A stretch of 43,512 nt of DNA from a virus: positions 1 through 43,512 of IMG/VR virus record IMGVR_UViG_3300021092_003763. One strand, written 5' to 3'. How positions within the stretch are numbered: the first letter of the stretch is position 1; every line of letters begins with the position of its first letter. Below, piece by piece: positions 1 through 43,512 of this stretch. The notes beneath the pieces are model-generated. The model was given only the letters and a program-made list of their open reading frames with translations. It ran no database searches and was not told the DNA's origin. A program made the translations under genes and the position numbers.

Positions 1-875
1 TTCGGTATTACTAATGGGATTAGTGATTTATGTTCCGATAAATATTGGACACAAGTTTTGAATGAATCGGAAGATTCTATAACCACATCTACGTCTAACC
101 CGAAGGTTGGAATCCTGTGGGTTAAACGTGAAGTTGGAGAAGATGAAAGTGAAATTCCCTTCTCGTCTATCATCGAACTTTCACCGTGAAAATAAATTGG
201 TTTGTGTGGGGATTCCCAGGTAGAACAGGATAAAAATAAAGCCTCTCTAAAATTCAAACCACCCGTATTGAACTGATGTGGCAAAGATCGAAAACAAATT
301 GGAATTTTTGCCGGATAAAAAACTCCAGATAGCAAATCTGTAACCGAAAATAAACTTGGCTTATCATCATTCGTCACGGCCAACATGTTTCGGATTGTGA
401 TTGGAAATTTGAAAATCTCCTCACAAAATCTTTGGGCGGTTTCCCTTCGGTTTCCATAGGCGCTTCCAACCCGGAGCAAAATACAAGGTTCGGCAATGCC
501 AAGACCTTCAACCAGAGAAGCCAGCTTGCCAATCATCGTGTGTGTTTGTTGGACCGAATCTGGTAATCTTGATCCCAAGAAGAAATACGATGACAGGAAA
601 AATAAAATCCTATGTCCTTTAATTCTAATTGATTGACTCAATTCGTCCAGAGAAACGAGATCCGGATGTTCCTCTTCTAAGGAGGAAAAATCCGGAAAAT
701 TCAAATCGGATTCTGACAATTGAAAACAGGTAACATCTATTCCATTCTTCACGTGTGTTTCAACCGTTTTTGAGATGTATTTTATGAATTCATCGGCATG
801 AATTTCTCCAGATTTTGGAAAATTCATGCTGGAAGCAATAGAACCTAATTTGTGTGGGGTTTTGCTTAAAATCAT
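1..875 (-). CDS. UvdE-like TIM-barrel protein, partial (3' end off the window)
   Basis: I translated this reading frame by hand. It is open from an ATG at 875 to the left edge (at least 291 residues), so the C-terminus is missing. The order of conserved blocks follows the UV damage endonuclease (UvdE/UvsE) family: a GSAYGNRRETAQRF block like the family's HIGGAYGNK segment, then TNDDKPSLFSVTDLL like its ENDDK segment, then PICFRSLPHQF, a CSTWES block, FHGESS, and VDVVIESS near the edge. Family members are metal-dependent nucleases that nick DNA 5' of UV lesions. Several positions that bind metal in active enzymes look changed: the His of HIGG is Arg, the Glu of ENDD is Thr, and the Asp of FDxHH is Arg. 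It may therefore be an inactive or repurposed relative. It lies 34 nt downstream of the next gene. I am fairly sure of the fold and unsure of activity. Confidence 0.7.
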   Translation of the reverse strand, partial: MILSKTPHKLGSIASSMNFPKSGEIHADEFIKYISKTVETHVKNGIDVTCFQLSESDLNFPDFSSLEEEHPDLVSLDELSQSIRIKGHRILFFLSSYFFLGSRLPDSVQQTHTMIGKLASLVEGLGIAEPCILLRVGSAYGNRRETAQRFCEEIFKFPITIRNMLAVTNDDKPSLFSVTDLLSGVFYPAKIPICFRSLPHQFNTGGLNFREALFLSCSTWESPHKPIYFHGESSMIDEKGISLSSSPTSRLTHRIPTFGLDVDVVIESSDSFKTCVQYLSEHKSLIPLVIP

Positions 876-909
876 CCTGTGCTTTACAGGAAGAACAGGT
901 AAAAGTTTC

Positions 910-1392
910 TCAACCTCCGACTGCTTCGATCCCTAAACCAGGATTGTTATAAACAGTTTTAGAATTGTAGGCATCACCCGTAATATCATTGAATTTGTAC
1001 TGAGAAACAACCTGACGGTGGCCTTTGTCCCCCATGTCTACAAACTCAACCGTGTCAGGCTTAAGTTCTAGAACTTTTTGATCCTTTTTACCTTTGGTAT
1101 GGATCTGAACAAAAAAACGATATGATTTGTGATCTGGGGCCAGGATATTTTTAACAACCATACCTGCCACCTTCTTATCATCATTGATGGGTTCTCCAAT
1201 AACAATATCACCAACCTGAAATTTAGAACCAGGAATGTTTCTAGGAACTCTGGGATCAGGTCCAACGGAAACAGAAAGATCCTTGTATGGCTTATATTGG
1301 ACCTTGAAAATTCCGTTTGCCCCGCCATATCCATAGGTGTCACCGAAAACCCCGGTGTCGAAAAATTCATTCAAAGTAAGGATGTACTTCAA
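910..1392 (-). CDS. Hypothetical protein, possible SH3/KOW-like segment
   Basis: This 160-residue protein starts with TTG; no ATG lies near the N-terminus, and the start MKYILTLNEF looks like a natural phage N-terminus. The central part (FQVGDIVIGEPINDDKKVAG, about residues 58-77) resembles the beta-hairpin of SH3/KOW-like modules, but this is only a resemblance. No signal peptide, membrane segment or catalytic motif is visible. A GATACATATAA element lies about 15 nt upstream. It belongs to the minus-strand series and is separated by a short gap from the preceding gene. Function unknown. Confidence 0.6.
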   Translation of the reverse strand: MKYILTLNEFFDTGVFGDTYGYGGANGIFKVQYKPYKDLSVSVGPDPRVPRNIPGSKFQVGDIVIGEPINDDKKVAGMVVKNILAPDHKSYRFFVQIHTKGKKDQKVLELKPDTVEFVDMGDKGHRQVVSQYKFNDITGDAYNSKTVYNNPGLGIEAVGG

Positions 1393-1416
1393 GAGACAAC
1401 TTTTTTTATATGTATC

Positions 1417-1953
1417 TTAAATCTCTTCCGGTTTTTGGGACATCTTTAGAATGTCCTGGATCTTTTGTGCCATCTCGTAATTTTCCTCGGCCAAGGCATT
1501 TTCCAACATCATCTTTAGGGTATCGGTATCTGAAGTAGTTGCTGGATTAGATCCTTCGCCCGTATCCATCGTAATACAAATTCTTTGTGGAGCATAAATC
1601 ACCTCAAGCTTGGTGTTGGGCATTTCAATTTCAAATTCTGTTTCCTCGTCGTCTTGGCTCAGTGTTTCAATCACGGTTTCATCGTTCCATTGTTGATTGT
1701 ACCACGTGACGATCCAATTGCCATAGGTGAAAGATTGGTAATCGTTTTCCACTACATACTTCAAAATTATTTTCAATTCGTGTTTCAAATCCTTCACACT
1801 TAGGTTTTGATCGTAATTTTTTCTTTTTAAACCGGGTATTACCTCGCTACCCTGACCGGTACCATGTTTAAATGCCTGGTGAATTAGAAGGATAGAATTC
1901 CAATCCAAACTCTGAACTAACTTATCAACAATTTTTTGAATACCTTTCTCCAT
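1417..1953 (-). CDS. Hypothetical protein with C-terminal UVR-like helical motif
   Basis: The 178-residue product has an acidic middle (DDEETEFEIEMP) and ends in a helical hairpin, LKMMLENALAEENYEMAQKI (about 147-166), that fits the UVR motif of UvrB/UvrC and ClpC-type partners: Leu at the start, then AxxEExYExAxxIxDIL. In those families the motif mediates protein-protein contact. The N-terminal 130 residues match nothing I recognise. The ATG at 1953 follows a GATATATA element (1977-1984) by 23 nt, so the gene may have its own promoter. Any role in repair is speculative, although a UvdE-like gene lies two genes downstream. Confidence 0.6.
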   Translation of the reverse strand: MEKGIQKIVDKLVQSLDWNSILLIHQAFKHGTGQGSEVIPGLKRKNYDQNLSVKDLKHELKIILKYVVENDYQSFTYGNWIVTWYNQQWNDETVIETLSQDDEETEFEIEMPNTKLEVIYAPQRICITMDTGEGSNPATTSDTDTLKMMLENALAEENYEMAQKIQDILKMSQKPEEI

Positions 1954-1976
1954 GACTTTAAAATTATTTTCTGTCT

Positions 1977-1984
1977 TATATATC
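1977..1984 (-). promoter_or_regulatory. GATATATA element, candidate late promoter
   Basis: Minus-strand octamer GATATATA, 23 nt before the ATG of the UVR-motif gene, in the short gap after the preceding gene and touching its stop region. The same octamer recurs before virion genes in this window. By analogy with the T4 late promoter (TATAAATA, read by gp55) it may be a late -10 element. Confidence 0.45.
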
Positions 1985-2410
1985 CTATTTCTGATTTTCC
2001 TTGCCCATCTGCTGGGATAGGGATTTCATCCAATCATGATATGACGTAGGAAAAAATTGTTTCAATTCTAGAAGTTGTCTTTTGCTAAGTTGATTTCTTT
2101 CCCTGATGAAATCTTCTACCTCCTGGAAATTTGGAATCTTTTGGTTCGATTTATTTTGTTCTTTTTTTCCAGTGGAAGTGAAAACCCACTTTGGTGTTTT
2201 TGCAAATTTTGGGCCCAAGGCAGAATGCCACCAATCCAAAACCAAATTCGGGACGACCTTAGTGTGGTTGAACTCGTGGGCCTGAACCGGGAATTGGATG
2301 GACATGAACCTATTGACCATGAAAAAATTTCGAGACTTGTCTGCCTTGCCCACAGATTCCCACTTTTTATCTGATCCAAAAAGAGAATTTACAACATCGA
2401 AAAGTTCCAT
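1985..2410 (-). CDS. Possible gp62-like small clamp-loader subunit
   Basis: A 141-residue protein. Its layout recalls the short gp62-type clamp-loader subunits of cyanophage-like T4 relatives: an N-terminal helix, a VNRFMSIQFP block (about 33-42) like the family's VNRxLS, a conserved Asn in HEFNHTK, an FAKTPKWV block like RFSKW, and a C-terminal LSKRQLLELKQFF helix like the family's LS-eq-L end. It follows the RNase H-like gene by 2 nt, and a gp44-like loader ATPase lies four genes upstream in the same transcript. The assignment rests on pattern memory and position only. Otherwise it is a hypothetical replication-region protein. Confidence 0.45.
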   Translation of the reverse strand: MELFDVVNSLFGSDKKWESVGKADKSRNFFMVNRFMSIQFPVQAHEFNHTKVVPNLVLDWWHSALGPKFAKTPKWVFTSTGKKEQNKSNQKIPNFQEVEDFIRERNQLSKRQLLELKQFFPTSYHDWMKSLSQQMGKENQK

Positions 2411-2412
2411 TT

Positions 2413-3546
2413 CTATTCGGAAAAAGGATTGTACATCTTAGGTACAGCAGTAGATGTTACCCACTCTGTACCCTCTAAAATTTTAATTCTATCGAGGGTG
2501 ATTGACCTTCTTTCAAGATTAATTCCTCTTCTAATTTCTGCCACAGAATTCGTAATTACCCAAGAGGGCATAACCATTTTATCCAACCACATCAGTTGAT
2601 AATTTCTTTTTAAATTTTCGGATGCCTTCTGCCTATTTTCTTTGGAATCTATGTCTTTCATTAATCTCAAAATGTAACCTCCGGCCCAATCAAGAAATTC
2701 TGTGTCCTGTAGTAAATCACCAAAAGAACTTCCTGACCATTTAGATTGCTGAAGTGATTCCAAAAGTTGTTCTGCCTTTTTTGGAGTCATTCTTGACATC
2801 TTACCAGGGGTTGCCTCAAAGTTCCAGACCCCCGGAACAGCATCCCCTTCGTCTCCAATCAGCATTTTTGTGAAAATGAAACTTTCTGGTTTGATTTCAT
2901 TTACGGTTAGATTTTGTATCCATTTTTTTAATTTTTCTTTGTCGGTTTGATTCAAATCCGGCATATCAAAAATTGAAACTTGTGGTTGGTGGTCTAGCCA
3001 CCTTTCTTTCCATCCAACTGGACATGAAACAACATTGTTTTTGGAATTATTTGACCAAACTAAAGTCCAATTGTCTCCCTTCCATCTTGAAAGCTGATGT
3101 AGATCTTTGTCGCCGGAAACGATGATACAATCTTGGGATTTGGCTGTGAAATAGTCTGCCCAAAAATACAACAAATCATCTCCCTCGGCCCCGTCAGCCC
3201 GAGAGTGCACGAATCCCATTTTTTCAAGTTGTTTTCCAAAAGAGTCAAGTAAATTAAAAAAAATTGACCAGTCTACAGATTCGTCTTTAATACGGTTAGA
3301 CTTGTAACCTCCGCCTTCAATAACCACGTCCTTTCTCCAGCTTCTTGAGTCAGCCGTGAAAATTAATCTTCCTCCGGTAGGAAGCTCCCTAAGGGCGGCA
3401 CAAAGATCAGTGGCTATCTTCCGAATAAACATGGCCTGCTCATTTTTAGTTTTTAGCACTTCTCCTGGATCTTTTGATCCATAACCTCCGAAGATTCCAA
3501 AAGTTTTGTGGAAAATATAATTTCCGTCGATGAGAATGTTAATCAT
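2413..3546 (-). CDS. rnh: T4 RNase H-like 5'-3' nuclease (FEN/PIN-like)
   Basis: A 377-residue flap-nuclease family protein. In T4 the equivalent enzyme removes RNA primers and 5' flaps behind the fork. The acidic metal sites are in order: ILIDGNY (Asp7), FTADSRSWRK (Asp66), YKSNR (81-85, the basic helical arch), DGAEGDDLL (Glu121, Asp123, Asp124), SGDKDLHQL (Asp146, Asp148) and IGDEGDAVPG, the helix-hairpin-helix entry. All expected carboxylates seem present, so it should be active. The C-terminal 100 residues are helical and less typical. Its ATG overlaps the end of the guanylate kinase gene by 8 nt, and the possible gp62-like gene follows after 2 nt, consistent with a replication operon. 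Confidence 0.88.
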   Translation of the reverse strand: MINILIDGNYIFHKTFGIFGGYGSKDPGEVLKTKNEQAMFIRKIATDLCAALRELPTGGRLIFTADSRSWRKDVVIEGGGYKSNRIKDESVDWSIFFNLLDSFGKQLEKMGFVHSRADGAEGDDLLYFWADYFTAKSQDCIIVSGDKDLHQLSRWKGDNWTLVWSNNSKNNVVSCPVGWKERWLDHQPQVSIFDMPDLNQTDKEKLKKWIQNLTVNEIKPESFIFTKMLIGDEGDAVPGVWNFEATPGKMSRMTPKKAEQLLESLQQSKWSGSSFGDLLQDTEFLDWAGGYILRLMKDIDSKENRQKASENLKRNYQLMWLDKMVMPSWVITNSVAEIRRGINLERRSITLDRIKILEGTEWVTSTAVPKMYNPFSE

Positions 3547-4168
3547 GGTAATACTTTAAATCAAACCAAATTTCTGAACCCACAACAAAATTGGGATCGG
3601 TTATTTTGAAATCAAAATCAGTGAAATTAGAAAAATCTTCCTCGTCTGTTCGAAGTCTTCTGTCCACAGAATCCGCATCTTTTCTTAAAGACAATCTGGA
3701 TTTTCTAGTTTTTGGGTCTATATCTAAGAAAATAATGAAAGACTCTTCTCTGTCGTCCGGTTTAAGGTTAGCAATACCAGAAGGTGTTAGAATCATTAAA
3801 TCGCTCGAATTGAATTCCTGAATAGAAGTACCATAAATCCATCCGGCGAAAAGATTCACCTCGTAAAATTCTTTCCTTTCGAACATTCCTTTGAGAATTT
3901 CAAAATCTTCCAAATTTTTAACGAAGAAGTAGTCTTTGCCTTCCTGTTCTTTGGTTCGACGAGGTCGTGTTGTGTGAGACACACAGTACTTGAAACCTTT
4001 TTCTTCTAAAAGTTGACGGAGGTGATCCTTTCCCGCTCCACCCTTACCACACAGGATTATTCTTTTTATTTTTTTGGAGTAAAACAAACTACTGGCATAC
4101 AGCCACCCATCAGATCGGTTGGGGTTGAAATCTATATGGATTTTTGGATCTGGATTTCTATTCTCCAT
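3539..4168 (-). CDS. Guanylate kinase-like (deoxy)nucleoside monophosphate kinase
   Basis: A 209-residue protein. After about 35 extra N-terminal residues, a guanylate kinase fold begins: P-loop GKGGAGKD (41-48), the GMP-binding block SHTTRPRR (64-71), GKDYFF (77-82) and IYGT (111-114). The expected reaction is ATP-dependent phosphorylation of GMP or dGMP, feeding phage DNA synthesis. One oddity is that the P-loop ends in Lys-Asp instead of Lys-Ser/Thr; T4 gp1 also has GKD in its P-loop, so this need not abolish function. The ATG overlaps the 3' end of the preceding gene by 11 nt, and the next gene overlaps its end by 8 nt. Substrate (GMP, dGMP or a modified nucleotide) cannot be read from sequence. 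Confidence 0.82.
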   Translation of the reverse strand: MENRNPDPKIHIDFNPNRSDGWLYASSLFYSKKIKRIILCGKGGAGKDHLRQLLEEKGFKYCVSHTTRPRRTKEQEGKDYFFVKNLEDFEILKGMFERKEFYEVNLFAGWIYGTSIQEFNSSDLMILTPSGIANLKPDDREESFIIFLDIDPKTRKSRLSLRKDADSVDRRLRTDEEDFSNFTDFDFKITDPNFVVGSEIWFDLKYYHD

Positions 4169-4469
4169 CTTCGTAACCCCTGTGATTTAAACCTTGTTCT
4201 AATTGGTTGAAAATAAATTCTGCCTTTTCCTGACTGGAAGGAGCCCATGCCCATTTACCAAAATCCTCATTTCCAGGAAAGATTTCTCTTTCTCCTAATT
4301 TAACCCCGAAAACCTCTTTTGGTGGGTCAATTTTTCTTTTGAACACTTCCCAGGCGATTACCCTTTCGGCATCCGTACAAAATTGTTCATACATCATAGC
4401 CCTTTCTCCCCTCTTAACAAGTCGGTAGATAAAGGTGTTCTTTTTTATTTCATTAGGCAAAAGATCCAT
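4158..4469 (-). CDS. Hypothetical protein in the replication cluster
   Basis: A 103-residue soluble protein rich in charged and aromatic residues (for example FGKWAWAPSSQEKAEFIF). No known motif is visible. Its ATG overlaps the stop of the clamp-loader gene by 1 nt (TAATG), and its end overlaps the guanylate kinase start by 11 nt, so translational coupling is likely. Position suggests a role in DNA or nucleotide metabolism, but nothing in the sequence proves it. Confidence 0.6.
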   Translation of the reverse strand: MDLLPNEIKKNTFIYRLVKRGERAMMYEQFCTDAERVIAWEVFKRKIDPPKEVFGVKLGEREIFPGNEDFGKWAWAPSSQEKAEFIFNQLEQGLNHRGYEDGE

Positions 4470-5419
4470 TAGGCTTGAATTTGTTTTTGAATTTTAAATA
4501 CGAGGGCGAGCAAAGAAACTATGGGATCTATGACCAACATTCTCTGTGCCTGGTGTTCGGCAACCATCACGATTATTCCGGGAATTATTTTGGCGAGTTC
4601 TGGTCGGTTGTGCTGGATCCAACTTACAAATTCATCACCCATAGCCAACATCACGCTGTCAACTTTACCGGCATATTGTGACACGACAAACTGATAATTT
4701 TCAACGGGATTTTTTCCGTCACAGATTAAAAGGTAAAGATCCTCGTGGGAATAAGAGGAATCTTTAACTTTTTTGGCGTCTACATTTTGAATTCCCTCAA
4801 TTGACCATGCTTGGATTTTGTTCAAAGCAGATCTTAAATCTGGAAAAAAATCCCTTTCGAAAACATCCAAAGCTTCAGAATCTATTGAGATGGAAAGTTT
4901 TCCCAAAATCAAAGTGATCCTTCTTCTCCATTCTTCCTTCAATTCCTGTTCTTCTTCGTAATTTACTGGGTCGAAATTGATAACTTCAAATCTGGACTGA
5001 ATTGCCTCTGGCACCTTGGCAATCCAATTACACGTTGCTACAAATCTGGCATTTCTAGCGAATTTCTCAATTGTTCCCCTTAAAGCCTTGTAAAATTGAT
5101 CCGAAGCACCGTCAAACTCGTCTAATATTACCACCTTCAAGGCAGATTTACCATCCATAATGCTTAATGTTGAACAGAAATCGTTAATCTTTGTTCGAAT
5201 AACATCAACCGAGCTTTCATCTGAAACATTGATAAACAGGTGGGGAGAACCAGTGGCTAAAATTTTTGCTAGGGTTGTTTTGCCACAACCGGGTGATCCT
5301 GCCAACAAAACATTCTGTGCCAATGGCTTGCCGTCAAAGAGATTCCGTATACGATCCGGCAAAATCATATGTTTTAGATCCCGGGGCCTAAGCTTTTCAG
5401 TCAACAATTGATTAACCAT
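4469..5419 (-). CDS. Clamp-loader large subunit (gp44-like AAA+ ATPase)
   Basis: A 316-residue AAA+ protein, close in size to T4 gp44 (319). It should load the sliding clamp on primer-template junctions. Visible motifs: Walker A GSPGCGKT (41-48), Walker B VILDEFDG (97-104), sensor 1 FVATCNW (126-132), and SRFE (142-145), which stands where RFC-type loaders have the SRC arginine finger. The RFC-type N-terminus (TEKLRPRDLKHMILP) is also present. The C-terminal third is the helical collar. A 45-nt A/T-rich gap separates it from the ligase gene and holds no GATATATA element, consistent with non-late expression. Confidence 0.9.
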   Translation of the reverse strand: MVNQLLTEKLRPRDLKHMILPDRIRNLFDGKPLAQNVLLAGSPGCGKTTLAKILATGSPHLFINVSDESSVDVIRTKINDFCSTLSIMDGKSALKVVILDEFDGASDQFYKALRGTIEKFARNARFVATCNWIAKVPEAIQSRFEVINFDPVNYEEEQELKEEWRRRITLILGKLSISIDSEALDVFERDFFPDLRSALNKIQAWSIEGIQNVDAKKVKDSSYSHEDLYLLICDGKNPVENYQFVVSQYAGKVDSVMLAMGDEFVSWIQHNRPELAKIIPGIIVMVAEHQAQRMLVIDPIVSLLALVFKIQKQIQA

Positions 5420-5464
5420 AATTCCTCTTTCAAATTTTATGAAAATTCAAATAAAGGTTTCCCC

Positions 5465-6802
5465 TTACTTGAAAAAAGAGGTCATGTCGTCTGCCTGATT
5501 TTTGTCCGACCTAACCTCAATGAAGCGGGGAAGAAATAGGCTTCTATTTCCGAATTTGTCAGTGATAGGCTCGTTAAATTGAACGGCAGCTACCTGACCA
5601 ATCCACTGATCAGGATTGGCACTAAGAGTTTTCAGATCGGCATCTGTAAATCCAGATCCTATCTTCACTTCCAAAGTTCTAGAGGCATCAGTACAAATGA
5701 AACCCCCTATGAATCCTTCTCTCTTACCCTCGCCTGGATACCATCCAGTGATTTCCAAATCACAATCTTGAACCTGCTTCAATTTGACCCAACTTTTACT
5801 GCGTTTACACTCGTACACGTGGTGCCCTGGTTTGAGAATTACCCCCTCTCCTCCCAGAGAAATAATTAGTCCATAAATCTTTTGGGTTTCTTCCATGGAA
5901 TCTACCACCCATTGGCGGGCTAGTTTAACTTGGGAGTTTGAAGGCAAGAACGAGGTCAAAACCTCTAGTTCTTTTCTTCTTTCAATGAATGGAGTGGTTC
6001 CGTGTCCAACCTTCAGAACCGAAGACTTTTCCAAATCGAAAACATTGAACATAAATTCCTTGTCGATTCCCTTAGGAGCTGTACCCTTCAGAATTTGGGT
6101 TACCTTTCCAGAAACAGACTTTCGGTTGAGATCTGTTAGTTCACCGTCAAAAAATACTTCTTCTACAATGTTGGAATTGTGGAGAATCTGAACTAGGTCT
6201 CGCTCTATAGAGGAAAGTCTGGTTTTGTCCAGCTCGTTAAAGGCCCTGGTGTAAAATTGAAAACCTTTTTCTTTGTCTCCTACAGCAATTACCCTAACAC
6301 CGTCGTATTTCTCCTCACAGTAGATCTTATCCCAACCCAAAACTTCTTTTTGATCGTCGGTGGCCAACATTAAAGAGGGGTCCGGAATTAATTCCTTGCC
6401 CAAGGCCTTGTTAATGAGCTTGGCACCAATCCCCGAATTCATTCTCTTCGTGAAAATTTTCATTAGAATATCCCGAAGTTGTCTGTCTTCGATTGAATCC
6501 TCAGAAAGACGAGAATTGATGAGTGCTGTGGCCTGACCCCTAAGGTTATCGTTGGCAGCCGGAGCTGATTTCAGGGATTCCATAACGGACTTGAAGATTT
6601 CGAATCCAGGAAACTCCCCGGTGGGGGTTGGTTGTAGGTCCAACTTATGTAACTTGGTCGTTACAAAAGGATTGAAGCACACGTCCAGAAGGTAGGACAT
6701 CACTTCGGTGAGATTTTCTGAGAGCAGTCTTTGCTTCTCTTTTTGGGACCCGTTACCTGTTAACGATTCGAGTGCCGATAGGATTTTTAGTTCGTTTATC
6801 AT
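5465..6802 (-). CDS. ATP-dependent DNA ligase (T4 gp30-like)
   Basis: A 445-residue ligase, near T4 gp30 (487). It seals nicks using ATP. Motif I is EEKYDGVR with the adenylated Lys165; motif III is VFFDGEL (216-222); motif IV is GEGVILKP (318-325); motif V is SWVKLK (337-342). An N-terminal helical DNA-binding region (residues 1-150) precedes the nucleotidyltransferase domain, and an OB-fold follows (about 345-445). All key residues look intact. The 41-nt spacer to the upstream kinase gene contains a run of A residues and no GATATATA octamer. Confidence 0.92.
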   Translation of the reverse strand: MINELKILSALESLTGNGSQKEKQRLLSENLTEVMSYLLDVCFNPFVTTKLHKLDLQPTPTGEFPGFEIFKSVMESLKSAPAANDNLRGQATALINSRLSEDSIEDRQLRDILMKIFTKRMNSGIGAKLINKALGKELIPDPSLMLATDDQKEVLGWDKIYCEEKYDGVRVIAVGDKEKGFQFYTRAFNELDKTRLSSIERDLVQILHNSNIVEEVFFDGELTDLNRKSVSGKVTQILKGTAPKGIDKEFMFNVFDLEKSSVLKVGHGTTPFIERRKELEVLTSFLPSNSQVKLARQWVVDSMEETQKIYGLIISLGGEGVILKPGHHVYECKRSKSWVKLKQVQDCDLEITGWYPGEGKREGFIGGFICTDASRTLEVKIGSGFTDADLKTLSANPDQWIGQVAAVQFNEPITDKFGNRSLFLPRFIEVRSDKNQADDMTSFFK

Positions 6803-6843
6803 GATGTAAATGTAGAACTAAACCTCGCAAAAAAAAAATTAAA

Positions 6844-7833
6844 TCAGTAAAAAATTGGGTTTTTTTCGAATAATTCTTCAGCATCAACAGAAACCGCTCC
6901 CGGGTGCCTACACACTAAAGATCCTGCCAAATTAGCGAGTTTTGCCACACCAATTAAATCATCATTGGATGTAACCCCGTTCTCCCCAGAAAAGAATCCC
7001 AATCCAAATACGGCAGAAACGGTATCCCCTGCCCCAGAGACATCGGCAACATCCACACTAATTCCAGGGATATGATGAGAAAAATGTCTTCCAACCAATA
7101 ACATGCCATTTTCTGATAAAGTAATTAGGAAATATTGGTAGTCGAATTCTTCCATCACCAATTGGGCATAATTTACAATCTGGTCAATTTCTAAATCTTC
7201 TTCAGATTTGATATTCACCATAGCCTTAAATTCACTCAGATTTGGCTTGATCAGATCGATTCCTTGATATCGCCCAAGATCTGCCACTTTAGGATCTACC
7301 AAAATCTTTTTCGAGTATTTTTTCGCTATTTCAATTAGAGACGCTAAAACATAATTCGTTAGTAATCCTTTCCCATAATCTTGAAAAATAACTCCATCGT
7401 GAAATTGAATCTGTTCGTCGAAAATTTCAATAATTTTTGAAGTTGAGTTTTCTAATAAATCACAAGTTGTTTCAACATCAATTCTAACGATTTGATGTTT
7501 GTTCCCTATTACTCTGGTTTTTTTTGTTGTTGGTCTGGATTCTTCTTCGATAAAAATAGGATTGATTTTTTTCTCGATACATTTTTCAAACAAAATTTTT
7601 CCATCTTCATCATCACCAACCAAAGATAACAGGGTACAATTGGCTCCGAATGTCGTGATGTTCTGTGCTACATTTGCCGCCCCGCCCAGGAAAAATTCTT
7701 CTTTGTTCTTAAGAACAACCGGAACTGGTGCTTCTGGAGATACCCTGTGAACTTTTCCATACACATAGTGATCCAAAATGGAATCACCCACAACAAGAAT
7801 TTTTTGTGTTGAAAATAATTCTTTGAAATTCAT
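6844..7833 (-). CDS. HldE/RfaE-type heptose-7-phosphate kinase domain (PfkB family)
   Basis: A 329-residue PfkB/ribokinase-fold protein that matches the kinase half of HldE (RfaE domain 1). That enzyme phosphorylates D-glycero-D-manno-heptose 7-phosphate on the way to ADP-heptose. Diagnostic blocks are VVGDSILDHYVYG (14-26), VHRVSPEAPVPVV (28-40), GGAANVAQNI (50-59), DYGKGLLTNYVL (152-163), IKPNLSEF (195-202) and VSGAGDTVSAVFG (265-277) with catalytic Asp270. The cytidylyltransferase-like half of HldE is absent, so the phage would depend on the host or another gene for later steps. It sits between the portal genes and ligase, 10 nt from the portal stop. A tibC-like heptosyltransferase is encoded at 34.2-35.4 kb, a possible user of the product. 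Another PfkB substrate cannot be excluded. Confidence 0.85.
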   Translation of the reverse strand: MNFKELFSTQKILVVGDSILDHYVYGKVHRVSPEAPVPVVLKNKEEFFLGGAANVAQNITTFGANCTLLSLVGDDEDGKILFEKCIEKKINPIFIEEESRPTTKKTRVIGNKHQIVRIDVETTCDLLENSTSKIIEIFDEQIQFHDGVIFQDYGKGLLTNYVLASLIEIAKKYSKKILVDPKVADLGRYQGIDLIKPNLSEFKAMVNIKSEEDLEIDQIVNYAQLVMEEFDYQYFLITLSENGMLLVGRHFSHHIPGISVDVADVSGAGDTVSAVFGLGFFSGENGVTSNDDLIGVAKLANLAGSLVCRHPGAVSVDAEELFEKNPIFY

Positions 7834-7843
7834 TTATTGAAAT

Positions 7844-9445
7844 TTAAAGAGTGAAATCTGGTGCATCTGCTGATTCCCCACCTTCCCCTTTATCCTTTTT
7901 GGCCTTGTCCGCTTGTTTCTTTTCGTCTTTTTTGAATTTTTCGTTCTCTCTATATTCGTCCATACTCAAACCAAGCCATCTTTTTATTAACCACTCCTTA
8001 TCGAAATATGGAACTTCCTCTTCTCCGATTTTTTGTTTCATATCTCCCAATGCGGTGATAAATGTCGTTCTTTTCGTGTAGTTAGATAAAACAATTAGTT
8101 GTTCGAAAACATTTTCTTTAACGAAGTTCAAACCCAAATTTACTTTAAATGATCTGTCTTCAGACAAGGCAGGAAAATCCAAACAAGTTTGGATATAAAG
8201 AGGTTTAACCAAAAGTTCTTGGAAAATAGATCTCAAACGGGTAACAAATTTTTCGTATCTAATTTCGTCTCTTTCTAACTGGTCGATTGATATTTGATAG
8301 GTGGCAGGACCACTTCTCCCAGCAAACCTAGCATATGGAATTTTGGAGTCTAATTTTAGCTTGTTGTAAAAATAAACAACATTTTCCATCACGTTAAAAT
8401 CGGGACCATTTGGATTTAAAGTGTTAATGTCTGGCGATTCCCCGTCTTTTTCCGGAAAGAGATAATTTTTGTAAAACTGTACTCTGGGGGCACCATTGAC
8501 AGTCAATTCCCCGGAAGTATCATTAATTTGAATTTCTTCTTTATACTGAGACATCAGCTGTCCCAGGGTTTGCATAGCTTTTTGTCCGGATTGTGTTCCA
8601 ACAGGAATAACGAATTTCAAACGATACGAAGCGTTCATGACATTCCAAATTACCCGAGTATTTTCCATGATTCTCAGAATGTTATAAGATCTGATCAGCC
8701 TTTCAGTGTAGCTGACTCTGGAAACGGAATTACCCTTGGCATAGGAAAGATAAATGACCTGCTCTGCCTTTAATTTTCTGGTCATTCTAGGATCACCCGG
8801 ATATTGAATCCAGATTTGTTGAAATTCTTTGTTGGGCTGTTGTTCAGTTGCAGGTTGAAGAGAGGTGGCATCTAATTCTTTGAAACCAACAATTTTTTTT
8901 CCATCTGTCGAGTACACAATTTCAAAAGCCAAAAAACCATCAATTAGAAATTGACGAAAATACTGCCAGGCAAGAGTACTTTGTTGAAAACCAAACAGCA
9001 TGTACAAAGTTCTGAAATTTTCTTCTACCTTAGAACGGACTTCGGGTTTTAAATCAACATTTAATAAAGATGGATACCCGAAGAAATTTTTGTCGTCGTA
9101 GTTGATAGCATCGTCTGATAAAGTATCCAGAATGAAATCAATTTCTCCGTTTAAAGCAAATTTTCTTAAGAATTCTCTTTTCCCGAGATAATCCTTGTCG
9201 AAATAGGCTATGTATTTTCTTACTCTAGTATCTTGATAACCTAAAGTCCAGAAGAAAGCGTCATTCTCGGTAAATCCAGTTCCTTCATTGTTGAAAAAGG
9301 TAGATTCGGTTGCCCCTATAGCCTGAGAATTCCGGATAACCATATCCTCGTACTGCATACCAAACCTTCCAATTTTAGATAGGTTTCGGTACAGATTTCC
9401 TAAAAAGGAACGCTGTTGACTGTTATCATCGTTAAATCCTGCCAT
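7844..9445 (-). CDS. Portal protein, copy A (gp20-like)
   Basis: A 533-residue portal-vertex protein similar in length to T4 gp20 (524). Portals form the dodecameric DNA channel at one capsid vertex and seat the terminase. Typical gp20 features are YFDKDYLGKREFLRKFA near residues 81-97, LDTLSDDAI, the WQYFRQFLIDG segment, FKELDATSLQP, and the long stem region YLSYAKG-NSVSRVSYTERLIR. It is roughly half identical to the next gene upstream over its whole length. It ends in a Lys-rich, then Gly/acidic tail. The ATG lies 2 nt after the stop of copy B, so the two are co-translated. Which copy builds the vertex, or whether both do, cannot be told from sequence. Confidence 0.88.
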   Translation of the reverse strand: MAGFNDDNSQQRSFLGNLYRNLSKIGRFGMQYEDMVIRNSQAIGATESTFFNNEGTGFTENDAFFWTLGYQDTRVRKYIAYFDKDYLGKREFLRKFALNGEIDFILDTLSDDAINYDDKNFFGYPSLLNVDLKPEVRSKVEENFRTLYMLFGFQQSTLAWQYFRQFLIDGFLAFEIVYSTDGKKIVGFKELDATSLQPATEQQPNKEFQQIWIQYPGDPRMTRKLKAEQVIYLSYAKGNSVSRVSYTERLIRSYNILRIMENTRVIWNVMNASYRLKFVIPVGTQSGQKAMQTLGQLMSQYKEEIQINDTSGELTVNGAPRVQFYKNYLFPEKDGESPDINTLNPNGPDFNVMENVVYFYNKLKLDSKIPYARFAGRSGPATYQISIDQLERDEIRYEKFVTRLRSIFQELLVKPLYIQTCLDFPALSEDRSFKVNLGLNFVKENVFEQLIVLSNYTKRTTFITALGDMKQKIGEEEVPYFDKEWLIKRWLGLSMDEYRENEKFKKDEKKQADKAKKDKGEGGESADAPDFTL

Positions 9446-9447
9446 AA

Positions 9448-11073
9448 TTATGCCGGTGTTTCTGTTTCTGGCGGGGATCCTTCTGGTTCAGTTCCTGCTT
9501 CTGAATCACCACCTTCAGCGCCTTCTCCACCTTCTGGAGTTTCTTTTGATTTTTTATTCTTGGTCTTCTCTTTAGCTTCTTCATTGGCTTTGATATCATC
9601 CTCAGTCATTCCTAGAAAATTTTCAATTAGATAACCCAAAGAAAAGAAAGGCTGTCCTTCTCCGTCCACCAATCCATACATGGCATCTATGGATTCTTTC
9701 CTTTTGTTCATCGTTTCTATTTCCTGATTCACTCTGAATGGATTATCCGAAACAAAAGTTAATCCAAGTTGACTTCTGAACATATAATCTTTCTCCAATT
9801 GCGGAAAATCTCTACACAATTGAATCCACAAAGGTTTTATAAGAATGTCCTGGAAAACGGATCTTAATCTCATGATAAACTTTGCGAATCTAATTTCCTC
9901 TTTATCCAATCCTTCGGCTGCATTGGCATATTTACCAATCGATCCACCATCTGGTCCTTGGAATCTAGAAAATGGAATTTTAGATTCTTGAACCAACTTG
10001 TCGAAAAAATAAGCCAAAGGAGCTGGATCATTCAAATTTGGTCCGGCGGTGTTAAGGGGTTCAATATTTGGAGTACCTAAAGCTCCCTTAGGCATAAGAT
10101 AATTTTTGTAAAATTGAATTTTTGGCTGACCATTTACCGAAAGTTCCCCACTTTCATCGTTGAATTGAATATCTTCTTTGTATATGGACATCAACTCGCC
10201 AAGGGTTTGCATAGCCTTTTGTTGCGATCTGGACCCCACTGGGACTGTCATTTTTAGACGGAATGATGCATTCATCACAGACCAAATAACACGGGTGTAT
10301 TCAATGATCCTGAGAACATTGTACGGACGAATCAATCTTTCTGAATAACTTACTCTTGAAACAGTATTGCCTTTGGCATAAGAAAGATAAATGATTTGGG
10401 AATCGTAAAGCATTCTCCTTTTTCTTTCGTCCTTAGGATATTGATACCAAACATTTAAGAAGGTTCCATCTTTTTGCTTTTCTACGGAAGGCATAAGGGT
10501 GGTTGCGTCTAGTTCTTTGAAACCAATAATATTTTTCCCCCTGTCATCGTATACGATTTCGAAAGCAACGAAACCATCAACAAGGAGTTGTCTGAAATAT
10601 TGCCATGCAGAAATATCGTCATTGAAACCAAACATGTCGTACAATTTTTTGTACGTCGAATCAATTTTATCTGAAACATCTTTTTTAATTCCAATAATGT
10701 TTAAGAAGGCTGGATATGCGAAAAAATTAAATCCATCATAGGAAATTGCCTCGTCGCAGACCGTATCCAAAATGTATTCAATCTCAGGATTTAAAGAAAA
10801 TTTTCTTAGATAATCTCTTTTTCCTGCATAGTCTTTATCAAAATATGAAATATACTGTCTGGTAGTCGTATCTTGTCTACCTAAAGAGAAAAGTGTAGTT
10901 TCATCTTCAATCGGACCTTTCTTTAAAAATTCTGCTTCTGTGGTACCAATTGCCTGTGAATTTTTGACCACCATGTCTCCATATCTCAATCCGAAATTGC
11001 TCAGATTTTTGATCGAGTCCCTAATTCTTTGGAATACAGGGTTGGTGTTTGGGTTCTCATTAAATCCTGCCAT
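9448..11073 (-). CDS. Portal protein, copy B (gp20-like paralogue)
   Basis: A 541-residue gp20-like portal with the same blocks as copy A (YFDKDYAGKRDYLRKFS, WQYFRQLLVDGFVAFE, FKELDATTLMP, YLSYAKGNTVSRVSYSERLI). Both copies start MAGFN and share NSQAIG near residue 40. Differences concentrate in the N-terminal arm, a longer Gly-rich insertion (DGGSIGKYANAAEG) and the tail, which here is acidic and Pro/Gly-rich. Both reading frames are full-length, so neither looks like a decayed copy. A GATATATA element lies 59 nt upstream inside the end of the preceding gene. Confidence 0.88.
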   Translation of the reverse strand: MAGFNENPNTNPVFQRIRDSIKNLSNFGLRYGDMVVKNSQAIGTTEAEFLKKGPIEDETTLFSLGRQDTTTRQYISYFDKDYAGKRDYLRKFSLNPEIEYILDTVCDEAISYDGFNFFAYPAFLNIIGIKKDVSDKIDSTYKKLYDMFGFNDDISAWQYFRQLLVDGFVAFEIVYDDRGKNIIGFKELDATTLMPSVEKQKDGTFLNVWYQYPKDERKRRMLYDSQIIYLSYAKGNTVSRVSYSERLIRPYNVLRIIEYTRVIWSVMNASFRLKMTVPVGSRSQQKAMQTLGELMSIYKEDIQFNDESGELSVNGQPKIQFYKNYLMPKGALGTPNIEPLNTAGPNLNDPAPLAYFFDKLVQESKIPFSRFQGPDGGSIGKYANAAEGLDKEEIRFAKFIMRLRSVFQDILIKPLWIQLCRDFPQLEKDYMFRSQLGLTFVSDNPFRVNQEIETMNKRKESIDAMYGLVDGEGQPFFSLGYLIENFLGMTEDDIKANEEAKEKTKNKKSKETPEGGEGAEGGDSEAGTEPEGSPPETETPA

Positions 11074-11103
11074 GAAGTCAGAAATTTGGTTTTATAGACA
11101 AAA

Positions 11104-11706
11104 TCAAATTTTTATTTTCGATTTATATTCTTTATATATCTGATCCAAAGAGAGACCCTCTAAAGTTGCTTGGCTAAAATATGGAATTTTTACCCAATCT
11201 GAATAATCTACTATTTTCATTCCTCGCAAATTTTCCTTTTCGAATCCAAAAATTGCGAATTCATATCCAGTTCCTTTAAATATTTTTTGTAAATTTTCCC
11301 CTTTTAGATTCAATGGCATCTGAGATTCGGAAATGTTTCTCACATTTTCTTCAAGTATTTCCGAAAAAGTCGTGGTCAAACGTGTTAAAATTTCTGCGAG
11401 ATTATCGGGTGGGATAATTGTTAAATCCATAACTTTACAAATTATCCTATTTCCAATTCTTTCTTCAGATAAAAAAAGAAAACAAGGGTATCTATTCACA
11501 AAAGAATTTTTTTCTCCTGTTTTTGATTTTGTGGTATGCAATCCAAAATAAATTTTTCCACTTTTGAAGGCTGTGAATTTTTCACCGGTATTTTTCGAGT
11601 CGGGACCATACTTCTCCGAGAATTCTTGGTTTACGGAGGAATTAAGTTCAGATAAAGAGGAAAATTGACTTCTCAATTTTTTAGCCTGTTCAGGAAAGTC
11701 TATCAT
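11104..11706 (-). CDS. Hypothetical protein between gp4-like nuclease and portal genes
   Basis: I place the start at the ATG at 11706 (MIDFPEQAKKLRSQ), which overlaps the stop of the gp4-like gene as ATGA, giving 200 residues. A longer reading back to 11910 would overlap that gene by about 200 nt and has a basic, low-quality N-terminus. The protein has a mixed alpha/beta appearance with FKSGKIYFGLHT, RYPCFLFLSEERI and YSDWVKIPYFSQATLEGLSL. I do not recognise the family. Its setting between head-completion and portal genes suggests a head or neck function. The 3' end carries the GATATATA element that may serve the portal genes. Confidence 0.7.
   Translation of the reverse strand: MIDFPEQAKKLRSQFSSLSELNSSVNQEFSEKYGPDSKNTGEKFTAFKSGKIYFGLHTTKSKTGEKNSFVNRYPCFLFLSEERIGNRIICKVMDLTIIPPDNLAEILTRLTTTFSEILEENVRNISESQMPLNLKGENLQKIFKGTGYEFAIFGFEKENLRGMKIVDYSDWVKIPYFSQATLEGLSLDQIYKEYKSKIKI
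11133..11140 (-). promoter_or_regulatory. GATATATA element inside gene end, candidate portal promoter
   Basis: Minus-strand octamer GATATATA within the last codons of the upstream gene, 59 nt before the ATG of portal copy B. It is the same octamer found before other virion genes. Overlap with coding sequence weakens the call, since the codons alone could explain it. Confidence 0.35.
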
Positions 11707-12188
11707 TTGCTTTGAAATAGGAATTTCTCGTTGACAACTCCGAATTTCATACCCCTGCTTTCTGCCCAGTGTTTTGCAGCTTTGAATTTTGCTTGATTTG
11801 TAATCCAAATTTGCATTTTGTGATTGTAAGATTTTAATTTTTCTACTGTGTATGTTCCTTCGTATATTGGCTTTTGGTGTTGTTTTTCTGGCTTCACCTC
11901 GACCAACCATTCCTGCTCATTTCCATCATCTTGAAGAACTTTCAAGTAAAAATCAACGTTGTAATTGTGATCTTTTTTATCTAGTGGATTGTAATAAGGA
12001 ATTGCCGCTGGTTCAGAACTCCATTTTAAAATTTTTTCGTTGTTGTCACAATATTTGCAAAATCTGAATTCCCAGCTTGATCTACAAATAATGTTGTGAA
12101 TATCCCCAACATATTTTTCTGGATTAACGGGTACATACAAACCAGATTTGTAGTCACCGTTGGGTTTTATTTTCTTGATGTCAGTCAT
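11703..12188 (-). CDS. Head-completion nuclease (gp4-like, TnsA/PD-(D/E)XK fold)
   Basis: A 161-residue protein matching the T4 gp4 (gp50/gp65) head-completion family. Those proteins act after DNA packaging, before tail joining. Visible blocks: CRSSWEFRFCKYCD (35-48), ILKWSSEPAAIPYYNP (53-68), YNVDFYLKV (76-84) and WLVEVKP (94-100). These supply the acidic and lysine positions of a PD-(D/E)XK nuclease: Glu40, Asp79, Glu97 and Lys99. The gene is coupled to its downstream neighbour by ATGA and directly follows the gp55-like sigma gene (stop and ATG adjoin). Confidence 0.85.
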   Translation of the reverse strand: MTDIKKIKPNGDYKSGLYVPVNPEKYVGDIHNIICRSSWEFRFCKYCDNNEKILKWSSEPAAIPYYNPLDKKDHNYNVDFYLKVLQDDGNEQEWLVEVKPEKQHQKPIYEGTYTVEKLKSYNHKMQIWITNQAKFKAAKHWAESRGMKFGVVNEKFLFQSK

Positions 12189-12548
12189 TTAAATATTATA
12201 GGAATTGTCTTCTCCTGTAATATAAGAAAATGGAATGGTTTTGGGTGATTTTGGGGGATGTATTTTTTTCCAGCCCTTTGCAAATCCGTTTTTAGCTATT
12301 TGTGTATAATATGCAAATGGATTATTTGATTTAGTAGGGTCGAATCTGTTCCAATATTTACAAAGATCCTCCATGGCAAAAGCCATACAATCAGCTTTGT
12401 CGTCTGGATCTTTGTAAGCCATTTTCTTGGAAATTCCAGCAATCATTAAATTGAACATTTCAATGGCCTCTACAGTCAGCTGTCCATTTTTTTTAGATTC
12501 TAAAATAGCATCCATTAAACTGGAGTTGGTAACGTAAACTTTCGTCAT
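12189..12548 (-). CDS. gp55-like late-transcription sigma factor
   Basis: A 119-residue protein that matches the conserved core of T4 gp55, the minimal sigma that lets host RNA polymerase read late promoters. The blocks are SLMDAILESKK (10-20), IAGISKKMAYKDP (36-48), DLCKYWNRFDP (61-71) and NNPFAYYTQIAKNGFAKGWK (75-94), which correspond to gp55's SKR, LHNFDETK and NPHAYITQACFNAF segments. It is shorter than T4 gp55 (185). The last 25 residues probably hold the contact to a gp33/gp45-type partner, but I cannot show this. Presence of this gene makes the repeated GATATATA elements good late-promoter candidates. No such element precedes this gene itself, which fits earlier expression. Confidence 0.85.
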   Translation of the reverse strand: MTKVYVTNSSLMDAILESKKNGQLTVEAIEMFNLMIAGISKKMAYKDPDDKADCMAFAMEDLCKYWNRFDPTKSNNPFAYYTQIAKNGFAKGWKKIHPPKSPKTIPFSYITGEDNSYNI

Positions 12549-12606
12549 TAAATGTTAAAAAATTGCTAACTTAGAATCTTAGTTTTAACCTCGGGGTTAG
12601 TTTCAT

Positions 12607-12777
12607 TTAAAACTTATTTTCCTCTGGTGAATCATCAGAAAGTTTGTTGTCTTCAGATTTTCCAGTCGGAGCAAAACTCATTCCTTTTTTGTAGTCATCT
12701 ACAAAAGGTTTTGGTTTTTTATCCTGATCCGGATCAGATGGTGCAAAAGCCCAAACCCTGCTAAGGATTTTTTTTAG
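12607..12777 (-). CDS. -1 frame extension of the 888-residue repeat protein (candidate frameshift product)
   Basis: Immediately past the stop at 12774 the -1 frame stays open for 56 codons to a TAA at 12607. There is no ATG near its beginning. It encodes WAFAPSDPDQDKK and MSFAPTGKSEDNK segments, which continue the FxxAP repeat pattern of the upstream frame. Exactly at the junction lies TCA AAA AAA AAC TAA, containing the canonical -1 slippery heptamer A-AAA-AAC. A 14-bp palindrome follows about 40 nt downstream. Either a share of ribosomes slips to make a roughly 940-residue protein, or an A has been lost or gained in the A9 run during replication, sequencing or assembly. It fills the otherwise gene-free stretch between 12549 and 12773. 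Confidence 0.7.
   Translation of the reverse strand, partial: LKKILSRVWAFAPSDPDQDKKPKPFVDDYKKGMSFAPTGKSEDNKLSDDSPEENKF
12724..12737. promoter_or_regulatory. 14-bp perfect palindrome downstream of the slippery site
   Basis: The sequence CTGATCCGGATCAG is its own reverse complement. In RNA it could form a 5-bp stem with a CCGG loop, about 40 nt after the A-AAA-AAC site. This is farther than the 5-9 nt typical of frameshift stimulators, so a stimulating role is doubtful. Confidence 0.3.
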
Positions 12778-15440
12778 TTTTTTTTTGACTCTTCGCTTTC
12801 GTCGATATTGTAACCCATTTCACTGTTTGACTTATAATCAAGTTTACCGTCTGCTCCTTTAGAGGGTGCAACCGAAAAATTAGGATCTGTTTTTTGTACC
12901 TGCGGACTGTGTGATTTACCTTTGATGGTTTTTACTCCATACCCGGCATCTCCCTCAGCCTTACCCGGGGCAACAGCAAAATTTTGATTTATTTTTCCTA
13001 GTCCAGTTTTTTCATCAACATTGTAACCCATTTCATCGTCTACTTTGTAATGGGGTTGTTTTCCCTTTTCATTTCCGGGGGCAGAAGCAAAATTCGGATC
13101 TGTCTTCATGACTTGTGGATTTTTTGCTTTGTATCTAATTCCTTTTACATCATAATCTGCATCTCCTTCTTCGGATCCGGGGGTTTCTGCCAATCTCATG
13201 AGTTTAACATCAGATTTGCTAAATGTTGTATCTTCGGACAAATTATAACCTGCACCTTTATTTGCCTTATATTTGGTGTGTTTTTCATTTCCTTCTGGAG
13301 CTTCTTCTAAATTAGCATCCTTCAAATTTTCGAAATCTTTTTGACCAGACTTATCGTTATCCTTTCCCTTGGGAGCAGTTTCGGTATTTTTTCTCATCGT
13401 GTTTGCTGGTGTTGAATCTTTCTTTTCTTTCGAAGATTTTCCAGGGGCAATTGCCATTTGCTGCGAAGCTTCTTTTAATTCCTCTTGTGATTCTGAATCT
13501 GCTTCGTTCTCATCCCCTGCTCTGGATAAAGCATCATCTAAATTTTCAATCTCATCGATTTTAAAATCCCCGGTTCTGCCGTTATCCATCAAAACAGTGT
13601 AGGACCCAGAGGTGCTGTCAATAGAAATAATTTTTCCCGTATTACCGTTCTCTAAAACTTTAACATATTCTCCCACATTGAATTTATCATCCTCGAAAAC
13701 TTCCTCGAAAGCAAGAGCTTGGTTTTCAATTTTATCCAGTTCGCTGTTAACAGCAGACCATTTTTTGCGCAACGAAGAAAGTTCTTTTTCTAACAAATTT
13801 TGTGCTCTTTGAAGTTCGTCCGAATTAGCAAACAAAGGATTTAAACCCATTTGAGATTCAACTTTTCGAAGCTGTCCTTCTAAAACTGTGATATTTTCCA
13901 TCAGTTTTTTTCTATCATTAATCATAATAGATTTGATTCTAGATTCTCCCTCTAAGAATTCTGTTAAACCTTCTGAAATGTCATACTTTAGGAATTCCTT
14001 AACCATATTAGTTGCCTGTGTTCCGTTAACTTCGAATACGGAATTATCTGACATTGACTCGTTGATTCGATTTAGGAAAATTTTGTTTTCCCACTTGATC
14101 AAATTAACAGAAGCACCTTCGTAAACTTTAGATTCGATTCTCTTTGCAAAATCAAGTTCTACGATAGAAAAGAAGTTTTCATACAAATTCAGAATGTCAT
14201 AAACAATTTTATTTTCATTCATTCCCAGTGATCCAGAAATTTCTAATCCGATTGCTTTTGAAAGATTGATTTTATCTTGAAATCTCATCGATTTTCCATT
14301 GAAAAGAACCGATACGCCTTCCCCTTCTTCGACCAATGAGAATTTATTTTTACCTACAAAAACATTTAAACCATGCTCATCAGCTTTCACATAAGGAGCA
14401 TAAAAAGATTCCAAAATAGAAAGATAATTTTTAGGCAAAACAGCAACTTGGCCACGATTCAACCTCTTCAATCCTTGATTAGATCCTTCGAAAACATTTG
14501 ACCCTATAGTAAATATTGTTTTACCTCCTTCAACGAGAACAGGTGAGAAAACTCTTCTCACCGAAGAATTACCAGAATGAATTGGAATATTTAATTTGGA
14601 CGAATCGCTCTCCATCAGAGAAAGATTATTCAATAAATTTCTCACGATTGGATTAAATTGCCATCTTGAAATTTCCTTCGACAAAAGAGAAATTGATTTA
14701 TTTTCGGAAACCAACCAATTGTTCAAGGATTCAGTTACTGGCGAGTAAAAGTCGGATCCGGCATTGCTAGAAATTGCATACAATGCTTTTGAAACTTCAA
14801 TTTCGGGTCTAAGATCATTTAAAAGGTCTTCTATAGATTCGGTAATTTCCTGAACTCTTTCATCCCAATCGAAATTCTTCATTTCTTGTAGAAATCCTTC
14901 TGCAACAAGAAATTCTGGCATGTTTTTGGTTTTGAGCAAATGATAATATTTTTCGCAAATAATTTTGATAGAAGGATGCTCGAAAATGCCAGAATTACGA
15001 ATAATATTAATACCTTCTAAAACACCTAGATTGTGTACTTCTTCGGATTTCATGAAAGCTTCTACCCCTTTGTCGTGTGAAGAAAGAGCGGCTAAATTTT
15101 CGTTCAAACTAGAATAGTCTACTTTAGACGTTTGCGACTTTTCGCTTTCAACATAGCTTCCTGAGTTTTTGGATAATCCGTTTCCAACACCACCCCAAGA
15201 TTCCATGATTCTACTAGCTGAGTTTCTCGATCTAGCCAATTCTTGTTCTCTTATCAACTGAAAGGGATCTTGTGCTGGTGTATTCACAGTTTCAATATTT
15301 TGAATAGATTCCATAATCAGATCGGTGTTGATATTAGAATCCCCCCTTTCTATCTTTTGAATGTTTGATTCGCAGATAGCTTTTACCTCAGGAGAGGTTG
15401 TTGTATTTCTTAGTGTTTTGAGTTTATTCAGTAAATCCAT
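12774..15440 (-). CDS. Large repeat-containing protein, probable virion or head-assembly role
   Basis: An 888-residue protein I do not recognise as a whole. Residues 1-510 are mixed, with a Ser/Asn-rich N-terminus. A coiled coil spans about 515-600. A small SH3/KOW-like module follows (FNVGEYVKVLENGNTGKIIS). The C-terminal 230 residues are hydrophilic repeats of about 60 residues with NFxxAPG-xxxG, YKVDDEMGYNVDE and KxxNPQVxKTDPNF signatures; two full copies and several half copies are visible. The frame ends at TAA inside an A-rich tract with an A-AAA-AAC heptamer, and the -1 frame continues the repeat. The ATG follows a GATATATA element by 24 nt, implying late expression. Position before the gp55-gp4-portal set suggests a head or scaffold function. 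Confidence 0.75.
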   Translation of the reverse strand: MDLLNKLKTLRNTTTSPEVKAICESNIQKIERGDSNINTDLIMESIQNIETVNTPAQDPFQLIREQELARSRNSASRIMESWGGVGNGLSKNSGSYVESEKSQTSKVDYSSLNENLAALSSHDKGVEAFMKSEEVHNLGVLEGINIIRNSGIFEHPSIKIICEKYYHLLKTKNMPEFLVAEGFLQEMKNFDWDERVQEITESIEDLLNDLRPEIEVSKALYAISSNAGSDFYSPVTESLNNWLVSENKSISLLSKEISRWQFNPIVRNLLNNLSLMESDSSKLNIPIHSGNSSVRRVFSPVLVEGGKTIFTIGSNVFEGSNQGLKRLNRGQVAVLPKNYLSILESFYAPYVKADEHGLNVFVGKNKFSLVEEGEGVSVLFNGKSMRFQDKINLSKAIGLEISGSLGMNENKIVYDILNLYENFFSIVELDFAKRIESKVYEGASVNLIKWENKIFLNRINESMSDNSVFEVNGTQATNMVKEFLKYDISEGLTEFLEGESRIKSIMINDRKKLMENITVLEGQLRKVESQMGLNPLFANSDELQRAQNLLEKELSSLRKKWSAVNSELDKIENQALAFEEVFEDDKFNVGEYVKVLENGNTGKIISIDSTSGSYTVLMDNGRTGDFKIDEIENLDDALSRAGDENEADSESQEELKEASQQMAIAPGKSSKEKKDSTPANTMRKNTETAPKGKDNDKSGQKDFENLKDANLEEAPEGNEKHTKYKANKGAGYNLSEDTTFSKSDVKLMRLAETPGSEEGDADYDVKGIRYKAKNPQVMKTDPNFASAPGNEKGKQPHYKVDDEMGYNVDEKTGLGKINQNFAVAPGKAEGDAGYGVKTIKGKSHSPQVQKTDPNFSVAPSKGADGKLDYKSNSEMGYNIDESEESKKN

Positions 15441-15464
15441 TTTGTTTTGAATTTTTTTACGTTC

Positions 15465-15472
15465 TATATATC
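15465..15472 (-). promoter_or_regulatory. GATATATA element, candidate late promoter
   Basis: Minus-strand octamer GATATATA, 24 nt before the ATG of the 888-residue repeat protein, in the 60-nt gap after the preceding gene. The leader between it and the ATG is A-rich with no Shine-Dalgarno sequence. Confidence 0.5.
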
Positions 15473-15500
15473 ATTCAGAAATTTCGTTTTCCGAATTTTT

Positions 15501-16043
15501 TTATTTAGCAACAAGAACTTGTAGCTTAACATCAAAGTCGGGGTGGGGATTAGTAAAAGTGATTCCCCCACCAGAATAAAGTAAATCATATTCGCTCAAA
15601 TTCCATCCAGTTACATCGGAATCGGTAGATCCGAGGGGGTTTCCGCTCAACACCATAAGTTCTCCTAGGTTGTAATTTTTTCCTTGATAGCTCCAATGAA
15701 TGTATTTTTGAATTTGAGGTGTACCGTTAGTAGGGGTTGGAACGCCGGGAATAATTGGAGTTTGTGAAGCGAATAATATTGGATTTTTAGGAGCTGGATA
15801 TTGAACTTTGACTGCTATCCATCTCACAAATCCTTCAGTTCCAATATCGGTTTGACTTAGTTTTATTGATTTAGTTCTTTTGAGTGTGATCATCAATCTT
15901 GAGTAATCCTCAACATCAAAGAATAAATCTTTGAAATTAAAAAAAGTTGTATAGTTGAAATCTTCCTCCAACACGAATTGGTTTTTGAAGAAAATCCAAC
16001 CATTGGGAGGAATTGGAGGGCAGAGTATAGGTCTGGTAGCCAT
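15501..16043 (-). CDS. Virion-like protein, paralogue of the next upstream gene
   Basis: A 180-residue beta-rich protein without charged repeats, membrane segments or signal. Its C-terminal half shares a layout with the upstream 225-residue protein: an aromatic WSYQGKNYNLGELMVLSG block (WEYKGSRFIMADFMMLTG there), a Trp-containing link (GWNLS / GWQTS) and a GGITFTNPHPDFDVKLQVLV end (GGFVFSNPTEYNVKLTVL there). These look like jelly-roll or tail/neck accessory subunits. The ATG lies 1 nt after the neighbour's stop. No family name can be given. Confidence 0.65.
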   Translation of the reverse strand: MATRPILCPPIPPNGWIFFKNQFVLEEDFNYTTFFNFKDLFFDVEDYSRLMITLKRTKSIKLSQTDIGTEGFVRWIAVKVQYPAPKNPILFASQTPIIPGVPTPTNGTPQIQKYIHWSYQGKNYNLGELMVLSGNPLGSTDSDVTGWNLSEYDLLYSGGGITFTNPHPDFDVKLQVLVAK

Positions 16044-16044
16044 T

Positions 16045-16722
16045 TTAACTTGCGGTTAGAACCGTTAATTTTACATTATACTCGGTTGGATTTGAAAATA
16101 CAAACCCCCCGGTTGCAGCTCCGGTGTATCCTATCTCTGAACTAACATCATTGCTTGTTTGCCACCCCTTCCAAATTCTACCATTTTTTACCTGCCCGGT
16201 CAACATCATAAAATCAGCCATAATGAATCTTGAACCTTTGTATTCCCAGTAAAGCATTCTTTGATCTGGTGTAGCATCTGCATAAAATTGTGCTCTTGCC
16301 ATAAATAAACCAATTTCACCCAAGGTTGTGTCAAAGTCACCCTGATCTAGATTAACCGATGTATAAGGAGCTATAACAAAAGTCTGCTGTTGATACCCAG
16401 AGAAATCTCTCACCGGATAGAAAAAATCAACCAGATCCAACTTTTGTTCTGTAACGTCTTGCCACGCAACATTCATAGATGTATTATAGAACCTGATTTT
16501 TTTAGGGTCATTGAAATTCGAAAAAGTCAAATTAACTCTTTCTAAACCACCAGGATTTAAAGCAATCAAAGTGTACCTAGTATCGAAATTAGCCGATGGT
16601 CCTGGGTCCAATCCTATCTGTGAAGACCCTTCACCAAAATATGTTCCACCCGTTATCGCAGGAGAACTTCCTCCATAAATATCAAGATCCCCGCCGGTTA
16701 TTGAATTATTCCCATTGGACAT
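16045..16722 (-). CDS. Virion-like protein, paralogue of its downstream neighbour
   Basis: I choose the ATG at 16722 (MSNGNNSITGGDLDIYGG), 2 nt after the stop of the membrane-protein gene. The reading 27 nt longer begins inside that gene. The product is about 225 residues, Gly/Ser-rich at the N-terminus and beta-rich after it, with the C-terminal block shared with the downstream 180-residue protein. This points to a small paralogous family of virion components, possibly decoration or fibre-attachment subunits. Function unknown. Confidence 0.65.
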   Translation of the reverse strand: MSNGNNSITGGDLDIYGGSSPAITGGTYFGEGSSQIGLDPGPSANFDTRYTLIALNPGGLERVNLTFSNFNDPKKIRFYNTSMNVAWQDVTEQKLDLVDFFYPVRDFSGYQQQTFVIAPYTSVNLDQGDFDTTLGEIGLFMARAQFYADATPDQRMLYWEYKGSRFIMADFMMLTGQVKNGRIWKGWQTSNDVSSEIGYTGAATGGFVFSNPTEYNVKLTVLTAS

Positions 16723-16724
16723 TT

Positions 16725-17525
16725 TTATAATGTGGTCGGATCGACCCAAGGTTTCTTTGGAGGATCACTTATTTTTGGTCTATTGGAATTTGTATAAAGA
16801 ATTTGCTGGTTTGAAAAATCAATATTGCTTTCTAAATTTTTTTCTTGTTCTGTTTCGGATTTTTCTAATTCCAAAATTTCTTGGTTAGAATTTTCTTCAG
16901 AGGATAGATTTTGTATTTCATCAGGGTTAAAGTGTTCATTTTCCGGATTTACTTTATCATCAACAGATTTAACAAGAATTCCTCCACCATCAATAATCAC
17001 TTCATCTTGATTAGAGTAATCGTGAGTAAATGAAATATTCTGAAAAGTTTTGGTCTCAGGTTGTTCGAATTTTTGATCTTCTTCAATTTTTTCGGTCGGT
17101 TTAAGATAATCAACAAGGGATTTTATAAATCCGAGAGCGACCAAGGGTAAAATAGCTCCAGAAATTAGACTTAGAACTCTTTTTTGAAAAATTAACTCTT
17201 CCCCTTCTAATCCAAAAAGTTGACTCCATGATTCGAAATTTTCCAAATTAACAAATGCATAATAGGTGTTTCCCATTGATTGCATGAAAGTCAAAACAAA
17301 AAATAAGAGCCAAATCAAATTTTTGTTCATCTTTTCCAAAGTTATAATTGAAGCCAAAGAAGCTGCTGCTCCTATCTCAAAGGCGATAGCCAAAAAAATT
17401 GCCAACCATTCTGGATTAGACAACTTAAAAAACTCAATTACGTGGATGGTTGAGATCACACTAACCACAACATAAAGAGAAACAAAGGTTGAAATAATAA
17501 ACCAATGCAACTTTTTACTGTTCAT
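16725..17525 (-). CDS. Membrane protein with four predicted TM helices and acidic tail
   Basis: A 266-residue protein. Hydrophobic segments at about 8-30, 41-63, 69-91 and 115-137 should span the membrane. The remaining 125 residues form an acidic, Gln/Asn/Ser-rich cytoplasmic tail with a basic proline-rich end (RPKISDPPKKPWVDP). No known motif is visible. The ATG overlaps the end of the upstream coiled-coil membrane protein by 11 nt, so the two may work together, for example in lysis, its inhibition or superinfection exclusion. This is inference from position only. Confidence 0.65.
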   Translation of the reverse strand: MNSKKLHWFIISTFVSLYVVVSVISTIHVIEFFKLSNPEWLAIFLAIAFEIGAAASLASIITLEKMNKNLIWLLFFVLTFMQSMGNTYYAFVNLENFESWSQLFGLEGEELIFQKRVLSLISGAILPLVALGFIKSLVDYLKPTEKIEEDQKFEQPETKTFQNISFTHDYSNQDEVIIDGGGILVKSVDDKVNPENEHFNPDEIQNLSSEENSNQEILELEKSETEQEKNLESNIDFSNQQILYTNSNRPKISDPPKKPWVDPTTL

Positions 17526-17862
17526 GTTTCAACAATTTTATTTTGGTTTCCAAATCCTTTTTTCCCGGCAATATATGTTCTTTTTGAAATTGCATCATTT
17601 GCTGACTTCTATCCTTTTTAGAAATTTCATCATTTAGATAATTATATAATTCTAATTTTGATTCAATCTTAATTTTTTCAAGATTTTCCCGAGAAATGAC
17701 CAAATTACTTAAACTGTCCCGCTGGCCGGTACAATTCGTTTTTTCTTTGTTTAATTTTCTTATTTCACTGTTCTTTGAACAATTATGAATGAACATGAGA
17801 AAAAACATCATCACAAAAACCAAAAACCCGTGTTTAGAGAAAAAAACTTTTATCCTTTCCAT
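17515..17862 (-). CDS. Small single-TM coiled-coil protein, possibly spanin-like
   Basis: A 115-residue protein with one N-terminal membrane anchor (about 12-27, rich in Phe/Met/Val) followed by a charged coiled-coil region to the end. This N-in, helical-periplasmic topology is what inner-membrane spanins (Rz type) show, and the next gene encodes a polytopic membrane protein. No recognised endolysin lies beside it, so the lysis role remains a guess. A GATATATA element lies 20 nt before the ATG, supporting late expression. Confidence 0.6.
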   Translation of the reverse strand: MERIKVFFSKHGFLVFVMMFFLMFIHNCSKNSEIRKLNKEKTNCTGQRDSLSNLVISRENLEKIKIESKLELYNYLNDEISKKDRSQQMMQFQKEHILPGKKDLETKIKLLKHEQ

Positions 17863-17882
17863 AATTTCAATTTTTCTTCAAG

Positions 17883-17890
17883 TATATATC
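17883..17890 (-). promoter_or_regulatory. GATATATA element, candidate late promoter
   Basis: Minus-strand AAAGATATATACTTG, 20 nt before the ATG of the single-TM coiled-coil protein, in a 77-nt gap between genes. Nothing else is recognisable in that gap. Confidence 0.5.
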
Positions 17891-17939
17891 TTTAAAAACT
17901 AAAATCTTTTACTGGATGAAATCACAATCCTAGATTTTT

Positions 17940-18464
17940 CTAGACTATATCTATACCTTGCTGTGCAGCGGCTAATTCTTTTTCTAAGTTAGCAATAATT
18001 TGTGCATCCTGTTTAGAAATTTCTAATCCAATTCCGAAGGGTCTAAGAACAGAAACAAAATTTTCGGCATCTTTCAAACCTTTTCCTGTTTTTTTAGATA
18101 GGAAATAATAAATAGCATCCAAAGGGGTTGCCTCAATGAATAAGGTATTTTCTTTTATCTTTTCCTTCTTAAATTTTGTAATCAATTTATTAATTTCGAT
18201 AATTCCAACCGCTTCTCTTTCTTTCCATTCGGCTTCTTCCAACATGTAATTATAGAAAATCTGAATGTGTTCCGATTTTTCGAATTTGATTGCATACAAT
18301 TTACTGGAAAATTTTTCTTTTGCTTCCTGTAATCTTTTTTCACATTCTTGTATTCTTTTTTGATCCAATTGGAATGGAACATCTAATCCTTCAAAATCGT
18401 TTGAATTAACTGGAAGAACCTGAGTGACAACTTCCGAATTTTTTGTTGAAATCTTTTTTCCCAT
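17940..18464 (-). CDS. Hypothetical helical protein
   Basis: A 174-residue protein, mostly helical and highly charged, with a coiled-coil-prone stretch near 36-60 and a C-terminal helix LEKELAAAQQGIDIV. No signal peptide or catalytic motif is visible. It stands alone between a 77-nt and a 50-nt A/T-rich gap. I do not recognise the family. Confidence 0.6.
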   Translation of the reverse strand: MGKKISTKNSEVVTQVLPVNSNDFEGLDVPFQLDQKRIQECEKRLQEAKEKFSSKLYAIKFEKSEHIQIFYNYMLEEAEWKEREAVGIIEINKLITKFKKEKIKENTLFIEATPLDAIYYFLSKKTGKGLKDAENFVSVLRPFGIGLEISKQDAQIIANLEKELAAAQQGIDIV

Positions 18465-18514
18465 GATAAAATTTTTTATTGATCTTACATGAGATTCTAA
18501 ATTTGTTTCAACAA

Positions 18515-19315
18515 TTAGACCTTAAAAACATCGAAATCTTCCCGATTTTGTTGTAAATAAATTTTTAGCCTTTCCCTCAGATCTTTTACTGGGTAAATTT
18601 TGGCATCGGATTCCGGTCCAATGTGAACTAAAAAACCTCCATGAGTTTCTATCCCCAGTTCTTCCTCTAAAATCAAACGGTACAAGCTAATTTGAATCGA
18701 ATACTCGTTGTGTGAATTTTCGTATAAATCAACAAATGGATGAAGAAGTTTTTTGTATCTTCCTTTAGGGTGGTGGTCATCCTTGAACTCTTTGTTGGTT
18801 TTCCAGTCACCGATAAGAAACAAAAGCTTGTTTTGTTTCTCGTCCCACATTAAAAAAGGTTGGTCGATAGTTCCAGCCAATTTCCATTTTTTAGAAAAAA
18901 TTTTTAGCTCTGATTTCAAAGGCTTCAATTTTTTCAATCTTGATTCGTATAAATTCAGAAAAGACTGAACTCTCCGGATATCCTCTTCTTTCTCAGGCAT
19001 TTCTGGATTATCGCCAGACCAAAAATCTTCGATCCATTTGTGAACACGGGTTCCAAGTGAAGCTGCAGTAACTGCTTTTTGTGTCCAATCATTTTCTATT
19101 ACAGAAGGATCAACACCTGCTTCTGAAGCTTTTCTTTTGATCCAATAATCACGATCGAAGGGAATTTTGAATCTCCTTAGAAAAGTTGTTACTGAATCGT
19201 ATGTTATCCCTCGGTAAGAATAGGAGTGGCTGTTTTCTTCAAAAATAAAATATGGATCTTTGAAAAAATCCAATTTTTTTTGATATTCATTTAATACTTC
19301 TTCCCAATTTACCAC
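18515..19315 (-). CDS. RecB/Cas4-type PD-(D/E)XK nuclease
   Basis: The fold is that of RecB-like exonucleases. Counting from a TTG at 19354, the motifs are: GTRVHKWIEDF (His105), ELKIFS (Glu149), AGTIDQPF (Asp164), IGDWKTNKEF (Asp183 and Lys185, the D-x-K pair) and a QISLYRLIL helix (Gln221, Tyr225). All catalytic positions are present, so DNA end-processing or recombination activity is expected. I prefer the GTG at 19315 as start, because it overlaps the stop of the preceding gene as GTGGTAA and keeps the whole domain (266 residues). The TTG at 19354 would add 13 residues and overlap by 46 nt. It could also act in degradation of host DNA. Confidence 0.8.
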   Translation of the reverse strand: MVNWEEVLNEYQKKLDFFKDPYFIFEENSHSYSYRGITYDSVTTFLRRFKIPFDRDYWIKRKASEAGVDPSVIENDWTQKAVTAASLGTRVHKWIEDFWSGDNPEMPEKEEDIRRVQSFLNLYESRLKKLKPLKSELKIFSKKWKLAGTIDQPFLMWDEKQNKLLFLIGDWKTNKEFKDDHHPKGRYKKLLHPFVDLYENSHNEYSIQISLYRLILEEELGIETHGGFLVHIGPESDAKIYPVKDLRERLKIYLQQNREDFDVFKV

Positions 19316-19791
19316 GATATGAATGAATTTACAAATTGCATGATCTGTTCCCAATTCCTAATCACATAACCAAGAGCTACCATTTCTAAACAGAATCTTA
19401 GCAACCAAATCCAACTCAATTCCCTATATACAAAATAATAAATAACCAAAAATGAATCACCGCCAGTTTCTTTGATAGGCTGCAACCAAGGAGCAATTAT
19501 TTCGTGCAAATTAAGGCGGGTTAGGTATTCGTTGATAGGTCTGATTTCTTCGAAAACAAAAGCTGGCCTGGCATCGTCGGGGAAATCTCTGGATTGTGTT
19601 ACCTCTGGCGGAAGATTTACCACCGTGTAAATTCTACCAAACCAATCTTTTCTCAATCTTAGTTTGCTCCACTGAGGAGAACTCAATGACTCTTTTTTAA
19701 TAATCGTGAGATAATCTGAATATAATTTCAGGTCCTTGAGAACATCCCATAATCGAAGGGTAACTATGATTCTACCTAAAAAGTCAATCAT
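19309..19791 (-). CDS. Hypothetical protein with hydrophobic C-terminal part
   Basis: A 160-residue protein. The first 110 residues are soluble with a conserved-looking WSKLRLRKDWFGRIYTVVNL block (41-60). Residues about 114-150 are rich in aromatic and aliphatic residues (FLVIYYFVYRELSWIWLLRF, ALGYVI) and could lie in or on a membrane. It is directly downstream of the ECF-like sigma gene, overlapping its end by 4 nt. The family is not recognised. A structural role and a membrane role are both possible. Confidence 0.6.
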   Translation of the reverse strand: MIDFLGRIIVTLRLWDVLKDLKLYSDYLTIIKKESLSSPQWSKLRLRKDWFGRIYTVVNLPPEVTQSRDFPDDARPAFVFEEIRPINEYLTRLNLHEIIAPWLQPIKETGGDSFLVIYYFVYRELSWIWLLRFCLEMVALGYVIRNWEQIMQFVNSFISW

Positions 19792-20405
19792 TTTTTTGAA
19801 TTTTTTTTCGTCAAGGTCTCGATTTTCTTACGAATTTTTGTTCTGGCCCTTCTTATTCTTGTAGCGATGGACCTTTTCTTAATTCCATACTTGTCAGCTA
19901 TGTCCTTGTACTTCATACCATAGATCTCTCTATCAATCATGATATCCCTATAAAGTTCCGGGAGATCTCTAATTTCATCTACAACCTGCTCATAAACTTC
20001 ATCAATATCAGATCCGCCTGATAGGAAACTCCAGATAGGATCTTCTTCCACCGAATAAACCACTGAGTCTGAGTCCATCTTGGTTGAATCCAATTCGATT
20101 TCTTCTGTGGTTTTTGTTACGAGCCTTTTTCTACTTTTTTGTAAAAGTAAAGATTCGTTTTTGGCTATATTGTAGCACCAAGTTGAAAAATTTCCCTTCT
20201 CCGCATCATATTGATCTATTTTTTGCCAGACCTTGGACATAGAATTTAAAAAAGCATCCTCTGCTAATTCCATGTCGTTGAGGATGGTGAAACAGTGGTT
20301 CAAGACCCCCGGTTTTAACCTTTCAAATAAAAATTTAAAAGACATATCGTCTTTACCTTGAATAAAATTTTCTGCTAATACCTGAATGTTTTTCTCCTTT
20401 GCCAT
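19788..20405 (-). CDS. ECF-like sigma-70 family factor
   Basis: A 205-residue protein with the two-domain ECF layout. Region 2 (about 23-92) has ELAEDAFLNSMSKVWQKI and the -10-binding stretch GNFSTWCYNIAKN. Region 4 (about 137-195) has LPELYRDIMIDREIYGMKYK and an HTH YKDIADKYGIKKRSIATRIR with a basic tail. An acidic linker of about 45 residues separates them. It should bind core RNA polymerase and direct it to a promoter class, distinct from that of the gp55-like factor. No anti-sigma gene is obvious nearby. It lies 11 nt after the dCMP deaminase gene and overlaps the next gene by 4 nt. Confidence 0.85.
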   Translation of the reverse strand: MAKEKNIQVLAENFIQGKDDMSFKFLFERLKPGVLNHCFTILNDMELAEDAFLNSMSKVWQKIDQYDAEKGNFSTWCYNIAKNESLLLQKSRKRLVTKTTEEIELDSTKMDSDSVVYSVEEDPIWSFLSGGSDIDEVYEQVVDEIRDLPELYRDIMIDREIYGMKYKDIADKYGIKKRSIATRIRRARTKIRKKIETLTKKNSKK

Positions 20406-20416
20406 TTTTTTGTTCC

Positions 20417-20995
20417 CTAGATTTTTTTTCCCAATTTTACAATTTCTAAACCTGCCTCCAATAAGAAAGACAGGGGCTCAGGTTTTCTGTAGACCTTGCC
20501 GAAAACTACTTTTTTGATTCCCGATTGAATGATCAATTTAGAACATTCAAAACAAGGAGAAACGGTTACATACATAGTTGATCCTTCTGAACTTTGTGTG
20601 CTCTTGGCAAGTTTGGTGATTGCATTAGCTTCGGCATGTAGCACATAGCTCAAAGTCACAAAATTTTCATCTTCGCACTCATTTGGAAATCCCGTAGGAG
20701 ATCCATTATAACCATCGGATATAATTGATTTATCTTTTACAATTAGACTACCTACCTTCATTCTTCTGCAATGTGAATTTTGTGCCCAGATTTCAGCCAT
20801 GGCCAAATATACAGGATCAGTTTTAATATCTTTTGGTTTATAAAAGGTTTCGTCTTTTAAATTTTCAATTTCACTAAAAATAAAAACATTTCTCAGGTTA
20901 GGTTTTGCCACCCAGGAAAATTCTTCATATGAGCCCAAATCCTGAAAAAACTCATCCACAGGTATTTCTTTGAATTTAAATTTATTGGTGCTCAT
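20417..20995 (-). CDS. dCMP deaminase
   Basis: A 192-residue zinc deaminase. After a 55-residue N-terminal extension, the domain shows SHCRRMKVGSLIVKD, GYNGSPTGFPNEC, the zinc/catalytic HAEAN (His120, Glu122) and SPCFEC (Cys148, Cys151). The RRxxVGS and GYNGxPxG blocks are those of dCMP deaminases, which turn dCMP into dUMP for thymidylate synthesis. Cys76 and Cys107 could bind a second zinc, as in T4 dCMP deaminase. The N-terminal extension (DEFFQDLGSYEEFSWVAK) is unexplained. It fits with the kinase, ligase and loader genes as part of DNA precursor metabolism. Confidence 0.9.
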   Translation of the reverse strand: MSTNKFKFKEIPVDEFFQDLGSYEEFSWVAKPNLRNVFIFSEIENLKDETFYKPKDIKTDPVYLAMAEIWAQNSHCRRMKVGSLIVKDKSIISDGYNGSPTGFPNECEDENFVTLSYVLHAEANAITKLAKSTQSSEGSTMYVTVSPCFECSKLIIQSGIKKVVFGKVYRKPEPLSFLLEAGLEIVKLGKKI

Positions 20996-21063
20996 AAGGA
21001 ATTCGGTTTGAAAAGTTCAAATATAGCCAACTTCTTTGACAAATAAAAATTTAACCTGATTTT

Positions 21064-22788
21064 TCAAATTATATTAGAACTTGGTCTGAATGGCGTGTCA
21101 TTTGCTATCCTTAAAGGACCCGATAAAGATTTATAAATTCCTGCCAAAAGTCCTTTTATCTCTTTAATGTCTGAAGAGGATAAAGTTTCGCCTTCTTTTG
21201 TTCCTTTAGGGGTTTTATTTGTTTTTGTTGGAGCTTGTGGGGGTGTGTTTTCTACTTTATCGGGGGTTGATGTGCTTGGTGATGGTTCAGCTTGTTGGGG
21301 TGAAGATGCGGATGGACTTTTTTCGTCTGACTTTTTTAAAGTTGGAGTTTCTTTATTTAGTTTGGATGAATCCAATTTTTCAACTAAGTTTCCCGCTTGT
21401 TTGGAAAAATAATCCATCGTTGGGTCCCCACTTTCTGGAGTTTTTTGGGATAAAGATTGTTGGTAATCTTTGATTCCTTTAGTCAAATTTTCCTTGAATT
21501 TTGAACCAAATTCTTTTCCCTTGGCCTTTAATGATTCCAAAAGTTTAGGCTTAGTCGGGGAAATTACAGATTCTTGATTTTTCTTATTTTCTTTTTTAGA
21601 TTTAATTTTTGAATCTGTTTCTGGTTTCATTCCGTCCGTAAGCCCTGGTATTTTTTGCCCTTGTTCTTTCTGTGTAGGTATTTTTTGCCCTTGTTCTTTC
21701 TGTGTGAGAGATGATAAAACAGAGATTGGTTGGGTTTCGGTTGGTTCGGGTGCTTCATTATAGGACTCTATAAAATAATCTAGGTCCTCTTGAAGATCTT
21801 CTGGATATTTGGTGTAGTAATCTAGATCGGATTTCAAAAGATCTTCTCTTTCTTTTTGAATAGCAGCTTTTGGGACTTTAACACCAAATTTATTTTCTAT
21901 GAACCCTTCTAGTGTAGGCATTTGGGTAACAATATCCTGCAGAAAATTAGAATTTTTTTCAGACGAAACTTCATTTATTTGGGATTTTGCTGTGTTTATT
22001 TCTTTTTGTTTTGTTTTTTTTATGTCTGCCAATCTTTGCTGAGGGGCAACCACAGACAAATCCTGTTTTTCTGGATTAGCTCGTCTTTTTCTGTCTTCCT
22101 CCATTTCTTCTAGAGCGGATTTATAAAGTTCATCTTGATTGATAACTTTCTGGTCTTTTTTCAACTTTACAATTTCTGGTCCTGCTTCGCCTACAATAGC
22201 CATCCCATCCTTTTCAATTTGTCCTCCGTCTTTTAGTTTGGGTAACTTATCCAAACCTAACTTATCCAAACCTAACTTATCCAAACCTAACTTATCCAAA
22301 CCTAAATTACCCAAACCTAACTTATCCAAACCTAACTTATCCAAACCTAAATTACCCAAACCTAAAATTTTAGTCAAATCCAAATTTGGAATATTTGGTT
22401 TCACTTCTGCTGGCTTCGTCTGATTTTTTGCGATGGATTCTTTCATTTCTTTCAATAAATCAGATACGTTAGATTTAGAACCTACGCCATCGGATTTATT
22501 AGAATTTGCTGTCTTCGAATTTTTCTCTGCCTGCTTCCCTAAAGTTTTTTCTAATTCTTTAGAGAAAGATCCAACCATTTTTTCAAACTTTTTTGGATCT
22601 TCCTTTTCTTCGGTGGAATTTTGTGACCCAGATTTGTTTTCCTGCTTTAATTCATTGACAAGTTGGTTCGTATTTTTGTTGGTTTCTGCAGAAATTTTAT
22701 TTTGTTCTTTGAGCTCCCGAGCTAAAGAATCTAAATTGTTGGAAAGAGAAGATAGCTCCTTCAAAATGCTAGCTGTGTCCTGTGCCAT
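21064..22788 (-). CDS. Tail-associated protein with LGLDK repeats and GEAGPEIV motif
   Basis: A 574-residue hydrophilic protein. The N-terminus is coiled coil (about 5-55). Residues 142-181 are eight pentapeptides LGLDK/LGLGN. They lead into DGGQIEKDGMAIVGEAGPEI (187-206), a signature often found in phage tape-measure and tail proteins (VGExGPEIVxLxxG). The rest is Lys/Glu/Ser/Pro-rich and probably disordered, including a doubled TQKEQGQKIP. The length is close to T4 gp29 (590), but I see no hydrophobic helices, so tape measure is possible and not shown. A GATATATA element lies 13 nt before the ATG. It follows the hub genes in the transcript. Confidence 0.65.
   Translation of the reverse strand: MAQDTASILKELSSLSNNLDSLARELKEQNKISAETNKNTNQLVNELKQENKSGSQNSTEEKEDPKKFEKMVGSFSKELEKTLGKQAEKNSKTANSNKSDGVGSKSNVSDLLKEMKESIAKNQTKPAEVKPNIPNLDLTKILGLGNLGLDKLGLDKLGLGNLGLDKLGLDKLGLDKLGLDKLPKLKDGGQIEKDGMAIVGEAGPEIVKLKKDQKVINQDELYKSALEEMEEDRKRRANPEKQDLSVVAPQQRLADIKKTKQKEINTAKSQINEVSSEKNSNFLQDIVTQMPTLEGFIENKFGVKVPKAAIQKEREDLLKSDLDYYTKYPEDLQEDLDYFIESYNEAPEPTETQPISVLSSLTQKEQGQKIPTQKEQGQKIPGLTDGMKPETDSKIKSKKENKKNQESVISPTKPKLLESLKAKGKEFGSKFKENLTKGIKDYQQSLSQKTPESGDPTMDYFSKQAGNLVEKLDSSKLNKETPTLKKSDEKSPSASSPQQAEPSPSTSTPDKVENTPPQAPTKTNKTPKGTKEGETLSSSDIKEIKGLLAGIYKSLSGPLRIANDTPFRPSSNII
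21647..21706 (-). repeat. Two tandem 30-bp direct repeats
   Basis: Two copies of a 30-bp unit differing by one base, encoding the duplicated TQKEQGQKIP segment of the tail-associated protein. They are in frame and probably arose by slippage. Confidence 0.85.
22246..22365 (-). repeat. Eight tandem 15-bp repeats encoding LGLDK/LGLGN
   Basis: Eight 15-bp units: six read CTTATCCAAACCTAA on the plus strand, and two (fifth and eighth) read ATTACCCAAACCTAA. They encode pentapeptides LGLDK and LGLGN in frame. The near-perfect identity points to recent expansion. Confidence 0.92.
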
Positions 22789-22801
22789 AATAAAACTAAT
22801 T

Positions 22802-22809
22802 TATATATC
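22802..22809 (-). promoter_or_regulatory. GATATATA element, candidate late promoter
   Basis: Minus-strand TTAGATATATAAATTAG, 13 nt before the ATG of the tail-associated protein. The spacing is shorter than at the other sites, leaving a very short leader. Confidence 0.45.
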
Positions 22810-22829
22810 TAATTGTTGCAAAATGGAAA

Positions 22830-23018
22830 TCATTTCGAAAAATTAAAAACCTCAGATTGGCCAGAATCCTCCATATTTTCTTTGTTTTGTTTTTCTACAG
22901 ACTTGTTAATTTTATCCAACCAAATTTGGAACTCGTAATATGGAATTTTTTCTATCCATTCCGGATCTAATTTGTGTTCGTTCCAAAGGCGAAACTTCAA
23001 ATCAAAGTAGTTCTCCAA
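22830..23018 (-). CDS. Small hub-assembly or chaperone-like protein overlapping the gp26-like gene
   Basis: The frame is open from 23090 (GTG) but overlaps the hub gene. I choose the TTG at 23018 (LENYFDLKFRLWNEHKL), which overlaps the hub stop by 17 nt, giving 62 residues. WIEKIPYYEFQIWLDKIN followed by a charged helix recalls the small helical proteins (gp51-like, or tail-assembly chaperone second halves) that often follow hub genes. The lack of a good start codon leaves open a +1 frameshift fusion with the upstream hub gene. Confidence in function is low. Confidence 0.5.
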   Translation of the reverse strand: MENYFDLKFRLWNEHKLDPEWIEKIPYYEFQIWLDKINKSVEKQNKENMEDSGQSEVFNFSK

Positions 23019-24096
23019 AGATATCTGAAATAACGAAAAGAGATCTGATCCCTCCGGGAAAGGAAATTGGGGCGGTGACCTCCTGAGCACCGCACTTAGA
23101 ACAAGGTAAATTCACCTCCAACTTCGTACCTATCTTAAGTAAGTCTGCTACTTGAAATAAAATAGAAAATTCCTCCTTGGACCAAGAATTTGATGCCTCT
23201 TCAAGTTCGGCCAATCGGTTTTCATCTAAACCTCTCCAATCTTCGTAGAGATGCGGTGCTATTTTGATGAAACTTTCGTCTACATCCATCCCCTTTCTAA
23301 TCCTATTTCGAACATAAGTAGAGATTGCATCTACAACACCTATTGAAGGAACTGTTAATTTGATGGTTCTAGATAACTTTGAAATATTCAGAACGAACTT
23401 TCTATCCGATTTGGAATAATAGGACATCAATTTCTCGTCTATAGCATATTTGGATAAAACCCCAGTCCTTAGCTCAACACCATTTTGAAACGGACAATCC
23501 CCAGTTACACAATTAGTTTTAGGTTTTAAAACAATCATATTTTCTCCCCGTACAAAGGTTAAATCTCTGATCGTCATAAGGATAAAAAAGCGATCCTCCT
23601 GTTTAATTTCTTTGTAGGACACAACTCCGTATTGTGGAAACTTGATTACACAGCATCTTTCGAGAATCAAATTTAATTTGGCATCAATGTCGAGCATATC
23701 TGTTTCATCGATGGTTGAAAAGTGTCTTATTTCCTTTACCTCTGCAGGACGTATAGCGATCTGAACTCCTTCCGGGTAAAATAGTCCGCCAGAGGGAAGA
23801 AGTGAAGGAGGTAAATTTTTCCAACCCAAATCAGAAGGTCCGAAATCCCTTGGGATGGAATTTTCTGGACTTGTGGTGAGAATAGGCTCAGATTTTATTT
23901 GCTCAGCCAATCTCGTCTGAGATGGGCCTTCGGTTTTTTCTTGTGCCTGTTGGAATAAGGCATTGGCTTCTTTCTCTGCCCTTTCCTCTAAAGGATTGAT
24001 TGGGTTTAGATCGGCTACGCCATCATCAAAAGAAATTCCGCCAAGTTTTTCTTTTTCTTGTAAAATTTTTTCTGGTGATAAATTTTTTGGATCCAT
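23002..24096 (-). CDS. Baseplate hub protein, gp26-like (T4 baseplate family)
   Basis: I choose the ATG at 24096 (MDPKNLSPEKIL); the longer frame starts with TTG at 24105. The product is 364 residues. After about 95 disordered residues the T4-type baseplate hub fold appears: LPPSLLPSGGLFYPEGVQIA, then IRPAEVKEIRHFSTIDE, LNLILERCCVIKF and DRFFILMTIRDLTF. Counted from the TTG, cysteine pairs 199/204 (CVTGDC) and 335/338 (CSKC) probably bind one zinc ion, as in gp26/gp51 relatives, followed by the ISFPGGIRSLF end. The family takes part in baseplate hub assembly. It is larger than T4 gp26 (208). It follows the tail tube genes, across a gap with a hairpin and a GATATATA-like element. Confidence 0.75.
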   Translation of the reverse strand: MDPKNLSPEKILQEKEKLGGISFDDGVADLNPINPLEERAEKEANALFQQAQEKTEGPSQTRLAEQIKSEPILTTSPENSIPRDFGPSDLGWKNLPPSLLPSGGLFYPEGVQIAIRPAEVKEIRHFSTIDETDMLDIDAKLNLILERCCVIKFPQYGVVSYKEIKQEDRFFILMTIRDLTFVRGENMIVLKPKTNCVTGDCPFQNGVELRTGVLSKYAIDEKLMSYYSKSDRKFVLNISKLSRTIKLTVPSIGVVDAISTYVRNRIRKGMDVDESFIKIAPHLYEDWRGLDENRLAELEEASNSWSKEEFSILFQVADLLKIGTKLEVNLPCSKCGAQEVTAPISFPGGIRSLFVISDIFGELL

Positions 24097-24110
24097 ATAA
24101 TTCAAATTAG

Positions 24111-24145
24111 GTCACACATAAATGTGCTCCTTATATATGTGTGAC
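24111..24145 (-). promoter_or_regulatory. Inverted repeat overlapping a CATATATA promoter-like element
   Basis: The arms GTCACACAT (24111-24119) and ATGTGTGAC (24137-24145) pair perfectly over 9 bp around a 17-nt loop. A variant late element CATATATA (24132-24139) lies across the inner edge of one arm. The element is followed by AAGGAG, one of very few Shine-Dalgarno-like sequences in the window, and a six-codon reading frame MCDLI-stop (24119 to 24102) that ends 5 nt before the hub ATG. A second short pairing CACAT-AA-ATGTG is possible, so two alternative structures exist. There is no U-run, so a terminator is unlikely. Confidence 0.5.
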
Positions 24146-24161
24146 AGAAAAAAAACTAAAA

Positions 24162-24743
24162 TTATAGGAATTGGTCTTGCCAGTAATCAGATTTCCAGGT
24201 AGTATCTAGAATGTATAAAGCATCCCCAGAATCATAACTTAATGCCATTGTGGTCAAAGGTTCGATCAAAAAGCAGTTGTTTAAAGTTAATCTGCGAAAA
24301 ACATCGCCTTGTTTGTTGTAGATTGAAACAACAATTTGTCCAGTGTAATCTTTTTTCAATCCCATAGCACCAGTCAGAGGATTGTAAATCAGATCTGACC
24401 ATTGACGCAAGATTTTAAAAATGGTCATTGAATTATTCTCGTTTAAGTTCACCTCAAAAGAAATCGAAAATTGAACATCGGAAGTTGAAGGTTCACCACC
24501 TGCATATCTTCTTTCGGCAAATTTATAATACTGAGTTACTGGGGCAGCAGGTTGAATATCAACTGCAAGAGATCCGGTTACGCTTTTGACCTGCTGCGTC
24601 ATAATAGATTCCCCATTGAATCTCACATTACCTAATGTCACTCCTGCCGGAGGTGTAATCAGAACTTCGAATTGGTTAAGAAAAACTGGTTCGAAGTTGT
24701 TGCGAGCCGCTAGAGAATTATTGAAGTGTGGTAAACCTGCCAT
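24162..24743 (-). CDS. Tail tube protein, copy 1 (gp19-like)
   Basis: A 193-residue T4 gp19-type tail tube subunit (T4: 163). Hallmarks are the N-terminal FEPVFLNQFEVLI, the AERRYAGGEP loop, WSDLIYNPLTGAMGLKKDYT (about 124-143) and SIYNKQGDVFRRLTLNNCF. Such proteins stack as hexameric rings to form the inner tube through which DNA passes. It is about half identical to the neighbouring copy, and both begin MAGLPH. The 15-nt gap between them and the shared order with the sheath gene match the T4 gp18-gp19 arrangement. Confidence 0.92.
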   Translation of the reverse strand: MAGLPHFNNSLAARNNFEPVFLNQFEVLITPPAGVTLGNVRFNGESIMTQQVKSVTGSLAVDIQPAAPVTQYYKFAERRYAGGEPSTSDVQFSISFEVNLNENNSMTIFKILRQWSDLIYNPLTGAMGLKKDYTGQIVVSIYNKQGDVFRRLTLNNCFLIEPLTTMALSYDSGDALYILDTTWKSDYWQDQFL

Positions 24744-24758
24744 TTATTTTTTTAATTT

Positions 24759-25313
24759 TTAAGTAAATAGATCATCCCAATAATCAACCGCCCATGTCAT
24801 GGTGATTTCATACAAAGTAGTTCCATTCACATAATCCAACTCCATCGGATCAATAGCTTTCATAGGGAAACAGTCTTTGCAGGTAATTCTCCTGAAAACA
24901 TCTCCGTTTTTGTTGAAAATAGAAATGATAACCGTTCCAGTGTAATCCCTTTTGATCCCCATAGCTCCCGTGAGTGGATTGTAAATCAAATCGGTCCACT
25001 GTCTTAGGGTTTTAAACGTGTACATCGAATTATCGTCATTCAAATTAACCGTAAATTTCACGCTCAAATCCAAACTGGTTTTATCTGGTTTACCCCCCGC
25101 ATAGTTTCTTTTGGCAAACTTGTATTTCTGAAAAATAAAAGATGGGTTTTTATCCACGTCCATTCCTTGTACACTCATAACCTGTTGTAACAAAATTTGA
25201 CCCCCTAGAACAGCTGCAGGGGGAATTACCGTTACCTCAAATTGATTGAGATAAACTGGTTCGTATTTATTGATCGAATACAATGAATTTTGGTAATGTG
25301 GTAAACCGGCCAT
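24759..25313 (-). CDS. Tail tube protein, copy 2 (gp19-like)
   Basis: A 184-residue gp19-like tube subunit with YEPVYLNQFEV, AKRNYAGGKP, WTDLIYNPLTGAMGIKRDYT and SIFNKNGDVFRRITCKDCF. It differs from copy 1 mainly in the N-terminal third, where the loop after VIPP is shorter, and at the C-terminus. It directly follows the sheath gene. One copy may form the bulk tube and the other a terminal ring at neck or baseplate; sequence cannot say which. Confidence 0.92.
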   Translation of the reverse strand: MAGLPHYQNSLYSINKYEPVYLNQFEVTVIPPAAVLGGQILLQQVMSVQGMDVDKNPSFIFQKYKFAKRNYAGGKPDKTSLDLSVKFTVNLNDDNSMYTFKTLRQWTDLIYNPLTGAMGIKRDYTGTVIISIFNKNGDVFRRITCKDCFPMKAIDPMELDYVNGTTLYEITMTWAVDYWDDLFT

Positions 25314-25366
25314 TAATTGTTTTTCTTTTTTTTATTTATCTTACCTTCTAAAATTCACAAAATATG

Positions 25367-28300
25367 TTATACAAAGTTGATGAAACCACCAGATGCAATA
25401 CCACCAGTTTTAGTAACCGTGATTCTATTGATGAATTTCTGAATTCCTCGAGCAGGCTCTATGATGATATCAATAATACCCATATTCATGTCGATAACAG
25501 AAGGAGGATTGTTTGATGCGTCCATAATTACTTGATAGGCATAAATACCTCCACCTGCTCTCACTCCATCTAAATAGGTATCGACCAGAGTTTTGATTTC
25601 AAGACGGATAGAATCCTCGTTGAAATCGAACAAATAGTTTGATAGTATTTCTTCCACGTCATTCTCCAGACTAATCAATAAATCTCTGACGTGAAGCAAC
25701 CCAAAGGCGGAATTAACAGTCTGGTAAGCAGTTTGATTACCAAAGATAACTACACCAAAACCTCTTTTCTTAATAATAGGATTCAATCCAAAGGGTTCTA
25801 GCCATCCGCGATCTTCGTTGGTGAAATCATATTCAACTCCGACGATATTACCTCCGGAAATCGTACCTCTTTTTTGACCTGCTATGATGTTGTAGGGTTC
25901 TCCGTTTGCGAATTTTCTTACGAAATTGTTAGAGACATAAGCAGCTGGTGGAACATTCGCGTTTCTGTTATTTTCCCTAACAGTAATATAAGGAGTGAAA
26001 TAACCAGCAAAAGAAGCTCCCAAATCTTGGGTAGGAAGGCTGAATGTGTAAGCTGGATTCAAAGATAAATTTCCACCCTCTGCAATGTATTGTGCTTCTA
26101 GGGGAGGGAACGGATCTACAGCTGTTGGAGCATTAGTAAATCTTGGATCCGTGCTGGCTCTAAACTGAGCCATAGAAGGAGCATTGATAAATGCCAAAGC
26201 CTTCTGTCTCATCATAGCAAGCTTTGAAAGTTGGTATTTAGAATTCGGTTGAATCGTTCCGCTGAAAGTATCTACGATATAACGGAATGAAATAACGTCC
26301 TTAGTAGCCAAGGTTGCAGCCAAATTTGTGTCATACAAAACGTTTAAAATTTCATCCACTCTCAAATCTGTTCCATTAGGTCTTTGAGCATCTCTCATTG
26401 TGTAACCACCCAAATAAATGAAATCGAATGATCTGGTGAATTGGGGAATTGATTTAAACTTTTGAACTTGAATTGGGGATCCAGAATAAAAGAAAATAGG
26501 CCTAGCGCAAACAACTCTAACAACTCCAGAAGTAGTGGTTCGTGCCACTGCGGTTACTTTAGTCAATCTAGATTGTCTGTTGGCTCCTACGGTTTCACAC
26601 AATTCTAGGTCAGTGGAAACTAAATAATCTCCCACGGAAATTATTTTATTGTTAATCTGATCAGGAACGAACGTAAAACTGTTTGGACCAGTTGTGCCCA
26701 ATACATCTAAGAATTGGTTGATAGATGCAACACTCGAAACAATGTCCGTCTGGTTTGACCCAACGGGGAATCCGATATTATCAGAGGCATAAACATCTCC
26801 AAAAGGTGGATAGGCAACCAGATCAGATGGGCTTTGTCTAGCAATATTATTAAAAGCTCTGACAAAAGAAACATTAAATTGGTCTCTGTCGACCGTATTC
26901 TGTGTGTCCAGATATAAAATGTCTGTTCCGTCTTCGTCCAGCCAAACTGTGTCCCCGTCTTCTATTTCTCGGTATAAAATATTTTGATATAATCTGGTAG
27001 AAATTTGACCAGTTAGAGCATTAGAACTAGCTGTCCCACCTGTTATTGAAGCAACATTAACAATGTCTAAATAATCGGAAGCACCGAATTGTTGATAATA
27101 TCCAGCAACTACACTAGAAGTACTTTCGGTAAATGAAGTTGGTCTTACTTCAATTCCCTGTGAAGCATAAACTGGTGAATCCAAAGGATGAGTAAATGTA
27201 ATGGTCAAATTTCCGGCAATTTCTCTAACACCGGAGATTTTTAGTTTTACTAAATCACCGGTTGTAAATTGATTTATGATATTTCCCGAAGCTCCCGCTG
27301 GAATTGTAACTGTTCCAACAATGAATGGGCTGTATGAAGAAGTGGGGGTAACAAAATCCTTCAGCCTCAATTTTTCTGCAGAGGTAAGAGAAGGTTCAGT
27401 TAAGATATCTGCAGAAGCCGCTGCTCCCGTACCACCTCCACCCCCCGAGATGGATACTGATGGGTTGGACGTATATCCAGATCCACCATCTATTAAAACA
27501 ATGCTAGATACAGCACCCGAGGTTAAGACCGCAGTGGCAGCAGCACCAGTTCCAGACCCGGAGAAAGATACCGTTGGTGCACTTATGTAACCAGAACCGC
27601 CGTTGGTAATATAAACATTTACAACTGCACCCCCAGTAACACCAGAATTGGTACGGAGATAATGAAGACCACCAAATGTTAAACTTGGGTTATAGGGTTC
27701 CAATGCGGATGCGGGAACTCCAGCAGTGGGTCCGGTCGGACCGCCTAGATTGAACAAAGTTCCAACATTTAATTGGTTATAATCAACACCCGCTGTTCCT
27801 CCCGTTACCCCCGATGCTCCAGTTATTCCGATCGAATTTTGCGTATAAAGATAATCCTGAATCAACTGTTGATCGTAACTTAAAAAATTCAAAGTAGGAT
27901 CTTGAAGGTCTCTATCTGAAGTGAGCTCATCGATCAAAAAGTTACCGACCAAATCTACTTTGAATCTATTCTGGCATAGATATTCCAATCCTTCTGCATC
28001 TACTGCACAAAATAGTCCAGAGGAAGGAGTGTTGTTGTTAACCAGAGTTTCAATGAATTGATTGTTACCGTTTAGATCGACAAAATCAACAATCAAACAC
28101 CCAGTTATTTGGGTGACGATGTTCACGTTTTGTTGGCTCAGAAAATTATTGATTTGACTTTTTATGAATCCATTTGGGGTGAAGAAAGCAGACCATTCTG
28201 GATCTTTAGATAGAGCCTGGTAATCCGTCCAATCCCCCGAAACCGCAATAATATCAATAAACCAATCGGAAATGTAGTCATATGGGTGTACATAACTGGG

Positions 28301-28903
28301 TACATTATTTGCACCATACCAATCAATCGCGAATACGTCGTATCCCTGAAGAGGGGGTGTAGCATCAGTGGATTTTCTAACAATGACAGACATAGACTGT
28401 TGTCCTAAATTCACCAAATTGAAAATTCTTCCCTGATCCACCACAGACATTGTGGCGAGAAAATAATCGACATCGGCAAACCAAAATCTTTCTTTGTTGT
28501 AAAAAGACGAGTACAAACGGGAAGTTAGAACTCCATTGGGCTCATCGGTAGCAACAGAGAAACCAAAATAGTCTACTTTGTCTGCAGTTGGTGAATCAAC
28601 ATCGTTGTTGAGTCGAAGCAAATTCAAGGCAAAAACTGGTCCTGTTGAAAGACAGGTTAAAATTGATCTCTGAAAATACGATCCCTGTGATTCTAGATTT
28701 TTATCAATGTCACCAAAAATTGCAACTGCAGTTGTGACGTCTGGGATATAAACCGGAGCATTGAAAGGACCCTTATTCGAAAAACCAACCACCAGACGAA
28801 TTGTTTGGGAGGTTAGAATGATGTTTTCAGAGGCATCAAATTCCAACGTATAAACGCCGGAAGCTTTGAATTGTGATAAATCGAGTTTGATTTTCTTAGC
28901 CAT
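25367..28903 (-). CDS. Contractile tail sheath protein (gp18-like) with large insertion
   Basis: At 1178 residues this is nearly twice T4 gp18 (659). The C-terminal 390 residues carry the conserved sheath core: FRYIVDTFSGTI, ALAFINAPSM, GWLEPFGLNPIIKKRGFGVV, LLHVRDLLISLENDVEEI, NYLFDFNEDSIR, VIMDASNNPPSVIDMNMG and IDIIIEPARGIQKFI. The N-terminal strand and domain I (VVGFSNKGPFNAPVYI) are also sheath-like. About 360-500 is an insertion with collagen-like and GGSGY repeats: VYITNGGSGYISAPTVSFSG and VLIDGGSGYTSNPSVSISGG. GGSGY repeats are common in phage surface proteins, so this insertion probably forms an exposed knob. Two GATATATA elements lie upstream. Confidence 0.92.
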   Translation of the reverse strand: MAKKIKLDLSQFKASGVYTLEFDASENIILTSQTIRLVVGFSNKGPFNAPVYIPDVTTAVAIFGDIDKNLESQGSYFQRSILTCLSTGPVFALNLLRLNNDVDSPTADKVDYFGFSVATDEPNGVLTSRLYSSFYNKERFWFADVDYFLATMSVVDQGRIFNLVNLGQQSMSVIVRKSTDATPPLQGYDVFAIDWYGANNVPSYVHPYDYISDWFIDIIAVSGDWTDYQALSKDPEWSAFFTPNGFIKSQINNFLSQQNVNIVTQITGCLIVDFVDLNGNNQFIETLVNNNTPSSGLFCAVDAEGLEYLCQNRFKVDLVGNFLIDELTSDRDLQDPTLNFLSYDQQLIQDYLYTQNSIGITGASGVTGGTAGVDYNQLNVGTLFNLGGPTGPTAGVPASALEPYNPSLTFGGLHYLRTNSGVTGGAVVNVYITNGGSGYISAPTVSFSGSGTGAAATAVLTSGAVSSIVLIDGGSGYTSNPSVSISGGGGGTGAAASADILTEPSLTSAEKLRLKDFVTPTSSYSPFIVGTVTIPAGASGNIINQFTTGDLVKLKISGVREIAGNLTITFTHPLDSPVYASQGIEVRPTSFTESTSSVVAGYYQQFGASDYLDIVNVASITGGTASSNALTGQISTRLYQNILYREIEDGDTVWLDEDGTDILYLDTQNTVDRDQFNVSFVRAFNNIARQSPSDLVAYPPFGDVYASDNIGFPVGSNQTDIVSSVASINQFLDVLGTTGPNSFTFVPDQINNKIISVGDYLVSTDLELCETVGANRQSRLTKVTAVARTTTSGVVRVVCARPIFFYSGSPIQVQKFKSIPQFTRSFDFIYLGGYTMRDAQRPNGTDLRVDEILNVLYDTNLAATLATKDVISFRYIVDTFSGTIQPNSKYQLSKLAMMRQKALAFINAPSMAQFRASTDPRFTNAPTAVDPFPPLEAQYIAEGGNLSLNPAYTFSLPTQDLGASFAGYFTPYITVRENNRNANVPPAAYVSNNFVRKFANGEPYNIIAGQKRGTISGGNIVGVEYDFTNEDRGWLEPFGLNPIIKKRGFGVVIFGNQTAYQTVNSAFGLLHVRDLLISLENDVEEILSNYLFDFNEDSIRLEIKTLVDTYLDGVRAGGGIYAYQVIMDASNNPPSVIDMNMGIIDIIIEPARGIQKFINRITVTKTGGIASGGFINFV

Positions 28904-28930
28904 TATCGTTTTAAAGATATTTTTTCCTAG

Positions 28931-28938
28931 TATATATC
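28931..28938 (-). promoter_or_regulatory. GATATATA element proximal to the sheath gene
   Basis: Minus-strand TTTTGATATATACTAGG, 27 nt before the sheath ATG. The context ATATATACT resembles the 17883 site. It is one of two such octamers in the 95-nt gap between terminase and sheath genes. Confidence 0.5.
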
Positions 28939-28981
28939 AAAATGAATTACCACAAATGAGGATATTACTAGGGTTCCATCC

Positions 28982-28989
28982 TATATATC
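28982..28989 (-). promoter_or_regulatory. GATATATA element distal to the sheath gene
   Basis: Minus-strand AAAGATATATAGG, 78 nt before the sheath ATG and just after the terminase stop. Paired with the 28931 site it may give the abundant sheath and tube transcript a double promoter. Confidence 0.45.
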
Positions 28990-28998
28990 TTTAATCAA

Positions 28999-30798
28999 TT
29001 ATGACATTAGCTTGCTAAATGAATCATAGAAGCTTCCTTCTTTAGTTTTTCCGTCGGTTTCCTTGTCATTTAATTTGGTTTCAATCAATTTTCTATAGTC
29101 CTCGTCCATTCGATCGTAGAGATCCCCAATCAAATCGTAGAAAGCTGTTGTTTCAAAAAGTGCAGACAAATTCACCAAAGTCATGGCGACATCGTCGTGT
29201 CCAGATTGTGATGAATATGTTCCGCTATTGTTTAATCCAAAAGAAAAAATTTCTGGAATTGTCCATGCTTTTTCGTTGATAATGACTCTGTTTTGTCTGA
29301 ACGATGCCCTCAACATTTCACAGTACTTCATTTTGTTTTTTTCGTTGTACTTGATGCCAGGTTTTGCAGTTCGTGCAGACTCCGTGTGTTTGGTGTGTAA
29401 AAACATATCCAGAGAAATCTCATCGTTGGAAATCAATTTGTCTAATAGGAGCTCCCCTCTAAAATTCATTTCGAGTAAAACAGTCAATCTTTCTTTATTG
29501 AATATATTTAAAATCAAGGCCTCAATCATTTTTTTAATATCTTCAATTTGAATACCATTGTCTCTGAAAACCCCAACCTGGAGTAAACTAAAAAAATCAC
29601 CTTCGTCCTTGAAATCATCTATGCTTTCAATTAATTTTTTGGGTAAAGGAACAACTCTAAAAATATTGATAACCGTAAAATCTCCTCTGCCCCCTCCTGC
29701 AAGATCGACAGATAAAACAAAATTTTTATCATCTAAAGATGCCGAATCTAAAGAAAATTTTGGATGCCATCTAAAATTTTCATAGAAAATTCCTAGATCA
29801 CTTAGAACATCTATTTCTCTCCACTCATATTCAGATTCATTTGATTTTATTTTCTTCAGCTCATTCGATCCGAGCAACAAGGAGGTTGAACTTAGAAATT
29901 GGTTTCCGTATTCCTGATTGAAAAGCTCTTCGCTGCCAAGATTGGCGATTTCCTGTTTTTTCCATTCTTCGTCTCTACCTGGAACTTGCCACCAATCAAC
30001 TCGAACAGGATTGAATGAATTTTCTCCTGTCAGTGCTCCTTGATAAATGTCATAAAATTTATTCATTCCATTTGGGGTAGAAGTAATGATAATCCTCGAG
30101 ACCTTAGATGATGAAACAGTGGGATAAGAAGAGCGGAAGAAAGACTCAATAAAATTCGGATGAATGTGTGCAAACTCATCCATGTACAAAAAGTGAATTG
30201 TAAAACCAATCGCGGTTGTTTTCGTTGTGGTTTTGGCTATAGCCCTACATCCGTTATCGAATTTCATGGACATAACGTTGTTCACAATCATACCTGGCTT
30301 CAAAAACCAAGGCAAACCTTTCACAATAGCCTTGATTTTATCCATGAGTTCTTCGGCAGTTGATCCAACGTTAGCCAAAATCATTGCGTTTTTATCGTGA
30401 TTGAAAAGCAAATACCACACCAAAATAATTGATGAAGTGATGGATTTTCCAACTTGACGGGGTGCAAGAAAAATATTAAAACGATTATTTTGATATTCTC
30501 TCAATACAGATTCTTGGTAATCTCGTAATGTGATGTATTGGAGACCATCATCGGTCATAACCTGACAGTACTGGGCAAAGTGTACCACATCTAAGGCACA
30601 TTTTTGCATTTCTTGTAATTCCTCTGGTGTATACTCCCAAAGCAAATTTGATCTTTTTAAAGAAGGGTCACCTTCGTGAAATGGATTATCAACAGATTTG
30701 TAATCTAAACCTTCATCCTCAACCTTCCTCATAAGGTCGTCTACCCTTTTGGTAGACCAATAATTGGAATCTAGGGGGTCATCTTCATGTTTGCTCAT
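28999..30798 (-). CDS. terL: Terminase large subunit (gp17-like)
   Basis: A 599-residue packaging motor (T4 gp17: 610). ATPase: Walker A LAPRQVGKS (111-119), Walker B FLYMDEFA (203-210) and coupling motif ITSTP (238-242). RNase H-fold nuclease: Asp365 in SVDLAGGGRGD, Glu443 in LLEMNFRGE and Asp535/Asp536 in GHDDVAMT. These positions align with T4 gp17 Asp401, Glu458 and Asp542, so the enzyme should be active and headful-type packaging is likely. Its ATG overlaps the stop of the small terminase gene by 4 nt. Confidence 0.96.
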   Translation of the reverse strand: MSKHEDDPLDSNYWSTKRVDDLMRKVEDEGLDYKSVDNPFHEGDPSLKRSNLLWEYTPEELQEMQKCALDVVHFAQYCQVMTDDGLQYITLRDYQESVLREYQNNRFNIFLAPRQVGKSITSSIILVWYLLFNHDKNAMILANVGSTAEELMDKIKAIVKGLPWFLKPGMIVNNVMSMKFDNGCRAIAKTTTKTTAIGFTIHFLYMDEFAHIHPNFIESFFRSSYPTVSSSKVSRIIITSTPNGMNKFYDIYQGALTGENSFNPVRVDWWQVPGRDEEWKKQEIANLGSEELFNQEYGNQFLSSTSLLLGSNELKKIKSNESEYEWREIDVLSDLGIFYENFRWHPKFSLDSASLDDKNFVLSVDLAGGGRGDFTVINIFRVVPLPKKLIESIDDFKDEGDFFSLLQVGVFRDNGIQIEDIKKMIEALILNIFNKERLTVLLEMNFRGELLLDKLISNDEISLDMFLHTKHTESARTAKPGIKYNEKNKMKYCEMLRASFRQNRVIINEKAWTIPEIFSFGLNNSGTYSSQSGHDDVAMTLVNLSALFETTAFYDLIGDLYDRMDEDYRKLIETKLNDKETDGKTKEGSFYDSFSKLMS

Positions 30799-31580
30799 TG
30801 GAATAAATCATCGTCGATTTCGAAAGTTCCTTCGCTTTCGGGACTTATATTTTTAGAGGCATCTTGACTTGCTTTTTGTCTGGCATTAACCACCGCATTT
30901 TCATTCACTTCTTCGACTTTCACATCCTGAATTTCAGCACCCAAAATGTCTCTGAGTCCTTCCATTAGACTTTTAGTTCCTCTAACCTTCAATGCAGAGT
31001 TTATTCCTTGGGCAGGTGGAGGGGGACTGGGAGAAAAAGAAGTATCCGAACCTTGATTTTGTTGCATGGGAACATAACCCGATGAAGCTTTCATCTCCAA
31101 TTCTTTTCTTATATTCTTGTAGCTGGCTTCCGTCTTTTCGAGATAGGTCTGGTGATCCTTGGACATTTGCATAATTTGTCCCTGTAATTGTGCAAGAACC
31201 TCGAACATTCGAGCAGAAGCACTTCCTAAATCAATTTCTTCTACCAATTTTGTGATGGCGTGTTGTGCAGTTTTTATTTGAAGCATCATCGATCCAACGT
31301 TCATGGCATCTATTTTCTTCTTGTATTCAAGGAATTCTGATTCATCAATTAGATTTTGATCCACATAAAATTTAACCAATGACTCTAGCAGATCCCTAGA
31401 GTCTGTACCGGTAGACTGGATTTGAACCTGAAAATCCATAACCTCTGTAGTTTTCATACGGGGAAGGTTGTCTACAGTCAACGATTCAATTTCCAAATTT
31501 TCTTCCATTAGAATGGAATCTAAATTTGCCTTGATTCTCTCCTGGACAACCTTCTCTGGCTTTGGTTTACGTCTTGGCAT
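30795..31580 (-). CDS. Probable terminase small subunit (gp16-like)
   Basis: A 261-residue protein placed directly before the large terminase with a 4-nt overlap, exactly where T4 has gp16. The middle (about 80-170) is helical with coiled-coil character (SLVKFYVDQNLIDESEFLEY, LVEEIDLGSASARMFEVLAQ, KDHQTYLEKTEASYKNIRKE), as in the central oligomerisation domain of gp16-type small terminases. A Pro/Ser/Gln-rich linker and an acidic tail follow. It is longer than T4 gp16 (164). Assignment rests on position and helical layout. Confidence 0.65.
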   Translation of the reverse strand: MPRRKPKPEKVVQERIKANLDSILMEENLEIESLTVDNLPRMKTTEVMDFQVQIQSTGTDSRDLLESLVKFYVDQNLIDESEFLEYKKKIDAMNVGSMMLQIKTAQHAITKLVEEIDLGSASARMFEVLAQLQGQIMQMSKDHQTYLEKTEASYKNIRKELEMKASSGYVPMQQNQGSDTSFSPSPPPPAQGINSALKVRGTKSLMEGLRDILGAEIQDVKVEEVNENAVVNARQKASQDASKNISPESEGTFEIDDDLFQ

Positions 31581-31591
31581 AACTCATTTTT

Positions 31592-34141
31592 TTAACCCTT
31601 TCTGGGAATTTTAGGAATTGCCAAAGTTGGTTTGGCGTTGTCGATTATGTGAGCCAGTTGTGCATCCCTCACGATGTTTTGGTTCAACACAATCGATTGT
31701 TTGTTTATATCTATCATCGATTTGAAAATTCGAATATTGGAAAGCAAAACGGGCGAAGTATATATCCTATAGGCATTGTTGTCTGTTCCATATAGGGGGT
31801 TGGCTGGATTAGTAACAATATCTTTAGGTAAGTCGAAAGTATATGTTTGGGACAAAGTTCTAAAATCTTCATGGACCGGGATTAGATTAGAAGATTGTTC
31901 CTGTGGGTTATTCACATCGTAACTCATCTTCCACATATTGACACCCATCTGGTGATATTTATTAGAAATATTTACAACCAATCCATACCATTCCCCTATT
32001 TCTGGTATGAATTGTAGCTTCGAATTGAAAACAAAATCATTCAAATTTATTTGAATGCTGCCCTCCTGAAGAAAATTCGTGTTGTTGTATTCTTGTGAAC
32101 CAGAATAAATTAAATCTACTCTAAGACCTTGTGGTCCATCATTTGGGTCCAAATAATCTCCTGCAATCAAATTTCTAGCCTGTGCTTTTTGCATCTTAAG
32201 GGTAGGGGTATCTAATGAAAAAGGTAAATTAGGATTGACGACGGAAAATTTGAATTGGTCAATCACAGAAGCCACCTGAAATCCACCGGAGTGATTTAAA
32301 TCTGATTTTATTGCAACATATCCATCTGGATTTTCAGCATAGCCAAGCCACGGAGAAAGTCCATGTTTATAAGGAGTAGTGTTGTAAACAATTCTTGTTG
32401 GGGTTACCGTTTCCTGAGCCATCGGGACAGGGGGATAAGGTTTTTTAGTTAGAGAATTTTCGTTTACATAATTTTTAATTGAAAACCAGCATGTAAAAGC
32501 TATTTCTCCATCAGAATCTAATTTAGGGGTAGTTAAATATCTCACCCCATTTCTATATTTATTCGGTTCAAATACAAATTCTGGATTAGATTGGAAAGCA
32601 TCATATAAATCATAATAATTGTTAAACACAATAGTCCAGTTGTTGTTCAAATCGTAACTTACAATGGGAAGTTTTTCGTACACGTACGATCGGGTGGGGT
32701 CGTTCCCTCGGTCGATCGTGGTCGTTTCGTATTGCTGGGGTTTGGTGATTAATTCCTCCTGAGCCTCGGTTTCCGCACCAAACAATTTTTGAGAATTTAA
32801 AGCTATTCCGTCTAGTTCTTCTTTGTAGGCAGGATCTCTGAAGTAAGTGTTAGATTTCGGATTATATTTTTTCAATTCAATTTTGAAATAAATCGGGGAA
32901 TACATGAAGTCTCTGAACAAATAGGTAGAATTGATTTCATAAATTCTATTGGTGAGAGGAAAATAAAGGATATCCCTTTTACGGGGTTGTGAACCACGAC
33001 CAAAAAGACTTTCAAAATATACCTTGTCAATGTGTATTTCGAATGGCTCTTCGAAAGAAATGCCAAACGGGTCATAGTTGGGTTTATTGTCAGGAAATTG
33101 GTTTTGCGGAACCAGCACTTTAACGCATCTTTCTTCCACCACGTCATACAAAGTCCATTCTTTGAGTACCACGTCTTTTGATCTGGACTGAGGTTGAACA
33201 GAATAGTAATTGGTTTCAAATCCAAACATTTTGTTGACAATCAAACTTAGATCCTTGTAAAGATTGATTGCCTTATTGATGTTATAAGGATTGAATGTGA
33301 AAGGTCCACACTCGTTAAATACCACAGGGCGATTTGATTGTTCAGGAGAACATTGAGGAACTGGGTTTCTAATAACTAAATTATCAGGGCCAGTCGGCAC
33401 ATTAGCATCATAAGTTAAATTCAAATCGAAATTAACAATGACTACATTTGGACTGATTGGTTCTTCTGATTGATAGGCTATACTCCCGTCCGGATTTACG
33501 ACAACGGACGTGAATCTAAACTCGGGGTAAAATGGCTTGCTTGGATCCAATTGTATCGTAAACACTTCTGCTCCTTCACCTGACTCATAAGAATTTTGTA
33601 ATCCCGTTGTTGCAAACCCCATATTTACCCAAAGAGACCAAGTTTCACCATCGACGGAATATCTAAAATCAATTGCAATACCATTGGAGACATTTGCGTT
33701 CGATACGGAATTTAAATTCACACTATATCCCTCTAAAGATGAAGCTGAATCAATAATCCATCCATTGAAAGAACTAACATAATAAAAAGGTTGATCATAA
33801 CTTAGAACTCTGTAGTTTCCTATATAGGTAAAATTCAGGGCAGAGTCTAACTGGGTCAACCTTTCAATTAGCCATTCCTGCGATTGACAAGGAGCATAAT
33901 AATACGTTCCGTTTGAAGCCAAAACCGTATGATAACCATTGCAACCTATTTGAATTGCTCTGGCCAAAGCAGCACCGGTTGTTCCGTAAAGATTATCCGT
34001 GCTTGTCTCTTGAACCTTGGCAGTATTAGGTAAATCGTCCTGATATCTATATCTAGGATCCGATAAATTTCTCTGTTGACCATTCCCATTATATACGGGA
34101 AGTCCAGTAAAGATAGCTTTGTTAGGGGGAATGGCTGACAT
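31592..34141 (-). CDS. Neck protein with gp14-like core and extra domains
   Basis: An 849-residue protein. The central part (about 300-440) recalls T4/cyanophage gp14 neck proteins: an early FGFETNYY, then IHIDKVYFESLFGRGSQPRK, RDILYFPLTNRIYEI (389-403) and SPIYFKIELKKYNP, the latter two like the family's RPxEGDLIYFPL...EI...FYxL...FKL pattern. The N-terminal 300 residues are beta-rich, and the C-terminal region (about 600-830) looks lectin-like (WYGLVVNISNKYHQMGVNMW). T4 gp14 has only 256 residues, so extra domains have been added. Gene order (neck, small terminase, large terminase, sheath, tube) matches T4 14-16-17-18-19 and supports the call. A GATATATA element lies 36 nt upstream. Confidence 0.6.
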   Translation of the reverse strand: MSAIPPNKAIFTGLPVYNGNGQQRNLSDPRYRYQDDLPNTAKVQETSTDNLYGTTGAALARAIQIGCNGYHTVLASNGTYYYAPCQSQEWLIERLTQLDSALNFTYIGNYRVLSYDQPFYYVSSFNGWIIDSASSLEGYSVNLNSVSNANVSNGIAIDFRYSVDGETWSLWVNMGFATTGLQNSYESGEGAEVFTIQLDPSKPFYPEFRFTSVVVNPDGSIAYQSEEPISPNVVIVNFDLNLTYDANVPTGPDNLVIRNPVPQCSPEQSNRPVVFNECGPFTFNPYNINKAINLYKDLSLIVNKMFGFETNYYSVQPQSRSKDVVLKEWTLYDVVEERCVKVLVPQNQFPDNKPNYDPFGISFEEPFEIHIDKVYFESLFGRGSQPRKRDILYFPLTNRIYEINSTYLFRDFMYSPIYFKIELKKYNPKSNTYFRDPAYKEELDGIALNSQKLFGAETEAQEELITKPQQYETTTIDRGNDPTRSYVYEKLPIVSYDLNNNWTIVFNNYYDLYDAFQSNPEFVFEPNKYRNGVRYLTTPKLDSDGEIAFTCWFSIKNYVNENSLTKKPYPPVPMAQETVTPTRIVYNTTPYKHGLSPWLGYAENPDGYVAIKSDLNHSGGFQVASVIDQFKFSVVNPNLPFSLDTPTLKMQKAQARNLIAGDYLDPNDGPQGLRVDLIYSGSQEYNNTNFLQEGSIQINLNDFVFNSKLQFIPEIGEWYGLVVNISNKYHQMGVNMWKMSYDVNNPQEQSSNLIPVHEDFRTLSQTYTFDLPKDIVTNPANPLYGTDNNAYRIYTSPVLLSNIRIFKSMIDINKQSIVLNQNIVRDAQLAHIIDNAKPTLAIPKIPRKG

Positions 34142-34177
34142 GTAAGGCGATTACTTCGAAAAGGAGGGCTTTTCTTG

Positions 34178-34185
34178 TATATATC
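34178..34185 (-). promoter_or_regulatory. GATATATA element, candidate late promoter of the neck-terminase run
   Basis: Minus-strand TTTGGTGATATATACAAG, 36 nt before the ATG of the neck gene. Between them lies a small inverted repeat, GAAAAG-CCCTC-CTTTTC (34158-34174), in the leader. Confidence 0.5.
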
Positions 34186-34204
34186 ACCAAATATCTAACA
34201 GAGG

Positions 34205-35386
34205 TTACAATTTCTGTTCGGACATTAAATTTTGGATTTTTGAAATTACCATATCGGGGGTGATTTGTGTTGTACACTCAAACATTCTTTCTGTGTTCTT
34301 GAGTCTAGGACACCAATTCCAATCTCCACGATCGAATTTGTGTCTAACGTCGTTGAAACACCCATGGCACACATCGAAATTAATTACTCTATAATTCAAA
34401 TGAGAAAATTCACAATGGGGAGAAGAAAATCCAGAAATCATTACCACTGGTTTTCTCAAAGCCCAAGCCAGCCAAGATAAACCGGATCCAATACCGACGA
34501 AAAAATCTGCATGATATAAATCTATCATTCGGTCGGTCATGTCTATAGTTCCGGTTTTATCAACAACTCCATCCAAAGTATTTTGTTGGCTGTGAATCAC
34601 CACCACTTCATATCCAATTGATTCGAGATGATCAACCAAAGTTTGCCAACCTCCTGGATAGTGCCAATGTTTTGCATTTGCCGTGGACTCGGTGGCAATA
34701 CAAACATATTTTCCTTCAAACCTCGATTTAGTTGTCTCCAGCCATCCCGGAATTTGAGAAGGTAAAATATCCGAATTTACTTCGACACCAATTAAGTCAC
34801 CTGCAACTTGTTGCAAAGAAATTGATCTCGGATCACGCCGGTGTATGTTCCTATCGTCTTCTTCATACCATCCTACCCCAAACACCACATTGGCAGCTGG
34901 ATCCCTAAATCCAGGGGGTGAAAATTTAATTTGGGGGAAAAAGTGTGACATAATTTCATTCCAAAATGTTGTAACGATTAATTGTGCCTTGTATTTTTTT
35001 CTTAGTTGATCAATCACAGGTAACCATGCAATTGTGTCTCCTAATGAAGAAGAATCTATTGATATCAAAATTTTTCCCCCAAACAAAGTAGACTCGAAAT
35101 CTAAAGACCAAACCTTATTTTCACGATCATAACCTTCCACTAACCAGGGGGTAAACCATCTTCGAAAAAGGGAGGTAAAATGACCAGGCTTCAAAGTACT
35201 TTCGTGGACACACTCCGAAGTGGTTGGATCAATGAATTTTATATTTCTTTCACTCTTTGGATCATTTCCCTTCAAATCTATTTTTGGAGAATAATCATAA
35301 GAAAATTGAAATTGGATTTGTTCAGGAACGTGTACGTTTTTATTTTTGTTGATATTTCTGTAAATTTCTATCCCACTTTTTTTCAT
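34205..35386 (-). CDS. Protein O-heptosyltransferase of the autotransporter (TibC/Aah) family
   Basis: A 393-residue GT-B enzyme. It matches the bacterial autotransporter heptosyltransferase family, which transfers heptose from ADP-heptose to Ser/Thr of secreted repeat proteins. Family blocks: DSSSLGDTIAWLPVIDQLRK (111-130), VTTFWNEI (138-145), VFGVGWYEED (168-177), YVCIATESTANAKHW (227-241), YPGGWQTLVDHLESIGYEVV (243-262), FFVGIGSGLSWLAWALRKPV (295-314) and VMISGFSSPHCEF (315-327). It ends with the cysteine finger: Cys340, Cys343, Cys359 and Cys371 around DVCHGCFND, DWNWCP and FECT, which binds iron in TibC. All parts are present and it should be active. It overlaps the upstream GT4 gene by 4 nt. 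The GSS-repeat fibre at 39.1-43.5 kb is an attractive substrate. Confidence in the family is high, in the substrate low. Confidence 0.92.
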   Translation of the reverse strand: MKKSGIEIYRNINKNKNVHVPEQIQFQFSYDYSPKIDLKGNDPKSERNIKFIDPTTSECVHESTLKPGHFTSLFRRWFTPWLVEGYDRENKVWSLDFESTLFGGKILISIDSSSLGDTIAWLPVIDQLRKKYKAQLIVTTFWNEIMSHFFPQIKFSPPGFRDPAANVVFGVGWYEEDDRNIHRRDPRSISLQQVAGDLIGVEVNSDILPSQIPGWLETTKSRFEGKYVCIATESTANAKHWHYPGGWQTLVDHLESIGYEVVVIHSQQNTLDGVVDKTGTIDMTDRMIDLYHADFFVGIGSGLSWLAWALRKPVVMISGFSSPHCEFSHLNYRVINFDVCHGCFNDVRHKFDRGDWNWCPRLKNTERMFECTTQITPDMVISKIQNLMSEQKL

Positions 35387-36444
35387 GATGGTAAATTCAA
35401 AATTTTTCGAATTAGTTCAACATTGTATTCATGATCAGTCACAGGCTCTTGGTTTGAATAAAAATGAACTAAGGGGGTTTCGTCGTAGTCGTCCATGTAA
35501 GAAGGCAATCTCCTCATTAGTATGGGTAAATTCCAAGAAAGAGATTCCTTTATAACAATCGGGTTCAATTCCCAAATCGAGGAGAAAACAAACAAATCGG
35601 ATGCTTCATAAAATAGGTCAGTATCGTGTCTTTCCCCCCAAATTCTGCAATTTCTTGGAACATTCTTCATCAGAGGCTCCCAATATTCTTGAAAGTTACC
35701 CGCCAAATTACCAATGAAATGAAATTCTATTTGTTCATTTTCTAGTAGTCTGGCGTATTCCATGAGTTCCCCTTGATTTTTACCTGGGGTGAAAAGACCG
35801 ATGTTAATAACATGTTTTTTGTTTGGGTCTAAACCAAGTTGTTCCCTGGCACTTTCTTTTCCAATCCCGATAAAATCTTCTATGGGATATTCCAAGATAT
35901 CCAATTCGAAACCAGAACTTTTAAAAACTTCGGTCATCCATTTATTTACCATCACCAATTTATCAGGAGCCCAGAATTTGTCCAAAATTTTAACATTTGA
36001 AGAGTGACACGTTTCAAAAATAAACCAAGGTCTGTCTGGGGAGAATATTTTTCGACAAATATCATCACCAACGAAGAATTCCACAAAGTCTTGGAAGTGG
36101 ATGACGTCTGGGCAAACCCTTTCCACAATTTCTAGAAATTCACTTTTGTCTTCTGTGTCTATTCTAAAATAATTTTCCCCCAATAAATTTTGTATTCTTT
36201 GTCTTTGAACTACAAATTCGTCCGATAGGTTATTGTATTCTACACAATAGATTTCTCCTTCTGGCAAAAGTTTCTCGATGCACTTATAAAGATACTGAGG
36301 CATCCCCCCAGTTGAAAGGTGCGGAGCAACAAAAAGAATTCTGGGTTTATTTCCAGATTCTTCGAGGATAGAATTTTCAACAGAACTTAAAATTCTATGA
36401 AGGTGATATTTTGTTCTTCGCAGGGTATCAGTTGGGCTTTTCAT
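35383..36444 (-). CDS. Glycosyltransferase, GT4-like (GT-B fold)
   Basis: I choose the ATG at 36444 (MKSPTDTLRRTKYHL); the longer frame begins with TTG at 36507 and overlaps the upstream gene by 80 nt. The product is about 353 residues with the GT4 layout: RILFVAPHLSTGGMPQYLYK (Gly-rich donor/acceptor loop), VCPDVIHFQDF, NIGLFTPGKNQGELMEYARL, and the C-terminal ELNPIVIKE motif (E-x7-E) that contacts the nucleotide sugar. A retaining transfer of a hexose or similar is expected; the acceptor is unknown. It is coupled by a 4-nt overlap to the heptosyltransferase gene, so it may extend the heptose glycan or act on the same protein. Confidence 0.82.
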   Translation of the reverse strand: MKSPTDTLRRTKYHLHRILSSVENSILEESGNKPRILFVAPHLSTGGMPQYLYKCIEKLLPEGEIYCVEYNNLSDEFVVQRQRIQNLLGENYFRIDTEDKSEFLEIVERVCPDVIHFQDFVEFFVGDDICRKIFSPDRPWFIFETCHSSNVKILDKFWAPDKLVMVNKWMTEVFKSSGFELDILEYPIEDFIGIGKESAREQLGLDPNKKHVINIGLFTPGKNQGELMEYARLLENEQIEFHFIGNLAGNFQEYWEPLMKNVPRNCRIWGERHDTDLFYEASDLFVFSSIWELNPIVIKESLSWNLPILMRRLPSYMDDYDETPLVHFYSNQEPVTDHEYNVELIRKILNLPS

Positions 36445-36718
36445 CTTGGTTTTGGGAATAAATTCCGGTGTTGAAATCCAATTGCCCTTCACCGTATTTA
36501 GATACAATATTGTTCACCAATTCTTGTTCTCTTTTTTTGATATCCGACGTTTCTCCATATAAAGACTGAAGTTGTTCTTCAACAAATCTGATTTCCTCGG
36601 TCAGAAAATGATGTTGGATGTTCATGCGACCTATTTTGTCAACGTTTTCACGAGCCTCGTTTCTTAGAGATTGAACCTTTTCTAGTTCTTCTGAACTTAA
36701 TTTAATTTGATTTTCCAT
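36428..36718 (-). CDS. Small coiled-coil protein, paralogue 1 (KYGxG family)
   Basis: A 96-residue helical protein: SSEELEKVQSLRNEA, a coiled coil to about residue 72, then the end KYGEGQLDFNTGIYS (74-88). The 88-residue gene at 38.0 kb has the same plan, including ITSEELNKIQDLKS and KYGNVNLDIETGILTP. Such short KYGxGxIDxxTG proteins recur in phage genomes and have no function known to me. Its end overlaps the GT4 start by 17 nt. Confidence 0.65.
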   Translation of the reverse strand: MENQIKLSSEELEKVQSLRNEARENVDKIGRMNIQHHFLTEEIRFVEEQLQSLYGETSDIKKREQELVNNIVSKYGEGQLDFNTGIYSQNQDEKPN

Positions 36719-36808
36719 AGCAAATTCTTTTATTTTGAAATTGGGTAATTATTTCATCCCTCTTTTGAAATTTTTATTTTTCAAATTCATAAAAGTTCAA
36801 ATGGAAGA

Positions 36809-37954
36809 ATGAAAAAAAGAATTTTAAGTTTAATTCCAGATAGATTGGAAAAACCTATGGGAGGATTAGGCTATCAATATTTAGCCTTACACGATGAATT
36901 GAGTTCCGAATTTGAATTACACACCATTTGCTTTCCCCATCTTTCTTCTGGTTTTGAATTTCCAAATACCAAACAAATTTTTCCGAGTTTTGTTCCAACA
37001 AACGGTGGAAATATAAACCCTTTGGTTTTCAATTTGGCACATCAAATTAATTTCTTTGTCACATCATTGGGTATGCCAAAACCAGATTTGGTGCACGCGT
37101 ACGACTGGCCGGTATACATGCCCGGTGGACATTTGTCTAATCACTTCAATGTTCCTTTGGTGTGCTCTTTAAATTTGGCAATAAGAGGGCAGATCCATAG
37201 GAATTTGAATATTGCCCTTGATCCAACAACAAAAGACGGGAAAACAATTCAAGAAACTTTATTGGAAATGGAAACTGGATTTTTGAGATGGTCCGATCGA
37301 ATTATCACCATATCTAAATTTTATCTCGATATATTTCCAGAATTTTCGTCCAAGATGTCCTTGGTCCCAAATGGAATTGACCTTAAAAAATGGAAATCAA
37401 ACAACCCAAATCCCAAAAAGAAAAAAAATAAAATTGTTTATATCGGACGGTTTTGCGAGATGAAGGGAGTGGATAAATTATTGGAAGCCAATATCCCAGA
37501 CGGCATTGAACTTTGGATCATTGGTTCTCCCGATGGGGGAGATTTATTGTGCAATAAACTTTTGGATCAAAAACTTCAGGAGGGAAAAAAGAACATGTTT
37601 TATTTGGGTCCAAAACACGGTTCAGAAAAAATTCATGTCTTGAACGATGCCGATGGAGTTATTATGCCATCTGTTCACGAACCATTTGGACTGGTTGCCT
37701 TGGAGGCGATGGCCTCTAATTGCGTTTTACTTTCTTCCAGAAGAGACGGGTTATCAGATTTCGTTAATTCAGAAAATTCTATTTTTGTTGATCCCACGGT
37801 AGAAGGGATCGAACAAGGATTTTTAGAATTCTTGAATTTGTCGGAAGAAAGAAAAGATTATTTCAGAGAGCAGGGAAGAAAAACATGCCAGAAATATACA
37901 TGGTTTTCGGCTGGAGAAAAAATGGCAGAAGTTTACCGTGAACTCCTGAATTAA
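36809..37954 (+). CDS. Glycosyltransferase, GT4/GT5-like; only plus-strand gene
   Basis: A 381-residue GT-B enzyme. The N-terminus ILSLIPDRLEKPMGGLGYQY carries the Gly-rich loop of glycogen-synthase-like transferases. PDLVHAYDWP (91-100), ITISKFYLDIF, LVPNGIDLKKW, IVYIGRFCEMKGVDKLLEAN and HEPFGLVALEAMASN (E-x7-E) follow in family order. Transfer from a nucleotide sugar is expected; substrates are unknown. It lies between two paralogous small minus-strand genes and is transcribed against everything else. The 90-nt divergent gap (36719-36808) is A/T-rich and shows no GATATATA octamer, so it probably has another promoter type. Confidence 0.88.
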   Translation: MKKRILSLIPDRLEKPMGGLGYQYLALHDELSSEFELHTICFPHLSSGFEFPNTKQIFPSFVPTNGGNINPLVFNLAHQINFFVTSLGMPKPDLVHAYDWPVYMPGGHLSNHFNVPLVCSLNLAIRGQIHRNLNIALDPTTKDGKTIQETLLEMETGFLRWSDRIITISKFYLDIFPEFSSKMSLVPNGIDLKKWKSNNPNPKKKKNKIVYIGRFCEMKGVDKLLEANIPDGIELWIIGSPDGGDLLCNKLLDQKLQEGKKNMFYLGPKHGSEKIHVLNDADGVIMPSVHEPFGLVALEAMASNCVLLSSRRDGLSDFVNSENSIFVDPTVEGIEQGFLEFLNLSEERKDYFREQGRKTCQKYTWFSAGEKMAEVYRELLN

Positions 37955-37980
37955 AATTGATGTCTTTAATTTCTAGGAGT
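37942..37980. terminator. Stem-loop between convergent genes, candidate bidirectional terminator
   Basis: ACTCCT (37942-37947) pairs with AGGAGT (37975-37980), and AATTAAA (37949-37955) with TTTAATT (37965-37971), around a 9-nt loop with a small internal bulge. It covers the stop codons of both converging genes. No long U-run follows on either strand, so strength is uncertain. Confidence 0.5.
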
Positions 37981-38232
37981 GAGAATTCCTGTTTCTATAT
38001 CCAAATTAACGTTTCCGTACTTGTAATCCATCATTCCCATGAAGTTCTTTTCCTCGATTTTGAATTTCATGAATTTATCCTCTAAATCTTTTTTTCTTTG
38101 AGATAGAACCAACATCTCCAATTCCAAAGATCCAAACTCAATTATAAATTTTTCACCGGTGGATTTCAAATCCTGAATTTTATTTAATTCTTCGGAGGTA
38201 ATTGTTTGCTGTGTGGAATCTGTTGTATTCAT
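37966..38232 (-). CDS. Small coiled-coil protein, paralogue 2 (KYGxG family)
   Basis: An 88-residue protein with ITSEELNKIQDLKS, a central coiled coil (SLELEMLVLSQRKKDLEDKF) and the end KYGNVNLDIETGILTP, paralogous to the 96-residue gene on the other side of the plus-strand glycosyltransferase. Its ATG overlaps the end of the preceding gene by 4 nt. Function unknown. Confidence 0.65.
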   Translation of the reverse strand: MNTTDSTQQTITSEELNKIQDLKSTGEKFIIEFGSLELEMLVLSQRKKDLEDKFMKFKIEEKNFMGMMDYKYGNVNLDIETGILTPRN

Positions 38233-38537
38233 ACCCTGCTGAAAGTAGAAGTGGAGTTGATAGAATTTGAAGATTGTAGTTCCGTTATAAGAAAAGTTTC
38301 CAATCCGTTTATCAACCGATCATAAGGATCAGAAATATTGACGTCGAAAGTTAATGTCTCTCTGTTTAAATCGGGGTAAACCACTGTATCCCTACAAATT
38401 CCATCAGATGAGGTAACAAAAAGATCCACCATTAAATCTCCTTTATAAGAAAGATGTGCATTTATTTTCAACAAAGGAGACTCGTGAATGAGAAGCGATG
38501 TTGGACTTTTAAAAAGTCCTGTAACTTGAATTGCCAT
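38229..38537 (-). CDS. Hypothetical beta-rich small protein
   Basis: I choose the ATG at 38537 (MAIQVTGLFKSPTS), 14 nt after the SET gene stop, giving 102 residues. The longer TTG frame to 38585 overlaps the SET gene and has a Lys-rich, unlikely start. The protein alternates beta-like stretches (LLKINAHLSYKGDLMVDLFV, ETLTFDVNISDPY) and ends with a Ser/Asn-rich tail. It may be a small virion or fibre-associated protein. The family is not recognised. Confidence 0.6.
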   Translation of the reverse strand: MAIQVTGLFKSPTSLLIHESPLLKINAHLSYKGDLMVDLFVTSSDGICRDTVVYPDLNRETLTFDVNISDPYDRLINGLETFLITELQSSNSINSTSTFSRV

Positions 38538-38551
38538 ATTTTTATATTTTT

Positions 38552-39112
38552 TTATATTATGTTTTTCTTTTCTCTCGAATTCCAATAATCTTCACCCCCG
38601 TAATAAATACATATCTCTTTTCCTATTTCTATATCTTCCAAAGCAAAGAAATTGAAAGCTTTATATTCGGGATGGTCTATCCAATCAGCATTTGGTGAAT
38701 TGGAATGATTATAAATACATCCATATCCAAGTGGAATAACATACTCGGAGAGTGTTCTTTTTGGATAAAGATATCTATAATCAGTGAGAAGATCACCTTC
38801 TTTTGGTATTTTTAATAGATAGCAAGTTTCAATTATTTCTCCCTTTGAAATTTTTTGAGTTGCAAAAACTCCCATTCCCTTTCCTTCTGATATCTTAATT
38901 TCTATTTTTGTTGGTACATTTATTTGTGGAGGAGGTTCTGATCTTAATTGTGAAATTTTTTCTTTTGACACAAAGACATTTTCAGGCAATGTGTAATTTT
39001 CACCTAGGTGGTGATATCCCTTTATTTTCTTTTTAAAATCTTCTAAGTCAACTGTTATAACCATAGCTCCGCTATTTTTGATTTTTTGAATTATTTGAGG
39101 ATCAGTTATCAT
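38552..39112 (-). CDS. SET-domain protein (putative lysine methyltransferase)
   Basis: A 186-residue protein. Residues about 68-175 form a SET domain: KISEGKGMGVFATQKISKGE (73-92, SAM-binding N-SET), GYGCIYNHSNSPNADW (129-144, the NHS/N-pseudoknot motif), FNFFALEDIEIGKEI (153-167) and IYYGGEDYW, where a conserved Tyr should lie in the active site. SET proteins methylate lysine side chains using S-adenosylmethionine. The usual post-SET cysteines are absent. The first 65 residues are helical and unfamiliar. It lies 3 nt after the fibre stop, so the fibre, another virion protein or a host protein could be its target. Confidence 0.85.
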   Translation of the reverse strand: MITDPQIIQKIKNSGAMVITVDLEDFKKKIKGYHHLGENYTLPENVFVSKEKISQLRSEPPPQINVPTKIEIKISEGKGMGVFATQKISKGEIIETCYLLKIPKEGDLLTDYRYLYPKRTLSEYVIPLGYGCIYNHSNSPNADWIDHPEYKAFNFFALEDIEIGKEICIYYGGEDYWNSREKKNII

Positions 39113-39115
39113 AAA

Positions 39116-42100
39116 TTAACCTGGCCTGTAACAAGGGATTAAAACTACAGCACCACCTTTACCAGCTGAATCAAGTATAACTTCCATCCAAACATCTGGT
39201 TCTTTGAGATACATTTCAGCGCTACCATCACTACCTATAGCATATTCTGGCGGAACTACCTGATTTACGGGCGGTGTATTACTATATCGCGTGGCATCAA
39301 ATCTTATCCATTTAGAGGATGATGGTGTTGATGATATATGTACCCATGCACTTGGTGACGTTTGAATTCCATAACCTGTGTTATTAATAATACCTCTACT
39401 GGTACCATTTGTTGAAAATCCAATCGAATCAGCTGCCGGAAAGTAAATTCCGGTGTTGGTGTCTGAAGAATTTAAACCAGCGTTAAGAACTGGTGCGGTG
39501 GCAGATCCTGCAACCAACTGGATATTGGCGTTGGTCGTTGTATTCAATCTGAGAGTCTCGGTACCACCAGCCACAAGACCCATATTGTCGGCTGAGGGAA
39601 AGTAAATTCCGGTGTTGGTGTCTGTAGAATTTAGACCAGCGTTTAAGATCGGATTAGCAGCAGACCCTGCCAGAAGATTAATTCTTCCATTAGAATCTAT
39701 CCTCATCGCTTCTACGCCACCTTCAACAAATCCAATTGTGTCGGCAGCCGGAAAGTAAATTCCGGTGTTGGTGTCTGAAGAATTTGCTAAACCAGCAGAG
39801 ATAGAAGGCAATGAAACACTTCCTGCCGTTAATTGAATTTGTCCATTTCCTTGAATCCTAAATAATTCTGTTGTTCCCCCGTAGAAAGCATGAACAAAAG
39901 AAGAGGTTGCCTGTGGAACAGAATACCAAAGTCTTCCAGTGAGGGGATATGTACCAAAGGCGTAGTTTACATTAGAAGCATTAATACCAGACCACAATGT
40001 TATCTTTTCTCCGGTGGAAACATTAGTGGGAGTAGGACCAGCATTCCCCGCCGATGCATTAGGATAAGGAGAAAACTCTATTCTATTTGATGTTGTATTT
40101 GAAAGATGAATTTGACCGCCACCTAAAGCATTTGTTGGGGTTCCAAGAAGATTTAAAGTCGGGGAAGAAAAAGTTATATTCGATTCAACAGATACATTAG
40201 GAGAAGAACCATTTAGGGTTAAAACACCATTGTCAGTTGTTCCAGATAAGGTGACAGAACCAGATGTTCCCGAAGATCCTGATGATCCAGAAGAACCAGA
40301 AGAACCGGACGATCCAGAAGAACCGGATGATCCAGAAGAACCTGATGATCCTGAAGAACCTGATGATCCAGAAGAACCTGATGATCCAGAAGTACCTCTT
40401 GTTCCCGAAGAACCAGAAGTTCCTGATGATCCGGAAGAACCAGAAGAACCTGATGATCCGGAAGAACCAGATGATCCAGAAGATCCAGAAGAACCGGATG
40501 ATCCAGAAGAACCAGATGATCCAGAAGATCCAGAAGAACCTGACGATCCAGAAGAACCAGATGTTCCCGAAGATCCTGATGATCCAGAAGAACCAGAAGA
40601 ACCGGACGATCCGGAAGAACCGGATGATCCAGAAGAACCTGATGATCCTGAAGAACCTGATGATCCAGAAGAACCTGATGATCCAGAAGTACCTCTTGTT
40701 CCCGAAGAACCAGAAGTTCCTGATGATCCGGAAGAACCAGAAGAACCTGATGATCCGGAAGAACCAGATGATCCAGAAGATCCAGAAGAACCAGATGATC
40801 CAGAAGATCCAGAAGAACCGGATGATCCAGAAGAACCCGATGATCCTGAAGATCCTGAAGAACCGGATGATCCAGAAGAACCCGATGATCCTGAAGATCC
40901 TGAAGAACCGGATGATCCAGAAGACCCAGAAGAACCTGATGATCCGGAAGAACCAGATGATCCAGAAGATCCAGAAGAACCTGATGATCCAGAAGAACCA
41001 GATGTTCCCGATGAGCCAGATGTTCCAGAGGATCCAGGAGTTCCTGAAGAACCTGATGATCCGGAAGAACCAGATGATCCAGAAGATCCAGAAGAACCAG
41101 ATGATCCAGAAGATCCAGAAGAACCGGATGATCCAGAAGAACCCGATGATCCTGAAGATCCTGAAGAACCGGATGATCCAGAAGAACCCGATGATCCTGA
41201 AGATCCTGAAGAACCGGATGATCCAGAAGACCCAGAAGAACCTGATGATCCGGAAGAACCAGATGATCCAGAAGATCCAGAAGAACCTGATGATCCAGAA
41301 GAACCAGATGTTCCCGATGAGCCAGATGTTCCAGAGGATCCAGGAGTTCCTGAAGAACCTGATGATCCGGAAGAACCAGATGATCCAGAAGATCCAGAAG
41401 AACCAGATGATCCAGAAGATCCAGAAGAACCGGATGATCCAGAAGAACCCGATGATCCTGAAGATCCTGAAGAACCGGATGATCCAGAAGAACCCGATGA
41501 TCCTGAAGATCCTGAAGAACCGGATGATCCAGAAGAACCTGATGATCCAGAAGAACCAGATGTTCCCGATGAGCCAGATGTTCCAGAGGATCCAGAAGAA
41601 CCGGATGATCCAGAAGAACCTGATGATCCTGAAGAACCTGATGATCCTGAAGAACCGGATGATCCAGAAGAACCAGAGGTTCCTCTAGTACCGGAAGATC
41701 CAGAAGAACCTGATGTTCCAGAAGAACCTGATGTTCCAGAAGAACCTGATGATCCTGAAGAACCTGAAGAACCTGAAGAACCAGAAGTTCCAGAAGAACC
41801 TGATGATCCAGATGATCCTGAAGAACCTGAAGAACCTGATGATCCTGAAGAACCTGATGATCCTGAAGAACCGGATGATCCAGAAGAACCAGAGGTTCCT
41901 CTAGTACCGGAAGATCCAGAAGAACCAGATGTTCCAGAAGAACCTGATGTTCCAGAAGAACCTGATGATCCAGAAGAACCTGATGATCCTGAAGAACCTG
42001 AAGAACCTGAAGAACCAGAAGTTCCAGAAGAACCTGATGATCCAGATGATCCTGAAGAACCTGATGATCCTGAAGAACCAGATGACCCAGATGATCCAGA

Positions 42101-43512
42101 TGTTCCAGAAGAACCTGATGTTCCAGAAGATCCAGAAGTTCCCGAAGTACCAGATGCTCCAGTAACACCAGAAGTTCCCGAAGTTCCTGATGAACCTGAC
42201 GATCCAGAAGAACCGGATGATCCAGAAGAACCGGATGATCCAGAAGAACCGGACGATCCTGAAGAACCTGATGATCCAGAAGAACCGGACGATCCAGAAG
42301 AACCGGATGATCCAGAAGTTCCTGAAGATCCGGAAGTTCCTGAAGATCCAGAAGTACCAGATGACCCAGAAGAACCGGACGATCCAGAAGAACCGGATGA
42401 TCCAGAAGAACCGGATGATCCAGAAGAACCCGATGATCCCGAAGAACCTGATGATCCAGAAGAACCCGATGATCCTGAAGATCCTGAAGAACCGGATGAT
42501 CCAGAAGTTCCTGAAGATCCAGAAGTTCCTGAAGATCCAGAAGTTCCTGAAGATCCAGAACTACCCGATGATCCAGAAGAACCTGATGATCCTGAAGAAC
42601 CTGATGATCCTGAAGAACCTGATGATCCTGATGATCCAGAAGAACCTGACGATCCTGATGAACCAGATGTTCCGGAAGAACCAGAAGTTCCAGATGATCC
42701 AGATGATCCTGAAGAACCTGATGATCCTGAAGAACCTGAAGAACCTGATGATCCAGATGATCCTGAAGAACCTGATGATCCTGAAGAACCTGATGATCCA
42801 GATGATCCTGAAGAACCTGAAGAACCTGATGATCCTGAAGAACCTGATGATCCTGAAGAACCGGATGATCCAGAAGAACCAGAGGTTCCTCTAGTACCGG
42901 AAGATCCAGAAGAACCAGATGTTCCAGAAGAACCTGATGTTCCAGAAGAACCCGATGAACCTGAGCTTCCTGAACTTCCTGAACTTCCGCTTGACCCGGA
43001 AGTGCCAGAAGATCCGGCAATCCCAAAATCTAAACAAGCTTGATCTCCTGCGGTGGGAAAATTATTTGAAGCGTTAGCTGAAATAAAAGAAACACCAAAA
43101 ACGTGATATGTTCCCTGGTCGGTGTTGGAAGTAACCTGGTATCTGTATTGCTTCCCGTTGATTAAAACTCGCATTACAGAGCCAACCGTAACACTATCCA
43201 GAAAGGCATCTACATTATTACTGTTTGAATCTGTATCGCTTATAGAAAAAGATGTAACGTTCGATCCGATTTCACCATTAGTCCCAAATATTTGGCCGGA
43301 TGAAACAGCCTCACTTGAACCCCAACTCCAACATCCGTCGGAAGGGGTTTCGCCAGAAGTTCCTGAAGTACCTCTTGTTCCGCTAGATCCAGAAGAACCT
43401 GATGAGCCTGAAGTTCCGGAAGATCCTGAAGAACCTGATGATCCTGAAGAACCTGATGATCCTGAAGAACCGGATGATCCAGAAGAACCAGAGGTTCCTC
43501 TAGTACCGGAAG
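39116..43512 (-). CDS. Giant Gly-Ser-Ser repeat fibre protein, partial (5' end off the window)
   Basis: The frame is open to the right edge, giving at least 1464 residues; the ATG at 43174 is internal. From the N-terminal side: a GSS/GTS tract reaching the edge, a domain of about 110 residues (SDGCWSWGSSEAVSSG, then VLINGKQYRYQVTS, DQACLDFGIAG), a tract of about 920 residues of G-S-S triplets with scattered T and rare TRG or TPG units, and a 375-residue C-terminal head. The head has three 51-53-residue repeats with LNAGLNSxDTNTGIYFPAAD and GGxExxRI, and ends KGGAVVLIPCYRPG. Gly-X-Y periodicity suggests a collagen-like or extended stalk. No peptidase S74 chaperone is seen. The Ser/Thr density makes it a good acceptor for the nearby glycosyltransferases. 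Confidence 0.88.
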   Translation of the reverse strand, partial: SGTRGTSGSSGSSGSSGSSGSSGSSGSSGSSGTSGSSGSSGSSGTRGTSGTSGETPSDGCWSWGSSEAVSSGQIFGTNGEIGSNVTSFSISDTDSNSNNVDAFLDSVTVGSVMRVLINGKQYRYQVTSNTDQGTYHVFGVSFISANASNNFPTAGDQACLDFGIAGSSGTSGSSGSSGSSGSSGSSGSSGTSGSSGTSGSSGSSGTRGTSGSSGSSGSSGSSGSSGSSGSSGSSGSSGSSGSSGSSGSSGSSGSSGSSGSSGSSGSSGSSGSSGTSGSSGTSGSSGSSGSSGSSGSSGSSGSSGSSGSSGSSGSSGSSGSSGTSGSSGTSGSSGTSGSSGSSGSSGSSGSSGSSGSSGSSGSSGSSGSSGSSGSSGSSGSSGSSGTSGSSGTSGSSGTSGSSGSSGSSGSSGSSGSSGSSGSSGSSGSSGSSGSSGSSGSSGTSGTSGVTGASGTSGTSGSSGTSGSSGTSGSSGSSGSSGSSGSSGSSGSSGSSGTSGSSGSSGSSGSSGSSGSSGSSGTSGSSGTSGSSGSSGTRGTSGSSGSSGSSGSSGSSGSSGSSGSSGSSGSSGSSGTSGSSGSSGSSGSSGSSGTSGSSGTSGSSGSSGTRGTSGSSGSSGSSGSSGSSGSSGSSGSSGSSGSSGTSGSSGTSGSSGSSGSSGSSGSSGSSGSSGSSGSSGSSGSSGSSGSSGSSGSSGSSGSSGSSGSSGSSGSSGSSGSSGTPGSSGTSGSSGTSGSSGSSGSSGSSGSSGSSGSSGSSGSSGSSGSSGSSGSSGSSGSSGSSGSSGSSGSSGSSGSSGSSGSSGSSGSSGSSGSSGSSGSSGTPGSSGTSGSSGTSGSSGSSGSSGSSGSSGSSGSSGSSGSSGSSGSSGSSGSSGSSGSSGSSGSSGSSGSSGSSGSSGSSGSSGSSGSSGSSGSSGSSGSSGSSGSSGTSGSSGTRGTSGSSGSSGSSGSSGSSGSSGSSGSSGSSGSSGSSGSSGSSGTSGSSGSSGSSGSSGSSGSSGSSGSSGSSGSSGSSGSSGSSGSSGSSGTSGSSGTRGTSGSSGSSGSSGSSGSSGSSGSSGSSGSSGSSGSSGSSGSSGTSGSVTLSGTTDNGVLTLNGSSPNVSVESNITFSSPTLNLLGTPTNALGGGQIHLSNTTSNRIEFSPYPNASAGNAGPTPTNVSTGEKITLWSGINASNVNYAFGTYPLTGRLWYSVPQATSSFVHAFYGGTTELFRIQGNGQIQLTAGSVSLPSISAGLANSSDTNTGIYFPAADTIGFVEGGVEAMRIDSNGRINLLAGSAANPILNAGLNSTDTNTGIYFPSADNMGLVAGGTETLRLNTTTNANIQLVAGSATAPVLNAGLNSSDTNTGIYFPAADSIGFSTNGTSRGIINNTGYGIQTSPSAWVHISSTPSSSKWIRFDATRYSNTPPVNQVVPPEYAIGSDGSAEMYLKEPDVWMEVILDSAGKGGAVVLIPCYRPG
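39438..39790 (-). repeat. Three 153-159-bp repeats in the fibre head
   Basis: The segment AGTAAATTCCGGTGTTGGTG recurs with starts near 39442, 39601 and 39754, spaced 159 and 153 bp. It encodes the DTNTGIYFP core of three head repeats. The DNA between copies has diverged, so the duplication is old, while the core is kept. Confidence 0.85.
40257..43014 (-). repeat. 2.76-kb tract of 9-bp-periodic GSS codons
   Basis: Nearly pure repetition of GSS/GTS triplets, about 920 residues. Codon choice varies (TCT, TCA, TCC, GGA, GGT), so copies are distinguishable. Long shadow frames are open on both strands because the repeat lacks stop codons in several frames. Larger duplications are embedded: a marker GATGTTCCCGATGAGCC recurs at 41001, 41307 and 41559 (306 and 252 bp apart, both multiples of 9). 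Assembly through this tract may be collapsed or expanded. Confidence 0.92.
43352..43512 (-). repeat. Second GSS-type tract, continuing past the right edge
   Basis: The same 9-bp codon pattern resumes after the 110-residue spacer domain and reaches the last base. It includes the GAGGTTCCTCTAGTACCGG unit also present near 41676, 41891 and 42881. The true length of this tract is unknown. Confidence 0.9.

Follow-up and report, generated by a model that had tools for sequence, protein, structure and literature searches.

The 43,512-nucleotide stretch of viral DNA analysed here (referred to as the window; an IMG/VR record) raises the question of why a phage should encode an enzyme resembling the heptosyltransferases of bacterial autotransporters a few genes away from a fibre built largely of Gly-Ser-Ser triplets. 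An earlier note on this DNA had proposed a heptosylation system aimed at the fibre, comprising this enzyme, two GT4-type transferases and an HldE-type heptose kinase. Our analyses lead us to conclude that the enzyme is probably a glycosyltransferase acting on the long Gly-Ser-Ser runs of the phage's own fibre. The features that bear on this proposal are listed in Table 1.

Table 1. Features of the window discussed in the text, in order of position.
Feature	Coordinates	Strand	Evidence or remark
HldE-type heptose-7-phosphate kinase domain, without adenylyltransferase domain	6844..7833	-	TIGR02198, 318.2 bits
Neck (gp14-like) protein, generally flanking the cassette on its other side	31592..34141	-	phrog_679 head closure, 2.8e-06
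BAHT-family glycosyltransferase, short-thumb-segment branch	34205..35386	-	393 aa; TIGR04414 match and TibC-like model
GT4-type glycosyltransferase overlapping the BAHT gene	35383..36507	-	PF00534, 5.4e-11
Small protein, generally found next to the GT4-BAHT cassette site	36428..36718	-	Seen there whether or not the cassette is present
Second GT4-type glycosyltransferase, opposite strand	36809..37954	+	PF00534, 9.9e-22
Collagen-like fibre, candidate acceptor, open at contig end	39116..43510	-	Pfam Collagen, E 1.4e-136
Main triplet run, 308 G-X-Y triplets	40253..43024	-	Residues 163-1086 of open frame
Second triplet run, 18 triplets	43346..43507	-	Residues 2-55 of open frame

The fibre, of which 1,464 aa are visible, is collagen-like by profile (PF01391, 444.8 bits against a cut-off of 27.2) and may form a triple helix. 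Its longest single run of triplets spans 924 aa, in agreement with the roughly 920 residues noted earlier. Of its 326 G-X-Y triplets, 270 are GSS and 42 are GTS, the X and Y positions being Ser or Thr in 98% of cases, with 584 Ser, 53 Thr and 2 Pro residues.

The 393 aa protein is a member of the bacterial autotransporter heptosyltransferase (BAHT) family by its profile match and predicted fold, although not of the thumb-bearing type. TibC and AAH, which belong to this family (TIGR04414), are described as O-heptosyltransferases that act on the autotransporters TibA and AIDA-I (PMC4358343). The protein matches TIGR04414 with 261.9 bits (E 8.6e-78; curated cut-off 200) and TibC (4rap) at an E value of 1e-56 in phmmer, and its AlphaFold model superimposes on TibC with a Z score of 37.8 over 355 residues (2.2 Å). 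Model residues 23-392 align to 4rb4, with the N-terminal beta-barrel on the GT-B core predicted to be present. In TibC the catalytic base is Asp110 and the donor residues are Thr226, Lys230, Trp305 and Arg286 (PMC4358343); Asp117, Thr235, Lys239, Arg286 and Trp305 are all in place in the window protein. The motifs SLGDTIAW and GIGSGLSWLAWAL and the cysteines Cys340/343/359/371 are located where the earlier note had read them, and its family assignment was confirmed. The four cysteines of this putative iron finger are retained in all 78 phage clusters. An identity as an LPS heptosyltransferase of the WaaC/WaaF type, which the earlier note had weighed against its own assignment, was rejected, as the finger is kept, the match to LPS heptosyltransferase I (TIGR02193) amounts to 31.9 bits against a cut-off of 185.3, and WaaC/WaaF structures match the model in its core only (Z 18.8-19.7).

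In TibC, a beta-hairpin thumb with its tip at Phe265-Val266 is described as building the dodecamer (PMC4358343). In our alignments nothing in the window protein matches the thumb-tip stretch, and the W247-W305 spacing is 58 as compared with 66-67 in the TibC-side branch; for the window enzyme a dimer is predicted in place of the dodecamer. The segment holding the thumb is full in the autotransporter-side enzymes, whereas it is shorter in most enzymes of the phage/Gly-X-Y side, the window protein included. In a phylogenetic tree whose rows included 34 from phages (after thinning), five of Caballeronia type and five of Pandoraea, the family divides into two parts (branch support 88/98). One part holds 33 of the 34 phage rows and all 13 of the bacterial G-X-Y rows, the other the TibC-like and autotransporter-genus rows. 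Because of this split and the shorter thumb segment, we assign the window enzyme to a sister branch; hence the earlier label "autotransporter-type" holds for the family but not for the side of the tree. The acceptors of the sister branch are likely to be Ser/Thr-rich collagen-like repeats.

Both GT4-type transferases that had been noted beside the enzyme were recovered by profile searches (Table 1). The one overlapping the BAHT gene usually adjoins BAHT in relatives as well, and in 37 of the 78 phage BAHT clusters more than 250 aa precede the BAHT domain in frame, an extension that contains a GT4 domain in 8 of the 9 proteins tested. The second GT4 has matches in the closest loci only (e.g. 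L081-L087, L124 and L130) and sits between the fibre and BAHT genes; with this intervening gene on the + strand, the earlier placing of the fibre upstream in the transcript is not a simple matter. The match of the neck protein to PF11649 (0.0008) is below the cut-off of that profile.

The co-occurrence of BAHT with GSS fibres that the earlier note had asked after is better than chance across IMG/VR. Among records drawn by DNA pattern alone, BAHT is present in 27 of 50 Ser/Thr-rich Gly-X-Y records (26 of the 27 exceeding the cut-off) and in 0 of 49 proline-type collagen records (p 1e-10), and the contrast is seen separately in three record-length classes (p 0.021, 0.0008 and 0.00015), although the records are related by descent, so that these p values overstate independence. 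Both pattern scans are samples, of at least 120 stretches each. The Ser/Thr-rich records were hand-picked (length about 32 kb or more, S/T >=0.7), leaving out L169, L259 and L273, which meet both criteria but hold 7-14 triplets, mostly GTT or GST; counting these as negatives gives 27/53 (p 2.9e-10), and dropping from the 50 the records already known to carry BAHT (G001 and G047) gives p 3e-10. Controls were chosen by length from 118 fetched loci, dropping records under about 32.7 kb and excluding L280 (S/T 0.5) as well as L325, L354, L363 and L366 (Cys-rich or no real triplets); one of the initial 50 was positive, viz. L164, which had itself been drawn by the Ser/Thr pattern, and its removal leaves 0/49. 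The 23 Ser/Thr-rich records without BAHT share the triplet grammar of the positive ones. GT2, GT11, GT25 and galactosyltransferase families occur once each in the BAHT-negative loci (59/79 ORFs; among the 25 of 51 families listed), too few to conclude that other transferases stand in for BAHT. A crAss-type capsid match in these loci indicates that some of them belong to phages of another kind. BAHT lies within 10 kb of the sampled fibre in 17 of 27 cases (combined p 0.011), an effect so modest that proximity was set aside as a main argument for the acceptor link. The cultured Microcystis phage Mel-JY01 (PP395634) has a BAHT fusion 1.7 kb away from a frame of Ser/Thr triplets at 2-3052.

The same link does not reach significance within the window's own lineage, where Ser/Thr-rich fibres are found in 16 of 24 relatives with the cassette and 2 of 7 without it (p 0.10), or in 2 of 6 cassette-less relatives when the fibre side is also covered (p 0.18); these counts omit G036, G038 and G150, whose contigs stop short of the cassette site. 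A strict one-to-one rule is rejected for this lineage by G039 and G156 (fragments of 50 kb and 44 kb), where the cassette site is empty and the record encodes no BAHT, yet the fibres are Ser/Thr-rich. Two BAHT-positive relatives are doubtful in the other direction, viz. G005, with a mixed fibre (S/T 0.28), and G007, with a GAQ-type fibre (S/T 0.17) that runs off its contig.

Independent support for the link between BAHT and Ser/Thr-rich G-X-Y proteins is provided by bacterial gene pairs. In Methylobacter, a Polaromonas MAG and others, BAHT genes adjoin small, apparently secreted proteins of G-[T/S]-S triplets, whose triplet grammar is common to the phage partners; a G-X-Y ORF with S/T 0.64-0.98 lies directly beside BAHT in L548, L552, L564, L565, L566 and L584. 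In L565, from Methylobacter luteus, the triplet protein is encoded at 8863-9726 and its BAHT at 9767-11065. Within the Methylococcales, a G-X-Y neighbour is present at 6 of 7 mid-scoring BAHT loci as compared with 0 of 19 sub-cut-off loci (two of which, L605 and L606, resemble partial or broken BAHT genes), and at none of the classical TibC-like loci, 4 of which were retrieved from 5 places. Of the 46 bacterial BAHT loci, 44 had their genomes searched for SLS acceptor repeats (TIGR04415); 4 of these genomes have such repeats, and the 4 do not overlap with the 9 that have a G-X-Y partner. An autotransporter-type acceptor in phages was rejected, as SLS repeats are found in 0 of 50 phage records, the window's included, some of which may be fragments.

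The sugar is suggested to be heptose by the conserved donor residues together with the HldE-like kinase. The sole PDB relative of this kinase at E<=1e-10 is the heptose-7-phosphate kinase 4e84 (E 1.2e-52), but its TIGR02198 score falls short of the cut-off of 345, a value exceeded in 0 of 50 records, and the earlier description as HldE-type is accordingly qualified here to HldE-like. Near-full copies of the kinase are present in 14 of 50 records, all 14 of which also encode BAHT. The earlier suggestion to look for gmhA, gmhB and hldC homologues led to no strong match in relatives; an HldC-type domain is weakly matched in 4 of 50 records and over its cut-off in none, and in the relative G002 no gmhA, gmhB or HldC is found among the 25 of 127 matched families listed (55/88 ORFs scanned). 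A complete phage-borne ADP-heptose pathway is rejected on these grounds.

From the family, predicted fold, catalytic residues and GT4 fusions, and from the association with Ser/Thr-rich G-X-Y proteins that phages and bacteria show in the statistics and in gene neighbourhoods, we infer the activity of the enzyme, its sugar, this fibre as its acceptor and a biological purpose. We consider it rather likely that the GT4-BAHT cassette (34205-36507) decorates the G-[S/T]-S triplets of the phage's own collagen-like fibre, with the kinase raising the supply of ADP-heptose. The BAHT-type O-glycosyltransferase would bind ADP-heptose, use Asp117 as its base and travel along the repetitive fibre chain, modifying Ser/Thr within the triplets, and the partner GT4, which many relatives carry as a fusion with BAHT, would take alternate sites or extend the glycan by another sugar. 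The HldE-like kinase would boost the ADP-heptose of the host, and the purpose may be to stabilise or shield an almost proline-free fibre. More tentatively, and with greater doubt than conviction, the short-thumb branch may represent a class of enzymes dedicated to collagen-like repeats and common to phages and bacteria. Densely O-heptosylated G-[T/S]-S triplets would then owe to the sugar the stability that animal collagens owe to hydroxyproline, and triplet fibres with next to no proline could serve in virions and as bacterial surface proteins.

It is unlikely, in our estimation, that the enzyme glycosylates these repeats from another nucleotide sugar with a product other than heptose. At the position matching the TibC stereoselectivity residue 300, 48 of the 78 phage clusters have Gly, 28 have Ser and none has Pro, the Arg286 column holds Arg in just 35 of 78 (a count that depends on the alignment), and the remaining ADP-heptose pathway was not found in relatives, all of which would suit another sugar. 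However, AAH has Ser at the same position and yet uses heptose (PMC4358343), Asp117 and Trp305 are conserved in all 78 clusters and Lys239 in 77 of them, and the kinase, where seen with the cassette site covered, accompanies BAHT. We regard it as improbable that the cassette keeps other phages out by altering the LPS or capsule of the host, the fibre link reflecting shared gene pools of large aquatic phages. Phage glycosyltransferases have been so interpreted, e.g. in pelagimyophages (PMC7029224), and the link is weak inside the window's lineage, but the model is far closer to TibC than to WaaC/WaaF, the bacterial pairs exist outside phages, and BAHT is absent from proline-type collagen records of matching length classes.

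Still more improbable is the reading of the triplets as unmodified flexible linkers expanded by slippage; their near-perfect repetition at the DNA level and the 23 Ser/Thr-rich records lacking BAHT agree with it, whereas the 27/50 versus 0/49 difference and the bacterial neighbours argue against it. We give the lowest probability to an acceptor elsewhere in the virion, e.g. a beta-helix spike or the neck protein usually encoded beside the cassette. In the window's lineage the neck gene is as a rule adjacent to the cassette, and beta-helix proteins are targets of known family members, but neck proteins occur whether or not the cassette is there, deeper phage loci have the enzyme elsewhere, six of 41 (L040-L080) directly adjoining a Ser/Thr-rich G-X-Y gene, and the SLS repeats were absent from the 50 records.

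The presence of the same enzyme type with similar repeat proteins in many other phages, and beside such proteins in some bacteria, points to a hitherto unrecognised mode of decoration for collagen-like proteins. Ser/Thr-rich collagen-like repeats are easily found in viral metagenomes, and the cohesion of nearly proline-free triplets is a puzzle on which glycosylation might bear. If a family known for virulence autotransporters does include a triplet-glycosylating sister branch, the glycosyltransferase genes of large phages, otherwise taken as tools for altering host surfaces, would gain a new reading, protein O-glycosylation would gain an acceptor class, and the bacteria would offer a simple two-gene pair for producing glycosylated collagen-like material. 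In the full-text literature searched, which leaves most subscription journals and preprints outside its scope, autotransporter heptosyltransferases and phage collagen-like fibres were not found joined.

The window enzyme resembles TibC and AAH in its predicted fold, including the N-terminal beta-barrel, in its catalytic Asp, donor Lys and Trp and four-Cys iron finger, and in the location of its gene, in some bacteria and phages, beside a repetitive Ser/Thr-rich protein. It differs from them in the shorter thumb segment of its branch, in its partners, which are G-[T/S]-S triplet proteins rather than SLS beta-helices, and in that the branch is often GT4-fused and phage-borne. The collagen-like protein BclA of Gram-positive spores has another repeat type, other sugars and other enzymes. 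In the mycobacteriophages studied by Freeman et al. in 2023, the transferases are reportedly phage-encoded and the glycans are said to reside at the C-termini of capsid and tail tube subunits, with no collagen-like acceptor. The proposed system shares with mycobacteriophage virion glycosylation the placing of glycans on phage structural proteins (PMC12619734), and with BclA of Bacillus spores a glycan-bearing collagen-like protein, the glycans being thought to aid hydration and interaction (PMC8968730). The collagen-modifying enzymes of Mimivirus, e.g. R699, involve hydroxylysine-linked glucose, another enzyme and a virus of amoebae, but here too a virus encodes both a collagen and a collagen-glycosylating enzyme (PMC9546862).

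The BAHT protein of the window (bacterial autotransporter heptosyltransferase, 393 aa) scores 261.9 bits against NCBIfam TIGR04414 (cut-off 200) and 31.9 bits, below threshold, against the LPS heptosyltransferase I profile (cut-off 185.3); no PHROGs family was matched at E<=0.01. An AlphaFold2 model built from 32 phage homologues (pLDDT 89.5) aligns with TibC over 355 residues, N-terminal barrel included (Z 37.8), and with WaaC/WaaF over the core only (Z 18.8–19.7). By profile and by predicted fold the enzyme is thus a member of the BAHT family, as the earlier note had proposed in setting it apart from the WaaC/WaaF group. The cysteine finger described there is likewise present, and its four Cys are kept, together with the base Asp and Trp305, in all 78 phage BAHT clusters surveyed (80% identity). 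The donor Lys is retained in 77/78 and the Thr position is Thr or Ser in 78/78; the Arg286 column is variable (Arg in 35). At position 300, the determinant of sugar stereochemistry in TibC (PMC4358343), 76/78 have Gly or Ser.

The window, a 43.5-kb virus record, carries T4-like genes, viz. a large terminase and a neck protein recognized by database matches, and sheath-like and portal-like genes identified by eye. Its minus strand reads in the order fibre, SET-domain protein, three small proteins, GT4, BAHT and neck gene. The long GSS/GTS fibre reported earlier is borne out: 270 GSS and 42 GTS are found among 326 Gly-X-Y triplets, and the composition includes 584 Ser and 53 Thr against only 2 Pro. 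Two GT4 genes do lie near the BAHT gene, as had been stated, but the second is encoded on the strand opposite to fibre and BAHT. SET-domain enzymes are generally unusual in phages. In one relative (G002) an ORF matches the Bacteroidetes-type sigma family TIGR02985, and the named terminases nearest to that of the window include those of Tenacibaculum and Sphingomonas phages; because of these sequence matches, the host may be a bacteroidete.

Features of the window and their positions
Feature	Position	Strand	Remarks
Kinase	6844-7833		
Portal-like genes (by eye)	7844-9445, 9448-11073	-	two related genes in tandem; tandem too in relatives read there
Gene resembling sigma factor	19788-20405	-	
Sheath-like protein (by eye)	25367-28903	-	1,178 aa, with Gly-rich stretches
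BAHT gene	34205-35386	-	before neck gene in reading order
GT4 transferase	35383-36507	-	between small proteins and BAHT gene
Second GT4 gene	36809-37954	+	between fibre and BAHT
SET-domain protein	38552-39112	-	PF00856, 5.9e-12; adjoins fibre gene here and in close relatives
Collagen-like fibre	39116-43510	-	open at contig end
ORF opposite fibre	40230-43043	+	probably an antisense reading of triplets, as in PP395634.1

An N-terminal extension of more than 250 residues, in frame with the BAHT domain, is present in 37 of the 78 phage clusters, and a GT4 domain was found in 8/9 such extended proteins scanned. Several extensions look by eye like the separate GT4 of the window, which in phmmer searches matches the BAHT-containing frame in L424, L427, L428 and L459 (near-copies). 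Because the genes are fused in many relatives, the sequences argue that GT4 and BAHT would act together. In three loci (L065, L066, L074) a second, shorter BAHT-like gene comes immediately after a GT4-BAHT fusion, and the family-model match to the shorter copy passes one in-frame TAG. A 1,288-aa protein (L057:3608-7471) combines GT9-like domains with an FkbM methyltransferase domain and, at its C-terminus, a BAHT domain; its gene adjoins a Ser/Thr triplet ORF.

The association with Ser/Thr fibres was assessed in records drawn by DNA pattern and not by BAHT, from two IMG/VR scans of at least 120 stretches each, for G-[S/T]-[S/T] triplets and for triplets whose X and Y codons start with C or G (mostly proline, alanine and glutamine); BAHT was then sought across the whole records of each set. 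It was present in 27/50 Ser/Thr records vs 1/50 other-pattern records, that one having come from the Ser/Thr draw (Fisher p 1e-10 overall; by length class 4/17 vs 0/25, 9/16 vs 0/16 and 14/17 vs 0/8). The co-occurrence check suggested in the earlier note thus gives a result above chance across IMG/VR, but the link is not significant in the window's own lineage. Among relatives found by terminase, many of them fragments, the Ser/Thr triplet pattern occurs in 16/24 BAHT-positive records, and Ser/Thr-rich fibres occur in two (G039, G156) of the seven BAHT-negative records covering the empty site of the GT4-BAHT cassette (G037, G039, G043, G154, G156, G157, G158), a difference with p 0.10, or p 0.18 with only the six also covering the fibre side, between groups scored by different means. 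Exceptions in the direction opposite to G039 and G156 are G007 and perhaps G005. Within the lineage the link is weak, and it is the wider samples that carry the case.

The gene at 6844-7833, earlier called an HldE-type heptose kinase, does resemble heptose-7-phosphate kinase but scores under the family cut-off. Near-full copies are found in 14/50 records, all with BAHT, and partial copies in three more; in the relatives read, the gene sits between the ligase and portal-like genes. The kinase is absent from the five BAHT-negative records covering both sites (G037, G039, G156, G157, G158), giving 14/24 BAHT-positive vs 0/5 BAHT-negative (p 0.042). BAHT-positive G155 is without it, and G150 has it in a record that ends before the BAHT site.

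Among named phages, 4/50,697 records match BAHT. In Microcystis phage Mel-JY01 (PP395634.1), a plus frame at bases 2-3052 contains 176 triplets, counting runs of at least six. This frame is annotated only at its end (2519-3052, hypothetical protein) and stops 1.7 kb short of the frame that encodes a 1,226-aa BAHT fusion, which was deposited under the name 'methyltransferase FkbM'. The product so deposited at PP395634.1 4750-8430 is a GT4-BAHT fusion in Pfam and HMM scans, with no FkbM domain listed at E<=0.001. The depositors of PP395634.1 placed minus-strand genes over the repeats, e.g. 739-2298 (-), whose product, a Val-Pro-Glu repeat, probably comes from a spurious reading of the antisense strand. 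In the 735-kb phage LR756501, a Ser/Thr triplet ORF (Ser+Thr fraction 0.73) lies near the GT4-BAHT; none was found in the 41 kb of LR756504 examined.

Similar pairs are found in bacteria. In a scan that yielded 46 bacterial BAHT loci, a G-X-Y ORF (Ser+Thr fraction 0.64–0.98) adjoins BAHT in six (L548, L552, L564, L565, L566, L584) and lies within the locus in three further (L551, L569, L570; possibly phage DNA). Among the 46, no locus from Caballeronia, Burkholderia or Pandoraea has a Ser/Thr-rich G-X-Y ORF. The Methylobacter luteus pair is flanked by what we take, by eye, to be chromosomal genes (transcription-repair coupling factor, glycolate oxidase subunits), the Polaromonas and gammaproteobacterial MAG partners resemble, on inspection by eye, small lipoproteins that have triplet tails, and Pfam assigns Collagen to 9/9 partner frames tested. 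In Methylococcales, 11/201 genomes, related and not independent, exceed the BAHT cut-off, with 12 places in all. Of these, seven score 304–327 bits, six of them with a triplet ORF within 1.5 kb (two being genomes already in the 46-locus scan); none was found at four fetched of the five TibC-like places (654–663 bits) or at 19 sub-cut-off loci. The triplet pattern occurs in 6/7 mid-scoring vs 7/194 other Methylococcales genomes, and in two of those six (G180, G333) the exact matches listed lie at a distance from the BAHT gene. SLS repeats (TIGR04415), the acceptor repeats of autotransporter-type BAHT, occur in 4/44 BAHT genomes and in none of the nine G-X-Y genomes.

The X position is Thr/Ser at 0.89, and Y mostly Ser, in both bacterial partners and BAHT-positive phage fibres; Pro at X is below 0.5% in these vs 38% in proline-type controls. 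Triplet grammar alone fails to predict BAHT, since BAHT-negative Ser/Thr fibres share it.

In a maximum-likelihood tree of 65 BAHT proteins, a single, moderately supported branch (88/98) divides the set. On one side of it are the TibC-like, Caballeronia, Pandoraea, Pelosinus, Acidaminococcaceae and Chloroflexi enzymes, joined by a single phage enzyme (L396); the other holds 33/34 phage enzymes, 13/13 bacterial G-X-Y enzymes and L601. In TibC, formation of the dodecamer requires a beta-hairpin thumb (tip Phe265-Val266), and tip mutants are dimers and do not modify TibA (PMC4358343). The segment between two conserved Trp spans 66–67 residues in 18/18 proteins of the TibC side and 64 or less in 42/47 of the other, viz. 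57–59 in 21 (window protein 58) and 63–64 in 21 (Methylococcales enzymes included); the remaining five of that side have 66–71. The stretch holding the thumb tip is absent from the window protein, for which we infer a dimer whose open groove would fit a long thin acceptor.

The best overall reading, and one we consider reasonably probable, is that BAHT would transfer heptose from ADP-heptose onto Ser/Thr in the triplets of the fibre, either while it assembles or beforehand, that GT4 would extend the glycan or act on alternate sites, and that the kinase would raise donor supply. If the sugar is heptose, the host must supply the rest of the ADP-heptose pathway. Candidate purposes are stabilizing a proline-poor triple helix, shielding the fibre from proteases or receptors, and tuning adsorption. 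In vent worm collagen, glycosylated Thr can reportedly stabilize the triple helix without hydroxyproline. A parallel to fibre glycosylation is offered by BclA (PMC8968730). The nearest known system is TibC/AAH, of whose type the window enzyme may be regarded as a variant, because family and fold are kept but two family-linked features, the thumb stretch and an SLS acceptor, appear from sequence to be missing.
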